DNA of 56,616 bases from contig QHSI01000100.1 of assembly GCA_003221515.1 (NCBI GenBank), positions 1 through 56,616 on the forward strand, in the 5' to 3' direction. Made by a program: the position numbers and the translations under genes. Below the pieces are notes generated by a model. That model was not told the origin of the DNA, made no database searches, and saw only the letters and a program-made list of their open reading frames with translations. Shown in pieces: positions 1 to 56,616 of this stretch. This stretch comes from Candidatus Rokuibacteriota bacterium. GTDB taxonomy: Bacteria; Methylomirabilota; Methylomirabilia; Rokubacteriales; CSP1-6. The stretch's first letter is position 1, and the number at the start of each line of letters is the position of its first letter.

Positions 1-62
1 CGCTCGTTCCGCGCGAGAGCGCAGGCGCGGAGCGGCGTGAGACGCTCGCGATGAGCCAGTGA
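1..62 (+). CDS. 3' end of an upstream gene (partial)
   Basis: An open frame (frame 3) enters from the left edge and ends with TGA at 60-62. It overlaps the GTG start at 59 of the next gene by 4 bp (GTGA), the same overlap style seen elsewhere in this operon. Only about 19 residues are visible, so no function can be assigned. The tight overlap suggests it is the preceding gene of the same glycan operon. Confidence 0.4.
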   Translation, partial: LVPRESAGAERRETLAMSQ

Positions 63-1783
63 GCACGCTGCGGTTCGGGGTCATGTGCGCCGGCGAGCGC
101 CTCGAGAGCGCGTTCGCCGCGTCGATCGACGAGCTGCTCAAGATCGAGGGCGTCGAGCTTGCGCTGCTCATCGTGAACGCGCACCCGCCCGCCCGCAGCT
201 CGATGTGGACGAATCTCAAGCGGCTGGCCTCGCTGAACGGGACGCTCTGGGCGATCTTCCAGCGACTGTTCCCGCCCGAGCGGCTGTCGTGCTATCGGCC
301 TCGCGACATGTCGGCGGTGTTCGCCGGGGTGCCGCGAATCCGGTGCCGCATCATCCGCAAGGGCAAGTTCAGCGAGTATTTCGATCCCGGAGACGTCGAG
401 CGGATCCGTGGCTACGGTCTGGACTTCATCCTGCGCTTCTCGTTCGGGATCATCCGCGGCGACATCCTGGACGCGGCCCGGTACGGAGTCTGGTCGTTTC
501 ATCATGACGACGAGTCGAAGTTCCGGGGGCGTCCGCCCGCGTTCTGGGAGATCTACCGCGGCGAGCCGACGACGGGCGCGATCCTTCAGCGGCTGGTGGA
601 TCGTCTCGACGCCGGCATCGTTTTGCAAAGATGCACCATCCGGAGCCGCGCGTGGTCGTACGGTGAGAACCTGAACGCCATCGTATGGGCGACGGCGCAC
701 ATGCCGGCCCGAGTCTGCCGCGACATTCTCGGCGGGTGCGCGCGATACCTCGAGGCGCCGCCGAGCCGCACGGAAGCGCCCATCTATCGTCCGCCGAACG
801 ACCTCCAGATGCTGCGCTTCCTGATCAAGACCTGGTCGGCCTGGGTGAAGCGGCAAGTCGAAGGGGTTCTGCTCGTGGAAGACTGGCGCGTCGGCGTCGT
901 CGAGGCGCCGCTCCACGCGTTCCTGCGGCCCGGCTTTCAACCAAAGGTGAGGTGGCTGCCGAACGGAAAACCGAACACGTTCCGGGCCGACCCGTTCGTC
1001 GTGACCCTCGGTCCAGGGGCGCGGAAGCTGCTCCTGGAGGAGTTCGACTACGTCGCAGACCGAGGTGTCATTCTGGAACTGGACCTCGACGGATGCGGCG
1101 CGCCGACGTCGTGGCCCCGAACGGCGATCGATGACGGGATGCACATGTCCTATCCCTACCTGCTCGAGCACGAGGGTCACGTGTACTGCGTTCCCGAGAG
1201 CTGGCAGAGGCGGGGCGTCTCAATGCACGCGTTCGACCGCGGGCAGCTGCGCTGGCGTCCCGGGGTCCCGATCATCAAGGACTTTCCGGTCGTGGATCCG
1301 ACGGTGCTGAGGCACGACGGGCTCTGGTGGCTCTGGGGCACCAGCGGCGACGACGAGCCGGACAGCAAGTTGTTCCTCTGGTATGCGCCCGACCTCTGGG
1401 GGCCGTGGCGGCCGCATCCCGGCAACCCGGTCAAGGTCGACGTCCGCTCGAGCCGGCCGGCGGGCAGACCGTTTCTCCACGAGGGAAGCCTGTATCGCCC
1501 CGCGCAGGACTGCTCGCGCACGTACGGCGGCGGCATCACGATCAACCGCGTCACGTGCCTGTCGCCCACGGAGTTCCGCGAGGAGGCGGCCGTTCACGTC
1601 GAGCCCTGGGATCGGAAATATCCGAGCGGAATTCACACGCTGGTGGGCGATGGCGCGCTGACGGTGCTGGATGGCAAGCGCGTGGTGATCGCGCCCGATC
1701 TGCTCGGCCGGCGATTGACCCACAAGCTGCTCCGGCTCGCCCGGTCGCTCGGGAGCCGCACGCGCCGGGAGCCCAGCCGATGA
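59..1783 (+). CDS. Formyltransferase-like / beta-propeller two-domain glycan biosynthesis protein
   Basis: This 574-residue protein has two parts. Residues about 1-250 resemble the formyltransferase fold: the HHDD at 148-151, RGRPPAFWE at 156-164 and LDAG at 183-186 match the catalytic-loop style of methionyl-tRNA and sugar-amine formyltransferases. Residues about 290-560 resemble the five-bladed propeller found at the N-terminus of plant glucosamine inositolphosphorylceramide transferases and in bacterial polysaccharide loci (RADPFVV, HEGHVYCVPES, GGGITINRV). It probably acts on a sugar or sugar amine during assembly of a surface glycan. The start is GTG at 59, overlapping the previous stop. 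It is followed with ATGA overlap by a glycosyltransferase. The domain calls are good; the substrate is unknown. Confidence 0.75.
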   Translation: MSTLRFGVMCAGERLESAFAASIDELLKIEGVELALLIVNAHPPARSSMWTNLKRLASLNGTLWAIFQRLFPPERLSCYRPRDMSAVFAGVPRIRCRIIRKGKFSEYFDPGDVERIRGYGLDFILRFSFGIIRGDILDAARYGVWSFHHDDESKFRGRPPAFWEIYRGEPTTGAILQRLVDRLDAGIVLQRCTIRSRAWSYGENLNAIVWATAHMPARVCRDILGGCARYLEAPPSRTEAPIYRPPNDLQMLRFLIKTWSAWVKRQVEGVLLVEDWRVGVVEAPLHAFLRPGFQPKVRWLPNGKPNTFRADPFVVTLGPGARKLLLEEFDYVADRGVILELDLDGCGAPTSWPRTAIDDGMHMSYPYLLEHEGHVYCVPESWQRRGVSMHAFDRGQLRWRPGVPIIKDFPVVDPTVLRHDGLWWLWGTSGDDEPDSKLFLWYAPDLWGPWRPHPGNPVKVDVRSSRPAGRPFLHEGSLYRPAQDCSRTYGGGITINRVTCLSPTEFREEAAVHVEPWDRKYPSGIHTLVGDGALTVLDGKRVVIAPDLLGRRLTHKLLRLARSLGSRTRREPSR

Positions 1784-2937
1784 TCGCTCCCGGCCGACGT
1801 CCGTCGATTCTGCTGCTCGGCAACGTCCTCACTCCCGGAGGGACCGAGGGACAGTTCGTGGAGATCGCCTGCGGGCTGGATCGATCCCGGTGGGACCTCC
1901 ACGTCGGGTGTGTCCGGGCCGAGGGACCGTTGAGGACGAAGCTCGAGGCCGCGGGCCTGCGCGTGTTGAGCTGCGTCGGGGGCTCCTCGTTCAAGTCGCC
2001 GCGCTTCGCGGCGTCGGTCCTGAGGCTCGCGAGCTTCCTGCGCGCGCACCGGATCCGATTGATCCATTCCTTCGACTTCTACAGCAATCTGCTCGGCGTT
2101 CCCGCGGCACGCCTGGCCAGGGTGCCGGTGGTGATCGCCAGCCAGCGGGATCTCGGCAACCTGCGGCCGCCGCTGCAACGCCGGCTCCACAACGTGGTCC
2201 TGGGCCTCGCCGACCGGGTCGCGGTCAACGCGGAGATCGTGGCCGAAGGCGCCGCGAAGACCGGTATCGTCGCGTCGAGCCGGATCGTGGTGATCCCGAA
2301 CGGCGTGGACACCGCACGGTTCTGCGGCGCGCCGGTCGAGACCCGCCCGCCTGGCCGCGTCATCGTCGGCACGGTCGCGATGCTGCGACCGGAGAAGGGG
2401 CTCATGGACCTCGTCCGAGCCGCCGGCCACGTCGTCGATCATTTCCCAGAGGCGCGCTTCCTGATCTGGGGCGAAGGACCCCTTCGACTCCCGCTCGAAG
2501 CGTTGATCCGCGAGCTCGGGCTGAGCGGCGTCGTCACGATCGCCGGCGCGACCCTCGAGCCGGAGACGACCCTGAGACGCATGGACATCTTCGTGCTCCC
2601 GTCGCTCAGCGAGGCGTGCTCCAACTCGCTCCTCGAAGCGATGGCGACCGGCCGTCCCATCGTCGCCACGCGCGTCGGAGGGACCCCTGCCCTCGTCGAG
2701 GACGAGGCGACGGGACTTCTGGTGCCCCCCGCGGATCCGGCCGCGCTCGCCAAGGCCGTCATCCGACTGATCGAGGAGCCCGCGCTCGCCGCGAGGCTCG
2801 CCGCCCGGGCGCAACAGCGGGCGCGGGCGGAGTTCGGCATCGACCGCATGCTCGAACGCATCGAGGGCCTCTACCACCAGGCGCTGTCGTGGAGTGCGGG
2901 CGGATTCGCCGTCGCGCGGGCGGAGTCGCGTCCGTAG
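1780..2937 (+). CDS. Glycosyltransferase, GT4 family
   Basis: This 385-residue GT-B glycosyltransferase probably transfers a sugar from a nucleotide donor to a growing lipid-linked glycan at the inner face of the membrane. The N-terminal domain opens with a hydrophobic strand and a GGTEGQ loop, typical of GT4 enzymes. The C-terminal donor-binding domain carries VAMLRPEKG, a LPSLSEACSNSLLEAMA segment with the E-x7-E pattern, and VGGTPALVEDEATGLLVPP. The ATG at 1780 overlaps the preceding stop (ATGA), indicating translational coupling. The gene sits between the formyltransferase-like protein and an asparagine synthase in the same operon. The sugar specificity cannot be read from the sequence. 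Confidence 0.9.
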   Translation: MIAPGRRPSILLLGNVLTPGGTEGQFVEIACGLDRSRWDLHVGCVRAEGPLRTKLEAAGLRVLSCVGGSSFKSPRFAASVLRLASFLRAHRIRLIHSFDFYSNLLGVPAARLARVPVVIASQRDLGNLRPPLQRRLHNVVLGLADRVAVNAEIVAEGAAKTGIVASSRIVVIPNGVDTARFCGAPVETRPPGRVIVGTVAMLRPEKGLMDLVRAAGHVVDHFPEARFLIWGEGPLRLPLEALIRELGLSGVVTIAGATLEPETTLRRMDIFVLPSLSEACSNSLLEAMATGRPIVATRVGGTPALVEDEATGLLVPPADPAALAKAVIRLIEEPALAARLAARAQQRARAEFGIDRMLERIEGLYHQALSWSAGGFAVARAESRP

Positions 2938-2968
2938 AGCTTACGCTCTCCGCGAGGCGAGGAAGACC

Positions 2969-4903
2969 ATGTGCGGAATCGTTGGCATCGCCAGGCTCAA
3001 TCCACGAGAGACCGTGGACGAAGCGCGCGTCAAGCGCATGCGGGACGTGCTGCGCCATCGGGGTCCCGACGGCGAAGGCCTGCTGCTCGACGGGCCGGTG
3101 GGGCTCGGGATGCGCCGGTTGGCGATCGTGGACGTCGTCGGCGGCCAGCAGCCGATGGCCAACGAGGACCGGACCGTCTGGATCGTGTACAACGGCGAGG
3201 TCTACAACCACGCTGTCCTGCGACCCGGGCTGGAGCGGCGCGGCCACACGTACGCCACCCGGAGCGACACCGAGACGATCCTCCACCTCTACGAGGAGGA
3301 GGGTGAGCGGTGTGTCGAGCGCCTCCAGGGCATGTTCGCGTTCGCCATCTGGGACAGCGTGCGCGGGCGACTTCTGCTGGCGCGGGACCGGCTGGGCATC
3401 AAGCCGCTCTACTACGCCTGCACCGACGGGGAGCTCCTGTTCGCGTCGGAGATCAAGGCGATCCTGGCGGCGGCCGCCGTTCGTCCAGCGCTGAACCAGG
3501 CGGTCATTCCGGAGTTTCTCGCCGCCGGCTTCACCGCCGGGCCGGAGACGTTCTTCCGGGGCGTGAGGAAGCTCCTGCCCGGACGGACGCTCTCGTGGTC
3601 GCCTGCGGAGGGATTCGCCGAGCGGCGCTACTGGCGACTGCCGAGGGATCTCGACGATTCGCCGACGCCGCTCGAGGAGCGGGCGCGCGAGGTTCGCGTC
3701 CGACTCGAGGCGGCGGTCGGGAGCCACTTGATGAGCGACGTGCCGCTCGGGTTGTTCCTGTCCGGCGGGATCGATTCGAGCGGGCTCGCCGCGCTCATGG
3801 CGCCGATGGTCGCGGCGCCGATTCGCACGTTCGCCGTCGGCTTCGACGACCCAGAGGCGAACGAGCTCGCCTACGCCCGGCTGGCCGCCCGCTCGGTCGG
3901 GGCCGAGCACCGCGAGGTCGTCGTCTCACCGTCGCAGTTCTTTGATGCGCTGCCGAATCTCGTCTGGCACGAGGACGAGCCGATCGCGTTTCCCTCGAGC
4001 GTCGCGCTCTACTTCGTCTCGCGCCTGGCCCGGGAGCACGTCAAGGTGGTGCTCACCGGCGAAGGGGCCGACGAGCTCTTCCTCGGGTACAACCGCTACC
4101 GGGTGACGGCCTGGAACGAGCGACTCGGACGCCCCTACTGGGCTCTGGTCCCCCCACCGCCGCGCAAGAAGGTGAGAGAGCTCATCCAGAGGCTCCCCAC
4201 GTCGCTGCGCCGTTACGCTGGACGGACGTTCCTGGCGCTCGAGCCGGGGAGTCGCTCGCTGTTCTACGAGAACTTCGCGGCATTTCCCCTGGCTCTCCAG
4301 GCCGAGCTGCTGGCGAACCCCGGGCTGCTGGGCGATCGCGACCCGTACGCCGAGGGGATTGGCTGCTACGAGGACGGCGCCGGCGGCACTCTCGAGCGGA
4401 TGAGCCACGCGGATCTCCAGACGTATCTGGTCGAGCTCCTGATGAAGCAGGACCAGATGAGCATGGCCGCCTCCGTCGAGAGCCGCGTACCCTACCTGGA
4501 TCACGCGTTCGTGGAGCACGTGACGGCGATTCCCGGGCAGTTCAAGCTTCGTGGCTGGCAAACCAAGGCGGTGCTCCGGGCCGCCCTGCGAGACCTGGTG
4601 CCGCGCGAGATCCTCACGCGGCGGAAGATGGGCTTCCCCGTTCCGGTCGGGCGATGGTTCCGCGGGCCATTCTGGCCGGTGGTGGAGGAGCTCGTGCTGG
4701 GGCCGCGCGCGATCGAGCGAGGGCTCTTCGAGCCGTCCGTTCTCCGGCGCTTGGCCGAGGAGCACCGCGCCGGGACCGCGGAGCACGGCGCGCGTCTCTG
4801 GCACCTGGCGAACCTCGAGATCTGGCAGCGGCTCTTCCTGGACGGCGACGACGTCGCCGGGGTGATGCCGCCGACGGAGGCGCGATGCGAATCCTCTGGG
4901 TGA
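2969..4903 (+). CDS. asnB: Asparagine synthase (glutamine-hydrolysing)
   Basis: This 644-residue protein has the class II glutaminase domain at the N-terminus, with Cys2 directly after the initiator Met (MCGIVGI) as nucleophile. The synthetase domain has the PP-loop SGGIDSS at about 265-271. It uses ATP and glutamine to amidate a carboxylate, classically aspartate. AsnB homologues are common in exopolysaccharide and exosortase-type loci, where they may amidate a sugar acid or a protein; that role here is inference from neighbours. The ATG at 2969 was chosen because the Cys must be residue 2. The 3' end overlaps the next glycosyltransferase by 19 bp. Confidence 0.93.
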   Translation: MCGIVGIARLNPRETVDEARVKRMRDVLRHRGPDGEGLLLDGPVGLGMRRLAIVDVVGGQQPMANEDRTVWIVYNGEVYNHAVLRPGLERRGHTYATRSDTETILHLYEEEGERCVERLQGMFAFAIWDSVRGRLLLARDRLGIKPLYYACTDGELLFASEIKAILAAAAVRPALNQAVIPEFLAAGFTAGPETFFRGVRKLLPGRTLSWSPAEGFAERRYWRLPRDLDDSPTPLEERAREVRVRLEAAVGSHLMSDVPLGLFLSGGIDSSGLAALMAPMVAAPIRTFAVGFDDPEANELAYARLAARSVGAEHREVVVSPSQFFDALPNLVWHEDEPIAFPSSVALYFVSRLAREHVKVVLTGEGADELFLGYNRYRVTAWNERLGRPYWALVPPPPRKKVRELIQRLPTSLRRYAGRTFLALEPGSRSLFYENFAAFPLALQAELLANPGLLGDRDPYAEGIGCYEDGAGGTLERMSHADLQTYLVELLMKQDQMSMAASVESRVPYLDHAFVEHVTAIPGQFKLRGWQTKAVLRAALRDLVPREILTRRKMGFPVPVGRWFRGPFWPVVEELVLGPRAIERGLFEPSVLRRLAEEHRAGTAEHGARLWHLANLEIWQRLFLDGDDVAGVMPPTEARCESSG

Positions 4904-6096
4904 AGGTGGGAGGACTCTGGCCGCTCAACACCGGGGGCCGTCTGCGGAGCTTTCACACGATCGCCCAGCTGGCCCGCCGGCATCGCGTCACGGTGCTTAC
5001 GACCCACGGCCCAGCCGATGCGCCCGAAGGATTGGACGCCCAGCTGGCGGACTGCGAACAGGTGCTCTCGGTCCCGTACGCGGTGCCCGGGCACGACAGC
5101 GCCCGCTTCGCTCTGGCGCTGGTGCGGTCCTGGCTCTCGCCGCTGCCGGTCGACATCTGGCGGTGTCGCGTTCCGGCGCTCCGCCGGGAAGTCGCCCGGC
5201 ACCTGGCGCGCGGGCACACCGACCTGTGCGTGGTGGACTTTCTCGCCGCCGCTCCCAACGTCGCGATGGACGGGCCCGTCCCGTCGGTCCTCTTCGCCCA
5301 CAACGTGGAGCACATGATCTGGAAGCGCCTGAGCCAGATCGAGACCCGGGCGTGGCGCCGGGCCCTCCTCGAGGTGGAGTGGCAGAAGCTGCGCCGTTAC
5401 GAGGCGCGGGCCTGCGCGCGTGCCCGCCTGACCGTGGCGGTCTCGGAAGTGGATCGGGAGATCCTCGCCACGCATGCCCCTCGGGCCCGAGTGGAGGCGA
5501 TCCCGACCGGCGTCGACACCGCGTACTTCGCGCCCGATCGATCGGACGAGATTCCCGGGTCGCTGGTCTTCTTCGGCTCCATGGACTGGCTTCCCAACGA
5601 GGACGGGATCGAGTACTTCGTCGAGTCGATCCTGCCTCGCATCCGCGCCGAAGCGCCCGAGGTTTCCCTGACAGTGGTCGGGCGGAATCCCAGTCCCCGT
5701 GTGCGGAGACTGGCGGCGGTCGCGGGCGTGCGGGTCACCGGCACCGTTGAAGACGTCCGGCCGCACGTCGCCGCAGCGGCGGTGTGCGTGGTCCCGCTGC
5801 GGATCGGCGGGGGGACGCGGCTCAAGATCTTCGAGGCGCTCGCGATGGGCAAGGCGGTCGTGTCGACGACCGTGGGAGCGGAAGGTCTTCCGTTGATTCC
5901 CGGGAGGCATTTCTTGCAGGTGGACGATCCGGCGCAGTTCGCGGACGCCGTCGTCGCGCTCCTGCGGGCTCCAGCGCGGCGCAGAGCGCTGGGGAGCGCC
6001 GGGCGCCGGCTGGTCGAGGAACGATATTCCTGGTCGCAGGTGGCTCGAGAGTTCGAGGCGATCTGCGAAGACGTGGTGGGCGGCCATGCGTGTTAG
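4885..6096 (+). CDS. Glycosyltransferase, GT4 family (exosortase-locus type)
   Basis: This 403-residue GT-B glycosyltransferase starts MRILWVKVGGLWPLNTGGRLRSFH. The N(T/K)GGRLRSFH-type acceptor loop resembles sugar transferases associated with PEP-CTERM/exosortase polysaccharide loci. The C-terminal domain has FFGSMDWLPNEDG, a VVPLRIGGGTRLKIFEALAMGKAVVSTTVGAEG stretch that carries the donor-binding glutamates, and a final W-S-Q helix. The start ATG at 4885 overlaps asnB by 19 bp, and the stop overlaps the following dehydrogenase by 11 bp. It is probably a membrane-associated enzyme extending the same glycan. Donor and acceptor are unknown. Confidence 0.88.
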   Translation: MRILWVKVGGLWPLNTGGRLRSFHTIAQLARRHRVTVLTTHGPADAPEGLDAQLADCEQVLSVPYAVPGHDSARFALALVRSWLSPLPVDIWRCRVPALRREVARHLARGHTDLCVVDFLAAAPNVAMDGPVPSVLFAHNVEHMIWKRLSQIETRAWRRALLEVEWQKLRRYEARACARARLTVAVSEVDREILATHAPRARVEAIPTGVDTAYFAPDRSDEIPGSLVFFGSMDWLPNEDGIEYFVESILPRIRAEAPEVSLTVVGRNPSPRVRRLAAVAGVRVTGTVEDVRPHVAAAAVCVVPLRIGGGTRLKIFEALAMGKAVVSTTVGAEGLPLIPGRHFLQVDDPAQFADAVVALLRAPARRRALGSAGRRLVEERYSWSQVAREFEAICEDVVGGHAC

Positions 6097-8584
6097 CGTG
6101 TTCGGCCTCGGATACGTCGGCTGCGTGACCGCGGCCTGTCTGGCCAAGGCCGGGCACGACGTGATCGGGGTCGACGCCAACCCGGAGAAGGTGGCGATGA
6201 TCGACGCCGGCGGCTCGCCCGTCGTGGAGCCCGGCCTCGGCGAGGTTCTGGCGGAGGTGGTCGCCGCCGGGCGGCTGCACGGCACCCTGTCCGGCGAGAA
6301 GGCCGTCCAGAGCTCGGACGTCGCGCTGATCTGTGTCGGGACTCCCAGCAAATCCACCGGCCAGTTGGACGTGCGCGCGGTCGCGCAGGTCGGGTGGGAG
6401 ATCGGGCACGCGCTGCGCGAGCGCACCGGGCCCTATACCGTCGTGCTGCGAAGCACCGTGCTCCCCGGCACGACCGAGCGCGTGCTTGTCCCAGGCCTGC
6501 GGGCCGGCGCGGGCCGCGATCTTTCAACCAGCCTGCAGGTGGCCGTGAACCCGGAGTTCATGCGCGAGGGCTCCTCGCTGCGCGACTTCGCGCAGCCGCC
6601 CTTGACCCTCGTCGGCTGCGACGATTCCACGACCGCCTCCGTGCTCCGAGCGCTGTACGCGGACGTCGGGGCGCCGTTCGTCCACACGGCGGTGAAGACG
6701 GCCGAGATGGTCAAGTACGTGTCCAACGCGTTCCACGCGCTCAAGGTGTGCTTCGCCAACGAGATCGGTGACGTGTGCGAGGCGCTCGGGGCCGACGCGC
6801 AAGAGGTCATGCGCATCTTCCTGATGGATCGCAAGCTCAACGTGTCCGAGGCGTACCTGCGCCCGGGCTTCGCGTTTGGCGGCTCGTGCCTGCCCAAGGA
6901 TCTCCGCGCGCTGGTCCACGCGGCCCGGACCGTCGACGTCCCCCTGGCGCTCCTCTCCGAGGTCCTGCCCTCGAACGAAGGACAGATCCGGCGGGCGGTT
7001 GAGGCGGTGCTCGGGACGCGCAAGCGGCGGATCGGCGTCGTCGGCCTCGCCTTCAAGGCCGGGACCGACGACCTCCGCGAGAGCCCCATGGTGGCGCTGG
7101 TCGAGATGCTCATCGGCAAGGGATGCGACGTTCGGGTCTTCGACCCGAACGTCGCCATCGCCCGACTGATCGGTGCCAATCGCCGGTACATCGAGGAGGA
7201 AATCCCCCACATCGCGTCGCTGATCTGCGCGGACGTCCAGGCGCTGGTCACCCATGCCGAGGTGCTGGTGATCGGCAATGCCTCCGACGAGACGGAGCGG
7301 GTGCTGGCGGCGGCGGGACCCCAGCACGTCGTGATCGACCTGACGCGCGGCGCCGTCCGGCGGTCACCGGCGAGCCCAGAAAAATCTGGACCGCCGGCCG
7401 ACGCGCCGGGTCGGGCCGGTCCGCGCCTTCCGCCGTTGCTGCGCGAGGAGCGCGGCACGGTTCCCCGAGCCGGCGCGTCCCAGGTCGACACGGACGGCGG
7501 CGCGGCGGAAGCGGTGAGGGGGATTCGAGTGCGGGAGGCCCGTCCCGACGACTACGAGGCCGTGCAGGAATGCATGGGCCAGGTCTACCGCGAGACCGCC
7601 GGGCTGAAGACCGCGGTGTTCGACCGGACGCTCTGGGAGTGGCAATACTTCCACAACGAGCTCCCGTCGATGATCGTCGTCGCCGAGGCGGAGGACCGCA
7701 TCTGCGGCTACTACCACGTGCTCCGCTTCCGGATGCGCGTCCGCGGCCGACCGGCCATCGCCGCCATGGTCCAGGATGTGGGCACACTGAGCGGCTACCG
7801 TCGCCAGGGCGCGTTCCGCGCCATGGGCGGCCTGGCGCTCGAGCGCTTGCGCGCGGAGGGGATCGACTTCATCTACACGTTCCCCAACGCGCGGAGCCTG
7901 CCGAGCTTCGTCCGCGACCACCGCTACGACGTCGTCACCCCGGTGCCGGTCTACCTGGCGCCGCTCGACCTCGGTGGCCTGCTCGCCTCACGCATCCACC
8001 TGGGCATGCCGGGTCGGTGGCTCGGCCGGCTCCTCACGCCCCTCGCCCGCGCGCTCACGCTGCACGCTCCGGCGCTCGAGCGCGCCGACGGGGTCATTCG
8101 CGTCGGCCCGGTCGATGCCCGGCTCGAGCCGCTCATGCGCGATCTCGCGCGCGGGCGGGACGTCAGCCTCGAGCGCGACCTCCGCTACTTCCACTGGCGC
8201 TTCTTCGACAAGCCGACGGGCGACTACAAGGTCTGGGCGCTCGAGCGAGGTGGGCGGTTCTCCGCGTACGTCGTGACCCGCGGGGCGGTGCTGTTCGACG
8301 CGCGCTGCACGATTCTCATGGACTTCGGGTGCCTCCCGGGCGAGGAGGAGGCGCTCCGCCGGCTCATCCGCACGCGCCTCGCGGACGATGCGCGCGAGGG
8401 GGCGGTCCTCGGCGTGACGATGGGCCTTCATTCGCAGCTCGGCAAGCTCGGGTTCCTCCGCGTCCCTGATCGCCTCAACCCGCGGCCGTTCAACCTGCTC
8501 GTCCGTGGGCTCGCCCGGGGCGGGCCAGAACTGCTCGACGGGTCGGCATGGCACATCACCCTCGCCGACTGGGACGTGCTCTGA
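6086..8584 (+). CDS. Nucleotide-sugar dehydrogenase fused to a GNAT-like acyltransferase domain
   Basis: This is an unusually long (832 aa) nucleotide-sugar 6-dehydrogenase. Residues 1-430 form a complete UDP-glucose/GDP-mannose dehydrogenase: Rossmann GLGYVG at 7-12, CVGTPSKSTGQLD, EFMREGSSLRDF, and the catalytic Cys268 in GGSCLPKD. It would oxidise a hexose to a uronic acid using NAD. Family members normally end near residue 430-450. Here a Pro/Gly-rich linker (about 433-478) leads without a stop into a second domain (about 480-832) whose first part has GNAT features (VREARPDDYEAV, VQDVGTLSGYRRQGAFRAMG). The fused enzyme may make and then N- or O-acylate a uronic acid sugar; that is inference. 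It overlaps the previous gene by 11 bp. Confidence 0.88.
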   Translation: MRVSVFGLGYVGCVTAACLAKAGHDVIGVDANPEKVAMIDAGGSPVVEPGLGEVLAEVVAAGRLHGTLSGEKAVQSSDVALICVGTPSKSTGQLDVRAVAQVGWEIGHALRERTGPYTVVLRSTVLPGTTERVLVPGLRAGAGRDLSTSLQVAVNPEFMREGSSLRDFAQPPLTLVGCDDSTTASVLRALYADVGAPFVHTAVKTAEMVKYVSNAFHALKVCFANEIGDVCEALGADAQEVMRIFLMDRKLNVSEAYLRPGFAFGGSCLPKDLRALVHAARTVDVPLALLSEVLPSNEGQIRRAVEAVLGTRKRRIGVVGLAFKAGTDDLRESPMVALVEMLIGKGCDVRVFDPNVAIARLIGANRRYIEEEIPHIASLICADVQALVTHAEVLVIGNASDETERVLAAAGPQHVVIDLTRGAVRRSPASPEKSGPPADAPGRAGPRLPPLLREERGTVPRAGASQVDTDGGAAEAVRGIRVREARPDDYEAVQECMGQVYRETAGLKTAVFDRTLWEWQYFHNELPSMIVVAEAEDRICGYYHVLRFRMRVRGRPAIAAMVQDVGTLSGYRRQGAFRAMGGLALERLRAEGIDFIYTFPNARSLPSFVRDHRYDVVTPVPVYLAPLDLGGLLASRIHLGMPGRWLGRLLTPLARALTLHAPALERADGVIRVGPVDARLEPLMRDLARGRDVSLERDLRYFHWRFFDKPTGDYKVWALERGGRFSAYVVTRGAVLFDARCTILMDFGCLPGEEEALRRLIRTRLADDAREGAVLGVTMGLHSQLGKLGFLRVPDRLNPRPFNLLVRGLARGGPELLDGSAWHITLADWDVL

Positions 8585-8618
8585 TCCTGCCGAAGCGCCA
8601 ACCCTAGGAGCCCGAAAC

Positions 8619-10310
8619 ATGAAAATCCGGACGAAGCTCTGCGTCGCCATCGTGTTCTCGCTCGTCGTCGCGCTGCCCGTCGCCGAGGCACGGGCGCAAG
8701 CCATGACCGTGACTCCCACGAGTCCCCTGATCGCCGTCGGCGAGACCCAGCAGTTCACGGCGAGAGGGAACTTGACCCCGGTCCACGTCTCGGCCAGCGG
8801 AGCCCACAGCTGCGCGCTGCTGCCGGACGGCACCCTCAGCTGCTGGGGCTACAACGAGTTCGGCCAGCTCGGCAACGGGACCACCGTCGACACCTCCACG
8901 GCGGTCGCGGTAGCCGGCATCACCGGCGCCACCGCCGTCTCGGCCGGCCATCACCACACCTGCGCGCTGCTAGGGGACGGCACCGTGCGGTGCTGGGGCG
9001 CGAACCAGTTCGGCCAGCTCGGCGACGGGACGGCGACCACCGATACCACCCCCGTTCCGGTCGCCGTCGGCGGAATCACCACCGCCGTCGCGGTTACTAC
9101 CGGCGCCTACCACGCGTGCGCGCTGCTGGCCGACGGCACGGTGCGCTGCTGGGGCTACAACGAGTTCGGCCAGCTCGGCAACGGCGCGACCGCCAGCTCG
9201 TCCACTCCGGTCACGGTCGCCGGGCTTGCCGCGCCCACCGTCGTGACGGCGGGCGCCTACCACACCTGCGCGCTGCTCGCCGACGGCGCGATACGGTGCT
9301 GGGGGCGGAACGACTACGGCCAGCTCGGCGACGGCAACACTCCTGACTCGCCCTCTCCCGTCGGCGTCTCCGGGCTGGACCCCGCCGCCGCCGTCACCGC
9401 GGGAGGCTTCCACACGTGCGCCCTCCTGCCGGACCGCAGCGTGCGGTGCTGGGGCCAGAACATCTTCGGTCAGCTCGGCGACGGCTCCTCGATCACGTTT
9501 CTCGTATCGGCGGAGGTCCTCGGACTCACCCCCCTCTACAGTTCGACCATTCCTCCCGGGAGCCACTCGCGGACGCCCGTGAAAGTTTCAGGCATCGGCA
9601 CGGCGACCGCCGTCACCGCTGGGGGCTTCCACACCTGCGCGTCTCTGTCGGACGGCTCGACGAAATGCTGGGGCGAAAATGACTACGGTCAGCTCGGCGA
9701 CGGCAGAAACAGCAACTCGTCCACACCGGTCGGCGTCACCGGGCTCGACCCCTCCGCCGCGGTCAGTGCCGGCGCCTGGCACACGTGCGCCCTTCTGCCG
9801 GACCGCAGCGTGCGGTGCTGGGGGCGGAACTTCGCCGGACAGCTCGGAAACGGGACCGTGAGCAACTCCTCAACGCCCGTAGCGGTGACCGGAAGCGGGC
9901 CCGCGACGTGGGCGAGCGACCAGCCGGCGGTCGCCACGATCGACCGGGCGACCGGGCTCGCCACGGGCGTCGGTCGCGGCTCCACGACGATCACCGCCAC
10001 CGCGAACGGCGCCAGCGGGAGCACGGCGTTGACCGTCGCGAACGCGGTCACCCTCGCCGTGGTCAGGGAGGGCGCGGGGACCGGCACCGTGAGCTCGACG
10101 AACTGCCCCGGGATCAGCTGTGGAACGGACTGCTCGGAGAATTATCCGAGCGGCAAGGTGGTCACGCTGGGGGCGGCGGCCGACGCCGGGTCGACCTTCG
10201 AAGGGTGGACGGGAGGTGGGTGCTCCGGCACGGCCGCCTGCACGGTCACCGTGACATCCAGCGCGACGATCGTGGCCAGATTCGGCACGGCGACGGAGCC
10301 GTCGCCGTGA
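8619..10310 (+). CDS. Secreted RCC1-repeat beta-propeller protein
   Basis: This 563-residue exported protein has a Sec signal peptide (1-28, ending ARAQA), a short Ig-like start and seven RCC1-type repeats. Each repeat follows the pattern CALLxDGxxxCWGxNxxGQLGxG and carries two cysteines, so disulphides in the periplasm or outside are likely. A bacterial Ig-like (BIG2) segment follows (WASDQPAVATIDRATGLATG). The C-terminus is a Cys-rich InlB-B/listeria-repeat-like domain (FEGWTGGGCSG). Start ATG 8619 has TAGGAG upstream. It lies 34 bp after the dehydrogenase and joins the next gene by a TGATG junction, so it is probably the distal part of the glycan operon. Role unknown; possibly an adhesin or matrix protein. 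Confidence 0.85.
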   Translation: MKIRTKLCVAIVFSLVVALPVAEARAQAMTVTPTSPLIAVGETQQFTARGNLTPVHVSASGAHSCALLPDGTLSCWGYNEFGQLGNGTTVDTSTAVAVAGITGATAVSAGHHHTCALLGDGTVRCWGANQFGQLGDGTATTDTTPVPVAVGGITTAVAVTTGAYHACALLADGTVRCWGYNEFGQLGNGATASSSTPVTVAGLAAPTVVTAGAYHTCALLADGAIRCWGRNDYGQLGDGNTPDSPSPVGVSGLDPAAAVTAGGFHTCALLPDRSVRCWGQNIFGQLGDGSSITFLVSAEVLGLTPLYSSTIPPGSHSRTPVKVSGIGTATAVTAGGFHTCASLSDGSTKCWGENDYGQLGDGRNSNSSTPVGVTGLDPSAAVSAGAWHTCALLPDRSVRCWGRNFAGQLGNGTVSNSSTPVAVTGSGPATWASDQPAVATIDRATGLATGVGRGSTTITATANGASGSTALTVANAVTLAVVREGAGTGTVSSTNCPGISCGTDCSENYPSGKVVTLGAAADAGSTFEGWTGGGCSGTAACTVTVTSSATIVARFGTATEPSP

Positions 10311-11980
10311 TGCGTCGACCGGCTCCGCGCGTGATATCCGGCGGCCGTTGGCTGCTCGTTTTCTCCGCTGCGCTTCTCGCTGCGATCGCGCTGGTCGTCA
10401 CGGTTAGCTTCGGTCAAACAGGGCGGCCGGCGAGCGGCCCGGAGCTCCCGCGCTCCTGTGTCGACACGAGCCTCGTGCCGCCCGCCGGCCGCACGATCGC
10501 GGTGGCCGCCGGTGGCGACTTCCAGGCAGCGCTCAAAGCGGCGCAGCCGGGTGACGTGATCACGCTCGAAGCCGGGGCGAAATTCACCGGCAACTTCACG
10601 CTCCCGAACAAGCCGGGCGCCGGCTGGATCGTCGTCCGGACCGCGGCGCCCGATGGTAGGCTGCCGGCGCCGGGCACGCGGGTCACGCCAGCCTCGGCGG
10701 GCGCGTTTCCGAAGCTGATCAGCCCGAACGGCCGGCCGGTGCTGACCGCGGCTCCCGGCGCCCATCACTACCGTTTCGTCGGCCTGGAGTTCACGGTCAC
10801 GCCGGACGTCGCCGGCTACGACCTCATCTCGTTGGGGAACCGGCCCGCCTCGGCGGCGGACGTGCCGCACAACCTGATCTTCGACCGGGTGTACGTTCAC
10901 GGCACTCCGACCGCGAACCTGCGGCGCGGGATCGCCCTGAACAGCGCCTGGACCGCCGTCGTCGACTCGCACATCAGCGACGTGCACGAGATCGGTGCCG
11001 ACTCTCAGGCGATCGGCGGCTGGGACGGCCCGGGACCCTTTCGGATCGTCAACAACCACCTGGAGGGAGCCGGCGAGAACGTCATGTTCGGCGGCGCCGA
11101 TCCCTCCCTCGCGAGCCTCGTGCCCTCGGACATCGAGATCCGCCGCAACCACTTCGTCAAGCCGTTGGCGTGGCGAATCGGCGACCCGAGCTACGCCGGG
11201 CGAGCGTGGACGGTCAAGAATCTTCTGGAGCTCAAGAACGCGCGCCGGGTGCTCATCGAGGGCAACCTCTTCGAACACAACTGGGCGCACGCCCAAGGGG
11301 GGACCGCGATCGTCTTCACCGTGCGCAACCAGGACGGGGGCGCGCCCTGGTCGGCGGTCGAGGACGTCACCTTCATCAACAACGTCGTGCGCCGCACCGG
11401 CGCGGGGATCGGAATGCACGGCATGGACAGCAAGCCGAGCCAGCCGACCAAGCGCGTGCTGATCAAGAACAACCTGTTCGAGGACGTGAGCGGTGCCCGC
11501 TGGGGTGGCGGCGGCCGGCTCTTCCAGCTCTACAACGGGGTGACGGACCTCGTGATCGATCACAACACGGCGTTCCAGGACGGGCCGATCATCATGGCCG
11601 AGGGCCGGCCGCATACGGGGTTCGTCTATCGCAACAACCTGGCGCCTCACAACGAGTACGGCATCCAGGGCACCGGCACCGCGCCGGGCAAGGGGACGCT
11701 CGACGCGTACTTCCCCGGCGCGGTCATCGAAATGAACGTGATAGTCGCCAATCCATACGTCGCGCAGTACCCGCCCAATAACTTCTATCCAGCGTCGCTC
11801 GCGGCGGTAGGCTTCGCGGAGCTGACCGGTGGCAACTACCGTCTTGGCGCCACCAGCCCGTTCCTGCGCGGCGGCACCGATCGCAAGGACATCGGCGCCG
11901 ACCTCGACGCGCTCGCGGCGGCGATGGCGGGAACCGCGGATTCGCGACGCGGGGGGTGCCGTCGTGCCGAGAACGACTGA
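10310..11980 (+). CDS. Secreted right-handed beta-helix protein (single unit)
   Basis: This 556-residue protein begins with a basic N-terminus and one hydrophobic segment (about 11-35), a signal peptide or signal anchor. The rest is one copy of the beta-helix unit that recurs through this region. Its landmarks are DFQAALKAAQPGDVITLEAG, FTGNFTLPNKPGAGW, APGAHHYRFVGLEF, IFDRVYVHG, VPSDIEIRRNHF, LELKNARRVLIEGNLFEHNW and FRNN-type rungs. The family resembles pectate-lyase-like parallel beta-helix proteins, which bind or cleave acidic polysaccharides. The ATG at 10310 shares its A with the stop of the RCC1-repeat gene (TGATG), so translation is probably coupled. The catalytic residues cannot be assigned with confidence. 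Confidence 0.85.
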   Translation: MRRPAPRVISGGRWLLVFSAALLAAIALVVTVSFGQTGRPASGPELPRSCVDTSLVPPAGRTIAVAAGGDFQAALKAAQPGDVITLEAGAKFTGNFTLPNKPGAGWIVVRTAAPDGRLPAPGTRVTPASAGAFPKLISPNGRPVLTAAPGAHHYRFVGLEFTVTPDVAGYDLISLGNRPASAADVPHNLIFDRVYVHGTPTANLRRGIALNSAWTAVVDSHISDVHEIGADSQAIGGWDGPGPFRIVNNHLEGAGENVMFGGADPSLASLVPSDIEIRRNHFVKPLAWRIGDPSYAGRAWTVKNLLELKNARRVLIEGNLFEHNWAHAQGGTAIVFTVRNQDGGAPWSAVEDVTFINNVVRRTGAGIGMHGMDSKPSQPTKRVLIKNNLFEDVSGARWGGGGRLFQLYNGVTDLVIDHNTAFQDGPIIMAEGRPHTGFVYRNNLAPHNEYGIQGTGTAPGKGTLDAYFPGAVIEMNVIVANPYVAQYPPNNFYPASLAAVGFAELTGGNYRLGATSPFLRGGTDRKDIGADLDALAAAMAGTADSRRGGCRRAEND

Positions 11981-14900
11981 TGGCGAGGAGCACCGTCGGC
12001 GGCGTCGCCTTCTGCGCGCTGCTGCTGGTGCCGCTCGGCCTCGCCCCGGCGGCGGCGCCGGAGCTTCCCCGCGTCCTCGTCGACACCACGTACACGCCGC
12101 CGGCCGGCCGCACCCTTGCCGTGGCGGCGTGCGACGATTTCCAGGCGGCGCTCGAGGCGGCGCAATGGGGCGACGTGATCACGCTCGAGGCGGGGGCGCG
12201 ATTCACGGGCAACTTCACGCTGCCCAACAAGCCGGGCACGGGCTGGATCACCATCCGCACCGCGGCTCCCGACGCGCAGCTGCCTCCGCCGGGGACCCGC
12301 ATCACGCCGGCTCACGCGGGCGTCTTGCCCAAGCTCGTCAGCCCCAACATCCATCCGGCGCTCACCGCGGCCCCGGGCGCGCACCACTACCGGTTCATCG
12401 GCATCGAGGTCACCGTTGCGTCCGACATCGTGATCAACTACGACCTCATCCTGCTCGGCAATCGCCCGGCCTCGCCGGCCGACGTGCCGCACGACCTGGT
12501 CTTCGACCGGGTGTACATCCACGGCCATCCGCAGGTGAACGCCCGGCGCGGCATCGCGCTGAACGGCGCCGCCATCGCGGTGATCGACTCCAGCATCATG
12601 GATTTCCACCTGCTTCTCGAAGACTCGCAGGCCATCGCGAGCTGGGACGGTCCCGGACCGTTCAAGATCGTCAACAACTATCTGGAGGCGGCCGGCGAGA
12701 ACGTCCTGTTCGGCGGCACCGATCCATCCATCCAGGGTCTCGTCCCGTCGGACATCGAGATCCGCCGCAATCACTTCGAAAAGCCCCTGACCTGGCGAGT
12801 CGCGGATCCGACCTACGCCGGCATGCCCTGGGCGATCAAGAACCACCTCGAGCTCAAGAACGCGCAACGGGTCGTCATCGACGGCAATCTGTTCGAGCAA
12901 AACTGGCCGGACGCGCAGGGCGGCACGTCCGTCCTGTTCACCGTTCGTAACCAGGACGGCACCGCCCCCTGGTCGACCGTCCAGGATGTGACGTTCACCA
13001 ACAACATCGTGCGCCGCACCGGATCGGCCATCGGGATGCATGGCTCGGACGACATCAACCCGAGCCAGCCGACCAGGCGCGTCTTGATCAAGAGCAACGT
13101 GTTCGACGACGTCCGCGCCGCCCGGTGGGGCGGCGCGGGCAGACTGTTCGAAGCATTCGGGGGGATCGAGGACCTCGTGATCGAGAACAACACGGGGCTC
13201 CAGGACGGTTCAATCCTCTACGCCGCCGGGGGTACCCACTCCGGCTTCGTCTTCCGCAACAACCTGGCGCCGCACAACGACTACGGCGTCCACGGCGAGG
13301 GCGCCGGGGTGGGCCTCGACAGCCTCAATCGGTATTTCCCCGGGTACGTGTTCGAGAAAAACATCCTCGCCGGCGGAGATCCGCTGCGCTATCCCCCTGA
13401 TGATTTCTTCCCGGCGTCGCTGAGCGACGTGGGATTCGTCGACCTGGCCGGCGGCAACTACCGGCTCTCGACGACGAGCCCGTACAAACGCGGAGGAACC
13501 GACGGGCGTGACATCGGGGCCGACATCGACGCCATCGAGGCGGCGACCGTCGACGTGAGGGGACCGAGCCGGCCGGAGTTTCCGCGCGCCTTCGTGGAGA
13601 CGACATACGTGGCGCCCACTGGCGCCACGCTCGCCGTGCCCGGGGACGGGGACCTCCAGGCAGCGCTCGACCTGTCGCAGCCGGGCGACGTGATCACCCT
13701 CCAGGCGGGCGCGACGTACACGGGGAACTTCACCCTCCCGAACAAACCCGGCGCGGGATGGATCGTCGTCCGCACGTCGGCGCCGGACTCGAGCCTGCCA
13801 CGCTCGGGGACCCGAATGACCCCGGCCTACGCCGGCGTCCTGCCAAAGATCGTCAGCCCGAGCTCCGGCCCGGCCCTCACGGCCGCTCCGGGCGCGCACC
13901 ACTACCGCCTCATCGGGCTCGAGTTCGGCGCGGCCGACGGCGTGGCGCTCAACTACGCCCTCGTCCTCATCGGCAACGGCGAGACCTCGTTCGACCAGCT
14001 GCCCCACCATGTGGTCTTCGATCGCGTCTACGTCCACGGAAGCCCGACGGTGAATCTGCAGCGCGGGATCGCGCTGAACGGCGCCTCGACCGCGATCGTC
14101 GACTCCCACATCGCGGAGGTGCACGTCGTCGGGGCCGATTCGAATGCGATCGCCGGCTGGAACGGCGCTGGCCCGGTCAGGATCGTCAACAACTACCTGG
14201 AGGCAGCCGGCTCGACGGTCCTCTTCGGCGGCATCGACCCGAGAATCGCGCACCTGGTTCCCGCGGACGCCGAAATCCGCGGTAATCACTTCCGCAAGCC
14301 ACTGGCGTGGCGGCCCGAGGACCCCGGCTACACCGGCACGCCGTGGCTGGTCAAGAACCACCTCGAGCTCAAGAATGCGCGCCGGACGCTCATCGACGGC
14401 AACGTCTTCGAGAACACCTGGCTCGACGTCGCGAGCGGAATGGGCATCGTCTTCCTGGTCCGCGACGAGGACGGTACTGCGCCCTGGTCGGTGGTCGAGG
14501 ATGTCACCGTCACCAATAACATCGTGCGGGGCGCCGGCTCGGGTGTCGGAGTGAGAGGTCGAGACGGCCTCTTCCCCAGCCTGCCCGCCCGGCGCATCCT
14601 GTTCGGCAACAACCTGTTCGACGACGTCAGCGGCTCACGGTGGGGCGGACCCGGCGCCTTGTTCGTGGCCTATGACGGGATCGCGGATCTAGTGATCGAG
14701 CACAACACTGGCTTCCAGGACGGCGCCGTCATTTACGCCGACGGCGCGCCGCACAGCCGCTTCGTCTACCGCGACAACATCGCGCCGCACAACGCGTATG
14801 GCGTCTCCGGCGCCGGGACCGAGCCTGGCACACAGACCCTCGACCGGTACTTCCCGGGCTACGTTCTCACGCGAAACGCTCTCGTCGGCGGGAGCCCATC

Positions 14901-15123
14901 GGCCTACCCGGGCGACAACTTCTTTCCCCTCTCGGTGAGCGAGGTCGGGTTCGAGGACTTCGCGGGCGGCAACTATCGCCTCTCCGCCTCGAGCCCTTAC
15001 AAGAACGGCGGCACCGACGGCAAGGATCCCGGCGCCGACTTCGGCGCGCTCGAGGCGGCGACGGCGGGAGCGCTATCGGGCGCGAGAAACGAGCCCGCGC
15101 TCGCCGGATGCGTCCGGCCGTGA
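11980..15123 (+). CDS. Secreted tandem beta-helix protein (two fused units)
   Basis: This 1047-residue protein carries a Sec signal peptide (1-22, MARSTVGG...) and two consecutive copies of the same beta-helix unit, residues about 23-525 and 527-1047. Each copy restarts with the block PELPRVLVDTTY / PEFPRAFVETTY, then QPGDVITL-type, FTGNFTLPNKPG and APGAHHYR motifs. This is an in-frame duplication or fusion of two ancestral genes. The ATG at 11980 shares a base with the preceding stop (TGATG), the second such junction in a row. It probably acts extracellularly on, or as scaffold for, the polysaccharide made by the upstream operon. Substrate and activity are not visible from sequence. Confidence 0.85.
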   Translation: MARSTVGGVAFCALLLVPLGLAPAAAPELPRVLVDTTYTPPAGRTLAVAACDDFQAALEAAQWGDVITLEAGARFTGNFTLPNKPGTGWITIRTAAPDAQLPPPGTRITPAHAGVLPKLVSPNIHPALTAAPGAHHYRFIGIEVTVASDIVINYDLILLGNRPASPADVPHDLVFDRVYIHGHPQVNARRGIALNGAAIAVIDSSIMDFHLLLEDSQAIASWDGPGPFKIVNNYLEAAGENVLFGGTDPSIQGLVPSDIEIRRNHFEKPLTWRVADPTYAGMPWAIKNHLELKNAQRVVIDGNLFEQNWPDAQGGTSVLFTVRNQDGTAPWSTVQDVTFTNNIVRRTGSAIGMHGSDDINPSQPTRRVLIKSNVFDDVRAARWGGAGRLFEAFGGIEDLVIENNTGLQDGSILYAAGGTHSGFVFRNNLAPHNDYGVHGEGAGVGLDSLNRYFPGYVFEKNILAGGDPLRYPPDDFFPASLSDVGFVDLAGGNYRLSTTSPYKRGGTDGRDIGADIDAIEAATVDVRGPSRPEFPRAFVETTYVAPTGATLAVPGDGDLQAALDLSQPGDVITLQAGATYTGNFTLPNKPGAGWIVVRTSAPDSSLPRSGTRMTPAYAGVLPKIVSPSSGPALTAAPGAHHYRLIGLEFGAADGVALNYALVLIGNGETSFDQLPHHVVFDRVYVHGSPTVNLQRGIALNGASTAIVDSHIAEVHVVGADSNAIAGWNGAGPVRIVNNYLEAAGSTVLFGGIDPRIAHLVPADAEIRGNHFRKPLAWRPEDPGYTGTPWLVKNHLELKNARRTLIDGNVFENTWLDVASGMGIVFLVRDEDGTAPWSVVEDVTVTNNIVRGAGSGVGVRGRDGLFPSLPARRILFGNNLFDDVSGSRWGGPGALFVAYDGIADLVIEHNTGFQDGAVIYADGAPHSRFVYRDNIAPHNAYGVSGAGTEPGTQTLDRYFPGYVLTRNALVGGSPSAYPGDNFFPLSVSEVGFEDFAGGNYRLSASSPYKNGGTDGKDPGADFGALEAATAGALSGARNEPALAGCVRP

Positions 15124-15145
15124 ACGGATCCTCCCGAGCTCCCGA

Positions 15146-15169
15146 CTCGCGCTCACCGGAGCGAGTTGA
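15146..15169. terminator. Possible bidirectional hairpin between convergent genes
   Basis: Between the stop of the tandem beta-helix gene and the stop of the convergent minus-strand gene lies an imperfect inverted repeat (ACTCGCGCTC / GAGCGAGT, loop ACCG, with one bulge). It overlaps the last codons of the minus gene. No clear T-run follows on either strand, so termination activity is uncertain. Confidence 0.35.
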
Positions 15170-17642
15170 CGGCGGTGCGGAGCTCGTTGATCTGGCCCGC
15201 GTCGATGACGGTCTGCGCAGGCACGACGGTGGGGTCGGACCATGGGGGCAGAGTCTGGCCGGCCGTCTGGTAGAGCAGGATCATCGCTGAGCGGAGCTCG
15301 GTCAAGTGGACCACTTTCGCGTTGGTGAGCCCGGGTGTGAGCGTCGGGTCGGTCCAGTTGAAGGTCGCCAGCCCGTAGGCTGCGCCGACACTTTCAGTGG
15401 CCGTACGAAGCTCCGTGAGGTGCATCGCCTTGATGGGCGTGCTTCCCGGGGCCAGTGGATCGTCGCTGAACTTGAACGACAGCGTGACGGTCAGCGTGCG
15501 GGTCGCGATGTTGCCGGCGGCGTCGCGGGCGGTGACGGTCAGCACGTTCGTGCCGGGCTTGAGCCTGATCCCGCTGGCCGTCCAGCTCGTCGTCCCGGTG
15601 GCCGTTCCGCTGCCGCCCCGGCTGTTCATCCAGGTGACCTGGGTGACACCGACGTTGTCCGACGCGGGTCCTCCGATTGTGAGCGGCGTGCTGTTCGCGG
15701 TGTAGGTCGCGCCCGAGGTCGGCGTCGTGATGGTCACGGTCGGCGCCGTGGTGTCGTTCGTGACGGTCACGGTGACGCCGGCCGAGGTGGTGACGTTGCC
15801 GGCGGCGTCACGCGCGACTGCGGTGAGGGTGTGGGAGCCGTTCGGCACGATGGTGGTGTTCCAGGACGTGGAATAGGGGGACGTGGTGTTCTCGGCGCCG
15901 AGGGTTGCGCCGTCGAGCTTGAACTGGACCCCGACGACACCGACGTTGTCGGCGGCGGTCGCGTCGACGGCGACGGGTCCCGACATGGTCGCGCCGCCGG
16001 CGGGGGACGTGATGGAGACCGTCGGCGGCCCGGTGTCCGTCGGCGGCGGAGCGCTCGCACCGCCGGCGAACGCGGCGGTGATCGCGTCCATGTCCGCGCC
16101 GACGTCCTTGCCGTCGGTCCCGGCGTTCCGGTACAGGCTCAAGGCCGAGAGACGGTAGTTTCCGCCCTCGAGGTCGACGAAGCCCACGGCCGCGAGCGAG
16201 GCGGGGAAGAAGTTGTCGGCGGGATAGAGCGACGGGATGCTGCCCGCCAGGACGTTTCGCGCGAACACCGCGCCCGGGAAGTACGCGTTGAGCGTGGCGA
16301 CACCCTGGTTCGTGCCGTCCCCGGCGAACCCATAGACCCCGATGGGCGTGAGGTTGTTCGTATAGATGAAGCGGGTGTTGGACCCGTAGCCGGCCATCAT
16401 GCTGGCCTGGTCCATGAACCCGGTGTTGTGGTCGATGACCAGGTCGACGATGCCCCGCCAGTCGTTGAAGAGCCACCCACGCCCGAGGGCGCTGGTGTTG
16501 TCGTCGAAGAGGTTGTTCCGGATCAGGAAGCGGGCGCTCTGCTGGCTCGGGTTGAGATCGTCCCAGCCGTGCATGCCGAGGCTCTGGCCCACGTGGCGCA
16601 CGATGTTGTTGGTGAAGGTCACGTCCTGGACCACCGACCACGGGGCCGTGCCGTCCTGGTTGCGTACGGTGAACAGGACCGCGGTGCCCCCCTGGGCGGC
16701 GACCCAGTCGTTCTCGAACAGGTTGCCGTCGATCAGCACGCGCTGCGCGTTCTTGAGCTCGAGGTGGTTCTTGACGATCCACGGAATGCCGGCATAGCTC
16801 GGATCGCCCGCGCGCCAGGACAGCGGCTTGAAGAAATAGTTCCGCCGGATCTCGATGTCGGACGGTACGAGGTTGGCGACCGAGGGATCGGCCCCGCCGA
16901 ACAGCACGTTCTCGCCTGACCCCTCGATGTAGTTGTTGACGAGCTTGAATGGACCGGGCCCGTTCCAGCCGACGATCGCCTGGGCGTCCTGCAGGGTTGA
17001 ATGGAAGTCGGAGAGGTAGGAGTCGAGGACCGCGGTCCTGGCGTTGTCCAGTTGAATGCCTTGCTTGTAGTTTCCAGTGGGCGTGCCGTGGATATAGCAG
17101 CGATCGAACACGACGTCGGTCCCGGACGTGAGCGCGATGAGATTGTATTGCGTCGAGCTCGTGCCGCTGAGGGTCCCCGTGATCTCTACCCCGATGAAGC
17201 GGTAGTGGTGCGCGTTGGCGGCCGCCGCGAGGGCCGAGGATGAGTTGGCGGTCACGATCTTCGGCATCAGCGTGGCGTGTATGGGGCCGACGCGGGTGCC
17301 GGCGAGGGGCAAGCTCGCGATCGCCGAGGACTGGACGTAGATCCAGCCGGTGCCCGATTTGTACGGCAAGGTGAAGTTACCGGTAAACGTCGCCCCCGCC
17401 TGGAGCTCGATCACATTCCCGGGCTGCGCGGCATTGAGAGCCGCCTGGAAATCGTCCCCGGACGACACGGGGATGATGGAGCCCGTGGGCGGGACATACG
17501 TCGTGTCCAAAAACACCAGCGGGAGCTGCGGGGTCGCCGTCTGAGCGACGCCCGGTACGGGGCAGCCGAGGGTCGTAGTGATGACGGCGAGGAGAAGAGC
17601 GACGCTGGTGCTGATCCGGGCGTGACGGCTTCCCGAACACAT
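15153..17642 (-). CDS. Secreted beta-helix protein with Ig-like domains and C-terminal ELR repeats
   Basis: This 829-residue protein has a signal peptide (1-34, ending GVAQT) and one beta-helix unit (about 35-520) of the family shared with its neighbours. Two bacterial Ig-like domains follow (about 535-625 and 630-717; VTITSP/TPTSGATY starts and VTARDAAGN strands). The last 110 residues hold three copies of a short helix motif, HLTELRTA, HLTELRSA and QINELRTA, each preceded by W(T/S)DPT or a similar turn. The Ig and ELR parts suggest display or attachment at the cell surface. Expression is probably driven by a sigma-54 promoter and controlled by a c-di-GMP-I riboswitch immediately upstream, with AGGGGG as ribosome binding site. 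The enzymatic role, if any, is unknown. Confidence 0.87.
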   Translation of the reverse strand: MCSGSRHARISTSVALLLAVITTTLGCPVPGVAQTATPQLPLVFLDTTYVPPTGSIIPVSSGDDFQAALNAAQPGNVIELQAGATFTGNFTLPYKSGTGWIYVQSSAIASLPLAGTRVGPIHATLMPKIVTANSSSALAAAANAHHYRFIGVEITGTLSGTSSTQYNLIALTSGTDVVFDRCYIHGTPTGNYKQGIQLDNARTAVLDSYLSDFHSTLQDAQAIVGWNGPGPFKLVNNYIEGSGENVLFGGADPSVANLVPSDIEIRRNYFFKPLSWRAGDPSYAGIPWIVKNHLELKNAQRVLIDGNLFENDWVAAQGGTAVLFTVRNQDGTAPWSVVQDVTFTNNIVRHVGQSLGMHGWDDLNPSQQSARFLIRNNLFDDNTSALGRGWLFNDWRGIVDLVIDHNTGFMDQASMMAGYGSNTRFIYTNNLTPIGVYGFAGDGTNQGVATLNAYFPGAVFARNVLAGSIPSLYPADNFFPASLAAVGFVDLEGGNYRLSALSLYRNAGTDGKDVGADMDAITAAFAGGASAPPPTDTGPPTVSITSPAGGATMSGPVAVDATAADNVGVVGVQFKLDGATLGAENTTSPYSTSWNTTIVPNGSHTLTAVARDAAGNVTTSAGVTVTVTNDTTAPTVTITTPTSGATYTANSTPLTIGGPASDNVGVTQVTWMNSRGGSGTATGTTSWTASGIRLKPGTNVLTVTARDAAGNIATRTLTVTLSFKFSDDPLAPGSTPIKAMHLTELRTATESVGAAYGLATFNWTDPTLTPGLTNAKVVHLTELRSAMILLYQTAGQTLPPWSDPTVVPAQTVIDAGQINELRTAVNSLR

Positions 17643-17668
17643 GGTTCCCCCTTCGCGAGGAAGACCAT
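17641..17668 (-). promoter_or_regulatory. Hairpin that could sequester the ribosome binding site
   Basis: In the transcript, AUGGU (+ strand 17664-17668) can pair with ACCAU (17641-17645). The intervening CUUCC can pair with the GGGGG of the Shine-Dalgarno region, so the ribosome binding site and the first bases of the start codon would be buried. It lies directly after the riboswitch aptamer and is the likely expression platform (inference). Confidence 0.5.
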
Positions 17669-17689
17669 CGTGTCCCGGGAGGCTTGCGC

Positions 17690-17781
17690 CCCCTCCTTCG
17701 GTTGCTCGGCTGTCAGGCTCGAGGCCTGACCCGTTGCTTTGCGTCCCCGCCTCACGACGGGTTTGCCCTTATCGGGAGGGG
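17690..17781 (-). ncRNA. Cyclic di-GMP-I (GEMM-I) riboswitch, copy 1
   Basis: Read on the minus strand this leader has the GEMM-I hallmarks. They are AAGGGCAAACC, then a P2 stem CCCGUC/GGCGGG closed by a GUGA (GNRA) tetraloop, then GGGACGCAAAGC. Next comes a perfect 7-bp P3 stem (GUCAGGC/GCCUGAC), and then AGCCGAGCAACCG closing P1 (CCUCC with GGAGG). The base corresponding to Vibrio Vc2 position 20 is G, as in c-di-GMP rather than cGAMP binders, and A18 and A47 equivalents are present. One deviation is GCAAAGCA instead of GCAAAGCC. It sits about 50 nt before the start codon of the 829-aa beta-helix gene. Confidence 0.88.
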
Positions 17782-17806
17782 TCTTCACTGGCGCCAGCGG
17801 CGGGGG

Positions 17807-17823
17807 TGCACGGAGGGTGCCAA
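17807..17823 (-). promoter_or_regulatory. Sigma-54 (-24/-12) promoter
   Basis: The minus strand reads TTGGCACCCTCCGTGCA, with GG and GC separated by exactly 10 bp and close to the consensus TGGCACG-N4-TTGCA. Transcription would start near 17796, only about 15 nt before the riboswitch aptamer, so promoter and aptamer are spaced as a working leader. The same arrangement recurs upstream of the 1768-aa gene. Confidence 0.82.
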
Positions 17824-17923
17824 GCAGCGGTCGTGGCTGATCGGAGCGCCTGAAATTCTGGAAATCACGGGGCTCGTCCGGCTGCGTAAGCGCAGATGAG
17901 CGGATTCGAGCGGGGCCACCGAA

Positions 17924-17970
17924 TGACACGGAGCTGTCACGCGGACGGTGACAGTGCCCATTCTGGCATC
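17924..17970 (-). promoter_or_regulatory. Candidate enhancer sites for the sigma-54 promoter
   Basis: About 130-175 bp upstream of the predicted start lie two interleaved dyads, CTGTCAC-N7-GTGACAG (17934-17954) and TGACA-N6-TGTCA (17924-17939). Next to them is the element TGCC-N6-GGCA inside CCATTCTGGCATC (17958-17970). The last 13-mer occurs again at the same relative place upstream of the other riboswitch gene (23690-23702). Position and symmetry fit binding sites for an NtrC-family activator; the actual protein is unknown. Confidence 0.55.
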
Positions 17971-18017
17971 GTCGTGTTCTTTCCGCGCACCCTGTACCGA
18001 AAATGAGTCGAGCGAGA

Positions 18018-18053
18018 GACCGCCTCCGCCCGCGTTCGCAAGCGGAGGCGGTC
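18018..18053 (-). terminator. Strong hairpin downstream of the 1768-aa gene
   Basis: A perfect 12-bp inverted repeat (GACCGCCTCCGC / GCGGAGGCGGTC, 12-nt loop) lies 27 bp past the stop of the minus-strand gene. Read in the gene's direction it is followed by a modestly T-containing stretch (TCTCGCTCGACTCATTTTC), so it is probably an intrinsic terminator or an mRNA end-stabilising stem. It also insulates the next minus-strand promoter. Confidence 0.7.
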
Positions 18054-18079
18054 TGCGCGTGGGTTGGCGCCGGCCAGCC

Positions 18080-21000
18080 TCAGTTGGGCTTCGTCTTGAA
18101 CGTGAAGTCGCGGGACACGGCCAGGTTGCCGGCGGCATCCCGCGACTTGACCCGGTAGTGGTACCGCGTGTTCGGGGCCAAGCCGCTCAGCGGCTGCGAG
18201 TGGCTCGTGACGAGGCTCGTGTTGAGCGGCGTCACGAGGCCGTAGCCCGTCGTCAGGCCGTACTCCACCTGTGAGTCGCTCGCCTTGTCTGTCGTCCACG
18301 TGATCTTGGCGCTAGACACGGTGATCGAGGACGCGGCAATGGCGGAAAGCACCGGCGGCGTGGTGGTAGCGCCGGTGCCTGAGAGCGCCGCCGTCTTGGA
18401 ACTTCCCGCCGCAGTGACCGTCAGCGTTCCCGTGGCGCTGCCGGACGTTGCCGGAGCGAACACCACGTAGGCATTGCAGTGGGTGCCCGGCGCCAGGACG
18501 CCGTTCCAGGTGGGTGTCGGGGAGCAATCGGTGCTGGAGAGCGCAAAGGGTCCCGAAACGGTGATGCTGCTCACTGAGACGCCGGTTGTGCCAGTGTTCG
18601 TCACCCAGACATTGCTCGCGGCGCTGGTTGTTCCGACGGTGACCGATCCGAAGGAGGCGCTCGTGGGCGACAGCGAGAAAGAGCCCGACGGCGGAGGCGG
18701 GGCCGTGATCGCGGCCGAGGCGTTGGCGGACTTGGTGGCATCGGCCACGCTCGTGGCGGTCACCGTTGCCGTGGCGTCGGCGCTGACTGTGGGAGCTGTA
18801 TAGAGCCCGGTGCTCGAGATCGTGCCCAGGCTGGCCGTCCAGGTCACCGCGGTATTGGTGGTACCGGTGACCGTGGCTATGAACTGCTGGGTTCCACCGG
18901 AAGCAACCGTGGTGCTGGTGGGCGAGACATATACCGCGATGGCGGGCGGCGGAGGCGGAGCCGTCGGCCGTGGGCCGTACTGGGGCATGGGCTGGCCGAA
19001 CTCGTAAGCGCCCAGGTCCGGTGCGGCTCCGGCGAAGCCATCGTTGATGTTTGCCAGGATTGTGCCGGCGTCGATGGCGTTACAGCCCGGCTTCAGGGTC
19101 ATGAACTGAGGCGGGATGGTGGTGGGCGGCGGACCGGGGACGTTGAAGGTTTCCATGCACGTGCTCTTGTTCACACGGATCCCGCGTGACTCAAGACCCG
19201 AGACCGCCGTCAGGCTGACGATGTCGGGGTAACCGACGCCTCCGTAAGTGAAGGGTGTGGAATAGGAGCCCCAGTCGAACCCGTTGTAGTTGAGATCGGT
19301 CCGCCAGCCCTTGAGCGACGCGTTGTCCATCGGCCAGATCGGGCCGCCGGTCGCGGAGATCCAGAGATTGTTCTTGCCGATCGCCTTCAGGATGTCGTCG
19401 CGGTCGATGCAGCAGGGCATGATGTTGGCCCAGTTGACGATCGTGTTGTGCACCAGCACGAACCGGTCGACCGTCCGGAACTTGAACGGGTTCTCGCTGA
19501 AGCTCACGAGCTGGTTGCGGATGAAGTACCAGGGCGCGCCCGACTGGGGCTGAAAGCTGATGCCGTTGTGCAGGGCCATGTGGACCCGGTTGCCCCAGAC
19601 GCGGATGTTGGCGCGGGCGGGATCCAGCTCGATGCCGTCGTCCGAGACATCGAAGATGTCGTTGCCATAGATGTCGACGTTGCTGTACGGGGCCGAGATG
19701 CCGTCGGCGACGTGCGTGATGCGGTTGTAGGCCACCACGTGTCCGGTGCTCGCGTAGTACGAGCCGTTCAGCTCGATGCCTTCGCCGTCGAAGCTCCCGG
19801 ACGCTGGATCGACGTCGCCGGTGATGTCGTTGTCGGTGATGTACCAGTTCGTGCCGCCTTGCTGGAGAAAGATGTTGTAGTGATTGTTGACGAACGTGGA
19901 CCGGGTGAGCACGACGTCGTCCGGAGCGTTGATCGAGAAGGTCGCGTACGCCTGGTTCCTGATCGTCAGACCTTCAAGCCAGATGTGGCTGGCCGCGATG
20001 TCGATGCCGAGGAACAGCGCCTCGCCGTCGCCAGCTCCTTTCCACACGATGTAATTGCCCGCGGTCCCCGGCTTGTTGAAGACGATCCGCCCGCCGTAGC
20101 TGCCGGCGTGGACGAGAAAGATGTCGCCTGCCTGGGCCACCGCTTGGGCGGCGGAGATCCCTCTGAACGGATTCGCGGCCGAGCCGTCGCCGCCGCCCGA
20201 CCCCGGCACGACGTTGAAGGTCCCTCCGGCGGTCGGCAGCGCAGGCACGGGGCGGGTCGCGACCGTCACGGTCCGGCTCTCGGCGCCGCCGTCCGGATCG
20301 TACAGGTCGAGCTTCACCTGATAGGTTGTGTTCGGATCGAGGAACAGGATGCTGCCGGCGAGCATGTTGGCGCCGTTGTAATCGACCCGGACGAGCGGCA
20401 GCGCGGACTTCCACGTGCTCGCGCCCTGGATCCGGTACTGAACCTCGACCGTGGCGTTGTGGTTGGGATCTCCGGCGATGTCCCACTCGACGCCGATCGA
20501 CTGGATCGTCGCGTAGCTTCGCAAGGCACCGGGCGTCGTCGCATTCGTCGGGTTCGGGATGACCGGGACGGCCAGCGTCGTGAAGGTGAAATCGCCTGAT
20601 ACTGTCAGAGCTCCCGAGGCGTCTCGCGACCGCACCCGATAGTGACAGAGCGTCCCCGCCGCCAGTCCGGTCAGCGTCTGCACGTGGGCGGTCACCAGCG
20701 TGGTGTTCAGCGGTGCCAGCGTCCCGTAGGCGGCGGTCAGGCCATATTCTACTTGCGAGTCGCTGGCCTGGTCGGTCGTCCAGACGATCGCCGCGCTGGA
20801 CGAGGTGATCGAGGACGCGGCAATGGCGGAAAGCACCGACGGCGTGGTGCTAGCGCCGGTGCCTGAGAGCGCCGCCGTCTTGGAGCTTCCCGCCGCAGTG
20901 ACCGTCAGCGTTCCCGTGGCGCTGCCGGATGTTACCGGAGCAGAGACCACGTAGGCACTGCAGTGGGTGCCGGGTGCCATGACGCCGTTCCAGGTGGGTG

Positions 21001-23386
21001 TCGGGGAGCAATCGGTGCTGGAGAGCGCAAAGGGCCCAGAAACGGTGATGCTGCTCACTGAGACGCCGGTTGTGCCGGTATTCGTCACCCAGGCAGTGCT
21101 CGCGGCGCTGGTCGTTCCGACGGTGACCGATCCGAAGGAGACGCTCGTGGGCGACAGCGAGAAAGAGCCCGACGGCGGAGGCGAGGTCGTGATCGCGGCC
21201 GAGGCGTTGGCGGACTTGGTGGCATCGGCCACGCTCGTGGCGGTCACCGTTGCCGTGGCGTTGGCGCTGACTGTCGGAGCTGTATAGAGCCCGGTGCTCG
21301 AGATCGTGCCCAGGCTGGCCGTCCAGGTCACCGCGGTATTGGTGGTACCGGTGACCGTGGCTATGAACTGCTGGGTTCCACCGGAAGCAACCGTGGTGCT
21401 GGTGGGCGAGACAGATACCGCGATGGCGGGCGGCGGCGTGGTGCTGGCTCCGGTGCCTGAGAGCGCCACCGTCGTGGAACTTCCCGCCGCATAGACCGTC
21501 AGCGTTCCCGAGGCGCTGCCGGATGTTAGGGGAGCAAACACCACGTAGGCATTGCAGTGGGTGCCGGTCGCCATGATGCCGTTCCAGGTGGACGTCGAAT
21601 AGCAATCGGTGCTGGAGAGCGCGAAGGGCCCCGAGACGGTGAGGGTACTCACTGAGACGCCGGTTGTGCCGGTGTTCGTCACCCAGACATTGCTCGCGGC
21701 GCTGATCGTTCCGACGGTGACCGATCCGAAGGAGACGCTGGTTGGCGAAACCGATACCGCGGTCGTGGTCGGCGTGGGAGCAGGAGGTGGAGGTGGAGGA
21801 TCTCCCCCGCAGGCTCCGCCGAGCGCACAGGCGGTCGCGGAATTCAGGGCGTTGAAATCGACACCGATATCGGTGCCGTCCGTGGCGGCACCCTTATAGG
21901 GGCTCAGGGCCGAGAGGGCGTAGTTGCCGCCCAGGAGGTCGACGAAGCCCACGGCATCGAGGGAGAGCGGGAAGAAGTTGTCGGGGGGAAAGCTCGACGC
22001 CGCGCCGCCGATGATGACACTGCGATCCACCACTGCGGGGGCGGTGCTCCCGACAAATCCAACGCCGTACGTCGGCGTGCCGACCTTGCTGATGTTGTTG
22101 GTGTAGGTCAAGGCCGTGTCGGTCCACGCAATCGCCCCGTCTTGGAAGCCGGTATTGTGATTGATGAGGAGGTTCGGAATTCCCCCGATGACCTGGAACA
22201 GCCGGCCATTCGCAAAGGGACCGTAGGTGGCGGCGCTGACGTCAGCGAACAGGTTGTTCTGGATCAGAAACCGTCGCGCGCCCGCGCCCTCCCCGCCCGA
22301 TATGCCGACGCCTTGGCCGATGTGGCGGGCGATGTTGTTGGTGACTGTGACGTCCTGGACGACGCACCACGGACAACCGCCGCCCTGGTTACGAGTTGTC
22401 AGAACGAAGGCGTTGGCCCCCTGCTGGCCGTAGGCGGCATTGGGGTCGACCCAGCAGTTCTCCAGCACGTTGCCGTCGATCAGGACCCGCTGCGCGTTCT
22501 TTAGCTCGAAGAGGTTCTTCACCGTCCAGTGGATCCCAACGTAATTGGAGCTCAGCGCCCACCATTGGAGCGGCTTCCGAAGCCAGTTTCCACGGATCTC
22601 GATGTCCGAGGGCACGAGGTTGGCGACGGAGGGGTCGGCCCCGCCGAACATGATGTTCTCGCCGGCGGCTTCGAGGTGATTATTCACAATCTTGAACGGA
22701 CCGCGGCCATTCCAGCCGATGATCGCTTGCGTATCGCGATCACCGGCGTGGATGTCGGAGATGTAGGAATCGATGATCGCCGTGCTGGCGTTGTTCAGGA
22801 GCACGCCCTGCTGGTAGGCCCCCCCCGGCGTGCCGTGGATGTAGGAACGGTCGACGACGAAGTTTGACCCGGTCGTGAACGCGACGAGGTTGGACTGGGT
22901 GTAGCTCTGGTTGGCGAGGGTGCCGGTGACCTCGATCCCGACCAAGCGGTAGAAGCTCGCCCCGGGGCCCGTCACGATAGCGGACGAGGAGTTGGGGGTC
23001 ACGATTTTCGGCATGCTCGCAGCGTTCGTCGGTCCGACGCGCGTGCCGGGGGGCGGGAGGCTGGCGAGCGCGGAGGACTGCACGTAGATCCACCCCGGCC
23101 CCGCGTTCGCCGGAAGGGTAAAGTTGCCAGTATAGGTTGCGCCGGCCTGGAGGATGATCGTGCCGCCGGGCTGGGAGGCGTTGAGCGCCGCCTGGAGATC
23201 ACCCCCGGCCCCGACGTTGATGACCGCACCGGTGGGCGACGCATAGGTCGTGTCCAGGAATACCTGCGGCAGCTGCGGTAACGTCGTCTGTGCGAGGCCT
23301 GGAACGGGGCGTACTACGAGCGTGGCGATCCCCGCGAGGAGAAGAGCAAGAGCGATGCGAGTGAGCCGGTGCCCCCCCAACGACAT
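18080..23386 (-). CDS. Giant secreted multidomain protein with two beta-helix domains
   Basis: This is a 1768-residue exported protein (signal peptide about 1-32, ending GLAQT). Domains in order: the family beta-helix unit (about 33-525); a Pro-rich linker; a HYDIN/choice-of-anchor-D-like domain (about 540-640); a BIG2-like domain (650-735); a second anchor-D-like domain (739-845); a fibronectin-III-like domain (850-942); and another FN3-like segment. A different right-handed beta-helix follows (about 1053-1465; AQAGDIFLVHAGSYGGRI), then another BIG2-like, anchor-D-like and FN3 set up to the end. The second helix resembles polysaccharide-lyase-type folds. It is probably an adhesive or polysaccharide-active surface protein. 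It has its own sigma-54 promoter and GEMM-I riboswitch. Two 632-bp stretches inside the gene are nearly identical. Confidence 0.88.
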   Translation of the reverse strand: MSLGGHRLTRIALALLLAGIATLVVRPVPGLAQTTLPQLPQVFLDTTYASPTGAVINVGAGGDLQAALNASQPGGTIILQAGATYTGNFTLPANAGPGWIYVQSSALASLPPPGTRVGPTNAASMPKIVTPNSSSAIVTGPGASFYRLVGIEVTGTLANQSYTQSNLVAFTTGSNFVVDRSYIHGTPGGAYQQGVLLNNASTAIIDSYISDIHAGDRDTQAIIGWNGRGPFKIVNNHLEAAGENIMFGGADPSVANLVPSDIEIRGNWLRKPLQWWALSSNYVGIHWTVKNLFELKNAQRVLIDGNVLENCWVDPNAAYGQQGANAFVLTTRNQGGGCPWCVVQDVTVTNNIARHIGQGVGISGGEGAGARRFLIQNNLFADVSAATYGPFANGRLFQVIGGIPNLLINHNTGFQDGAIAWTDTALTYTNNISKVGTPTYGVGFVGSTAPAVVDRSVIIGGAASSFPPDNFFPLSLDAVGFVDLLGGNYALSALSPYKGAATDGTDIGVDFNALNSATACALGGACGGDPPPPPPAPTPTTTAVSVSPTSVSFGSVTVGTISAASNVWVTNTGTTGVSVSTLTVSGPFALSSTDCYSTSTWNGIMATGTHCNAYVVFAPLTSGSASGTLTVYAAGSSTTVALSGTGASTTPPPAIAVSVSPTSTTVASGGTQQFIATVTGTTNTAVTWTASLGTISSTGLYTAPTVSANATATVTATSVADATKSANASAAITTSPPPSGSFSLSPTSVSFGSVTVGTTSAASTAWVTNTGTTGVSVSSITVSGPFALSSTDCSPTPTWNGVMAPGTHCSAYVVSAPVTSGSATGTLTVTAAGSSKTAALSGTGASTTPSVLSAIAASSITSSSAAIVWTTDQASDSQVEYGLTAAYGTLAPLNTTLVTAHVQTLTGLAAGTLCHYRVRSRDASGALTVSGDFTFTTLAVPVIPNPTNATTPGALRSYATIQSIGVEWDIAGDPNHNATVEVQYRIQGASTWKSALPLVRVDYNGANMLAGSILFLDPNTTYQVKLDLYDPDGGAESRTVTVATRPVPALPTAGGTFNVVPGSGGGDGSAANPFRGISAAQAVAQAGDIFLVHAGSYGGRIVFNKPGTAGNYIVWKGAGDGEALFLGIDIAASHIWLEGLTIRNQAYATFSINAPDDVVLTRSTFVNNHYNIFLQQGGTNWYITDNDITGDVDPASGSFDGEGIELNGSYYASTGHVVAYNRITHVADGISAPYSNVDIYGNDIFDVSDDGIELDPARANIRVWGNRVHMALHNGISFQPQSGAPWYFIRNQLVSFSENPFKFRTVDRFVLVHNTIVNWANIMPCCIDRDDILKAIGKNNLWISATGGPIWPMDNASLKGWRTDLNYNGFDWGSYSTPFTYGGVGYPDIVSLTAVSGLESRGIRVNKSTCMETFNVPGPPPTTIPPQFMTLKPGCNAIDAGTILANINDGFAGAAPDLGAYEFGQPMPQYGPRPTAPPPPPAIAVYVSPTSTTVASGGTQQFIATVTGTTNTAVTWTASLGTISSTGLYTAPTVSADATATVTATSVADATKSANASAAITAPPPPSGSFSLSPTSASFGSVTVGTTSAASNVWVTNTGTTGVSVSSITVSGPFALSSTDCSPTPTWNGVLAPGTHCNAYVVFAPATSGSATGTLTVTAAGSSKTAALSGTGATTTPPVLSAIAASSITVSSAKITWTTDKASDSQVEYGLTTGYGLVTPLNTSLVTSHSQPLSGLAPNTRYHYRVKSRDAAGNLAVSRDFTFKTKPN
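18321..18952 (-). repeat. 632-bp intragenic direct repeat, copy 1
   Basis: This stretch matches 20805-21436 base for base at roughly 95-96% by eye (about 26 differences, no gaps noticed). It encodes a BIG2-like domain followed by an anchor-D-like domain and the start of an FN3 linker. The near-identity suggests recent duplication or ongoing gene conversion within the gene. Confidence 0.85.
20805..21436 (-). repeat. 632-bp intragenic direct repeat, copy 2
   Basis: This is the partner of 18321-18952, in the same orientation and reading frame. A further, more diverged anchor-D-like copy without the BIG2 part follows at about 21437-21770. Recombination between the two long copies would delete the second beta-helix and leave an in-frame shorter protein. 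Confidence 0.85.
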
Positions 23387-23416
23387 CGTGGTCCCCCTTT
23401 GTGCGGAAAGACCACG
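23387..23416 (-). promoter_or_regulatory. Hairpin that could sequester the ribosome binding site
   Basis: In the transcript CGUGGUC (+ strand 23410-23416) pairs perfectly with GACCACG (23387-23393), which ends next to the AUG. The inner UUUCC can pair with GGGGG of the Shine-Dalgarno. It is the structural equivalent of the stem at 17641-17668 and the likely expression platform of the riboswitch. Confidence 0.6.
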
Positions 23417-23439
23417 TGTCCCGGGACGCTATCGCCCAT

Positions 23440-23525
23440 CCTTCGGCAGCCCGGCTGTCAGGCCCGAGACCTGACCCGCGGCTTTGCGCCCCCGCCTCAC
23501 GACGGGTTTGCCCTTATCGGGAAGG
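23440..23525 (-). ncRNA. Cyclic di-GMP-I (GEMM-I) riboswitch, copy 2
   Basis: The minus-strand leader shows a near-canonical GEMM-I aptamer. P1 is CCUUC/GAAGG, followed by AAGGGCAAACC. P2 is CCCGUC/GGCGGG with a GUGA tetraloop, followed by GGCGCAAAGCC. P3 is GUCAGG/CCUGAC, and the aptamer ends with AGCCGGGCUGCCG. The G at the Vc2 G20-equivalent position indicates c-di-GMP rather than cGAMP. It lies about 55 nt upstream of the start codon of the 1768-aa beta-helix gene. Large parts are identical to copy 1, showing the leader was duplicated together with the gene. Confidence 0.92.
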
Positions 23526-23548
23526 GGTCTTCGCTGCGGGAGGAACCG

Positions 23549-23565
23549 TGCACAGCGGGTGCCAA
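23549..23565 (-). promoter_or_regulatory. Sigma-54 (-24/-12) promoter
   Basis: The minus strand reads TTGGCACCCGCTGTGCA, with GG-N10-GC spacing. The predicted transcription start near 23538 lies about 12 nt upstream of the riboswitch. Layout and sequence match the promoter at 17807-17823. Confidence 0.82.
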
Positions 23566-23689
23566 GCAGCGGCTGTGCCCCACTCAAAGCGCTTCAAAAT
23601 CTGGAAATCGCAGGGGCTTGAATCGCTGCGTAGCGGCCGACAGGGAGTGTCCGAGCGGAGCGATTGACAAGTTCGACGTGCGCGCATGT

Positions 23690-23702
23690 CCATTCTGGCA
23701 TC
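23690..23702 (-). promoter_or_regulatory. Shared upstream element, candidate activator site
   Basis: The 13-mer CCATTCTGGCATC is identical to 17958-17970 and is centred about 130 bp upstream of the sigma-54 promoter, as in the other leader. It contains an imperfect dyad TGTC-N6-GGCA. Conservation at the same distance in otherwise diverging flanks suggests a binding site. Confidence 0.5.
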
Positions 23703-24209
23703 TCGAGTTCAAGCATCCTGAGCTTCCAGAACTTGCGACTCTCGTGTGAACCCGGGAGGCTGACCGCAGCGACTAACGCCCAACCGATGTCAGCATCGAT
23801 TTCTTCCTGGCTTTGCGCCCCCGGGCATAAGAGGTCGGGTCGAGGTCAGAAGAAGTCTCGAAGCGGTGCGCGCGAGTGACAGCGGCGCGACCATTCGATC
23901 GGGACGATGCTCATTTGGCATCCCGGTGGAGGACGCCGACGAAGGAGCGCCGCTGAAGAGATCAGAGCGCCGACAGCCTCTAGAGCCCACGCTTCAGCAG
24001 AGCATCGGCGACCTGGGACTGACCCCCTGGCACCTCCGGCTGCTCGGGAGGGTTCGCGAATGCGAGCCCACCGGCCGCCGAGCGCCGACCATCGGCGCCT
24101 TGCCGGGGCGATCCGGGGAACCATTGCATACCGACGAGAAAGTACAGGGAATTATAGGAGAGACCCGAGGGTATGATGCGGCGGAAGGGGGACGGGGCGT
24201 GAGGTTCTC
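23703..24209. other. Intergenic region with a possible decayed riboswitch fragment
   Basis: I see no convincing gene here. On the minus strand, around 23810-23835, the 14-mer GGGGGCGCAAAGCC is identical to the core of riboswitch copy 2 and is followed by a stem-loop (AUCGAUG/CAUCGGU). However, the essential GCAAACC half is missing and no beta-helix gene follows directly. It may be the remnant of a third leader. The rest of the interval up to the GTG at 24210 shows no other recognisable element. Confidence 0.35.
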
Positions 24210-25589
24210 GTGGTGAGCGGGACGACCGCGGAGGTCGTGATCTGCGGCGCAGGCATCGCCGGGATCGCGGCCGCGTACCACCTGGCGGTGCGCCGCGCCG
24301 TTCGCGGCGTCGTCCTGGTGGACGAGGGCCCGCCGCTCTCGGTGACCAGCGATAAGTCTGCCGAGTGCTACCGGAACTGGTGGCCCGGCCCCGGCGACTC
24401 GATGGTTGGCCTCATGAGCCGCTCCATCGGTCTGCTCGAGGAGCTGGCGCGCGAGAGCGGCAACGTGTTCAGGCTGAACCGCCGCGGCTACCTCTTCGCG
24501 ACGGCCGATCCCGCGCAGGTGCCGGTGTTCGTCGAGCGGGCGCGGGAGGCCGCGACGCGCGGCGTCGGCCCTGTGCGCGTCCACACGGGCGCATCCGACG
24601 GCTACCGGCCCGCTCCCGCCGACGGCTTCGAGGATCAACCCACGGGCGTCGACGTCATCACGGATCCGGCGCTGGTCCGGCGGTATTTCCCGTACCTCGC
24701 GGACGACACGCTCGCAGTGCTGCACGCACGCCGCTGCGGATGGTTCAGCGGCCAGCAGCTCGGCATGTACATGCTCGAGCGAGCGCGCGCGAGCGGCGCG
24801 CGGCTGCTCGAGGGACGCGTGGAGCGCATCGACACGAGGGGCGGGCGGGTCCGAGGCGTGCGGGTGAGCGCTCGTGGCGAGACGCTGACGATCGACACCG
24901 ACCGCTTCGTGAACGCGGCCGGCCCGTTCGTGGCGCGCGTGGGACGTCTGCTCGGCGTGGACCTCCCGGTGTTCTGCGAGCGCCACGCGAAGGTCGCCTT
25001 CAACGACATCCTGCGCGCGGTGCCGCGCGCGGCGCCGTTGACGATCTGGACCGACCCGCTCACGCTACCCTGGTCCGACGAGGAGCGGCGAGAGCTGGCG
25101 GCGTCGCCCGAGCACCGGCGTCTCGTCGAGGAGTTCCCGGCCGGCGTGCACGGCCGGCCCGAAGGCGCCGGCGACAGCCCAGTGGTCCTGCTGATCTGGA
25201 CGTACGACGTCGCGCCCGTGGAGCCCACGTTCCCGATCGAGTTCGATCCGGCGTACGGCGAGATCTGTCTGCGCGGCATGTCGCGGATGATTCCGGCGCT
25301 CGGGGCGTACCTGGCGCGGCTGCCGAGGGTCTTCGTCGACGGCGGCTACTACACGAAGACGCGCGAGAACCGGCTCCTAGCGTGCCCGCTGCCCGTCGAG
25401 GGCGCGTATCTGCTGGGCGCGCTCTCCGGCTACGGGCTCATGTCGTCGAACGGCGCGGCGGACTTGCTGGCCGACTACATCACCGGCAAGCCCCTGCCGG
25501 CCTACGCGCCGGCCTTCGCGCTCTCCCGCTACGACGATCCCACCTACCGCGAGCTGCTCGGCCGCTGGGGCGACTCCGGGCAGCTGTGA
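24210..25589 (+). CDS. FAD-dependent oxidoreductase (D-amino-acid oxidase/sarcosine oxidase superfamily)
   Basis: This 459-residue flavoprotein has an N-terminal dinucleotide-binding motif GAGIAG (residues 13-18) and the DAO-superfamily layout: VLVDEGPPLSVTSDKSAECYRNWW after the first beta-strand, a central substrate domain, and a C-terminal GGYYTKTRENRLLACPLPVEGAYLLGALSGYGLM segment closing the FAD site. Enzymes of this group oxidise secondary or primary amines such as sarcosine, proline or D-amino acids. A RidA protein follows 11 bp downstream, which fits an imine-releasing oxidase. GTG codons at 24210 and 24213 are both possible starts. The exact substrate is unknown. Confidence 0.85.
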   Translation: MVSGTTAEVVICGAGIAGIAAAYHLAVRRAVRGVVLVDEGPPLSVTSDKSAECYRNWWPGPGDSMVGLMSRSIGLLEELARESGNVFRLNRRGYLFATADPAQVPVFVERAREAATRGVGPVRVHTGASDGYRPAPADGFEDQPTGVDVITDPALVRRYFPYLADDTLAVLHARRCGWFSGQQLGMYMLERARASGARLLEGRVERIDTRGGRVRGVRVSARGETLTIDTDRFVNAAGPFVARVGRLLGVDLPVFCERHAKVAFNDILRAVPRAAPLTIWTDPLTLPWSDEERRELAASPEHRRLVEEFPAGVHGRPEGAGDSPVVLLIWTYDVAPVEPTFPIEFDPAYGEICLRGMSRMIPALGAYLARLPRVFVDGGYYTKTRENRLLACPLPVEGAYLLGALSGYGLMSSNGAADLLADYITGKPLPAYAPAFALSRYDDPTYRELLGRWGDSGQL

Positions 25590-25600
25590 GGAGCTAGATC

Positions 25601-25993
25601 ATGGCGAAGATCGAGAAATACTGCGCGCCCGGCGTCTACGACCCGCCCGGGTACAGCCAGGCCATCAAGGTGACGGGAGTCCAGACTATCCTGTTCCTCG
25701 CCGGGCAGGTGCCCTATGAGATGGACGGGACCGTGAAGCACCGGGGCGACTTCCGGGGCCAGGCGCGCGCGGTGTTCGCGGCGGTCAAGGCGCTCGTGGA
25801 GGCGGGCGGCGGCACCCTCGCGAACGTCGTCAAGATCACGACCTACGTCACCGACGTCCGCTATCGCCTCGACTTCCGCGCCGTGCGCGACGAAGCGTTC
25901 GGCGCCAAGGGCCCGGCCTCGACGATGGTGCAGGTCGCCTCGCTCTCGCATCCGGACTACCTGATCGAGGTCGAGGCCCTCGCGGTGGTATAA
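25601..25993 (+). CDS. RidA family (YjgF/YER057c/UK114) protein
   Basis: This 130-residue protein matches the trimeric RidA family in length and pattern: QAIKVTGVQTILFLAGQVP near the start, VFAAVKALVEAGGGTLANVVKITTYVTDVRYR in the middle, and the C-terminal PASTMVQVASLSHPDYLIEVEALAVV. RidA-type enzymes hydrolyse reactive enamine/imine intermediates. The gene follows the FAD oxidoreductase by 11 bp, with AGGAGCTAGATC upstream. The pair probably works together, the oxidase producing an imine and RidA clearing it. The usual catalytic arginine (R105 in E. coli numbering) is not obvious in VQVASL, so a RidA-like paralogue with altered activity is possible. Confidence 0.88.
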   Translation: MAKIEKYCAPGVYDPPGYSQAIKVTGVQTILFLAGQVPYEMDGTVKHRGDFRGQARAVFAAVKALVEAGGGTLANVVKITTYVTDVRYRLDFRAVRDEAFGAKGPASTMVQVASLSHPDYLIEVEALAVV

Positions 25994-26007
25994 CGCGATC
26001 ACGGTAC

Positions 26008-27249
26008 TCAGTCGCGCGCGATCACGGTCGCGCCGCCCTTGAGCACGCGCTTGATCAGCCGCGTGTCCTGAAGGACCCGCACGTCCTTGAGCGGATCGCC
26101 GTCGACCAGGATGAGGTCGGCCCACTTGCCCTTCTCGATCGTGCCGATCTCGTGTTCGAGCCCGAGGCACGCCGCGGCCCGGCTCGTCGCCGCCTGGAGC
26201 GCCTGCATGGGCGTCAGGCCCGCCGCCACCAGGTGCTCGAGCTCGAGGGCGTTGTTCGGGTGGCCGTGGCCGCCGGCGTCGGTCCCGGCGACGACGTTGA
26301 ACCCGGCGGCGAGCGCCCGGCCGACGCTCTCCAGGTGATGCGCGCGCAGCGCACGGGCGCGCTCGCGCACGTGGGGCGCCTGCGATTCGCGGTGGTACTC
26401 GTAGACCGTCAGCGTCGGGACGAACGCGATCCGGCGCTCCGCCATCATCGGAATCAGCTCGCGATCCTCGTCGAGGTAGCAGCCGTGCTCGATCGAGTCG
26501 ACGCCGGCTTCGATCGCCACGCGCAGCCCGGGCCCGCCGACCGCGTGGCACATGACGCGACGTCCGAGCAGGTGGGCCTCGTCGACCAGCGCCTTCATCT
26601 CGTCCAGCGTGAACGCGCGGTCGCGCGGGCCGTGACCGGCACGCGAGCTGGCGCCGCCGGTGGTAGCGCACTTGATCACGTCGGCGCCCGCCCGGACCAT
26701 GGTCCGCACGGTCGCGCGCACCGCCTCGACGCCGTCGGCGACGCTCGGGGGCACGCTCGGATCGTGGCTGCCCGGCGGCGTGTGGCCCGACGGGCTCACG
26801 CGGTCGCCGAGGCCACCGGTCGGCGAGATGATCGCGAGCGACACGACCAGGCGCGGCCCCGTGATGAGGCCGTCGCGAATCGCCAGCCCGAAGCCCGCGT
26901 CGAGACCGCCGGCGTCGCGCACCGCCGTGTAGCCCGACTCGAGGATCTGGCGCGCGATCGTGGCGGTGCGCAGGTGCCACGTGCTCTGCGGCTCGTCCAG
27001 GCCCCAGCGCTTCGCCAGCTCGTAGCCGTGGAAGGACAGATGGTCGTGGCAATCGATGAGCCCGGGCACCGCGGTGAGACGCGAGGCGTCGATCACGTCG
27101 ACGCCGGTCTCGGCGCCGGCCGGCCGACGGCCGCTCGGGTCCGCCGTGGTCACCGCCTCGATCCGTCCGTTGTCGATCACCACGCTCGCGTCGCGCACGG
27201 GCGGCGCGCCGCTGCCGTCGATCAGTGTGCCGACTCGGATGACCTGCAT
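26008..27249 (-). CDS. Amidohydrolase family protein (imidazolonepropionase/prolidase-like)
   Basis: This 413-residue metal-dependent hydrolase has the TIM-barrel amidohydrolase signature: HDH at 68-70 (PGLIDCHDHLSFHG), a probable carbamylated or bridging Lys in VIKCATTGGASS, further metal His in MCHAVGG and SIEHGCY, and the catalytic Asp in AGTDAGGHG. Members cleave cyclic amides or dipeptides such as Xaa-Pro. It is the last gene of the minus-strand ABC transporter operon (13 bp after the permease), so it may process the imported compound in the cytoplasm. The substrate cannot be named. Confidence 0.88.
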   Translation of the reverse strand: MQVIRVGTLIDGSGAPPVRDASVVIDNGRIEAVTTADPSGRRPAGAETGVDVIDASRLTAVPGLIDCHDHLSFHGYELAKRWGLDEPQSTWHLRTATIARQILESGYTAVRDAGGLDAGFGLAIRDGLITGPRLVVSLAIISPTGGLGDRVSPSGHTPPGSHDPSVPPSVADGVEAVRATVRTMVRAGADVIKCATTGGASSRAGHGPRDRAFTLDEMKALVDEAHLLGRRVMCHAVGGPGLRVAIEAGVDSIEHGCYLDEDRELIPMMAERRIAFVPTLTVYEYHRESQAPHVRERARALRAHHLESVGRALAAGFNVVAGTDAGGHGHPNNALELEHLVAAGLTPMQALQAATSRAAACLGLEHEIGTIEKGKWADLILVDGDPLKDVRVLQDTRLIKRVLKGGATVIARD

Positions 27250-27262
27250 GGGCGTTTGCCTC

Positions 27263-28111
27263 CTAGCTCTTCACCGACCCCGCGGTGAGGCCGGCGACGT
27301 AGTAGTCCACGAAGAACGAATAGATGACGGCGACCGGCACCGAGCCCAGCAGCGCCGCCGCCATGAGCTGGCCCCAGTAGAAGACGTCGCCGCGGATCAG
27401 CTCGGTGATGGCGCCGACCGGCACCGTCCGCACCTCGCTCTTGGCCAGGAAGATCAGCGCGTAGAGGAACTCGTTCTGGGCCAGCGTGAACGAGAAGATC
27501 CCGGCCGACAGCAGGCCGGGCGTGCAGAGCGGCAGCACGATCCGCGTCATCGCCTGGAAGCGACTGGCGCCGTCGATGCGCGCGGCCTCCTCAAGCTCGC
27601 GCGGCACGCTCTTGAAGTAGCCCATGAGCAGCCACGCCGAGAACGGGATCAATAGAGTCGGGTAGGTCAGCATGACGGCCGTCAGCGTGTTGCCGAGATC
27701 CAGCCGGTTGATGATGTCCGACATCGGGATGAACAGCAGCGGCTGCGGGACCAGATAGGTCGCGGCGACGCCGATCGCTACGACCGCCGCGCCGGGGAAC
27801 CGCAGGCGCGCCAGGGGATACGCCATCATCGTGCCGAGCACCACCGAGACGAGCGTCGTGACGACGGCGACCAGCATCGTGTTGTAGGTCCACGTGAGGA
27901 AGTTCGTCTCGTAGAGCAGATCGACGTAGTGCTTCAGCGTGGGCTGGTGGACGATCAGCGGCATGATCCGGGCGTTGTAGAGCTCGCGGTTGGGCTTGAT
28001 CGACGTGATCAGCATCCAGTAGAACGGGAACAGCATCAGGACCAGGAAGACCGCCAGCGGCAGGTACAGTCGCCGCAGCCGCCCGAGGAAATCCCGCCCG
28101 CCGATTATCAT
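27263..28111 (-). CDS. ABC transporter permease, carbohydrate type (MalG/UgpE family)
   Basis: This 282-residue inner-membrane permease has about six hydrophobic segments. The EAA loop, RELEEAARIDGASRFQAMTRIVLPLCTPG, contacts the ATPase. A C-terminal FFVDYYVAGLTAGSVKS is typical of MalG-like proteins. It pairs with the MalF-like permease 34 bp upstream and the solute-binding protein before it. No ATP-binding subunit is encoded in the window, so the importer must borrow one from elsewhere or the gene lies outside. Confidence 0.92.
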   Translation of the reverse strand: MIIGGRDFLGRLRRLYLPLAVFLVLMLFPFYWMLITSIKPNRELYNARIMPLIVHQPTLKHYVDLLYETNFLTWTYNTMLVAVVTTLVSVVLGTMMAYPLARLRFPGAAVVAIGVAATYLVPQPLLFIPMSDIINRLDLGNTLTAVMLTYPTLLIPFSAWLLMGYFKSVPRELEEAARIDGASRFQAMTRIVLPLCTPGLLSAGIFSFTLAQNEFLYALIFLAKSEVRTVPVGAITELIRGDVFYWGQLMAAALLGSVPVAVIYSFFVDYYVAGLTAGSVKS

Positions 28112-28145
28112 GTTCGCCGTCGGGGAGTCGACCGTCTTTGCATCA

Positions 28146-29072
28146 TCAACCGCGCCTCAGGTAAATCGTGAGCGCGACGATCAACACGGCCAGGGCCGGC
28201 AGGATGGCCAGGGCGACGGCGGCGCCCATGCCGAGCTGGCCGGCCGACATGCCGATGTCGAACGCCCACGTGGAGAAGACGTGGGTCGCGTTGGCCGGCC
28301 CGCCGTGCGTGAGCGCGTAGATCAGCTGGAAGTCGCCGAACGTGAAGATCACCGAGAACATCGTCACGATGATCAGGACCGGCTTGATGATCGGCAGCGT
28401 CACGTAGCGGAAGCGCTGCGCGGTCGTCGCGCCGTCGATGGCGGCGGCTTCGTAGAGGTCGGGCGTGATTGTCTGCAGCCCGGCCAGCAGCGTGATGCCG
28501 TAGAACGGCATCCCGCGCCAGGTGTTGACGACGATGAGCGACCCCATCGCGAGCGTGGCGTTGCCCAGGAACGAGTAACCCTTGGCGACGACGCCGAGGT
28601 TCACCAGGAGCCAGTTCACGACGCTGAAGGTGGGATCGAGGATCCACATCCACGCGACCGTCGACAGCGCGGTCGGCACGATGAAGGGCAGGAGCAGGAA
28701 CGCCCGGGCGAGGTTCCGGCCGCGGAAGGACTGATTCATCACCAGCGCCATCGCGAGGCCGCCGGCCAGCTTCAGCACGGTGGTGGCGGCGACGTACACG
28801 AAGGTATTGCGCGTGATCTGCCAGAACACCGCGTCGCCCAGCAGCGTCTGGAAGTTGGCGAAGCCGACGAAGACCCCCGGGGTGGCGACGCGCCGATCCT
28901 CGAGGCTCAGGAAGATGCCGTAGAAGAACGGGTACGCGATGAACGCGAGCAGGAACAGGACGCCGGGGCTCAGCATGAGCCAGCTGAAGACCCCTTCGCG
29001 CTCGAGCACGCCCTGCAGCGTGAACGGTCGGCCGGCGACGGGACGCGCCAGCGACGCCGGTCGGACCGCCAT
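28146..29072 (-). CDS. ABC transporter permease, carbohydrate type (MalF/UgpA family)
   Basis: This 308-residue permease has a cytoplasmic N-terminus, six predicted membrane segments (first around LMLSPGVLFLLAFIAYPFFYGIFLSL) and the EAA loop YEAAAIDGATTAQRFRYVTLPIIKPV. It would form the heterodimeric channel with the MalG-type permease downstream. The start ATG lies 4 bp after the stop of the binding-protein gene, so translation is probably coupled. Confidence 0.92.
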   Translation of the reverse strand: MAVRPASLARPVAGRPFTLQGVLEREGVFSWLMLSPGVLFLLAFIAYPFFYGIFLSLEDRRVATPGVFVGFANFQTLLGDAVFWQITRNTFVYVAATTVLKLAGGLAMALVMNQSFRGRNLARAFLLLPFIVPTALSTVAWMWILDPTFSVVNWLLVNLGVVAKGYSFLGNATLAMGSLIVVNTWRGMPFYGITLLAGLQTITPDLYEAAAIDGATTAQRFRYVTLPIIKPVLIIVTMFSVIFTFGDFQLIYALTHGGPANATHVFSTWAFDIGMSAGQLGMGAAVALAILPALAVLIVALTIYLRRG

Positions 29073-29076
29073 CAGG

Positions 29077-30348
29077 CTACTTCGCTTTGTAGATCTGCTT
29101 CAGCTGCGACGCGGCGGTGGTGATGACGTCCTTGGTCGAGTCGCCCCGGCACGCCTTCGCGAACATGTCGACCAGCACGTACTTGGCGACGCTCTCCGCC
29201 AGCGCGTGCCCGGCCGGCCCCGGCCATCCGTGCAGCCGCGACGTCTTGAGCGACTCCTTGTACGGCAGGTAGCGCGGCTCGGAGTTCCACATCGGATGGT
29301 TGTCGTACGCGGTGAGGAACGGCGCGTAGTACGCGTCGCCCGACGCGAGCCAGCGGGACATCTGCTTGTCGTCGTAGAGCCAGCGCAGGAACGCCTTGCT
29401 GGCCGCCACGTCAGCATGGTTCACGACGGCGTGGGACACCGCGTTGATGATGTGGTAGCGGCCCTTCGGGCCCTGGGGATTCATGCCGTGGTCGGTCACC
29501 TTGGCGATTTCGGGGAAATCCCGCTTGGCCACGACCAGGATCGACGAGGCGTTGTTGGTGCAGGAGATTTGCTCGCCGAGATACGCCTTGTTGTTGTTGA
29601 CGTCGGTCCAGCCGAGCACGTCCTCCAGCATCGTCTCCTGGTAGAACTTACGGCAGAAGTCGACGGCCTTCGCGGTCTCGGGGGAATCGATGAGCACGGT
29701 CTTGCCGTCCTTGTCGACCTCGCGGCCGCCATACGACCACAGCAGCGGGTAGAGCCAGCCGTGGTTGTCGCCGAAGCCGTGGCCCAGCTCGAAGCCGAAC
29801 GGATGCCCCTTCTTCTTGAGTAGGCGGCCGGCCGCCAGCAGGTCTTCCCAGGTGTCGGGGAACTTCTTCACGCCGACCTCGGCGAACCAGTCGGTGCGGT
29901 AGGCCTCGAGCTGGCCGATGTTGCCCCACGGCAGCGCCTTCCACCTCTTGTTCACGACGACCGCGTCGAGCACGTTGTCGTGCCAGGGGCCGAGCTTCTT
30001 GCCGATCTCGGTGGCCACGTCGGTGAGGTCGACGAGCCCCGCGTCGAAGAGGTGGGGCCAGTTGATCGCGGTCATCGCGACCTCCGGTCCCGACTTCGTC
30101 TCGACGATGGTGGTGAGCCGTGTGAGCATGCCGCCGACGCTCACCGCCTCGTAGCTCATCTTGATCCCGGTGAGCTTCTCGTACTCCGGCAGCAGGGTCT
30201 TGGCGAAGTAGTCGTCGAACGCCTTGATGAAGGAGCTCTCGCGGACGATGGTCATCGCCTTGGGGGCGGCGTCCGCCCGCCGAGGGCCGAGGGCCGTGGC
30301 GGCGACGGCGCCCGCGGACAAGGCCAGGAATTCGCGACGAGTCCTCAT
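29077..30348 (-). CDS. Extracellular solute-binding protein, Tat-exported
   Basis: This 423-residue periplasmic binding protein is of the large sugar-binding class (SBP family 1). The N-terminus has a twin-arginine motif RREFLALSAG followed by a hydrophobic stretch and an ADAAP cleavage region, so export is probably by Tat in folded form. Conserved features include VGGMLTRLTTIVETKSGPEVAM and DYYAPFLTAYDNHP-type segments. It captures the substrate for the two permeases downstream. Class members bind oligosaccharides or polyols, but the amine-handling neighbours make a nitrogenous substrate possible. The promoter is predicted at 30396-30425. Confidence 0.9.
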   Translation of the reverse strand: MRTRREFLALSAGAVAATALGPRRADAAPKAMTIVRESSFIKAFDDYFAKTLLPEYEKLTGIKMSYEAVSVGGMLTRLTTIVETKSGPEVAMTAINWPHLFDAGLVDLTDVATEIGKKLGPWHDNVLDAVVVNKRWKALPWGNIGQLEAYRTDWFAEVGVKKFPDTWEDLLAAGRLLKKKGHPFGFELGHGFGDNHGWLYPLLWSYGGREVDKDGKTVLIDSPETAKAVDFCRKFYQETMLEDVLGWTDVNNNKAYLGEQISCTNNASSILVVAKRDFPEIAKVTDHGMNPQGPKGRYHIINAVSHAVVNHADVAASKAFLRWLYDDKQMSRWLASGDAYYAPFLTAYDNHPMWNSEPRYLPYKESLKTSRLHGWPGPAGHALAESVAKYVLVDMFAKACRGDSTKDVITTAASQLKQIYKAK

Positions 30349-30395
30349 GAGATCCTCCGGAGCTCGACGAGTGTGGGGCGGGACATGGTTTCGGG

Positions 30396-30425
30396 ACAGT
30401 AGGCGCGCCGGGCGAGGTCTGTCAA
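30396..30425 (-). promoter_or_regulatory. Sigma-70-type promoter of the transporter operon
   Basis: The minus strand has TTGACA (30420-30425), an 18-bp spacer and TACTGT (30396-30401), about 50 bp upstream of the binding-protein start. Its -35 box lies within the left arm of the inverted repeat at 30421-30450. Confidence 0.5.
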
Positions 30426-30450
30426 GGCCCGCCGGCCCGCCGGCCTTGAC
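30421..30450. repeat. Inverted repeat between divergent promoters, candidate operator
   Basis: GTCAAGGCC and GGCCTTGAC form perfect 9-bp arms with a 12-bp GC-rich centre. Each arm contains most of a -35 hexamer (TTGACA) of one of two diverging promoters. A protein binding here could control both transcription units at once; alternatively the symmetry comes simply from two mirror-image -35 boxes. Confidence 0.6.
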
Positions 30451-30475
30451 ACCCGGCGGGCCTCACGCGTATCAC
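30446..30475 (+). promoter_or_regulatory. Sigma-70-type promoter of the PEP mutase-family gene
   Basis: TTGACA (30446-30451), an 18-bp spacer and TATCAC (30470-30475) precede the ATG at 30508, which has its own GAGGAGG ribosome binding site. The -35 box overlaps the right arm of the inverted repeat. Confidence 0.5.
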
Positions 30476-30507
30476 ACCCGTCGTAGCCATACATTGAGGA
30501 GGACACG

Positions 30508-31443
30508 ATGCGCGCGACCACACGGCTCCGCCAGCTCCTGTCGTCGGGCAAGCCCCTGTTCGTGCCCGGCTGCTACGACGCGCTCAGCGCGCGAATTCTC
30601 GAAACGGTCGGGTTTCCCCTGCTGTACATGACCGGCTATGGGACGTCGCTCGCGCTGCTCGGCTTGCCCGACGCCGGCCTGGCGACGATGACCGAGATGC
30701 ACCTGAACGCGCGCTACATCGCCGGCGCGGTGCGCGCGCCGGTGATCGCCGACGCCGACAACGGGTACGGCAACGCCATCAACGTGATACGCACGGTGCG
30801 CGAGTACATCGGCACGGGCGTGGCCGGCATCCACATCGAGGACCAGGCGATCCCCAAGCGCTGCGGCCACGTGGCCGGGCGTCGCGTGATCCCGCTGGAG
30901 GAGGCGGTGGGCAAGTATCGCGCCGCCGACGCGGTGCGCCGCGAGCTCGATCCCGACTTCGTCCTCATCGCGCGCACCGACGCCCGCGGTGCGCACGGCG
31001 GCTCGCTCGACGAGGCGATCCGGCGCGCCAACGCCTACCTGGCCGCCGGCGCCGACCTCGCGTTCGTGGAGGGGCCGACGAGCGTCGACGAGGTCCGCCG
31101 CGTCTGTCGCGAGGTAAAGGGGCCGATCTTCTACAACCAGACCGGCGTCTCGCCGCGGTTCAGCCTCGCCCAGATGCAGGAGCTCGGCATCGCGGTGACG
31201 ATCCTCCCCGGCGCCACCTTTCGCGCGACGATCGAGGCGGTGTACGACCTCGCCGTCGCGCTCCGCGACGAAGGTCCGCTGGCCGAGGAGCGGTTCGCCG
31301 AGCGCTTCAAGGGCCACCCGCTGGGCGACCTGCACACCTTCGCCGGCTTCGACCGGATCCGCGAGTGGGAGGCGCAGTACCTGCCGCCCGAGGAGCTCGA
31401 CAAGTACGCGGACTCGGTCGGCCACCAGCCCGCGCCGCGCTAG
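30508..31443 (+). CDS. Isocitrate lyase/PEP mutase superfamily enzyme (oxaloacetate decarboxylase or methylisocitrate lyase-like)
   Basis: This 311-residue protein has the family's (beta/alpha)8 signature: VPGCYDALSARI near the start, Mg-binding ADADNGYGN at 81-90, GIHIEDQAIPKRCGH with catalytic Cys119, and IARTDAR. These enzymes cleave or rearrange C-C or C-P bonds next to a carboxylate. Short members of about 290-310 aa are often 2-methylisocitrate lyases or oxaloacetate decarboxylases; I cannot separate these from sequence alone. GAGGAGGACACG provides a strong ribosome binding site. The TAG stop shares its G with the GTG start of the next gene. Confidence 0.88.
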   Translation: MRATTRLRQLLSSGKPLFVPGCYDALSARILETVGFPLLYMTGYGTSLALLGLPDAGLATMTEMHLNARYIAGAVRAPVIADADNGYGNAINVIRTVREYIGTGVAGIHIEDQAIPKRCGHVAGRRVIPLEEAVGKYRAADAVRRELDPDFVLIARTDARGAHGGSLDEAIRRANAYLAAGADLAFVEGPTSVDEVRRVCREVKGPIFYNQTGVSPRFSLAQMQELGIAVTILPGATFRATIEAVYDLAVALRDEGPLAEERFAERFKGHPLGDLHTFAGFDRIREWEAQYLPPEELDKYADSVGHQPAPR

Positions 31444-32147
31444 TGGGGGCCCGCCCCCGGCGGCAGATCGTCGCGATGGGCGGTGGCAGCTTCGCGGCCG
31501 AGCCGGCGGGATCGCGTCTGGACGCGTACGTGCTTGCGCTGTCCGGCAAGCCGCGGCCGAAGATCTGCTTCCTGCCAACCGCCAGCGGTGACGCGGCAAC
31601 GTACATCACGAAGTTCTACGAGGCGTTCGGCGAGCGGGCCGAGGCGGTGCACCTCGCCCTGTTCGGACGCCCGCGTACGGACATCGCGTCGCTCCTCACG
31701 AGCCAGGACATCGTCTACGTCGGCGGCGGAAACACGGCGAACATGCTGGCGGTGTGGCGAGTGCACGGGGTCGACCGAATGCTGAAAGCGGCGTGGGAGC
31801 GCGGCGTGATCCTCACCGGTGTCAGCGCCGGGATGATCTGCTGGTTCGAAGCCGGGGTGACCGACTCGTTCGGGCCGCTCGCGGCGCTGCGCGACGGGCT
31901 CGGCTTTCTCTTGGGGAGCGCCTGCCCGCACTACGACGGTGAGATGGACCGGCGGCCGACCTACCAGAGCCTGGTGCGGGCGGGCTTTCCCGAAGGCTAT
32001 GCGGCGGACGACGGCGCCGCGCTGCATTTCATCGGCACGGCGCTCGAGACGTGCGTCGCCGGTCGGCCGGGCGCTCGCGTCTACCGGGTAGGGGTGGCGG
32101 GCGAGGTGGTCGTCGAGACGCCGCTCCCGGTCCGCGTCCTGAGCTGA
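31443..32147 (+). CDS. Peptidase E-like serine peptidase (family S51)
   Basis: This 234-residue protein starts at GTG 31443, overlapping the previous stop (TAGTG). That start gives the usual RQIVAMGGG beginning and normal family length. S51 landmarks are present: KICFLPTASGD, DIVYVGGGNTANML, and the nucleophile Ser128 in LTGVSAGMICWF. Family members are cytoplasmic alpha-aspartyl dipeptidases or cyanophycinase relatives; this one likely cleaves Asp-containing dipeptides. It is translationally coupled to the lyase gene, though the metabolic link is unclear. ATG at 31476 is an alternative but would remove the first beta-strand. Confidence 0.88.
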   Translation: MGARPRRQIVAMGGGSFAAEPAGSRLDAYVLALSGKPRPKICFLPTASGDAATYITKFYEAFGERAEAVHLALFGRPRTDIASLLTSQDIVYVGGGNTANMLAVWRVHGVDRMLKAAWERGVILTGVSAGMICWFEAGVTDSFGPLAALRDGLGFLLGSACPHYDGEMDRRPTYQSLVRAGFPEGYAADDGAALHFIGTALETCVAGRPGARVYRVGVAGEVVVETPLPVRVLS

Positions 32148-32469
32148 TCGCTCCTCGCCGAAATAGTCGATCACCCGATCGATGCGACGGCTCGAATCGC
32201 GCTTGATGAGCTTCGCGTAGGTCACGGCGATTGCCTCCCTCGTTGATTTCCCTGCAACACCTCTGCGATCTCCGTGACGGACTCAACTTCCGTGCCGGGG
32301 CGGACTCGTGAGTTTTCGGGCCCTGGGGCTTGGCGCACGTTTCGAAAGGGAACGCGCATTTCGCGAGGAAACGCAGGGATCTCCCCCGTTGAATCCGCGT
32401 GCCGGCTGCGCCACCTCTAGAGGTAGAGGGGGTGGAGAGGGCTCCGAAGTGAAGAGGAAGTTCACGACG
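32148..32469. other. Gap with an orphan minus-strand start region
   Basis: No complete gene is seen. On the minus strand a GTG at 32225 with a strong GAGGGAGG ribosome binding site opens a frame (about VTYAKLIKRDSSRRIDRVIDYF). After about 26 codons it runs antisense through the peptidase E gene, so this may be the surviving 5' end of a disrupted gene. A 12-bp palindrome ACCTCTAGAGGT lies at 32413-32424. Confidence 0.35.
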
Positions 32470-32676
32470 ATGGAGAATGGGAAATCGGCGGCGGTTGGGG
32501 CGCTGTTTCTGCTGAGCGTCCTTCTCGCCGCGGTCGGCCAGGTCTCGGCCCAGGGTCAGGAAGCGCGCCTCGACGGGCGTATTCAGTGGATCGCCGGTCA
32601 GCTGATGGTCGTTCAGCTCGATTCGGGCGGCAGCGTCAGCGTCGATCTCAAGGGAGTGCACTTCGCAGTCAGGTGA
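32470..32676 (+). CDS. Small secreted protein
   Basis: This 68-residue protein has a clear Sec signal peptide (MENGKSAAVGALFLLSVLLAAVGQVSAQG, cleavage near residue 27-28) and a mature part of only about 40 residues with alternating hydrophobic strands (GRIQWIAGQLMVVQLDSGGSVSVDL). The start ATG 32470 has GAGGAAG about 10 bp upstream. A GTG at 32449 is possible but less likely. It converges on the NtrC-type regulator with a 6-bp gap. The abrupt end suggests it may be a truncated member of a longer small-beta-barrel family. No function assigned. Confidence 0.6.
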   Translation: MENGKSAAVGALFLLSVLLAAVGQVSAQGQEARLDGRIQWIAGQLMVVQLDSGGSVSVDLKGVHFAVR

Positions 32677-32682
32677 TCGACC

Positions 32683-34029
32683 TCAGCGGTCGATCCCGTA
32701 CTCTTTGAGCTTGCGCCATAGCGTGGTGCGGCCGATGCCGAGCGCCTCGGCGGCGCCGGAATGGTTGCGGCCGAAGCGCTCCAGCGTCTGGAGAATGTGG
32801 GCGCGCTCGGCGTCGGCGAGGCTGATCTGCCGCGGTAGGGCTGGTGAGGGGCCGAGCTGGATGCCGGCCGTCACGTGCGGCGGCAGGTCGTCAGGCTCGA
32901 CCGCGTCGCCGCGGGCCAGGATCGCGGCGCGCTCGATCGCGTTTTCCAGCTCGCGCACGTTGCCGGGCCACGGATAGCGCAGGAAGCGCTCGAGCGCCTC
33001 CGGTGACAGGCGCAGACTCCGGCCGAGCTTGCCCGCCGACCGCGCCAGGAAGTGCTCGGCCAGCGCCGGAATGTCCTCACGGCGGTCCCGCAGCGGCGGC
33101 AGCACGATCTGGATCACGTTGAGCCGATAGAAGAGATCTTCGCGGAAGGTTCCTTGGCCGATCAGCGCGGCCAGATCACCGTGGGTTGCCGCGATCACGC
33201 GCACGTCGATCGTCGCCGGCTGCGTCGCGCCGAGCCGGCGGACCTCGCCGCTCTGCAGCGTGCGGAGCAGCTTCACCTGAAGTGCCGCCGGCATCTCGGC
33301 GATTTCGTCCAGGAACAGCGTGCCGCCGTCCGCCTCCTCGAACAGACCGAGCTTGTTGACGGCGGCGCCGGTGAATGCGCCCCGCATGTAACCGAACAGC
33401 TCGGACTCGAGCAGCGTCTCGGGCACCGCACCGCAGTTCACCGCCACGAACGGGCGCGCCGCTCGCGCGCTGGCGTGATGTACCGCCTTGGCGATGACTT
33501 CCTTGCCGGTCCCCGACTCACCCTGGATCAAGAGCGTGGCGTCGGTCGGCGCCACCCGCTCCACCAGGTCGAGGACGGTGTGCATGGTCGGCGACTGCGC
33601 GATCAACCCGGGCAGGCCGTAGCGCTCACGGAGCTGGGCGCGCAGGTTCTGGTTCTCGCGGCGCAGCGCGCGTCCGGCCAGCGCGATGTCGATCCGGTGA
33701 AACAGCTCCTCGGGCTCCTGGCCCTTCTCGAAGTAGTCGAGGGCGCCTAACCGGATCGCCTCCTTGGCCGACTTCCACTCGGCGTAGGCCGTCAGGAGGA
33801 TCACCTCGGTCGCGGGCGCGTGGGTCTTGGCCGCCCGCAGCACGTCGAGGCCGTCGCCGTCCGGCATTCTCAGGTCCGTGACAACGAGGTCGAAGACCTC
33901 CTCGGTGAGGCGCTTGGTCGCGGTGGTGACGCCGTCGGCCTCGACCACGCGGTGGCCGCGCTTGCGCAGCAGCAAGGCCAGCGTGGTCCGCGCCGAGAGC
34001 TCGTCGTCGACGACCAGGAAGTGGGCCAT
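32683..34029 (-). CDS. Sigma-54-dependent response regulator, NtrC family
   Basis: This 448-residue regulator has three parts. A receiver domain has acidic pocket D8/D9 and phosphoacceptor Asp52 (VTDLRMPDG). An AAA+ domain has Walker A GESGTGKE at 170-177, the sigma-54 contact loop GAFTGA at 217-222 and [11 protein letters not shown]-terminal Fis-type helix-turn-helix ends the protein ([22 protein letters not shown]). It activates sigma-54 RNA polymerase from distant sites when phosphorylated. The partner kinase gene precedes it by 2 bp. Likely targets include the sigma-54 promoter at 35621, which has two dyads at enhancer distance, and possibly the riboswitch-controlled beta-helix genes; both are inference. 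Confidence 0.95.
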
Positions 34030-34031
34030 CG

Positions 34032-35357
34032 TCAGGCGGCCTCGAGCGGGAACAGGAGCGTCACGCGCGTGCCGCGGCCGGGCTGGGAGTCGATTTCGAT
34101 GCGGCCGCCGTGGGCCACGACGATGCGCTCGGCGATGGTGAGCCCCAGCCCGCTGCCATTGGGCTTGCCCGTGTAGAACGGCTCGAACACTCGTGCAAGA
34201 CGCTCGCTCGGGATGCCGGGCCCGGTGTCGCTGACGGCGAGCGCGACGTCGTCGTTCTTGCGGGCGACCTCGAGCGAGAGGCGCCCGCGCCCGTTCATCG
34301 CCTCGACGCCGTTCAGCGCGACGTTCCACAACACCTGGGTGACCTGGTCGCGGTCGAACGCGAAGCGCGGCACCGTCGGATCGACCGCCACCCGTACGTC
34401 CACGCGAGGCGCGCGCGAGCGGTCGTCGCGGATCAGCGCGCTCACGTGCTGGACCACCTCGCGGATGTCGCCCGGCGCGCGCCGCGCCTGCTGGGGTCTC
34501 GCCAGCTGCAGGAAGTCGGAGAGGATCCGGTTGAGCCGCCGCGCCTCGGTGCGGAGCGCCGCCAGCGTCGACGAGCGCTCCTCGGCCGTGAGGCCGGTCT
34601 CGTCGGTCAGCAGCGCCGTCGCGTTGACGATAGCCGCGAGCGGGTTGCGGATCTCGTGGGCCATGCCGGCGGCGAGCTCGCCGGCGGTCGCCAGGCGCTC
34701 GGCCTCGCGCAGGCGCTCGTGGAGGCGCTCGCTCTCGCTGCGCGCGCGCTCGAGCACCATGATGATGACCGCGAAGGTCGAGAGGAAGTAGAGCGTGATG
34801 AACACGGCGTGCACGGCCAGGTAGCTGGTCGATCCGGTCGCGATCGTCATGAACTGGATCACGATGCGATGGGCGCCCCAGAGCGTCAGGAGTCCGGCCA
34901 GGAGCCGCTCACCGCGGCACCGGGTGACCCCGACGCGGGACGGCCAGAAGAGCACGCCGGCGGCCATCTGGACGAGGCCGAGCGCCACGTCCACCGCGTG
35001 CCCGCTCGCGTCCCCGCCGTTCGCGCTCGCGAGCCCCATCAGGACCGCGGCGCCGGTGCCGAGCAGGACGTCCCGCCCGCGGAGCCGATAGTCCCACCGG
35101 TGCGCGAACGCGGCGGCCAGCGTGAAGGCCACCGCGGCGACCGTGGCCACTTCTGTGGCGAAGCTCGGATGGTCGGTGTCCAGAAGGAACACGTCAATCA
35201 CCTTGAGGCCCTTCGACAGCGTATAGGCCCCCCACGACACCAGCAGGTACTGGAAGAACCGCACGCGGTGCGAGGAGTAGAGGTACGCGAAGATCAGCAG
35301 CTGGATCGCGAACGCGACCGTCGAGACGAACGTCAGCACGAGCGGCGCCGGCAACAA
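34032..35357 (-). CDS. Membrane sensor histidine kinase (NtrB-like partner)
   Basis: This 441-residue kinase has about six or seven membrane helices in the first 205 residues without a recognisable periplasmic domain. The dimerisation domain carries the phosphorylated His234 (GMAHEIRNPLAAI). The ATPase domain has N (NVALNGVEAM), G1 (DTGPGIPSERL) and G2 (GSGLGLTIAERI) boxes. The start is unusual: two consecutive TTG codons (35357 and 35354) follow GGAGGA closely, the second having better spacing, and a GTG follows at residue 7. It forms an operon with the NtrC-type regulator (2-bp gap). A membrane-embedded sensor suggests it perceives an envelope or membrane signal. Confidence 0.93.
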   Translation of the reverse strand: MLPAPLVLTFVSTVAFAIQLLIFAYLYSSHRVRFFQYLLVSWGAYTLSKGLKVIDVFLLDTDHPSFATEVATVAAVAFTLAAAFAHRWDYRLRGRDVLLGTGAAVLMGLASANGGDASGHAVDVALGLVQMAAGVLFWPSRVGVTRCRGERLLAGLLTLWGAHRIVIQFMTIATGSTSYLAVHAVFITLYFLSTFAVIIMVLERARSESERLHERLREAERLATAGELAAGMAHEIRNPLAAIVNATALLTDETGLTAEERSSTLAALRTEARRLNRILSDFLQLARPQQARRAPGDIREVVQHVSALIRDDRSRAPRVDVRVAVDPTVPRFAFDRDQVTQVLWNVALNGVEAMNGRGRLSLEVARKNDDVALAVSDTGPGIPSERLARVFEPFYTGKPNGSGLGLTIAERIVVAHGGRIEIDSQPGRGTRVTLLFPLEAA

Positions 35358-35453
35358 ATCCTCCAGTCGATCAGCCTACGCGTCAGGGCAAAGCGCGTGC
35401 CACGTCAACGCCGCGTGGAACCGCCACAAATCACGGCGCGCCGCAACGCGCGC

Positions 35454-35486
35454 GTTCCAGTTCGGAACGTCGTTCCAATGCGGAAC
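35454..35486 (+). promoter_or_regulatory. Two GTTCC-N5-GGAAC dyads, candidate enhancer
   Basis: Two perfect inverted repeats, GTTCC-N5-GGAAC at 35454-35468 and 35472-35486, are centred 18 bp apart. They lie about 165-195 bp upstream of the transcription start predicted from the sigma-54 promoter at 35621 and about 100 bp upstream of the divergent kinase-regulator operon. This is the expected place for tandem NtrC-type dimers and could also allow autoregulation. Confidence 0.65.
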
Positions 35487-35620
35487 GCCGATCGAGTGCC
35501 GATACGTTAAAGATGCGATCGTCATTCACACGGTTTCAGCATGAACACGGAAGTTTCGGCTTGAAACCGGCTCCGCCCGCGACCGCCTGCGCCTCCTCAA
35601 CGATTTCAGCGAATTGGAGT

Positions 35621-35638
35621 TTGGCACGCCTGCTGCTC
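35621..35638 (+). promoter_or_regulatory. Sigma-54 (-24/-12) promoter
   Basis: TTGGCACGCCTGCTGCTC contains TGGCACG-N4-CTGCT with GG-N10-GC spacing, a near-consensus match. Transcription would start near 35648, giving a leader of about 75 nt before the ATG at 35722. Confidence 0.8.
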
Positions 35639-35721
35639 TCAAGACGTCGCCCGGCGCCGAGATCATGGGATCTACGAAGTGCCGGAGCGCCGCACAACCG
35701 CCGAAAAGGGAGGACGACCAC

Positions 35722-35967
35722 ATGAAGCTCGCATCTACGCTCGCAATCCTCGTGGCGACCGCGCTCACGGCGACCGTCGCGAGTGCCGAGTGGACGCCGC
35801 GCGATGAGATCCAGGCGCCACGCAGTCAGGACGTGCAGGCGTCCCGCGACCGGACGGACGAGATGCAGGCGCCGCGTGACCGGACGGACGAGATGCAGGC
35901 GCCGCGCGGCGATCGTCCGGACGAGATCCAGGCCCCTCGCGGGCCGGCGGAGTCGCCCCGCCGGTAA
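35722..35967 (+). CDS. Small secreted repeat protein
   Basis: This 81-residue protein has a signal peptide (MKLASTLAILVATALTATVASA) and a low-complexity, highly charged mature part made of repeats of the type RDRTDEMQAP / DEIQAPR (four to five copies, two nearly identical at DNA level). GGGAGGACGAC precedes the ATG. It is led by a sigma-54 promoter with tandem dyads upstream, divergent from the kinase/NtrC operon, so it is a probable target of that system. No enzymatic motif is present. It could be a periplasmic or surface polyelectrolyte or a stress peptide; this is speculation. Followed by two hairpin repeats. Confidence 0.72.
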   Translation: MKLASTLAILVATALTATVASAEWTPRDEIQAPRSQDVQASRDRTDEMQAPRDRTDEMQAPRGDRPDEIQAPRGPAESPRR

Positions 35968-35972
35968 TGCCC

Positions 35973-36016
35973 GGCGGATTCGATCCGCCGCTCCGGCGGA
36001 TTCGATCCGCCGCTCC
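35973..36016. repeat. Two tandem 22-bp hairpin repeats
   Basis: Two copies of a 22-bp unit, GGCGGATTCGATCCGCCGCTCC, are broken here as GGCGGA-TTCGA-TCCGCC plus GCTCC. Each can fold into a 6-bp stem with a 5-nt loop. They lie 6 bp past the stop of the small repeat protein. No T-run follows, so they may be mRNA-end stabilisers or a factor-assisted terminator. Confidence 0.6.
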
Positions 36017-36116
36017 GGCGGCCGGGTGAGGGAGGCGCGACCTCTCTTGCCCGGCCGCGCCCGCACCGAGTAATCTGCCACTCCGCGACCAGCCAACGGC
36101 CTGGTGAGGGGGGTGG

Positions 36117-36707
36117 ATGCGAAGCGTGCGGGCGGCAGTCCTCGTCATCGTCCTGGCCGGCCTCACCGCCGGCTGCCTGTCGATCAAGTCCTACGTCGAC
36201 CCGTTTCTTCCCCAGGTCGGCTACGGCGATCTCCTGCCGCGCCGCGACGTGCGGCCGGCGGTCCTCACGGTCGCCTTCCATCGCAACGGCGAACCCGCGT
36301 CGCTGGGCACCTCGCGCGCCCGCGACGAGATCCGCGCGGTCTTCGAGAAGTCGAAGCTCTTCTCGGCGGTGTCCGACAAGTCGACCGACGACGCCGATCG
36401 GTTCGACATCGTGCTCGACAATCGCGGTGACGTCGGCGCCGCCATGGCCAAGGGCATGCTGACCGGCATCACGTTCGGCGGCGCCGGCTCGCGGGTGACG
36501 GACGGCTACGTCTTCACGGTGAAGTTTCAGCGAGCCGGCCGGGAGCCGCTGACCAAGGTGTATCGCCACGCGATCCACAGCACCATCGGCGACGCCGCCG
36601 CGCCGCAGGGCATCGCGCCCCTGAGCATCAGCGAGGCGTTCAGCAAGGTCGTCGAGGGTCTGGTGCTGAACCTGCTCCTCGACCTCCAGAAGGAAGAGCG
36701 TCTCTGA
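36117..36707 (+). CDS. Putative outer-membrane lipoprotein of unknown function
   Basis: This 196-residue protein starts with a lipoprotein signal peptide ending in the lipobox LTAGC (Cys20), so it is probably lipidated and anchored in the envelope. The mature part has strand/helix alternation (AVLTVAFHRNGEPA, DRFDIVLDNRGDVGAAM) and a glycine-rich hydrophobic segment (MLTGITFGGAGSRV) that may contact the membrane. The pattern resembles small lipoproteins of unknown function associated with envelope stress. GTGAGGGGGG lies upstream of the ATG. It is followed 37 bp later by leuC, probably a separate unit. No enzymatic residues recognised. Confidence 0.7.
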   Translation: MRSVRAAVLVIVLAGLTAGCLSIKSYVDPFLPQVGYGDLLPRRDVRPAVLTVAFHRNGEPASLGTSRARDEIRAVFEKSKLFSAVSDKSTDDADRFDIVLDNRGDVGAAMAKGMLTGITFGGAGSRVTDGYVFTVKFQRAGREPLTKVYRHAIHSTIGDAAAPQGIAPLSISEAFSKVVEGLVLNLLLDLQKEERL

Positions 36708-36744
36708 TACTGTTGCGCTGAGGAGAACGCCGCCCCTGTCCACC

Positions 36745-38133
36745 GTGCAGACGATGTTCGAGAAGATCTGGACCCGCCACGTGGTGGCCGAGGGCCCGGG
36801 TGGGCACGTGCTCCTCTACGTCGACCGCCATCTCCTGCACGAGGGAGCGACCGCCGCCTTCACGCGCCTGGCCCGAAGCGGCCGTCGCGTCCGTCGCCCC
36901 GACCTGAGCTTCGCGACCGCCGACCACTACGTTCGGACCGCGCCCGGATCGCCGGTGCCCGACGACGAGATCCGGATTATGGTCGAGGGGCTCGGGCGGC
37001 ACACGGTGCTGCAGGGCATCACGTACTTCGGCGTGGGCGACCCGCGGCGCGGGATCGTGCACGTGATCGGGCCGGAGCAGGGGCTGACCGTGCCGGGCAT
37101 CACGCTGGTGTGCGGCGACTCGCACACCGCGACCCACGGTGCCTTCGGTGCGCTCGCGTTCGGGATCGGCTCGAGCGAGGTCGAGCACGTGATGGTCACG
37201 CAGACGCTCTGGCAGAAGCGACCGCGGACGATGCGGATCACCGTCGACGGTCGCCTGGCGCCGGGCGTCGACGCCAAGGACGTCATCCTCGCGATCATCG
37301 CGAAGATCGGCGCCGGCGGCGGCGTGGGGCACGCGATCGAGTACGCGGGCTCGGGCATCCGCGCGATGTCGATGGACGAGCGCATGACCGTCTGCAACAT
37401 GTCCATCGAAGGCGGCGCCCGCGCGGGGATGATCGCGCCGGACGACACGACGTTCGCCTACGTCGAGGGCCGGCCCCTGGCCCCCCGCGGCGCGGCGTGG
37501 CGGCAGGCGCTCGCCTTCTGGAAGACGCTGCCGAGCGATCCGGGCGCCGTCTTCGATCGCGAGGTCGCGCTGGCCGCCGGCGAGATCGCGCCGACCGTCA
37601 CCTGGGGCACGAGCCCGCAGGACGCGTTGCCCATCACCGCGCGCGTGCCCGATCCGGCTGACGTCGGCGAGACGGGACGGCGCGAGAGCATGGTGCGCGC
37701 GCTGGCGTACATGGGCCTCCGCCCAGGCACGCCGCTCGCCGAGATCGCGGTGAACCGCGTGTTCATCGGCTCGTGCACCAACAGCCGACTCGACGACCTG
37801 CGCGCCGCGGCGCGCGTCGCCAAGGGCCGGCGCGCGGTCGTGCCGGCGTGGGTGGTGCCGGGCTCGGGGCTCATCAAGCGCGCCGCCGAGCAGGAGGGGC
37901 TCGACCAGATCTTTCTCGAGGCCGGCTTCGAGTGGCGCGAGTCGGGCTGCTCGATGTGCGTCGGAATGAACGGCGAGACCGCGCGCGAGGGCGAGCGGGT
38001 GGCGTCGACGTCGAACCGCAACTTCGAGGGGCGCCAAGGCAAGGGTGCCCGCACGCATCTCATGTCGCCCGCGATGGCCGCGGCGGCCGCCGTCACCGGC
38101 CGGCTCACCGACGTGCGCACGCTCCGGACCTGA
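36745..38133 (+). CDS. leuC: 3-isopropylmalate dehydratase large subunit-like (aconitase family)
   Basis: This 462-residue [4Fe-4S] hydro-lyase has cluster ligands Cys344 (FIGSCTNSRL), Cys402 and Cys405 (ESGCSMCVGMN). Other family motifs are VIGPEQGLTVPG, CGDSHTATHGAFGALAFGIGSSEVEHV and SNRNFEGRQGKGARTHLMSPAMAAAAA. LeuC with LeuD isomerises 2- to 3-isopropylmalate. Close paralogues act on homocitrate, methylmalate or citraconate, so the precise substrate is uncertain, because leuA and leuB are not adjacent. The start at GTG 36745 gives the usual N-terminus; ATG 36754 is an alternative. LeuD follows immediately. Confidence 0.9.
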   Translation: MQTMFEKIWTRHVVAEGPGGHVLLYVDRHLLHEGATAAFTRLARSGRRVRRPDLSFATADHYVRTAPGSPVPDDEIRIMVEGLGRHTVLQGITYFGVGDPRRGIVHVIGPEQGLTVPGITLVCGDSHTATHGAFGALAFGIGSSEVEHVMVTQTLWQKRPRTMRITVDGRLAPGVDAKDVILAIIAKIGAGGGVGHAIEYAGSGIRAMSMDERMTVCNMSIEGGARAGMIAPDDTTFAYVEGRPLAPRGAAWRQALAFWKTLPSDPGAVFDREVALAAGEIAPTVTWGTSPQDALPITARVPDPADVGETGRRESMVRALAYMGLRPGTPLAEIAVNRVFIGSCTNSRLDDLRAAARVAKGRRAVVPAWVVPGSGLIKRAAEQEGLDQIFLEAGFEWRESGCSMCVGMNGETAREGERVASTSNRNFEGRQGKGARTHLMSPAMAAAAAVTGRLTDVRTLRT

Positions 38134-38134
38134 C

Positions 38135-38764
38135 TTGCGAGCCTTCACGCGCCTGACCGGCGTCGCGGTGCCGATCGACCTGCCCAACGTGGACACCGAC
38201 CGCATCATTCCGGCGCGCTTCCTGCGTCGTGACAGGGACGAGCCCGAGTACGCGAGCTTCCTGTTTCACGACGTGCGGTTCAGCGCCGACGGCTTGGAGA
38301 AGGCGGACTTCATTCTCAACCAGCGCCGGTATCGCGGCGCGCGGATCGTCGTCGCTGCCGAGAACTTCGGCTGCGGCTCCTCGCGTGAGGCGGCGGTGTG
38401 GGTGCTGGCCGCCTACGGCTTCCGCGCGGTGATCGCGCCGAGCCTGGGCGACATCTTCCATCAGAACTGCTTCAAGAACGGCGTGTTGCCGGTGATCTTG
38501 CCGGCCGACGTCGTCGCCGGGCTCCGGGCGCACATCCACGCGCAGCCGGGTGCGGCGCTCACGGTCGACCTGCAGCCTCAGACGGTGTCGACCGCCGGCG
38601 GGGCGTCTCATCGCTTCGAGGTCGACCCGTTTCGCAAGGAGATGCTGCTCGCCGGCCGGGACGAGATCGGACTGACGCTCGGCTTCGAGACGAAGATTCG
38701 CGAATTCGAGGCGCGCCACGCGCGCGAGATGGCGTGGGTCGTGCCCCCACGCGCCAGCGCCTAA
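38135..38764 (+). CDS. leuD: 3-isopropylmalate dehydratase small subunit-like
   Basis: This 209-residue swivel domain partner of LeuC has NVDTDRIIPARFL near the N-terminus and the substrate-binding loop AENFGCGSSREAAVWVLAAYGFRAVIAPSLGDIFHQNCFKNGVLPV. The start is TTG at 38135, two bases after the leuC stop, which reproduces the family N-terminus; no ATG or GTG fits. Together with LeuC it forms the active hydro-lyase heterodimer in the cytoplasm. Downstream genes (MaoC hydratase, FAH hydrolase) are not leucine-pathway genes, so a catabolic role is possible. Confidence 0.9.
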   Translation: MRAFTRLTGVAVPIDLPNVDTDRIIPARFLRRDRDEPEYASFLFHDVRFSADGLEKADFILNQRRYRGARIVVAAENFGCGSSREAAVWVLAAYGFRAVIAPSLGDIFHQNCFKNGVLPVILPADVVAGLRAHIHAQPGAALTVDLQPQTVSTAGGASHRFEVDPFRKEMLLAGRDEIGLTLGFETKIREFEARHAREMAWVVPPRASA

Positions 38765-38844
38765 AGACGTGGTGCGCGCCGCAGGCCGTCGCGGGGCTGG
38801 GGCCCCGCCGGGCGAGGCGCGACTACAAATCCGGGAGGAGCGAC

Positions 38845-39309
38845 ATGCCCACGCTCAAGGTGGAGTACCCGAAAGATCTGCTCAAGCTCGTCGGTACGGA
38901 GCTCGGTCCCTCGGAGTGGGTCACGGTCGACCAGGCGATGATCGACAAGTTCGCCGACGCCACCGGCGATCACCAGTGGATCCACGTCGACGTCGAGCGC
39001 GCGAAGCGCGAGATGCCCGGGGGCAAGACGATCGCCCACGGCTACCTCACGCTGTCGCTCGTGCCGCGGATGGCGTCGACGCTGCTGGAGGTCACCCATC
39101 GGAGCCGCGGGATCAACTACGGCTCGAACAAAGTCCGCTTCATCAGCCCCGTGCCGGCGGGCGCCCGCATCCGCGTGCGCCAGCGGATCGTCGGCGCCGA
39201 AGAAGTGACCGGCAACGGCGTGCGCGTGACTTCCGAGATGTCGGTCGAGATCGAGGGCCAGCCGAAGCCCGCGCTGATCGGCGAGCTCATCGGCGTGCGG
39301 TACGCGTAG
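38845..39309 (+). CDS. MaoC-family hot-dog dehydratase
   Basis: This 154-residue protein has the R-specific enoyl-CoA hydratase signature: FADATGDHQWIHVDVERAKREMPGGKTIAHGYLTLSL with the catalytic Asp/His pair (D and H in ATGDHQWIH), followed by GSNKVRFISPVPAGARIRV. It would hydrate an enoyl-thioester in fatty-acid or side-chain degradation. GGGAGGAG precedes the ATG at 38845. It lies 80 bp after leuD and 19 bp before the FAH hydrolase, so these two probably form a pair. Confidence 0.9.
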   Translation: MPTLKVEYPKDLLKLVGTELGPSEWVTVDQAMIDKFADATGDHQWIHVDVERAKREMPGGKTIAHGYLTLSLVPRMASTLLEVTHRSRGINYGSNKVRFISPVPAGARIRVRQRIVGAEEVTGNGVRVTSEMSVEIEGQPKPALIGELIGVRYA

Positions 39310-39328
39310 GATTCGCAAAGGAGGCCCG

Positions 39329-40174
39329 ATGAAGCTCGTACGGTACGGACGACCCGGGGCCGAGCGTCCCGGCGCGATCGACGCCGACGGAAAGCTCCGC
39401 GATCTCTCCCGCGTCATCAAGGACGTGACGCCCGACGTGCTGGCGCCGGCCGCGCTCCAGCAGCTCCGCCGTCGCGACCTCTCCCGCTCGCCCGTGGTGC
39501 GCGGGCGTCCGCGCCTGGGCTGCCCGCTGGCCGGCATGGGGAAGATGGTCTGCATCGGCCTCAACTACACCGACCACGCGGCCGAGGTCAGCATGGCGTT
39601 GCCGAAGGAGCCGACGCTCTTCATCAAGGCTCCGAGTGCTCTGTGCGGACCGGACGATCCCATCGCGCGCCCGCGCGGCTCGGCGAAGCTCGACTACGAG
39701 GTGGAGCTGGGCGTCGTGATCGGTCGCGATGCGCGCTATGTCGGCGAGACCGACGCGCTGCGCTACGTCGCCGGCTACTGTCTGATCAACGACGTATCGG
39801 AGCGCGAGTTCCAGATGGAGCACGGCGGCACCACGACCAAGGGTAAGAGCGCCGACACCTTCGGTCCGACGGGCCCGTGGCTGGTCACATCGGACGAGGC
39901 CGGCAACCCGCAGACGCTGGCGCTCTGGACGACCGTCAACGGGGAGCGGAGGCAGGACGGCAACACCGGCAAGATGATCTTCTCGGTCGCGGCGCTGATC
40001 GCGTACGTGAGCCGCTTCATGTCGCTGCGCGCTGGCGACGTGATCTCCACCGGCACCCCCGCCGGCGTGGGACACGGGGCGAAGCCGCCGCGCTATCTGC
40101 AGCCGGGCGACATCGTCGAGATGGGCATCACCGGGCTCGGCACCCAGCGGCACAAGATCGTCGAGGCCAAGTAA
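39329..40174 (+). CDS. Fumarylacetoacetate hydrolase family protein
   Basis: This 281-residue FAH-superfamily enzyme has the divalent-metal site in the C-terminal barrel (LDYEVELGVVIGRDARYVGE, with E-x-E and a later Asp in LINDVSEREFQ), CIGLNYTDHAAE, and GDVISTGTPAGVGHG near the end. Members hydrolyse or decarboxylate acylpyruvates and 2-keto-acid breakdown products such as those of aromatic meta-cleavage. AAAGGAGG precedes the ATG. Directly downstream of a MaoC hydratase, it may act in the same aromatic or keto-acid pathway. Confidence 0.92.
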   Translation: MKLVRYGRPGAERPGAIDADGKLRDLSRVIKDVTPDVLAPAALQQLRRRDLSRSPVVRGRPRLGCPLAGMGKMVCIGLNYTDHAAEVSMALPKEPTLFIKAPSALCGPDDPIARPRGSAKLDYEVELGVVIGRDARYVGETDALRYVAGYCLINDVSEREFQMEHGGTTTKGKSADTFGPTGPWLVTSDEAGNPQTLALWTTVNGERRQDGNTGKMIFSVAALIAYVSRFMSLRAGDVISTGTPAGVGHGAKPPRYLQPGDIVEMGITGLGTQRHKIVEAK

Positions 40175-40215
40175 GATCTACATCCAACCACCGCCGTCGT
40201 GTCAACCGGCGGTCG

Positions 40216-40230
40216 CCGGGATTTTCCCGG
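40216..40230 (+). terminator. Possible terminator hairpin after the FAH gene
   Basis: CCGGGA-TTT-TCCCGG forms a 6-bp stem with a three-base loop 41 bp past the FAH stop. There is no following T-run, so this is weak evidence only. Confidence 0.3.
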
Positions 40231-40310
40231 AGCGCGGTTCATGTTGGCGGCGAATCGCGTAGTTGGCGCGACCTCGCGGCGTGGCCCGCGTTTTGCGTCA
40301 CGCGTCGGCA

Positions 40311-40847
40311 ATGTCGACGCCTCGACGCAGTCGTGGAAATGCCTGCGCCCAAATTTTCGGGCTCGTCCTCCTGAGCGTCGGGTGCTGGGTCGGGCCGGTC
40401 GCAGCTGAGCCACACGGTCCGGACGATCGGGCGCGCAGCGCCGACGTCGAGCGCCGACGCTCCAGGACGGTGAGCCTCGTGCAGCGATTCATCGGCGTCC
40501 CCTACCTCTGGGGCGGCGAGAGCGCGGAGGGTTTCGACTGCTCGGGCCTGGTCAAGTACGTGTACGCGCTGGCCGGCATCGCGATGCCCCACAACGTCGC
40601 CCAGCAGTACAAGTACGGCGTGCCGGTCTCACAGGACGAGCTGAGGCCGGGTGATCTGGTGTTCTTCGACGAGCTCCGTCACAACGGTATCTACGTCGGC
40701 GATGGCCGGTTCGTTCACGCGGCCCGGAGCGGCGGCAGCGTCGGGGTCGCGCGGCTGGAGGACTCCTGGTTCAAGATCCGCTGGTTCGGTGCCCGACGCC
40801 TCACCGCTGAGGGCCTTTCCAGCGCCGGCGCCGATTCGCGCAGGTAG
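40311..40847 (+). CDS. NlpC/P60 family cell-wall peptidase
   Basis: This 178-residue exported protein has a signal peptide (about 1-33, VGPVAAEP) and one NlpC/P60 domain. The catalytic Cys77 lies in EGFDCSGLV and the catalytic His124 in RHNGIYVG, with a further His136 near it. PYLWGGES and LRPGDLVFF are typical. It probably cleaves peptide crosslinks in peptidoglycan in the periplasm. The ATG at 40311 was chosen over TTG at 40263 because it gives a normal signal peptide. It converges with the PIG-L gene. Single-domain, with no SH3 or LysM targeting part. Confidence 0.88.
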   Translation: MSTPRRSRGNACAQIFGLVLLSVGCWVGPVAAEPHGPDDRARSADVERRRSRTVSLVQRFIGVPYLWGGESAEGFDCSGLVKYVYALAGIAMPHNVAQQYKYGVPVSQDELRPGDLVFFDELRHNGIYVGDGRFVHAARSGGSVGVARLEDSWFKIRWFGARRLTAEGLSSAGADSRR

Positions 40848-40871
40848 AACGCGGGCGGAACGGCCCCGGCG

Positions 40872-41618
40872 CTAGGCGTCGGCGCGCCAGAGCACCATGC
40901 GCCGATAGGACTCGGCGTGCTTGACCCCGGCGCTCCGGCCATCGCGAAGAGCCCACCCCCGCAGCAGCTCGTCGACCCACTCGCCCGGCCCCACCTGAGA
41001 GACGTGAGCGCGCAGCGCGGCACACTTGACCTCGAGCGTGTCGGTGATGTCGATCCACGTGTCGGGCGGCACCGCGCCGGTGATGAAGACTTCCTTCACC
41101 TTGTGGGGCTCGAGACCCTCGGCCAGGAGCTCCGGGAAGATGACGCGCGTCTCCGACGACGGAAAGACCGCGTCGAGCGCCGCGCTGGCCACCGCGCGAT
41201 GGTCGGGGTGGTTGAGGTACTCGTTGCCGTAGTAGCGCACGGTCGGATCGCTGCAGACCACGACGTCGGGCCGGGACCGGCGGATCACGCGGGTCAGATC
41301 GCGTCGCAGCCCGATCGTGGGCTCGACCACCCCGTCCTGATAGCCGAGGAACACCAGATCCTTCACGCCCAGAAGCTTGGCGGCATCCCACGACTCGCGC
41401 TCGCGGATGGGCACGAGACCGGTGTTGTCGGTCGTGTGCTCGTTGGTGCCGGCGCCGCCGGTGGTGACCAGGCAGAAGACGATCTCGCGTCCCTCCCGCG
41501 CCCACGCGGCGACGGCGCCGCCGATGGTGAACTCGTTGTCGTCGGGGTGCGCCGAGATGCAGAGGATCCGCGTGAACGCGGGGTCGAGCGCGTGCGGCCG
41601 GGCCGTCTTGTCCGCCAT
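40872..41618 (-). CDS. PIG-L family deacetylase
   Basis: This 248-residue protein has the LmbE/PIG-L zinc-binding motif AHPDDNE at 23-29 and the second metal His in LNHPDHRAVA, with the SDPTVRYYGNEY segment characteristic of the family. Such enzymes remove N-acetyl groups from GlcNAc-type sugars in small thiols, antibiotics or glycolipids. It starts 11 bp after the end of the acyl-CoA carboxyltransferase on the same strand and is probably co-transcribed. The natural substrate is unknown. Confidence 0.9.
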   Translation of the reverse strand: MADKTARPHALDPAFTRILCISAHPDDNEFTIGGAVAAWAREGREIVFCLVTTGGAGTNEHTTDNTGLVPIRERESWDAAKLLGVKDLVFLGYQDGVVEPTIGLRRDLTRVIRRSRPDVVVCSDPTVRYYGNEYLNHPDHRAVASAALDAVFPSSETRVIFPELLAEGLEPHKVKEVFITGAVPPDTWIDITDTLEVKCAALRAHVSQVGPGEWVDELLRGWALRDGRSAGVKHAESYRRMVLWRADA

Positions 41619-41629
41619 CGAGGGCGCGC

Positions 41630-43177
41630 CTACGGCCGCATCTGGTGCGTCGACGGCCCAGGCCGCCGCAGCGGCGCCGTCAGGTTCGCGAACTCGCAGA
41701 GGAGGGGCCGGGTGTCGCGCGGGTCGACGATCTCTTCGATCCAGAACGTCTCCGCCGAGCGAAAGGGCGAGCGGAGCTTGTTGAGGCGCTCCTCGATCTC
41801 CGCCATCTTCGCCTTCGGGTCCGGTGCGGCGTCGAGGTCGGCGCGATACGCGGCCTCGATCCCGCCCTCGAGCGGCAGCGAGCCCCAGCGACCGGACGGC
41901 CACGCGTAGCGCATGCAGTAGCGGCTCTGGTTCCGGTGCGCGGCGCCGGCGACCCCGAACGAGTTCCGGACGATCACGGCGCACCAGGGAATCGTCGTCT
42001 GCCACATGGCCGACATCGCGCGCACGCCCTGCTTGATCGTCCCGGTCTTCTCCGCGTCCAGGCCGATGAGGAAGCCGGGGCAGTCCACCAGGTAGACCAC
42101 CGGCAGGTGGAAGGTCTGGGCGATGTCGATGAAGCGCTCGACTTTCTGGCAGGTGTCGGCCGGCCACGCGCCGCCGTAGAAGTACGGGTCGCTGGCCATC
42201 AGCGCCACCGGCCAGCCGTCGAGACGGGCGTAGCCGGTGATCACCGAGCGGCCGTAGAGCGCGGCGACCTCGAAGAACGATCCCTGATCGACGACCGACT
42301 CGACGATGCGGCGCATCTTGTACGGCTTGCGCGGGTCGTGCGGAATCGCCTCGAAGAGCCACGGATCGCGGCGCTGCGGGTCGTCGCCGCGCGGGCCGCG
42401 CGGCGGCAGGTCGTCGATCGACGACGGCATGTAGGAGAGGAACCGGCGGGCGCGCGCGAAGGCCTCTTCCTCGGAGTCCACCGCGTCGTCGACGGCACCC
42501 GCCCGAAGCTGGATCTCCCAGCCGCCGAGCTCGTTCTTGGTGAGCTTCTGGCCCAGGCGCTCGACGACCGGCGGGCCGGCCACGAAGAGCGCGGAGAGAT
42601 TCTTCACCATGATCGAGTAGTGCGCCGCGGCCAGATGGGCGGCGCCCAGGCCCGCGACCGAGCCCAGACCCAGCGCGACGCGCGGGATCGTGCCCATGTT
42701 GTTCACGACCCACTCCCAGCCGTCGACGCCCGGCACGTTGGCGCGGCCGGTCGTCTCGATCGTCTTGACCGAGCCGCCGCCGCCCGAGCCCTCGACCAGC
42801 CGGATCAGCGGCAGTCGCAGGTCGTGCGCCATGCGCTCGCACTGGTTGTGCTTGCCTCGAATTGTCGCGTCGGCCGAGCCGCCGCGCACGGTGAAGTCGT
42901 CACCGCCCACGACGACCGGCCGCCCGTCGATCTCCCCGCGCCCGAACACGAAATTCGACGGCGTAAACGCGACCAGGTCGTTCTTGGCGTCGTACTCCGC
43001 GCGCCCGGCGATCTTGCCGATCTCGTGGAAGCTGCCCTTGTCCAGGAGCCTGGCGATCCGCTCGAGGATGGTGAGCCGCCCGCCATCGTGCTGTCGCTTG
43101 ATCCGTTCGGGCCCGCCGAGCTCGTCCGCGAGCTCCTCGCGGCGCCTCAGCTCATCCAGCTCCTTTTGCCAGTCCAT
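41630..43177 (-). CDS. Acyl-CoA carboxylase carboxyltransferase (beta) subunit
   Basis: This 515-residue protein has both crotonase-like halves of the biotin-dependent carboxyltransferase family (PccB/AccD5/methylmalonyl-CoA decarboxylase alpha). Motifs include FTVRGGSADATIRGKHNQCERMA, RLVEGSGGGGSVKTIETTGRA, FLIGLDAEKTGTIKQGVRAMSA and FGVAGAAHRNQSRYCMRYAWPSGRWGSLPLEGG. It transfers CO2 between carboxybiotin and an acyl-CoA such as propionyl-CoA. No biotin carboxylase or biotin carrier gene lies in the window, so partners are encoded elsewhere. A sigma-70-like promoter precedes it. PIG-L follows. Confidence 0.93.
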   Translation of the reverse strand: MDWQKELDELRRREELADELGGPERIKRQHDGGRLTILERIARLLDKGSFHEIGKIAGRAEYDAKNDLVAFTPSNFVFGRGEIDGRPVVVGGDDFTVRGGSADATIRGKHNQCERMAHDLRLPLIRLVEGSGGGGSVKTIETTGRANVPGVDGWEWVVNNMGTIPRVALGLGSVAGLGAAHLAAAHYSIMVKNLSALFVAGPPVVERLGQKLTKNELGGWEIQLRAGAVDDAVDSEEEAFARARRFLSYMPSSIDDLPPRGPRGDDPQRRDPWLFEAIPHDPRKPYKMRRIVESVVDQGSFFEVAALYGRSVITGYARLDGWPVALMASDPYFYGGAWPADTCQKVERFIDIAQTFHLPVVYLVDCPGFLIGLDAEKTGTIKQGVRAMSAMWQTTIPWCAVIVRNSFGVAGAAHRNQSRYCMRYAWPSGRWGSLPLEGGIEAAYRADLDAAPDPKAKMAEIEERLNKLRSPFRSAETFWIEEIVDPRDTRPLLCEFANLTAPLRRPGPSTHQMRP

Positions 43178-43229
43178 GCGCCCTCCGTGCGACGTTCCCG
43201 CGGCGGTGAACCGGCCCGGGTGTGAGATG

Positions 43230-43259
43230 AGAGTAGTCCTACCGGCGAGGAGCGGTCAA
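43230..43259 (-). promoter_or_regulatory. Sigma-70-like promoter of the carboxyltransferase gene
   Basis: The minus strand has TTGACC (43254-43259), an 18-bp spacer and TACTCT (43230-43235), about 50 bp before the start codon. Reasonable match, but unverified. Confidence 0.45.
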
Positions 43260-43400
43260 CGAACAGCGGTCGCGACGGTCCAGTCGCCGTGGGGCGGGAC
43301 GTTCCGCCTCTGTCGCGCCTGCCTGGGCGCGGGCCACATGCGCGGAACGCAGTTTCGCTGACCCGCCGCCGGCGCGAGCCGCCCGCCGGAACGCTGTCGC

Positions 43401-44252
43401 CTAGATCTCCGAGTACCCGCTGCCGCGCGATTCGACGCCGCGGCCACGTCCGTCGGTGATCCAGCCGAACTCCTTGAGGATCTGCTGGCTGTAGGTTACC
43501 CGGCCGCAGACTTTCTCGACCGGCTCCGTTGCGAGCAAGAGCGCGGCTTTCGCCATGAGGATCGGCGCCTCGCCACGCGGATCGTCGAGACTCTTCACGA
43601 GGCGGTGGTGGACGGTGCCGGGCGTCGGAACGATCTGCGAAGGTGAGACACACGTCACCGACACGCCGTGCTGGTACACCTCCGACGCCAGTCCCTGGGT
43701 GAAGCGCTCGAGCGCCGCCTTCTCGGCGCCGTAGCAGGTGCCGCCTCGCGTACCGACCGAGGGATCCAGGTAAGGTCCGCGTCCGGGACCGATCGCGGCG
43801 CCCGACGAGATGTTGACGATCGCGCCGGAGCGCCGCGCGATCATGTCGGCGAGCACTAGCTGGCTCAGGACGAACGGGGCGTGGAAGTTCACCGCCCACG
43901 AGCGCAGCCACCGGTTCAAGGGATAGTCCTTCGTGGGCAGATAGTAGGTGAGCGCGGCGTTGTTGACGAGCACGTCGACCGGACCGTAGGCTTCGCGCGC
44001 AGCGCCGATGAGCCGCTCGCACTCGGCCGGCTCGGCGATGTTCGCGGCGACCGCGCGCGCCTCGCCGCCGGCGGCCCGAATGTCCGTCACCGTCGTCTCG
44101 AGCGAGCCCGCCATCGGATGGTCGCCTTCTCGCAGCGTGCGCGCGGCGCAGATGACGCGCCCGCCCTCGGCCGCGAAGAGCCGCGCGATCTCGGCGCCGA
44201 TGCCGCGCGATGCGCCCGTGATTACCACCACTTTGCCGTCGAGCCGCCCCAT
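43401..44252 (-). CDS. Short-chain dehydrogenase/reductase
   Basis: This 283-residue SDR has the NAD(P)-binding TGASRGIG at 12-19, VNNAA at 96-100 and the catalytic Ser149/150, Tyr174 and Lys178 (YGAEK). The Arg after the second strand (CAARTL) suggests NADP preference. The C-terminal extension (about 30 residues past the usual core) resembles SDRs acting on acyl or steroid-like substrates. It is preceded by no minus-strand partner and is divergent from the small zinc-finger protein. Substrate unknown. Confidence 0.9.
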   Translation of the reverse strand: MGRLDGKVVVITGASRGIGAEIARLFAAEGGRVICAARTLREGDHPMAGSLETTVTDIRAAGGEARAVAANIAEPAECERLIGAAREAYGPVDVLVNNAALTYYLPTKDYPLNRWLRSWAVNFHAPFVLSQLVLADMIARRSGAIVNISSGAAIGPGRGPYLDPSVGTRGGTCYGAEKAALERFTQGLASEVYQHGVSVTCVSPSQIVPTPGTVHHRLVKSLDDPRGEAPILMAKAALLLATEPVEKVCGRVTYSQQILKEFGWITDGRGRGVESRGSGYSEI

Positions 44253-44362
44253 CGCCGCTCATCAATAGCGCCAGCGCGGGCCCCGCGCAAGTGCGCTCTC
44301 CTGGGGGGGGGGAGCGCCGATATGCCCGCGAGGGAATTTCCAGGGCGTCCTGTGGGGAAAGG

Positions 44363-44397
44363 CCTGATAGCGACCGGTCACCCCGGAACCTAGAGTC
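44363..44397 (+). promoter_or_regulatory. CCTGAT-N22-TAGAGTC promoter-like element, site 1
   Basis: CCTGAT (44363-44368) and TAGAGTC (44391-44397) are spaced as at 44936-44969 and 49352-49386. The TAGAGT box lies only 5 bp before the ATG at 44403, so the transcript may be leaderless. Upstream, AGGGAATTTCCAGGG at 44331 resembles the AGGG...CCCT dyads of the other sites. Confidence 0.5.
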
Positions 44398-44402
44398 GCC
44401 TC

Positions 44403-44594
44403 ATGGAGGATGCACCAATGAGGGTGGTCTGCGCGTGGTGTCAGCGCGAGAGGAAGATGGCGGGGCTCGATGATGATGCCGACCAGGGCGAGCGGATTTC
44501 GCACGGAATCTGCGACGAGCATGCCATCCTGGTCCTCGCCGAGGCCCGGCGATCGTTTGAGGGCGCCGATGCGATCGAGCGCGTGGCATCCTAG
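44403..44594 (+). CDS. Small putative zinc-binding protein
   Basis: This 63-residue protein has a CxxC pair (CAWCQRERK) and a second half-site HGICDEH, together offering three Cys and one or two His for a zinc knuckle. Similar short HGIC-type fingers occur next to signalling proteins. ATG 44403 sits just after the TAGAGTC box; ATG 44418 is the alternative. It opens the region that contains the stressosome genes and shares promoter-like elements with them. The function is unknown; a regulatory or adaptor role is only inferred. Confidence 0.7.
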   Translation: MEDAPMRVVCAWCQRERKMAGLDDDADQGERISHGICDEHAILVLAEARRSFEGADAIERVAS

Positions 44595-44613
44595 CCAGGC
44601 CCCGAGGCTGGCG

Positions 44614-44838
44614 ATGAGCCGCCTCCTGCTGGTCGTCGTGCGGGAGGAGCCTGGGCGCTATACCTACTTCAAGCACACGTACAGTAGCGATACGGTGGAG
44701 GTGATCATCGACCGCCGCATGTCCGAGCGTCGCCGTGGTGAGAGCCCGGTGGGCCTCGACCGCCGCCAGGCGTCGCGCCGTCGGCGGGACCTCAGCCCCG
44801 ACCTGCAGGCCTTCGGCTGGGCGCTCGTTAGACACTAG
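44614..44838 (+). CDS. Small hypothetical protein with arginine-rich RR-x2-ERR motif
   Basis: This 74-residue protein has an N-terminal strand (LLLVVVREEPGRYTYFKHTYSS) followed by a very basic stretch, DRRMSERRRGE...DRRQASRRRRD. Short proteins with repeated DRR-x2-ERR motifs are frequent in soil bacteria but uncharacterised. It lies 19 bp after the small zinc-binding gene and about 100 bp before the stressosome promoter. The basic segment might bind nucleic acid or phosphate; no evidence beyond composition. Confidence 0.6.
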   Translation: MSRLLLVVVREEPGRYTYFKHTYSSDTVEVIIDRRMSERRRGESPVGLDRRQASRRRRDLSPDLQAFGWALVRH

Positions 44839-44935
44839 GCAAGCAGCTCGTTCGATCCTATGGAGGCCCGCCGGTCGCCCTACCTCCCTCCCATAGGAAA
44901 CTCCAGGGATTGCCGTTCGCTCGTGCAGGTAAATA

Positions 44936-44969
44936 CCTGATGGAGGGTTTTCCCTGAGGGGGTAGACTC
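44936..44969 (+). promoter_or_regulatory. CCTGAT-N21-TAGACTC promoter-like element, site 2
   Basis: CCTGAT (44936-44941) and TAGACTC (44963-44969) flank the dyad AGGGTTTTCCCT (44944-44955), whose right half extends to CCCTGA. A 14-bp palindrome, CAGGTA-AA-TACCTG, overlaps the first box. This lies directly upstream of rsbR. The same 12-mer dyad occurs at 49321-49332. Confidence 0.55.
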
Positions 44970-45038
44970 CTGCTGATGTCCGCACGGATGCCGCGTGGGC
45001 GGCGGTCGATCGACGCCGAGGAAAGCGGGAGGTACTTG

Positions 45039-45944
45039 ATGGCCAATACTCAGGACTTCGCAACGCTCGCGGAGGCCCGTCTGGAAACGACGGCCTCACG
45101 CCTGCGCGAGCTTGTCGCGCACCTCCGGCAGCAGCGGGCTCAACTCCGCGAGGAGTGGGCCCGGCTCATCACCGAGGCGAAGCTGCTCACCGCGATGACC
45201 AAGGAAGAGATCTTCGCCGAGGCGACGTCGGTGTACGACAACTACGTCGAGGCCCTCGAGACCGGCACGTACGAGGCCCTCCAGGCCTACGCGCGAAACC
45301 TCTCCGAGCGCATCATCCCTCGGGGCGTCGAGACGCACGAGGTCGTCGGAATCGTGCTGTTACTCCGCGACGTGCTCGCCCGGTCACTGTTCGCCAAGTA
45401 CCGTGAAGACTTCAACAAACTGAACCGGATCCTGGACGCCTACGAGCCGGCCGCCAACCGGATCGCGGGCACGGTGGCCGTCGGATTCGTCCAGGAGCGC
45501 GAGCGCATCATCCGCGAGCAGCAAGAGGCCATCCGCGAGCTGTCGACCCCGGTGCTCCAGGTGCGCGAGCGGCTGCTCATCCTGCCGATCATCGGCGTCA
45601 TCGACCCGCAGCGCACCCGGCAGCTCACCGAACAGCTTCTGCGCGGGATCCGGACCAACCGCGCCAAGGTCGTCGTGCTCGACATCACCGGCGTGCCGTA
45701 CATCGACTCGCCGGTCGCGAACCACCTCGTGCAGACCGTCGAGGCGGCGCGGCTGCTCGGCGCGAACGTCATCGTGACCGGCCTGTCCCCGGAGATCGCC
45801 CAGACCCTCGTCAACATCGGGGTGGACCTCGGCAAGATGAACACCGTCGGCGACCTTCAGGGCGGCATCGAAGAGGCCGAGCGCCTCTTGGGCTACAAGG
45901 TCGTGCCGATGCAGGAGCCGACCGCCGCACACGTCGTGGGATAG
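45039..45944 (+). CDS. rsbR: Stressosome scaffold protein RsbR (STAS)
   Basis: This 301-residue protein has an N-terminal all-helical sensory domain (about 1-165; not a globin, and without visible haem ligand pattern) and a C-terminal STAS domain (about 178-290). The linker contains RELSTPVLQV with Thr170, matching the position of the first regulatory Thr of Bacillus RsbR. The second site corresponds to Ser224 in VPYIDSPVANH, where RsbR usually has Thr. RsbR and RsbS build the stressosome, which holds RsbT until stress. ATG 45039 has GGGAGG well placed; ATG 44976, right behind the TAGACTC box, could give a leaderless 322-aa form. Confidence 0.93.
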   Translation: MANTQDFATLAEARLETTASRLRELVAHLRQQRAQLREEWARLITEAKLLTAMTKEEIFAEATSVYDNYVEALETGTYEALQAYARNLSERIIPRGVETHEVVGIVLLLRDVLARSLFAKYREDFNKLNRILDAYEPAANRIAGTVAVGFVQERERIIREQQEAIRELSTPVLQVRERLLILPIIGVIDPQRTRQLTEQLLRGIRTNRAKVVVLDITGVPYIDSPVANHLVQTVEAARLLGANVIVTGLSPEIAQTLVNIGVDLGKMNTVGDLQGGIEEAERLLGYKVVPMQEPTAAHVVG

Positions 45945-45959
45945 CAGGCGAGGAACCCC

Positions 45960-46343
45960 GTGCAGGTTCCGATCCTCAAGCAGGGCGCGTATCTCATCGC
46001 GACGGTGCAGTCCGCCCTCACCGACGAAGACCTGAAACAGCTGCGCGACACGCTGGTCGTGTCGGTCAGCAAGGTCCGCGCGCGCGGTGTGATCGTCGAC
46101 GTCACCGCGCTCGACGTGATCGATTCGTTCGCGACTCGAACCCTGCGTGACGTCGCCCACATGATCAGGCTCCGCGGAGCCGAGACCGTCATCGTCGGCA
46201 TCCAGCCCGAGGTGGCGTTCTCGATGGTCAAGCTGGGGTTGTCGCTCGAAGGCATCGCGACATCGTTAGACCTGGAAGAGGGCCTCGCGTACCTTGACCG
46301 GAAGGGGAAGGGGCCTGGCCAGGAGGTTGGCACTCATCGCTGA
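45960..46343 (+). CDS. rsbS: Stressosome protein RsbS (STAS)
   Basis: This 127-residue single STAS-domain protein has the key phosphorylatable Ser56 in LDVIDSFATRTL, equivalent to Ser59 of Bacillus RsbS, the site RsbT phosphorylates to release itself. The start GTG 45960 follows GAGGAACCCC. The C-terminal coding end overlaps possible RsbT starts, so RsbS and RsbT are probably translationally coupled. It forms the stressosome core with RsbR in the cytoplasm. Confidence 0.95.
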   Translation: MQVPILKQGAYLIATVQSALTDEDLKQLRDTLVVSVSKVRARGVIVDVTALDVIDSFATRTLRDVAHMIRLRGAETVIVGIQPEVAFSMVKLGLSLEGIATSLDLEEGLAYLDRKGKGPGQEVGTHR

Positions 46344-46347
46344 TGAA

Positions 46348-46737
46348 GTGCGAGTGCCCATCGACTGCGATGCGGACATCGTCTCCGCCCGCCAAAAGGG
46401 GCGAGAGCTAGCGTCCCAGTGCGGCTTTCCGACCACCGACCTGGCCGTGATCGCCACCGCGATCTCTGAGCTCGCGCGCAACATCGTCCGTTACGCGGTG
46501 CACGGCGAGGTCCTCGTTCGACTCGTCGAGGCCGACGGCAAGCGCGGGATCGAAGTCACGGCCTCCGACGACGGCCCGGGCATTGCCGACATCACGCTCG
46601 CCCTGCAGGACGGTTACTCGACGTCCGGGGGTCTCGGCCTGGGCTTGCCGGGGACGCGGCGCCTGATGGACGAGTTCGAGCTCCTCTCGGATTTCGGTAA
46701 GGGCACGAAAGTGACGGTCCGGCGATGGAAACGGTGA
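46348..46737 (+). CDS. rsbT: Switch serine kinase RsbT
   Basis: This 129-residue GHKL serine kinase has the N box (ISELARNIVRYA), G1 (DDGPGI) and G2 (GLGLGLPGTRRL). It phosphorylates RsbS and RsbR and, when freed, normally activates a phosphatase bearing an RsbU N-terminal domain. The start is not certain: GTG 46348, 4 bp after the rsbS stop, gives the usual family N-terminus (about ten residues before DIVSARQ); TTG 46327 inside rsbS is possible but lies directly after AGGAGG. The 3' end overlaps rsbX by 13 bp. Confidence 0.93.
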   Translation: MRVPIDCDADIVSARQKGRELASQCGFPTTDLAVIATAISELARNIVRYAVHGEVLVRLVEADGKRGIEVTASDDGPGIADITLALQDGYSTSGGLGLGLPGTRRLMDEFELLSDFGKGTKVTVRRWKR

Positions 46738-47342
46738 GAACCGGGCCGATCGAGTGGGCTGTCGCCGAGCACATGCAGCCCGGCCAGACCGAGTCCGGGG
46801 ATCACTCCCTGGCGATGGCGATCCCCGGCGGCGCGCTCGTCGGCGTCGTCGACGGGCTCGGGCACGGCGCCGAAGCCGCGGACGCGGCCAAGACCGCCGT
46901 GTGGTCAATCGAGCGCCACGCGCAGGAGCCCATCATCCCGCTCATCCGGGACTGTCACCGCAGCCTGTTCGGCTCGCGCGGCGCCGTCATCAGCGTCGCC
47001 GCGTTCAACGCGGCCGACGAGACGATGACGTGGCTGGGCGTCGGCAACGTCGAGGGGCTCTTGGTGCGTGCGCAGACCACGAGCCCGGGGCGCGAGCTGC
47101 TCCTGCTGCGGGGCGGTGTGGTCGGCGTGCACCTCCCGGCGCTCGCGGCGGCGATCGTCCCGATCGTGCGGGGCGACACGCTCATCTTCGCCACCGACGG
47201 CGTCCGGAGCGACTTCCTCCACGAGGTCCTCCCGCATCGCGACCCGCCCCATGCCCTCGCCAACCGTGTCCTCGCGCGCTTCGGACGGGCCACCGACGAC
47301 GCGCTGGTACTCGTCGCCCGGTACCTCGGGCCGCCGCCATGA
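46725..47342 (+). CDS. rsbX: Feedback phosphatase RsbX (PP2C-like)
   Basis: This 205-residue PP2C/SpoIIE-type phosphatase has metal-binding Asp motifs SGDHSLAM, VVDGLGHG and FATDGVRSDF, lacking sensor or RsbU domains, as in RsbX. It dephosphorylates the stressosome proteins RsbS and RsbR to reset the switch. It overlaps rsbT by 13 bp and the histidine kinase gene by 4 bp (ATGA), so all four genes are tightly coupled with the downstream two-component genes. Confidence 0.92.
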   Translation: METVRTGPIEWAVAEHMQPGQTESGDHSLAMAIPGGALVGVVDGLGHGAEAADAAKTAVWSIERHAQEPIIPLIRDCHRSLFGSRGAVISVAAFNAADETMTWLGVGNVEGLLVRAQTTSPGRELLLLRGGVVGVHLPALAAAIVPIVRGDTLIFATDGVRSDFLHEVLPHRDPPHALANRVLARFGRATDDALVLVARYLGPPP

Positions 47343-48682
47343 ACCTGGAGCTCCGCGCGTTGACGCGGCGCTACGCCCGGGCGCTGGAAGACTTCCTGGG
47401 CGGGGGCGGGGAAGCGGCGCTGCAGGAGGCCTACCACATCGGTCGCGAAGCGCTCGCCCGCGGGCTGGGCGTTCACGATCTGGCGACCGTCCAGCAGGGC
47501 GCCTTGCTGAAGGCGATGTTGGGTGTCCGGACGAGGCGGGAAGGCACGCGCGCGATCCGCGCCGCCGGCAAGTTCTTCGTCGAGGGGTTGCTGCCGTTCG
47601 AGATGTCCCATCGCCAGAGCCAGGAGGCCAACGCCGCCCTCCGGGAGTCCGAGGAGCGTTATCGCGGCGTGGTCGACACCGCCCGCGACGTGATCTTCAC
47701 GCTCTCGTCCGACGGCAAGGTGATGTCGCTGAACCCCGTCTTCGAGACGATCACGGGCTGGTCCCGGGCCGAGTGGATCGGCAAGGACTTCGCCCCCCTC
47801 GTGCACGCCGACGATCGCGCCCGCGCCGTCGAGCTCTATCGGGCGGCGCTCACCGACCAGGCGTCTCCCAGGTTCGAGGTCGGCGTGGAACTCGGCATCC
47901 TCGTAAAGTCCGGCGCCACGATCCCCGGCGAGGTGGTCGCCACGCCGCTCGTGCGCGACGGGAAGATCGTCGGGATCCTCGGCGTCGCGCGCGACATCAC
48001 CGATCGCAAGCGGGCCGAGCAGGCGCTGCACCATCTGAACGAAGCGCTCGAGGAGGAAGTCAAGCGCATCGCCCACGCGCTCCACGACGAAGCCGGACAG
48101 CTGCTCGCGTCCGTGCACATTGGTCTGGCGGAGATCGCACGCGATCTGCCGCCACACGTCGCGCAGCGGCTGGCGGACGTGGGAGGGCTCCTGAACAAGA
48201 TCGAGGAGCAGCTCCGACACCTGTCGCACGAGCTGCGTCCGACGATCCTCGACGATCTCGGCCTCCAGCCCGCCCTCGAGTTCCTCGCCGACGGCGTGTC
48301 GCGTCGGACCGGGCTGCACATCGTCGTCGAGGGCTCGGCGGGAGCGCGGCTGCCCGCGCCGACCGAGACGGCGCTCTACCGCATCGTCCAGGAGGCGCTG
48401 ACCAATGTGACGAAGCACGCGCAGGCGACGAGGGTGTCGATCACGCTCACGCGCAGCGGGCGTCAGCTCCGCTGCACGATCCGCGACGACGGCGTGGGAT
48501 TCGACGTGCGGGCCGTGCATGCGCGTCGGGGCGCGCGCGGCCTCGGACTGATCGGCATCCAGGAGCGACTGCATGGGGTGGGCGGAACGCTCGAGATCGT
48601 CGCGACGCCCGGCGGCGGAACTCGACTGATCATGGCCGTTCCTTTGGAGGTCGACCGTGCCGAATCGAATCTTGCTCGCTGA
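47339..48682 (+). CDS. RsbU_N-PAS histidine kinase (NarX/HisKA_3 type)
   Basis: This 447-residue soluble kinase has three parts. The first 85 residues (ELRALTRRYARALEDFLGGGGEAALQEAYHIGREALARGLGVHDLATVQQGALL) look like the four-helix N-terminal domain of RsbU that binds RsbT. A PAS domain follows (about 98-222, ESEERYRGVVDTARDVIFTL). Then come a HisKA_3 dimerisation domain with His249 (HALHDEAGQLL) and a GHKL ATPase domain (EALTNVTKHAQA, DDGVGFD, GLGLIGIQERL). In Bacillus the RsbT target is a phosphatase; here it would be a kinase feeding NarL-type regulators. It overlaps rsbX by ATGA and the first regulator gene by 26 bp. Confidence 0.9.
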   Translation: MNLELRALTRRYARALEDFLGGGGEAALQEAYHIGREALARGLGVHDLATVQQGALLKAMLGVRTRREGTRAIRAAGKFFVEGLLPFEMSHRQSQEANAALRESEERYRGVVDTARDVIFTLSSDGKVMSLNPVFETITGWSRAEWIGKDFAPLVHADDRARAVELYRAALTDQASPRFEVGVELGILVKSGATIPGEVVATPLVRDGKIVGILGVARDITDRKRAEQALHHLNEALEEEVKRIAHALHDEAGQLLASVHIGLAEIARDLPPHVAQRLADVGGLLNKIEEQLRHLSHELRPTILDDLGLQPALEFLADGVSRRTGLHIVVEGSAGARLPAPTETALYRIVQEALTNVTKHAQATRVSITLTRSGRQLRCTIRDDGVGFDVRAVHARRGARGLGLIGIQERLHGVGGTLEIVATPGGGTRLIMAVPLEVDRAESNLAR

Positions 48683-49289
48683 CGACCACGTCATAGTCCG
48701 GCAAGGGCTCAAGGCCCTGCTGGAGCGCGAAGGATTTACCGTCATCGCCGAGGCCGAGGATGGTCAGGCCGCCGTGCGCGCCGCGCGCGAGCGCTGCCCG
48801 GACGTCGCGGTCCTGGATTTCTCGATGCCGCTGCTGAACGGGCGCGACGCGGCTCGCGAGATCCTCCAAGTGTGCCCGCGCGCGAAGGCCATATTGTTGA
48901 CGATGCACACCGAGGACCACTACGTCCTCGAGGCGCTCCAGATCGGAGTCAAAGGGTACGTCGTCAAGAGCCAGGCGTCGGGGGACCTGGTGCGCGCGAT
49001 CAACGAGGTGCAACGTGGCATGACGTACCTGAGCCCCGGCGTCTCGCAGACCGTCGTGCAGGCCTTCCTGTCGAAAGCGGTGATGCCGCGCGACCCGCTG
49101 ACCTCGCGCGAGCGGGAAGTCCTCCAGCTCGTCGCCGAGGGGAAGTCGACGAAAGAGATCGCCCAGCTCCTCGCGATCAGCTTCAAGACCGCGGAGTCGC
49201 ACCGGACCCGGATCATGAAGAAGACCGACATCCACGAGACAGCCGGCCTCGTCCGCTACGCCGTCCGCCGTGGCCTGATCCAACCCTGA
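48657..49289 (+). CDS. NarL/FixJ-type response regulator (first copy)
   Basis: This 210-residue regulator has a receiver domain with Asp9/Asp10 pocket and phosphoacceptor Asp54 (VLDFSMP), and a LuxR-type helix-turn-helix (LTSREREVLQLVAEGKSTKEIAQLLAISFKTAESHRTRIMKK). GTG 48657 follows GGAGG and overlaps the kinase gene by 26 bp, so it is the obvious partner of the RsbU_N-PAS kinase. It would bind DNA as a dimer after phosphorylation, possibly at the AGGGTTTTCCCT dyads in this locus (inference). Confidence 0.94.
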   Translation: MPNRILLADDHVIVRQGLKALLEREGFTVIAEAEDGQAAVRAARERCPDVAVLDFSMPLLNGRDAAREILQVCPRAKAILLTMHTEDHYVLEALQIGVKGYVVKSQASGDLVRAINEVQRGMTYLSPGVSQTVVQAFLSKAVMPRDPLTSREREVLQLVAEGKSTKEIAQLLAISFKTAESHRTRIMKKTDIHETAGLVRYAVRRGLIQP

Positions 49290-49351
49290 GCCCTTTCTAG
49301 TCGGCGCCCTGCTCGCCGTCAGGGTTTTCCCTCAGGCGATTTGCGGATGCG

Positions 49352-49386
49352 CCTGATTTCGGCCTCCGTGCGCCGTCGATAGACTC
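49352..49386 (+). promoter_or_regulatory. CCTGAT-N22-TAGACTC promoter-like element, site 3
   Basis: CCTGAT (49352-49357) and TAGACTC (49380-49386) repeat the pattern of the rsbR promoter region. The dyad AGGGTTTTCCCT lies upstream at 49321-49332, preceded by TC so that the left half reads TCAGGG. The -10-like box ends 7 bp before ATG 49394, implying a leaderless transcript. Confidence 0.55.
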
Positions 49387-49393
49387 TACAGTG

Positions 49394-50026
49394 ATGGCGA
49401 CTCGAGTCTTGCTCGCCGACGATCACGCGATGGTGCGCCAGGGTTTGAGATTGCTCCTGCAGCGCGAGGGACTCGACGTCGTGGGCGAAGCGGCCGATGG
49501 TCAGGAGGCCGTGCGCCTGGCGACCGAGAGCTGCCCGGACGTCGCGGTGCTCGACTACGGGATGCCGGTCATGAACGGCCTCGGCGCCGCGCGCGAGATC
49601 ATGCAGACCTGCCCGCTCACGAAGGTCATTCTACTGACGATGCACACCGACGACCGCTACGTGCTGGAGGCGGTCCGGCTGGGCGTCAAGGGCTACGTCG
49701 TGAAGACGCAGGCGCCGACGGATCTCGTTCGCGCGATCAGCGAGGTGCTGCGGGGTCTCATGTACCTGAGCCCGCGCGTCTCGCGCCTGCTGGTCGAGGC
49801 GTACCTGGCCAAGTCCGAGGTGCGACCCGACCGGCTGACCTCGCGCGAGCGCGAGGTGCTCCAGCTCGTCGCCTCGGGCAAGACGACGAAAGAGATCGCC
49901 GGGCTCCTCGGCATCAGCGTGAAGACTGCGGAATCCCATCGCACTCACATCTTGAGAAAGCTCGAAGCGCCCAACACCGCTGGCATCGTCCGCTACGCGA
50001 TCCGCCAGGGCCTGATTCAGGACTGA
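49394..50026 (+). CDS. NarL/FixJ-type response regulator (second copy)
   Basis: This 210-residue protein is a close paralogue of the preceding regulator: Asp54 in VLDYGMP and a LuxR-type helix-turn-helix (LTSREREVLQLVASGKTTKEIAGLLGISVKTAESHRTHILRK). It has its own promoter-like element and dyad. GTG 49391 would add one residue, but ATG 49394 directly behind the -10-like box is preferred. No second kinase is present, so both regulators may be phosphorylated by the same kinase, or one may respond to an unlinked kinase. Followed by the ExeA-like ATPase after 28 bp. Confidence 0.93.
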   Translation: MATRVLLADDHAMVRQGLRLLLQREGLDVVGEAADGQEAVRLATESCPDVAVLDYGMPVMNGLGAAREIMQTCPLTKVILLTMHTDDRYVLEAVRLGVKGYVVKTQAPTDLVRAISEVLRGLMYLSPRVSRLLVEAYLAKSEVRPDRLTSREREVLQLVASGKTTKEIAGLLGISVKTAESHRTHILRKLEAPNTAGIVRYAIRQGLIQD

Positions 50027-50054
50027 CGCGGACCCGCCTCAGGGGGCCAGCGGC

Positions 50055-50981
50055 ATGTACCTCAAGTTCTACGGACTCGACGAGAAGCCGTTCAGCGAGA
50101 CACCAGATCCGAGATATCTCTTCCTGAGTCCGCCGCATCGCGAGGCGCTCGCCCAGCTCCAGTACTGTGCCGAGGAACGGAAGGGGTTCGTGGTCCTCAC
50201 GGGCGAGATCGGCACCGGCAAGACCACGTTGCTCAATACGCTCTATCGGCGGCTCGACCCGAAGACCGCGGTGGCCTTCATCGTCAATTCGAGGCTCCCG
50301 TTCGACGGCCTCCTCGACTGCATCCTCGACGGCCTGGGAGTCGCCAAGCGCGAGGACTCGCTGGCCCGGCGGCTCATCGTGCTGCAAACCTTTCTCACCG
50401 AGCGGGAGCGCGCCGGCCAGAACACGGTCCTCATCATCGACGAAGCGCAGAGCCTGTCCCCGATGACGCTAGAGCAGATCCGTCTCCTCTCGAACTTCGA
50501 GACGACCCGGCGCAAGCTCCTGCAAATCTTGTTGGTGGGGCAGCCGGAGCTCGAGGCCAAGCTCAATCTTCCCCAGCTGCGTCAGCTCCGACAGCGGCTC
50601 GGGCTGCGCTGTCGCATCCGGCCGCTGACGGTTACGGAAGCCGGCCAGTACATCCGCAGCCGGCTGCGGGTCGCCGGCTCTCGCGACCTGGGCGTGTTCA
50701 CGGAGGCGGCGGTGGCCCGGATGGCTAGCTACTCCCGGGGAGTCCCGCGAGTCCTCAACATTCTCGGCGACCACTGTCTCCTCTTCGGCTACGCGGAGCA
50801 AAGGCGACGCGTCGAGCGGGGGCTCGTCGAGCAGGCGATCGAGTACCTGGAAGCGAGCGCGCGGGCGCGGCGCGGCTGGACGATTCCCGGCCTCGGAGCC
50901 CTGCGGCGACTCCCGAGGCTCGTGGGCTCGGCGGTCGTCCTGGCCGGCGCCGCGGTCAGCCACGGCCTCGTCGTTCGATGA
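50055..50981 (+). CDS. ExeA/GspA-like AAA ATPase (XrtA-locus type)
   Basis: This 308-residue protein starts MYLKFYGLDEKPFSETPDPRYLFLSPPHREAL, the signature of secretion/exosortase-associated ATPases. Walker A is GEIGTGKTT (50-58) and Walker B is VLIIDEAQSL. The AAA lid ends around residue 265, and a single C-terminal hydrophobic segment (about 287-305, LVGSAVVLAGAAVSHGLVV) probably anchors it in the inner membrane. Relatives work in type II secretion (ExeA) or in exopolysaccharide/PEP-CTERM systems. No exosortase or secretin gene is in the window. The stop overlaps the next start (ATGA). Confidence 0.88.
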   Translation: MYLKFYGLDEKPFSETPDPRYLFLSPPHREALAQLQYCAEERKGFVVLTGEIGTGKTTLLNTLYRRLDPKTAVAFIVNSRLPFDGLLDCILDGLGVAKREDSLARRLIVLQTFLTERERAGQNTVLIIDEAQSLSPMTLEQIRLLSNFETTRRKLLQILLVGQPELEAKLNLPQLRQLRQRLGLRCRIRPLTVTEAGQYIRSRLRVAGSRDLGVFTEAAVARMASYSRGVPRVLNILGDHCLLFGYAEQRRRVERGLVEQAIEYLEASARARRGWTIPGLGALRRLPRLVGSAVVLAGAAVSHGLVVR

Positions 50982-51973
50982 CGATCGTCGCGCTCGGCGG
51001 CGGGACCGGATTGCCCGCGGTGCTCAGGGCCTTGCGTCGCCACCTTCCCGCGAGCCACCGTATCACCGCGATCGTGACGGCGGCGGACGACGGCGGTAGC
51101 TCGGGAGTGCTGCGGCGGCAATACGGCGTGCTTCCGCCGGGCGACATTCGGAACTGTCTGCTAGCGCTTGCGCGGGTGCCGCCGGAGGTGTCGGCCGCGC
51201 TCCAGTACCGGTTCGACAACGGCGCTGACCTGCATCCGGTCGGCAACTTGTTGCTGGCGGCGCTCGACATGGTCGCGACGGACGAAGTGACGGCGATCCG
51301 GCTGGCCGCGGATCTCCTGGGGGTGCACGACCACATCCTGCCGTCCACGACCCAACGGGTTCACCTGGTCGCCGACCTCGTCGACGGTCGCTCCGTCCGC
51401 GGCGAATCGCAGATCTCGCGCAGCGGCGCGTCGATCAAGCGGCTGCGGCTCGATCCAGCCGACGCGACGGCCGCGCCCAGCGTGCTGGAGGCGTTGGCCA
51501 ACGCCGACGCGCTCGTGCTCGGACCCGGGAGCCTCTACACGAGCCTGCTCGCCATTCTGGTGGTTCCGGGCGTGATCGATGCGATCACGCGCTCGCCGGC
51601 GATTCGCATCTTCGTGTGCAACGCGATGACCGAGCCCGGCGAGACCGACGGCTATGGGGTCGCCGATCATCTACGTGCGCTCGCAGCCCACGGGTTGCCG
51701 CCGGAGGCTCTCGACTACGTCGTCACCCACACCACGCCGATTCCGTCGGGCGTTCTCGCCCGATACGCCGCACGGGGCGCCAGATCAGTGGATCCGGACT
51801 TCGCGCCGACGAACGGATCGCCGGCGATCGTCCGCGCCGATCTGTTGGAGGCCGGGCCGGTGGTCCGCCACGCCCCCGACAAACTGGGGCCGATCCTCTG
51901 CGACCTGGCCTTTCGTCGCAGCGTCGGCGCCGAGGAAGTAACATGGAGACGACAAGACGTGCGGGCCTCGTAG
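50978..51973 (+). CDS. YvcK/CofD-like protein (putative gluconeogenesis factor)
   Basis: This 331-residue protein matches the YvcK/CofD family: [15 protein letters not shown] at the start, [42 protein letters not shown], and [19 protein letters not shown]. YvcK-type proteins bind UDP-GlcNAc and influence cell-wall synthesis and growth on gluconeogenic carbon. It overlaps the ExeA-like gene by 4 bp and its own 3' end overlaps the next gene by 31 bp, so the three genes form a unit. A UDP-sugar-binding regulator next to an envelope ATPase suggests a link to envelope polysaccharide metabolism. Confidence 0.9.
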
Positions 51974-52929
51974 CGGCGATCCTGCTCCTTGCTGTGACCC
52001 CATCGGCGGCGCCTCAGAGCTGGAGGGCGCCCCAGAACCCGACAGTGCCCCAGAACCCGCCCGCGCCCCGACGCTCGACGCCTCCGGGCGACGTGTACGT
52101 CTCGCTGGCGACCGGGCCGGTGCAGTGGCGGACGTCCGACGGCGCTCTTCGAGGAGAGCTGGTCAACCTGGTCCCCGGCCCGGCCGAGGGTATGAGGATC
52201 GATCCCGCCGGCAACCTGTACGTCGCGCGGCGATGCGCTGACGCCAGCTGCACGGTCGGCAACTCCGTCGAGAAGTTCAATCCCATGGGGGTCTCGCAGG
52301 GAGCGGTAGGCGGCGAGACCGGATACAACTGCAACCCGCACTCGATCGCCTTCGACGCCGCCGGCAACACCTTCGTCGGCCAGGCCAACTGCACAGGGCA
52401 CGTGCTGAAGTTCACGTCGGACTCGACGCCCCACGAGCACAAGGTGGCGCCGGACAGCCGCGGCTCGTCGTGGATCGACCTCGCCGGCGATGGCTGCACG
52501 CTCTTCTACACGTCGCGCGGTCCGAACGTGAAGCGGTTCGACGTGTGCACCGAGAGCCAGCGTCCGGACTTCAACGTGCATCAGCTGCCCGGCGGCGACA
52601 CCCAGGGTCTTCGATCCCTGGATGACGGCGGCGTGCTCGTCGCCAGCGGCGCCGTCGTCGCACGGCTCGATCCGGCCGGCGCCCTGATCCAGACCTACGC
52701 GGTGGAGCCGAGCGAGCCACAGTACTGGGTCGGTCTCGATCTCGACACGGATGGATCCTTCTGGGCGGTCAACTCCGCGACGTCAAACGTCTACCAGTTC
52801 GATCTGGTGACCGGCGAGGTGCGGCGCCAGTTCAACACCGGCACCGCGCCGTACACCGCCGTCGACGTCGTCCTGCGGCGCGCAAAGAAGCCGTCGCCGG
52901 CGCCGCCGGGAGGCGTCACCCTCCACTGA
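51943..52929 (+). CDS. Secreted beta-propeller (NHL/SMP-30-like) protein
   Basis: This 328-residue exported protein has a signal peptide (about 1-24, TPSAAPQS), a Pro/Gln-rich spacer with the repeat PQNP, and six or so propeller blades such as GMRIDPAGNLYVARR, HSIAFDAAGNTFVGQ, SSWIDLAGDGCTLFYTS and LDLDTDGSFWAVNS. Several Cys are spread through the blades. It resembles NHL or Vgb-like propellers without visible catalytic residues. The ATG at 51943 lies inside the yvcK-like gene (31-bp overlap), with GAGGAAG upstream. Probably periplasmic or surface; function unknown. Confidence 0.8.
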   Translation: METTRRAGLVAAILLLAVTPSAAPQSWRAPQNPTVPQNPPAPRRSTPPGDVYVSLATGPVQWRTSDGALRGELVNLVPGPAEGMRIDPAGNLYVARRCADASCTVGNSVEKFNPMGVSQGAVGGETGYNCNPHSIAFDAAGNTFVGQANCTGHVLKFTSDSTPHEHKVAPDSRGSSWIDLAGDGCTLFYTSRGPNVKRFDVCTESQRPDFNVHQLPGGDTQGLRSLDDGGVLVASGAVVARLDPAGALIQTYAVEPSEPQYWVGLDLDTDGSFWAVNSATSNVYQFDLVTGEVRRQFNTGTAPYTAVDVVLRRAKKPSPAPPGGVTLH

Positions 52930-52958
52930 GGGATCGGCCCCGCGTCGGTGGCCCCGCG

Positions 52959-53309
52959 TCACTCCAGCGTGACGAAGATGCAGTTGCGAACCTTGCCGTC
53001 GATCGCCTTCGAGAGGTGCCCCTTGCCGGACGTGTCCTCGACCAGGATCACCTCGCCGGCGCCGATGCGTCGCGCCTCGCCGTCGCTCGCGGTGATCTGG
53101 ACGCCCGCGTCGAGGTTGATGATGTACTGGCGTCGCGGCGCGGGGTGCCAGTCGAGGTCGTAGTCGGGCTGCACCTCGCGGAAGATGATCCCGTTGGCCG
53201 GGAGCCGCTTGGACAGCCGGCCGGCCCGCGTCGTCTCCGCGTACTCGACCTCCACGTCCTGCCAGTGGGACTCGCCGTTCTTGTCCGCGTAGAGCCGATG
53301 GATCTTCAT
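52959..53309 (-). CDS. Cupin-fold protein
   Basis: This 116-residue single-domain cupin has WHPAPRRQYIINLDAGVQITASDGE as motif 1 and IGAGEVILVEDTSGKGHLSK as motif 2, with a His in each. The metal site is partly unusual, because motif 1 has only one His (H-x-A-P-R-R-Q). Such small cupins bind Fe or other metals and may act as isomerases or dioxygenases, or simply bind ligands. It stands alone on the minus strand, converging on the propeller gene. Substrate unknown. Confidence 0.85.
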   Translation of the reverse strand: MKIHRLYADKNGESHWQDVEVEYAETTRAGRLSKRLPANGIIFREVQPDYDLDWHPAPRRQYIINLDAGVQITASDGEARRIGAGEVILVEDTSGKGHLSKAIDGKVRNCIFVTLE

Positions 53310-53373
53310 GGGGCTCTCCTCCCTCAGGGTGGGCCGATCATAGTGAGGCCGGGACGTGGTGGCAAGAACGGCT

Positions 53374-53379
53374 ATACTC
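53374..53379 (+). promoter_or_regulatory. -10-like TATACT box next to the start codon
   Basis: TATACT ends about 6 bp before the ATG at 53386, with no ribosome binding site in between. This suggests a leaderless transcript for the flavin-dependent oxidoreductase gene. Confidence 0.45.
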
Positions 53380-53385
53380 CCGCCG

Positions 53386-54294
53386 ATGACGGGAAAGCCG
53401 GCGGTCAGCCTCGTCGCCGTCGCCGGACGGCGCCGCGCGACGCTCGAGCTGGCCGCACGGCTCGAGCGTGAGGGATTCGCCGGGATCTACTGCCCGAGCC
53501 CCGGCGACGGCTTGGCACTCTGCGAAGCGCTGGCGCTCGCGACGCACGAGATCCCGTTCGGCACCAGCATCGCGAACATCTACACGCGCCACCCCTTCGA
53601 CTACGCACAGACCGCGGCGGTCATCCACGAGCTGTCGGGCGGTCGTTTCCGCTTCGGGATCGGCGTGAGCCACGGCCCCACCCACGAGCGGCTCGGGCTC
53701 CACGCCGGCAAGCCGCTCGAGGACATCCGGAAGTTCGTGGCGGAGGTGCAGGGCTACGCGGCGCAGGTCGGCGCGCTGCCGCCGATCACGCTGGCGACGC
53801 TGCGCGGGCGCATGGTCGAGCTGGCCGGCGAGATCGCGCGGGGCGCGGTGTGGGCGAACGGCGCGCGCTCGCACATGGCGGTGTCGCTCGACCGCCTGCC
53901 GGCGCCGGCCCGGACCGATCCGTCGTTCTTCATCGGGGACATGGTGCCGACCTGCATCGACGACGATCGCGCCGCGGCCGCCGCCGTCATGCGCAAGACG
54001 CTCGTGTCGTACGTGCGGCTGCCGAACTATCAGAACTACTGGATCGAGGCCGGCTACGAAGCGGAGATGCTGGCGATCCGCCGGGCCATCGCGGCCGGCG
54101 AGACCGGCCGCATCCCGGAGCTGATGTCCGACCGCTGGCTGCGCGACGTCTCGCTCTTCGGCAGTGCCGCGGAGGTCCGCGAGGGCGTCGAGGCGTGGCT
54201 TGCCGCTGGCGTGCGGACCCTCATCGTCGTGCCCTCGTCGACGCGCGGCGGCCAGATGGTCGCCTTCGACGAGCTCATTACAGGGTTCCGATGA
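53386..54294 (+). CDS. Luciferase-like (LLM) F420/flavin-dependent oxidoreductase
   Basis: This 302-residue protein has the TIM-barrel LLM pattern: ARLEREGFAGIYCPS, IPFGTSIANIYTRHPFDYAQTAAVIHELSGGRFRFGIGVSHGPTHERLG, and GAVWANGARS. These enzymes use F420H2 or FMNH2 to reduce or oxygenate diverse substrates. The ATG at 53386 was preferred over GTG 53356 because a TATACT box lies just ahead of it, implying leaderless expression. An SDR follows 91 bp downstream. The actual cofactor and substrate are not determinable here. Confidence 0.87.
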   Translation: MTGKPAVSLVAVAGRRRATLELAARLEREGFAGIYCPSPGDGLALCEALALATHEIPFGTSIANIYTRHPFDYAQTAAVIHELSGGRFRFGIGVSHGPTHERLGLHAGKPLEDIRKFVAEVQGYAAQVGALPPITLATLRGRMVELAGEIARGAVWANGARSHMAVSLDRLPAPARTDPSFFIGDMVPTCIDDDRAAAAAVMRKTLVSYVRLPNYQNYWIEAGYEAEMLAIRRAIAAGETGRIPELMSDRWLRDVSLFGSAAEVREGVEAWLAAGVRTLIVVPSSTRGGQMVAFDELITGFR

Positions 54295-54385
54295 GTACAT
54301 GGGCCTCCCAAGCTCCCCGCGCTCGGGCGCGCCCCGGCGGAGCGTGGCGCGCCTCGGTCTCGGGCAACGAGGAGGAGAACGACGT

Positions 54386-55165
54386 ATGCAGCTCGAGGGA
54401 AAAGTTGCGCTCATCACGGGCGCCAGCAAGGGCATCGGACGCGTGATGAGCCGGATGTTCGCCCGCGAGGGCGCCGCCGTGGTCTGCGCGGCGCGCTCAC
54501 AGAGCCTGGTGGAAGAGACGGCCGCGCTCGTCAAGGCCGACGGCGGCCGGGCGATCCCCGTCACCGGGGACGCCGCCACCGAGGCCGACGTGCAACGCAT
54601 GATCGAGGCCGGGACCAAGGCCTTCGGCAAGCTCGACACCCTCGTGAACAACGCCGGCGACGGCGGCCCCACCAAGCGCGTGCAGGAGTACACGAGCGAG
54701 GACTGGTTCTACACGATCAACTCCTGCCTCACCAGCTCCTACATGTGCATCCGCTTCGCAGTGCCGGAGATGATCAAGGCGGGCGGCGGCGCGATCGTGA
54801 ACATCGCGTCGGTCGCCGGCCGGCGCGGGCTTCCGTACCGGATCGGCTACTGCTCGGCCAAGGCCGGCCAGGTCGGGATGACGTTCGGGATGGCGATCGA
54901 GCTGGCGCCCCACAACATCACGGTGAACGCGATCGCGCCCGGTGCGGTCGCCGGGGACCGGATCGACCGCGTCATCGAGGGCCAGGCGCAGGCGCGAGGC
55001 GTGCCGCTCGAGGAGATGCGCCGCAGTCTCATCGACCGCTCGCCGCTCAAGCGCATGTCGACCGCCGAGGACATCGCGACGCTCGCGATCTACCTGTGCA
55101 GCGACGCCGCGCGCAACCTCTCGGGCCAGTGCATCGCGGTCACCGCGGGTGAACCCGCGGTCTGA
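54386..55165 (+). CDS. Short-chain dehydrogenase/reductase
   Basis: This 259-residue classical SDR has TGASKGIG at 11-18, VNNAG at 87-91 and catalytic Ser142, Tyr155 and Lys159 (YCSAK). CAARSQS after the second strand suggests NADP use. The C-terminal ARNLSGQCIAVTAGEP is standard for the FabG-like group. AGGAGGAG precedes the ATG. It probably acts as a ketoreductase or alcohol dehydrogenase in the same pathway as the LLM oxidoreductase upstream, which is inferred from order only. Confidence 0.92.
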   Translation: MQLEGKVALITGASKGIGRVMSRMFAREGAAVVCAARSQSLVEETAALVKADGGRAIPVTGDAATEADVQRMIEAGTKAFGKLDTLVNNAGDGGPTKRVQEYTSEDWFYTINSCLTSSYMCIRFAVPEMIKAGGGAIVNIASVAGRRGLPYRIGYCSAKAGQVGMTFGMAIELAPHNITVNAIAPGAVAGDRIDRVIEGQAQARGVPLEEMRRSLIDRSPLKRMSTAEDIATLAIYLCSDAARNLSGQCIAVTAGEPAV

Positions 55166-55168
55166 AGA

Positions 55169-55555
55169 TCACCAGGCCTTGCGGCGATCCAGGCGATCCT
55201 CGACCCAATCGAAGGAGAGGATCCGCACCCGATAGGACGCCGCAGTCGGCACGGCCGTCTCGAAGAAGGCGCGGTTGTTCGGCGGGACGTCGCGGATCCA
55301 CGTCAGCGTCTTGGTGACGACCTTTCCGGAACCGTCGAGGCCTTCCACGACCAGCTGCATGTGGGCGGCGTGTCGGTTCGCCGAGCTGTACACGTAGCCG
55401 TTCACGCTCCGGCCGTCCTTCGACCACTCCAGGCGAAAATAGTGGTCGAGCGTCTGGGGTGCGTAAATCTCGGCGGCCTGCGCGAAAGCGCCGGCGAGCG
55501 CCAGGAGCCCGACCGGCAACAGGCTCAGCCAACTGACCCTGCGTCCCCTGCGCAT
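55169..55555 (-). CDS. Small secreted protein of unknown function
   Basis: This 128-residue protein has a signal peptide (MRRGRRVSWLSLLPVGLLALAGAFAQA) and a mature region of about 100 residues with beta-sandwich-like alternation: LDHYFRLEWSKDGRSVNGYVYSSANRHAAHMQLVVEGLDGSGKVVTKTLTWIRDVPPNNRAFFETAVP. This resembles small periplasmic proteins with an FxxR-type fold found in several soil bacteria. The start ATG at 55555 gives a proper signal peptide; longer upstream frames do not. It converges on the SDR with a 3-bp gap. No function assigned. Confidence 0.72.
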   Translation of the reverse strand: MRRGRRVSWLSLLPVGLLALAGAFAQAAEIYAPQTLDHYFRLEWSKDGRSVNGYVYSSANRHAAHMQLVVEGLDGSGKVVTKTLTWIRDVPPNNRAFFETAVPTAASYRVRILSFDWVEDRLDRRKAW

Positions 55556-56037
55556 GGCCTCAGTGTGCCACGCACGTGGCCTGCCCGGCCATCGGGAGGC
55601 CACACGGAAGACCCGCGTGCCGTGAAATGGCACGGCTTGCCCGTGGATATAAACAGAATGCCCAGTGAATCTGGAGGTGAACATCGCTGGCGAGGCTCGC
55701 AACCGATCCTAAGTAAGCAAGAAGTATTGCCTTGCGGAGCAGACAGGAGCGCTGGCACCTCCGATGCCCTCACGAGAGCGACGTGGGGATGCCTACCGTC
55801 GCGAAGCGGGCGGCGCGCACCTCGATCTGGGCCTCCTCGGCGCTCGGATCTTCGTGCCGGCCGTGCGGAGCGCGCTCGACGCCGGATGCGGTCGACTCTG
55901 GGAAATCCAGAAAGTCGCGTCCAGCGCCGACGCCGCTCCAGCTCGCTGACGCCCGTCTGGGCTCCACCGGAGCCCGCCCACTTTCCCGCCAAACAGCCAC
56001 CGCCTTCGGGTATTCTTCGTCCGTCAGGGAGGATCCC
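55556..56037. other. Intergenic region with two dyads and a weak sigma-54-like match
   Basis: I see no convincing gene. Two dyads lie upstream of the secreted-protein gene: GCCACG-CA-CGTGGC (55567-55580) and CGTGCC-N7-GGCACG (55616-55634). Further on, TGGCACCTCCGATGCC at 55753-55768 (+ strand) has GG-N10-GC spacing, but it lies about 270 bp from the next start codon and may be chance. Confidence 0.4.
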
Positions 56038-56616
56038 ATGGCAGCGATCACAGGGTCGGACCTTCTCGCGAAATCGCTCGTGGCGCAGGGAATGGAACAC
56101 CTCTTCTACGTCATGGGCGGACCGATGATCGAGACGGAGAGCGCGATCATCAAGCTCGGGGCGCGGGCGATCGACACCCGCCACGAGCAGGCCGCGAGCC
56201 TGATGGCGCACGCGTACAGCCGCGTGACGCGCCAGCCCGGCGTGTGCATCGGCGCCTCGGGTCCAGGCACGACGAACCTCGTCACCGGGGTCGCCAACGC
56301 GTTCGTGGACGCCGCGCCGATGATCGCGATCGGCGGGTCGAGCCCGCGCGTCTATCTCGAGATGGAGGCGTTCCAGGAGATCGACCAGGTCGCGGTGATG
56401 AAGCCGATCACCAAGTGGGCCACCCGCGTCTACGACGCCAAGCGCATTCCCGAGATGGTCGCCACCGCCTATCGCCAGGCGATGACGGGGAAGCCCGGCC
56501 CGGTCTACCTCGACCTGCCCGGCGACACCCTCGGCGAGACGATCGAGGAATCCTCGGTGCCGATGCCGAAGCGCTGGACGCCGGCGCCCCGCACGATGGG
56601 CGATCCGGCCGCCGTC
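56038..56616 (+). CDS. Thiamine diphosphate-dependent enzyme, N-terminal part (cut by window end)
   Basis: The first 193 residues of an acetolactate synthase/oxalyl-CoA decarboxylase-type ThDP enzyme are visible. The catalytic Glu lies in TRHEQAASLMAHAYSR. The pyrimidine-domain continues with GVCIGASGPGTTNLVTGVANAFVDAAPMIAIGGSSP and GKPGPVYLDLPGDTLGE. The unusual YVMGGPMIETESAI loop at the N-terminus differs from standard IlvB. Such enzymes decarboxylate 2-keto acids or cleave acyl-CoAs. GGGAGG precedes the ATG at 56038. The rest, including the ThDP diphosphate-binding motif, lies beyond the window. Confidence 0.88.
   Translation, partial: MAAITGSDLLAKSLVAQGMEHLFYVMGGPMIETESAIIKLGARAIDTRHEQAASLMAHAYSRVTRQPGVCIGASGPGTTNLVTGVANAFVDAAPMIAIGGSSPRVYLEMEAFQEIDQVAVMKPITKWATRVYDAKRIPEMVATAYRQAMTGKPGPVYLDLPGDTLGETIEESSVPMPKRWTPAPRTMGDPAAV

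Follow-up and report, generated by a model that had tools for sequence, protein, structure and literature searches.

Two c-di-GMP-I riboswitches behind sigma-54-type promoters precede secreted beta-helix genes in a Rokubacterial genome

Introduction

Which signals govern the two giant secreted beta-helix proteins encoded at this locus, and do these signals place the proteins in a c-di-GMP-dependent programme for the cell exterior? Rokubacteria are uncultured, and the host studied here is a soil bacterium. The window, i.e. the whole stretch of DNA that was analysed, comprises 56,616 nt of contig QHSI01000100.1 (GCA_003221515.1) from Candidatus Rokuibacteriota (GTDB Rokubacteriales; CSP1-6); it is one contig of a 5.10-Mb genome that is 95% complete. 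An earlier note had proposed GEMM-I-type control of both genes and had named their products as candidate biofilm matrix components. Nothing in the literature searched links Rokubacteria to riboswitches.

Aptamers and their ligand

A cmscan of the whole window returned exactly two RNA elements, both belonging to the c-di-GMP-I clan and both on the minus strand, together with which the following genes have to be considered:

23441..23521, minus strand: c-di-GMP-I aptamer of the 1768-aa gene (RF03167 75.0 bits, E 5.3e-16; RF01051 71.5 bits; G20/A47/C92)
18080..23386, minus strand: gene of the 1768-aa secreted protein, with a beta-helix (1-525), Ig/ASH and fn3-like domains, a second beta-helix (about 1150-1300), Ig/ASH and fn3-like domains
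17696..17776, minus strand: c-di-GMP-I aptamer of the 829-aa gene (RF03167 64.4 bits, E 5.7e-13; RF01051 64.6 bits)
15153..17642, minus strand: gene of the 829-aa secreted protein, with a beta-helix (1-540), Big_7/Big_13 Ig domains and C-terminal HLTELR repeats
9785..15123, plus strand: two aptamer-less genes, which together contain the beta-helix domain three more times

Both copies exceed the gathering cut-offs of RF01051 (35 bits) and RF03167 (59 bits), which bears out the GEMM-I assignment of the earlier note, where no strand was given. The aptamers had been placed about 50 nt before the two genes, and the distance from aptamer end to ATG is indeed 54 nt for the 1768-aa gene and 53 nt for the 829-aa gene. 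The GNRA cap ascribed to P2 was found as well, its loop reading GUGA. A perfect P3, claimed for both copies, is present in the 23.4-kb aptamer, whose P1, P2 and P3 are fully paired without any defect in the cmscan alignment, but not in the 17.7-kb aptamer, where P3 contains two non-standard A.A pairs (model pairs 39-73 and 42-70). The aptamers are real, strongly supported and mostly of a known kind. In total, the host genome contains five c-di-GMP-I-type aptamers including these two, and at least one was found in 35 of the 57 genomes of the host's family, summing up to about 98. The host genome further encodes six GGDEF proteins.

With the known c-di-GMP-I riboswitches (GEMM-I, RF01051) the window copies share the aptamer fold, the GNRA-capped P2 and the G20/A47/A48/C92 pocket. 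G20, A47 and C92 (3IRW numbering) are among the key ligand contacts (PMC3764141). All three are present in both window copies. C92 occurs in 85/85 leaders of the host's family and A47 is constant across them (79 tallied by script; five rows with GCAAAG and L090 read by eye). Position 20 is G in all but four family leaders (L104, L108, L114 and L115 have A), with L086 read by eye as G. In GEMM-I aptamers, an A at this position is associated with recognition of cGAMP and marks the 3',3'-cGAMP-selective GEMM-Ib class; the earlier note had rightly read a G at the selecting position of both copies.

The best Rfam label for both window copies is the variant c-di-GMP-I-GGC (RF03167), which belongs to the same clan as RF01051, has equal helix lengths and matches all five host-genome copies above its cut-off. 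This raises the question if the window aptamers are representatives of this variant that sense another ligand. At model position 37, which we equate with position 47 and infer from the consensus to be the base naming the variant, RF03167 has a consensus G, whereas both window copies and the family leaders have A. Moreover, the RF01051 scores are almost equal to the RF03167 scores, G20 and C92 are canonical, and aptamers of Desulfosarcina and Desulfobacterales with A47 are also labelled GGC, so that the label alone says little. We therefore rejected the GGC identity and regard a different ligand as very unlikely. Given the canonical contact bases, both aptamers are expected to bind c-di-GMP.

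Sigma-54-type promoters

The more informative part of these leaders is absent from the earlier note: a promoter, an upstream box and a hairpin that sequesters the Shine-Dalgarno (SD) sequence. The first two map as follows:

23600..23609, minus strand: conserved box GATTTCCAGA, candidate activator site, about 42 nt upstream of the -24 element
23550..23564, minus strand: sigma-54 -24/-12 promoter TGGCACCCGCTGTGC, by the family motif
17857..17866, minus strand: conserved box GATTTCCAGA, candidate activator site, about 42 nt upstream of the -24 element
17808..17822, minus strand: sigma-54 -24/-12 promoter TGGCACCCTCCGTGC, by the family motif

Directly upstream of both window aptamers we found sigma-54-type promoters (TTGGCACCCGCTGTGC and TTGGCACCCTCCGTGC). 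The strict motif TGGC-N8-TGC is present in 60 of the 84 family leaders, at -62 to -18 relative to the aptamer; shuffled controls gave a mean of 0.3 (maximum 2), and neighbouring windows gave 0-1. The relaxed -24/-12 core GG-N10-GC was detected in 79/84 leaders versus a shuffle mean of 18.5. The host genome encodes one RpoN and about 25 sigma-54 activators, which together with this core is consistent with transcription by RpoN.

The location of the family's copies mostly behind a sigma-54 promoter distinguishes them from the c-di-GMP-I riboswitches known so far. We searched for the strict promoter-aptamer pattern across 84,980 species and obtained 61 matching stretches, mainly in Rokubacteria and Desulfobacterota, with a few in Nitrosomonas and individual cases from further phyla. 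Many of the cases outside Rokubacteria precede fn3-like secreted proteins (fn3-type surface proteins in Desulfobacterota; in Nitrosomonas, too, the targets are secreted proteins), and many have other expression platforms. In five other genomes, each picked for holding one such case, only 7 of the 23 c-di-GMP-I aptamers carry a sigma-54 promoter. This speaks against a general GEMM-I trait, and near-complete coupling is, as far as tested, a feature of Rokubacteria. No paper joining GEMM-I with sigma-54 promoters was found in the literature searched, which covered few subscription journals, and the coupling appears undescribed.

At both window promoters and in most of ten other box-bearing leaders, the box GATTTCCAGA precedes the -24 element by about 42 nt. 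Nine genomes of the host's genus contain 11 combinations of box and promoter (reversed-pattern control, 0). In the host genome, the combination is restricted to the two beta-helix genes; several of the other cases in the genus are beta-helix genes as well. The box is a candidate binding site for one enhancer-binding protein. A possible activator of both promoters is encoded about 9 kb away from the riboswitch genes, namely the NtrC-type protein (receiver-AAA-Fis) at 32683-34329, which adjoins a histidine kinase (the pair spans 32683-35357).

The box and promoter were also seen before genes that lack an aptamer (L215, L217 and L220), one of which encodes a 492-aa response regulator. In L216, L219 and L224, the sigma-54 promoter is intact and the aptamer behind it has decayed, with beta-helix genes downstream in L216 and L219; these are cases of natural riboswitch loss in which the promoter was kept.

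Expression platform

In all five host-genome leaders (5/5), the SD sequence is hidden by a hairpin just 5' of the start codon. Its anti-SD strand GGUCUUCC can alternatively pair with the sequence flanking the aptamer on the 5' side (GGAAGACC), to which it is likewise complementary, and so form a helix termed P0. The elements in the window are:

23526..23532, minus strand: 5' flank strand GAAGACC (P0), able to pair with the anti-SD strand
23387..23416, minus strand: anti-SD/SD hairpin CGUGGUCUUUCC...GGGGGACCACG just before AUG, by folding and permutation of strands
17780..17786, minus strand: 5' flank strand GAAGACC (P0)
17643..17668, minus strand: anti-SD/SD hairpin AUGGUCUUCC...GGGGGAACC just before AUG, by folding and permutation of strands

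For the leaders with standard spacing (n=61), we swapped strands among leaders in 10000 permutations, a procedure that does not fully remove shared ancestry. The true pairs were better than all 10000 permutations both for P0 (-12.55 versus a permuted mean of -10.94) and for the SD hairpin (-14.60 versus -12.71). Among 18 diverged leaders, the true value was reached by 105/10000 permutations for P0 and by 0/10000 for the SD hairpin. P1 was likewise supported (27 and 49 of 10000 permutations), and control pairings were not significant, their values being reached by 13-89% of permutations. Since both competing helices beat permutation, the shared strand can choose between the SD sequence and the 5' flank. 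Such a three-strand exchange platform (5' flank, anti-SD, SD) is a further difference from c-di-GMP-I riboswitches known so far. An anti-P1 hairpin was also considered as the switching element; we rejected it, as 2118/10000 permutations reached its value in the diverged leaders.

The two strands GAAGACC/GGUCUUC form an inverted repeat around the aptamer at the DNA level, and the 5' flank has a strong consensus, as would befit a protein-binding site, in which case the RNA hairpin alone would work. Against this, the flank covaries with the anti-SD strand in diverged leaders (GGAGACC/GGUCUCC in L050 and L113, GGAGAGCC/GGCCUCC in L117, GCGGAGC/GCUCCGC in L093) and begins near the expected sigma-54 transcription start, which makes a DNA-level role of the repeat unlikely.

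According to our proposal, a leader of about 160 nt would be transcribed from the sigma-54 promoter, starting near GAAGACC, once an enhancer-binding protein has activated transcription. It would fold into the c-di-GMP-I aptamer and end in the hairpin hiding the SD sequence. The anti-SD strand could pair either with the SD sequence (OFF) or with the GAAGACC flank, forming P0 beside P1. By holding P1 closed, c-di-GMP would favour P0 and free the SD sequence, so that translation would probably be ON at high c-di-GMP.

Equilibrium folding of full leaders revealed no switching: the SD hairpin is energetically favoured with or without P1, and the unpaired probability of the SD sequence is 0.146 in the free leader versus 0.136 with P1 forced. 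In transcripts cut before the SD sequence, P0 forms in nearly all cases, again irrespective of P1. Equilibrium folding is thus uninformative as an arbiter of ON and OFF, and the switch would need to act kinetically, unless its direction is reversed. In the reversed case, the same riboswitch and platform would turn translation OFF upon c-di-GMP binding, for example for lyases that aid biofilm exit at low c-di-GMP; the preference for the SD hairpin in both states would agree with this, as would the similarity of the beta-helix fold to polysaccharide lyases including RbmB, the V. cholerae matrix lyase. On the other hand, the conserved P0 lies outside P1 on the same 5' strand, and a stabilised P1 should favour P0 rather than the SD hairpin; moreover, the co-regulated glycosyltransferases and adhesin-like proteins of relatives fit high c-di-GMP. 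An OFF switch is therefore possible, if doubtful, and we infer a translational, co-transcriptional switch that is likely to be ON with c-di-GMP.

Beta-helix proteins

Both the 1768-aa and the 829-aa protein have signal-like N-terminal segments. An AlphaFold model of the beta-helix domain of the 829-aa protein (pLDDT 67, pTM 0.76) adopts the right-handed beta-helix fold that is characteristic of PL6, and PL6 alginate lyases were the best Foldseek match (AlyGC, E 9e-6), followed by GH28, chondroitinase-type PL6 and RbmB (E about 1e-3). The window proteins differ from PL6 alginate/chondroitin lyases and RbmB in that identity is 10-15%, TM-scores are low and extra Ig-type domains are present. All five window paralogues have E295, K297 and R327 without variation; these residues are a lead towards a putative lyase site, which in PL6 combines catalytic Lys/Arg with calcium, rather than a test of one. 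By sequence, the matches in the PDB were confined to Ig domains. A CBM6 domain is present on L085 (G004), a riboswitch-linked beta-helix homologue.

Since the modelled fold resembles polysaccharide lyases most, the proteins are no less likely to be enzymes that modify the matrix than to be structural parts of it. The neighbouring glycan operon of the earlier note is supported by glycosyltransferases, an asparagine synthase and a UDP-glucose dehydrogenase encoded at 1.3-8.6 kb. Such neighbours would suit a secreted protein that acts on exopolysaccharide as an enzyme or binder at least as well as a structural protein. The two proteins may hence be matrix-modifying enzymes rather than the matrix components proposed in the earlier note.

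Two further observations concern neighbouring proteins. The 829-aa protein shares its C-terminal HLTELR-like repeat module (window 15153-15500) with other secreted proteins of riboswitch-bearing genomes (L084; L008, 12577-13923), with no Pfam match seen. Just before the plus-strand beta-helix genes, an RCC1-repeat protein with Ig and InlB-like domains is encoded at window positions 8646-10310.

Beta-helix homologues were identified in 14/57 family genomes. Besides the two window genes, an aptamer directly precedes homologues at G013:C49, G004:C49 and G015:C111, so that the leader-gene pairing sought in other genomes does exist; at G007:C145 the aptamer lies about 0.3 kb upstream, and decayed aptamers with the same promoter precede other homologues (G017:C740 and a second G015 copy). 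Most homologues, including the three plus-strand domains in the window, have no aptamer, which is incompatible with riboswitch control of all beta-helix genes. The suggested c-di-GMP control of this beta-helix family as a whole is thus too broad: the pairing seen at the two window genes is real and recurs in relatives without characterising the family.

Could the leaders be passive relics of a recent gene duplication at the locus, devoid of regulatory function? The two cassettes are duplicates, and decayed aptamers occur in relatives (G017:C740, G015:C111:285309 and G019:C152). Yet pocket, promoter, hairpin and P0 are kept across many genera before unrelated genes, and the 23.4-kb copy is free of pairing defects, which renders this explanation extremely improbable.

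Genes downstream of the aptamers

The other three aptamers of the host genome precede genes for an M11-type metalloprotease (L006), an fn3/ASH/InlB-repeat protein (L007) and an fn3/ASH/Big_7/LamG protein (L008). Pfam analysis of 77 downstream proteins in the family yielded fn3 (14), Big_7 (13), response-regulator receivers (13), ASH (9), InlB-like repeats (8), glycosyltransferase 2 (4), sigma-54 activators (3), LamG (3), M11 protease (3) and PilZ (2). A hydrophobic N-terminal segment was detected in 59/85 downstream proteins by a simple hydropathy test, which is crude and includes membrane proteins, and type IV pilin-like N-termini (FTLIELMIVVAIIGILAAIAIP) were found in the proteins of L053 and L065. 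Secreted Ig/fn3/LamG proteins thus make up most of the targets, joined by response regulators, glycosyltransferases and pilins. The surface and biofilm-type targets that the earlier note had in mind are hence matched by a surface regulon among relatives. This target set is of the kind known for GEMM-I, which is found before surface, motility and signalling genes.

GEMM riboswitches before secreted fn3 surface proteins are known from Geobacter, according to the accessible text of PMC2996986 and PMC13194489, and such proteins are also the commonest target type here. Geobacter belongs to another phylum, and that text mentions neither a sigma-54 link nor beta-helix targets. New here are the beta-helix target family, the sigma-54 coupling and the three-strand platform.

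Aptamers also stand directly before single-domain response regulators (L066, L074, L077, L080, L089, L099 and L102), several of them with short leaders; such pairs possibly constitute feedback in signalling.

Conclusions

We are fairly confident in the explanation as a whole, in which a sigma-54 promoter, a c-di-GMP aptamer and an SD exchange would together control secreted proteins with a binding, trimming or building role in the extracellular matrix. Whether Rokubacteria possess a surface regulon with two keys is more evenly balanced: sigma-54 and its activators would set the presence of the mRNA and the c-di-GMP riboswitch its translation, riboswitches before sigma-54 activators or PilZ genes would close the loop in some genomes, and the coupling would recur in Desulfobacterota and Nitrosomonas. 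From sequence alone, a candidate c-di-GMP regulon emerges from about 100 leaders in which promoter, sensor and platform can be read. This regulon names candidate matrix proteins and enzymes, and it makes joint control of the cell exterior by sigma-54 and c-di-GMP accessible to testing.
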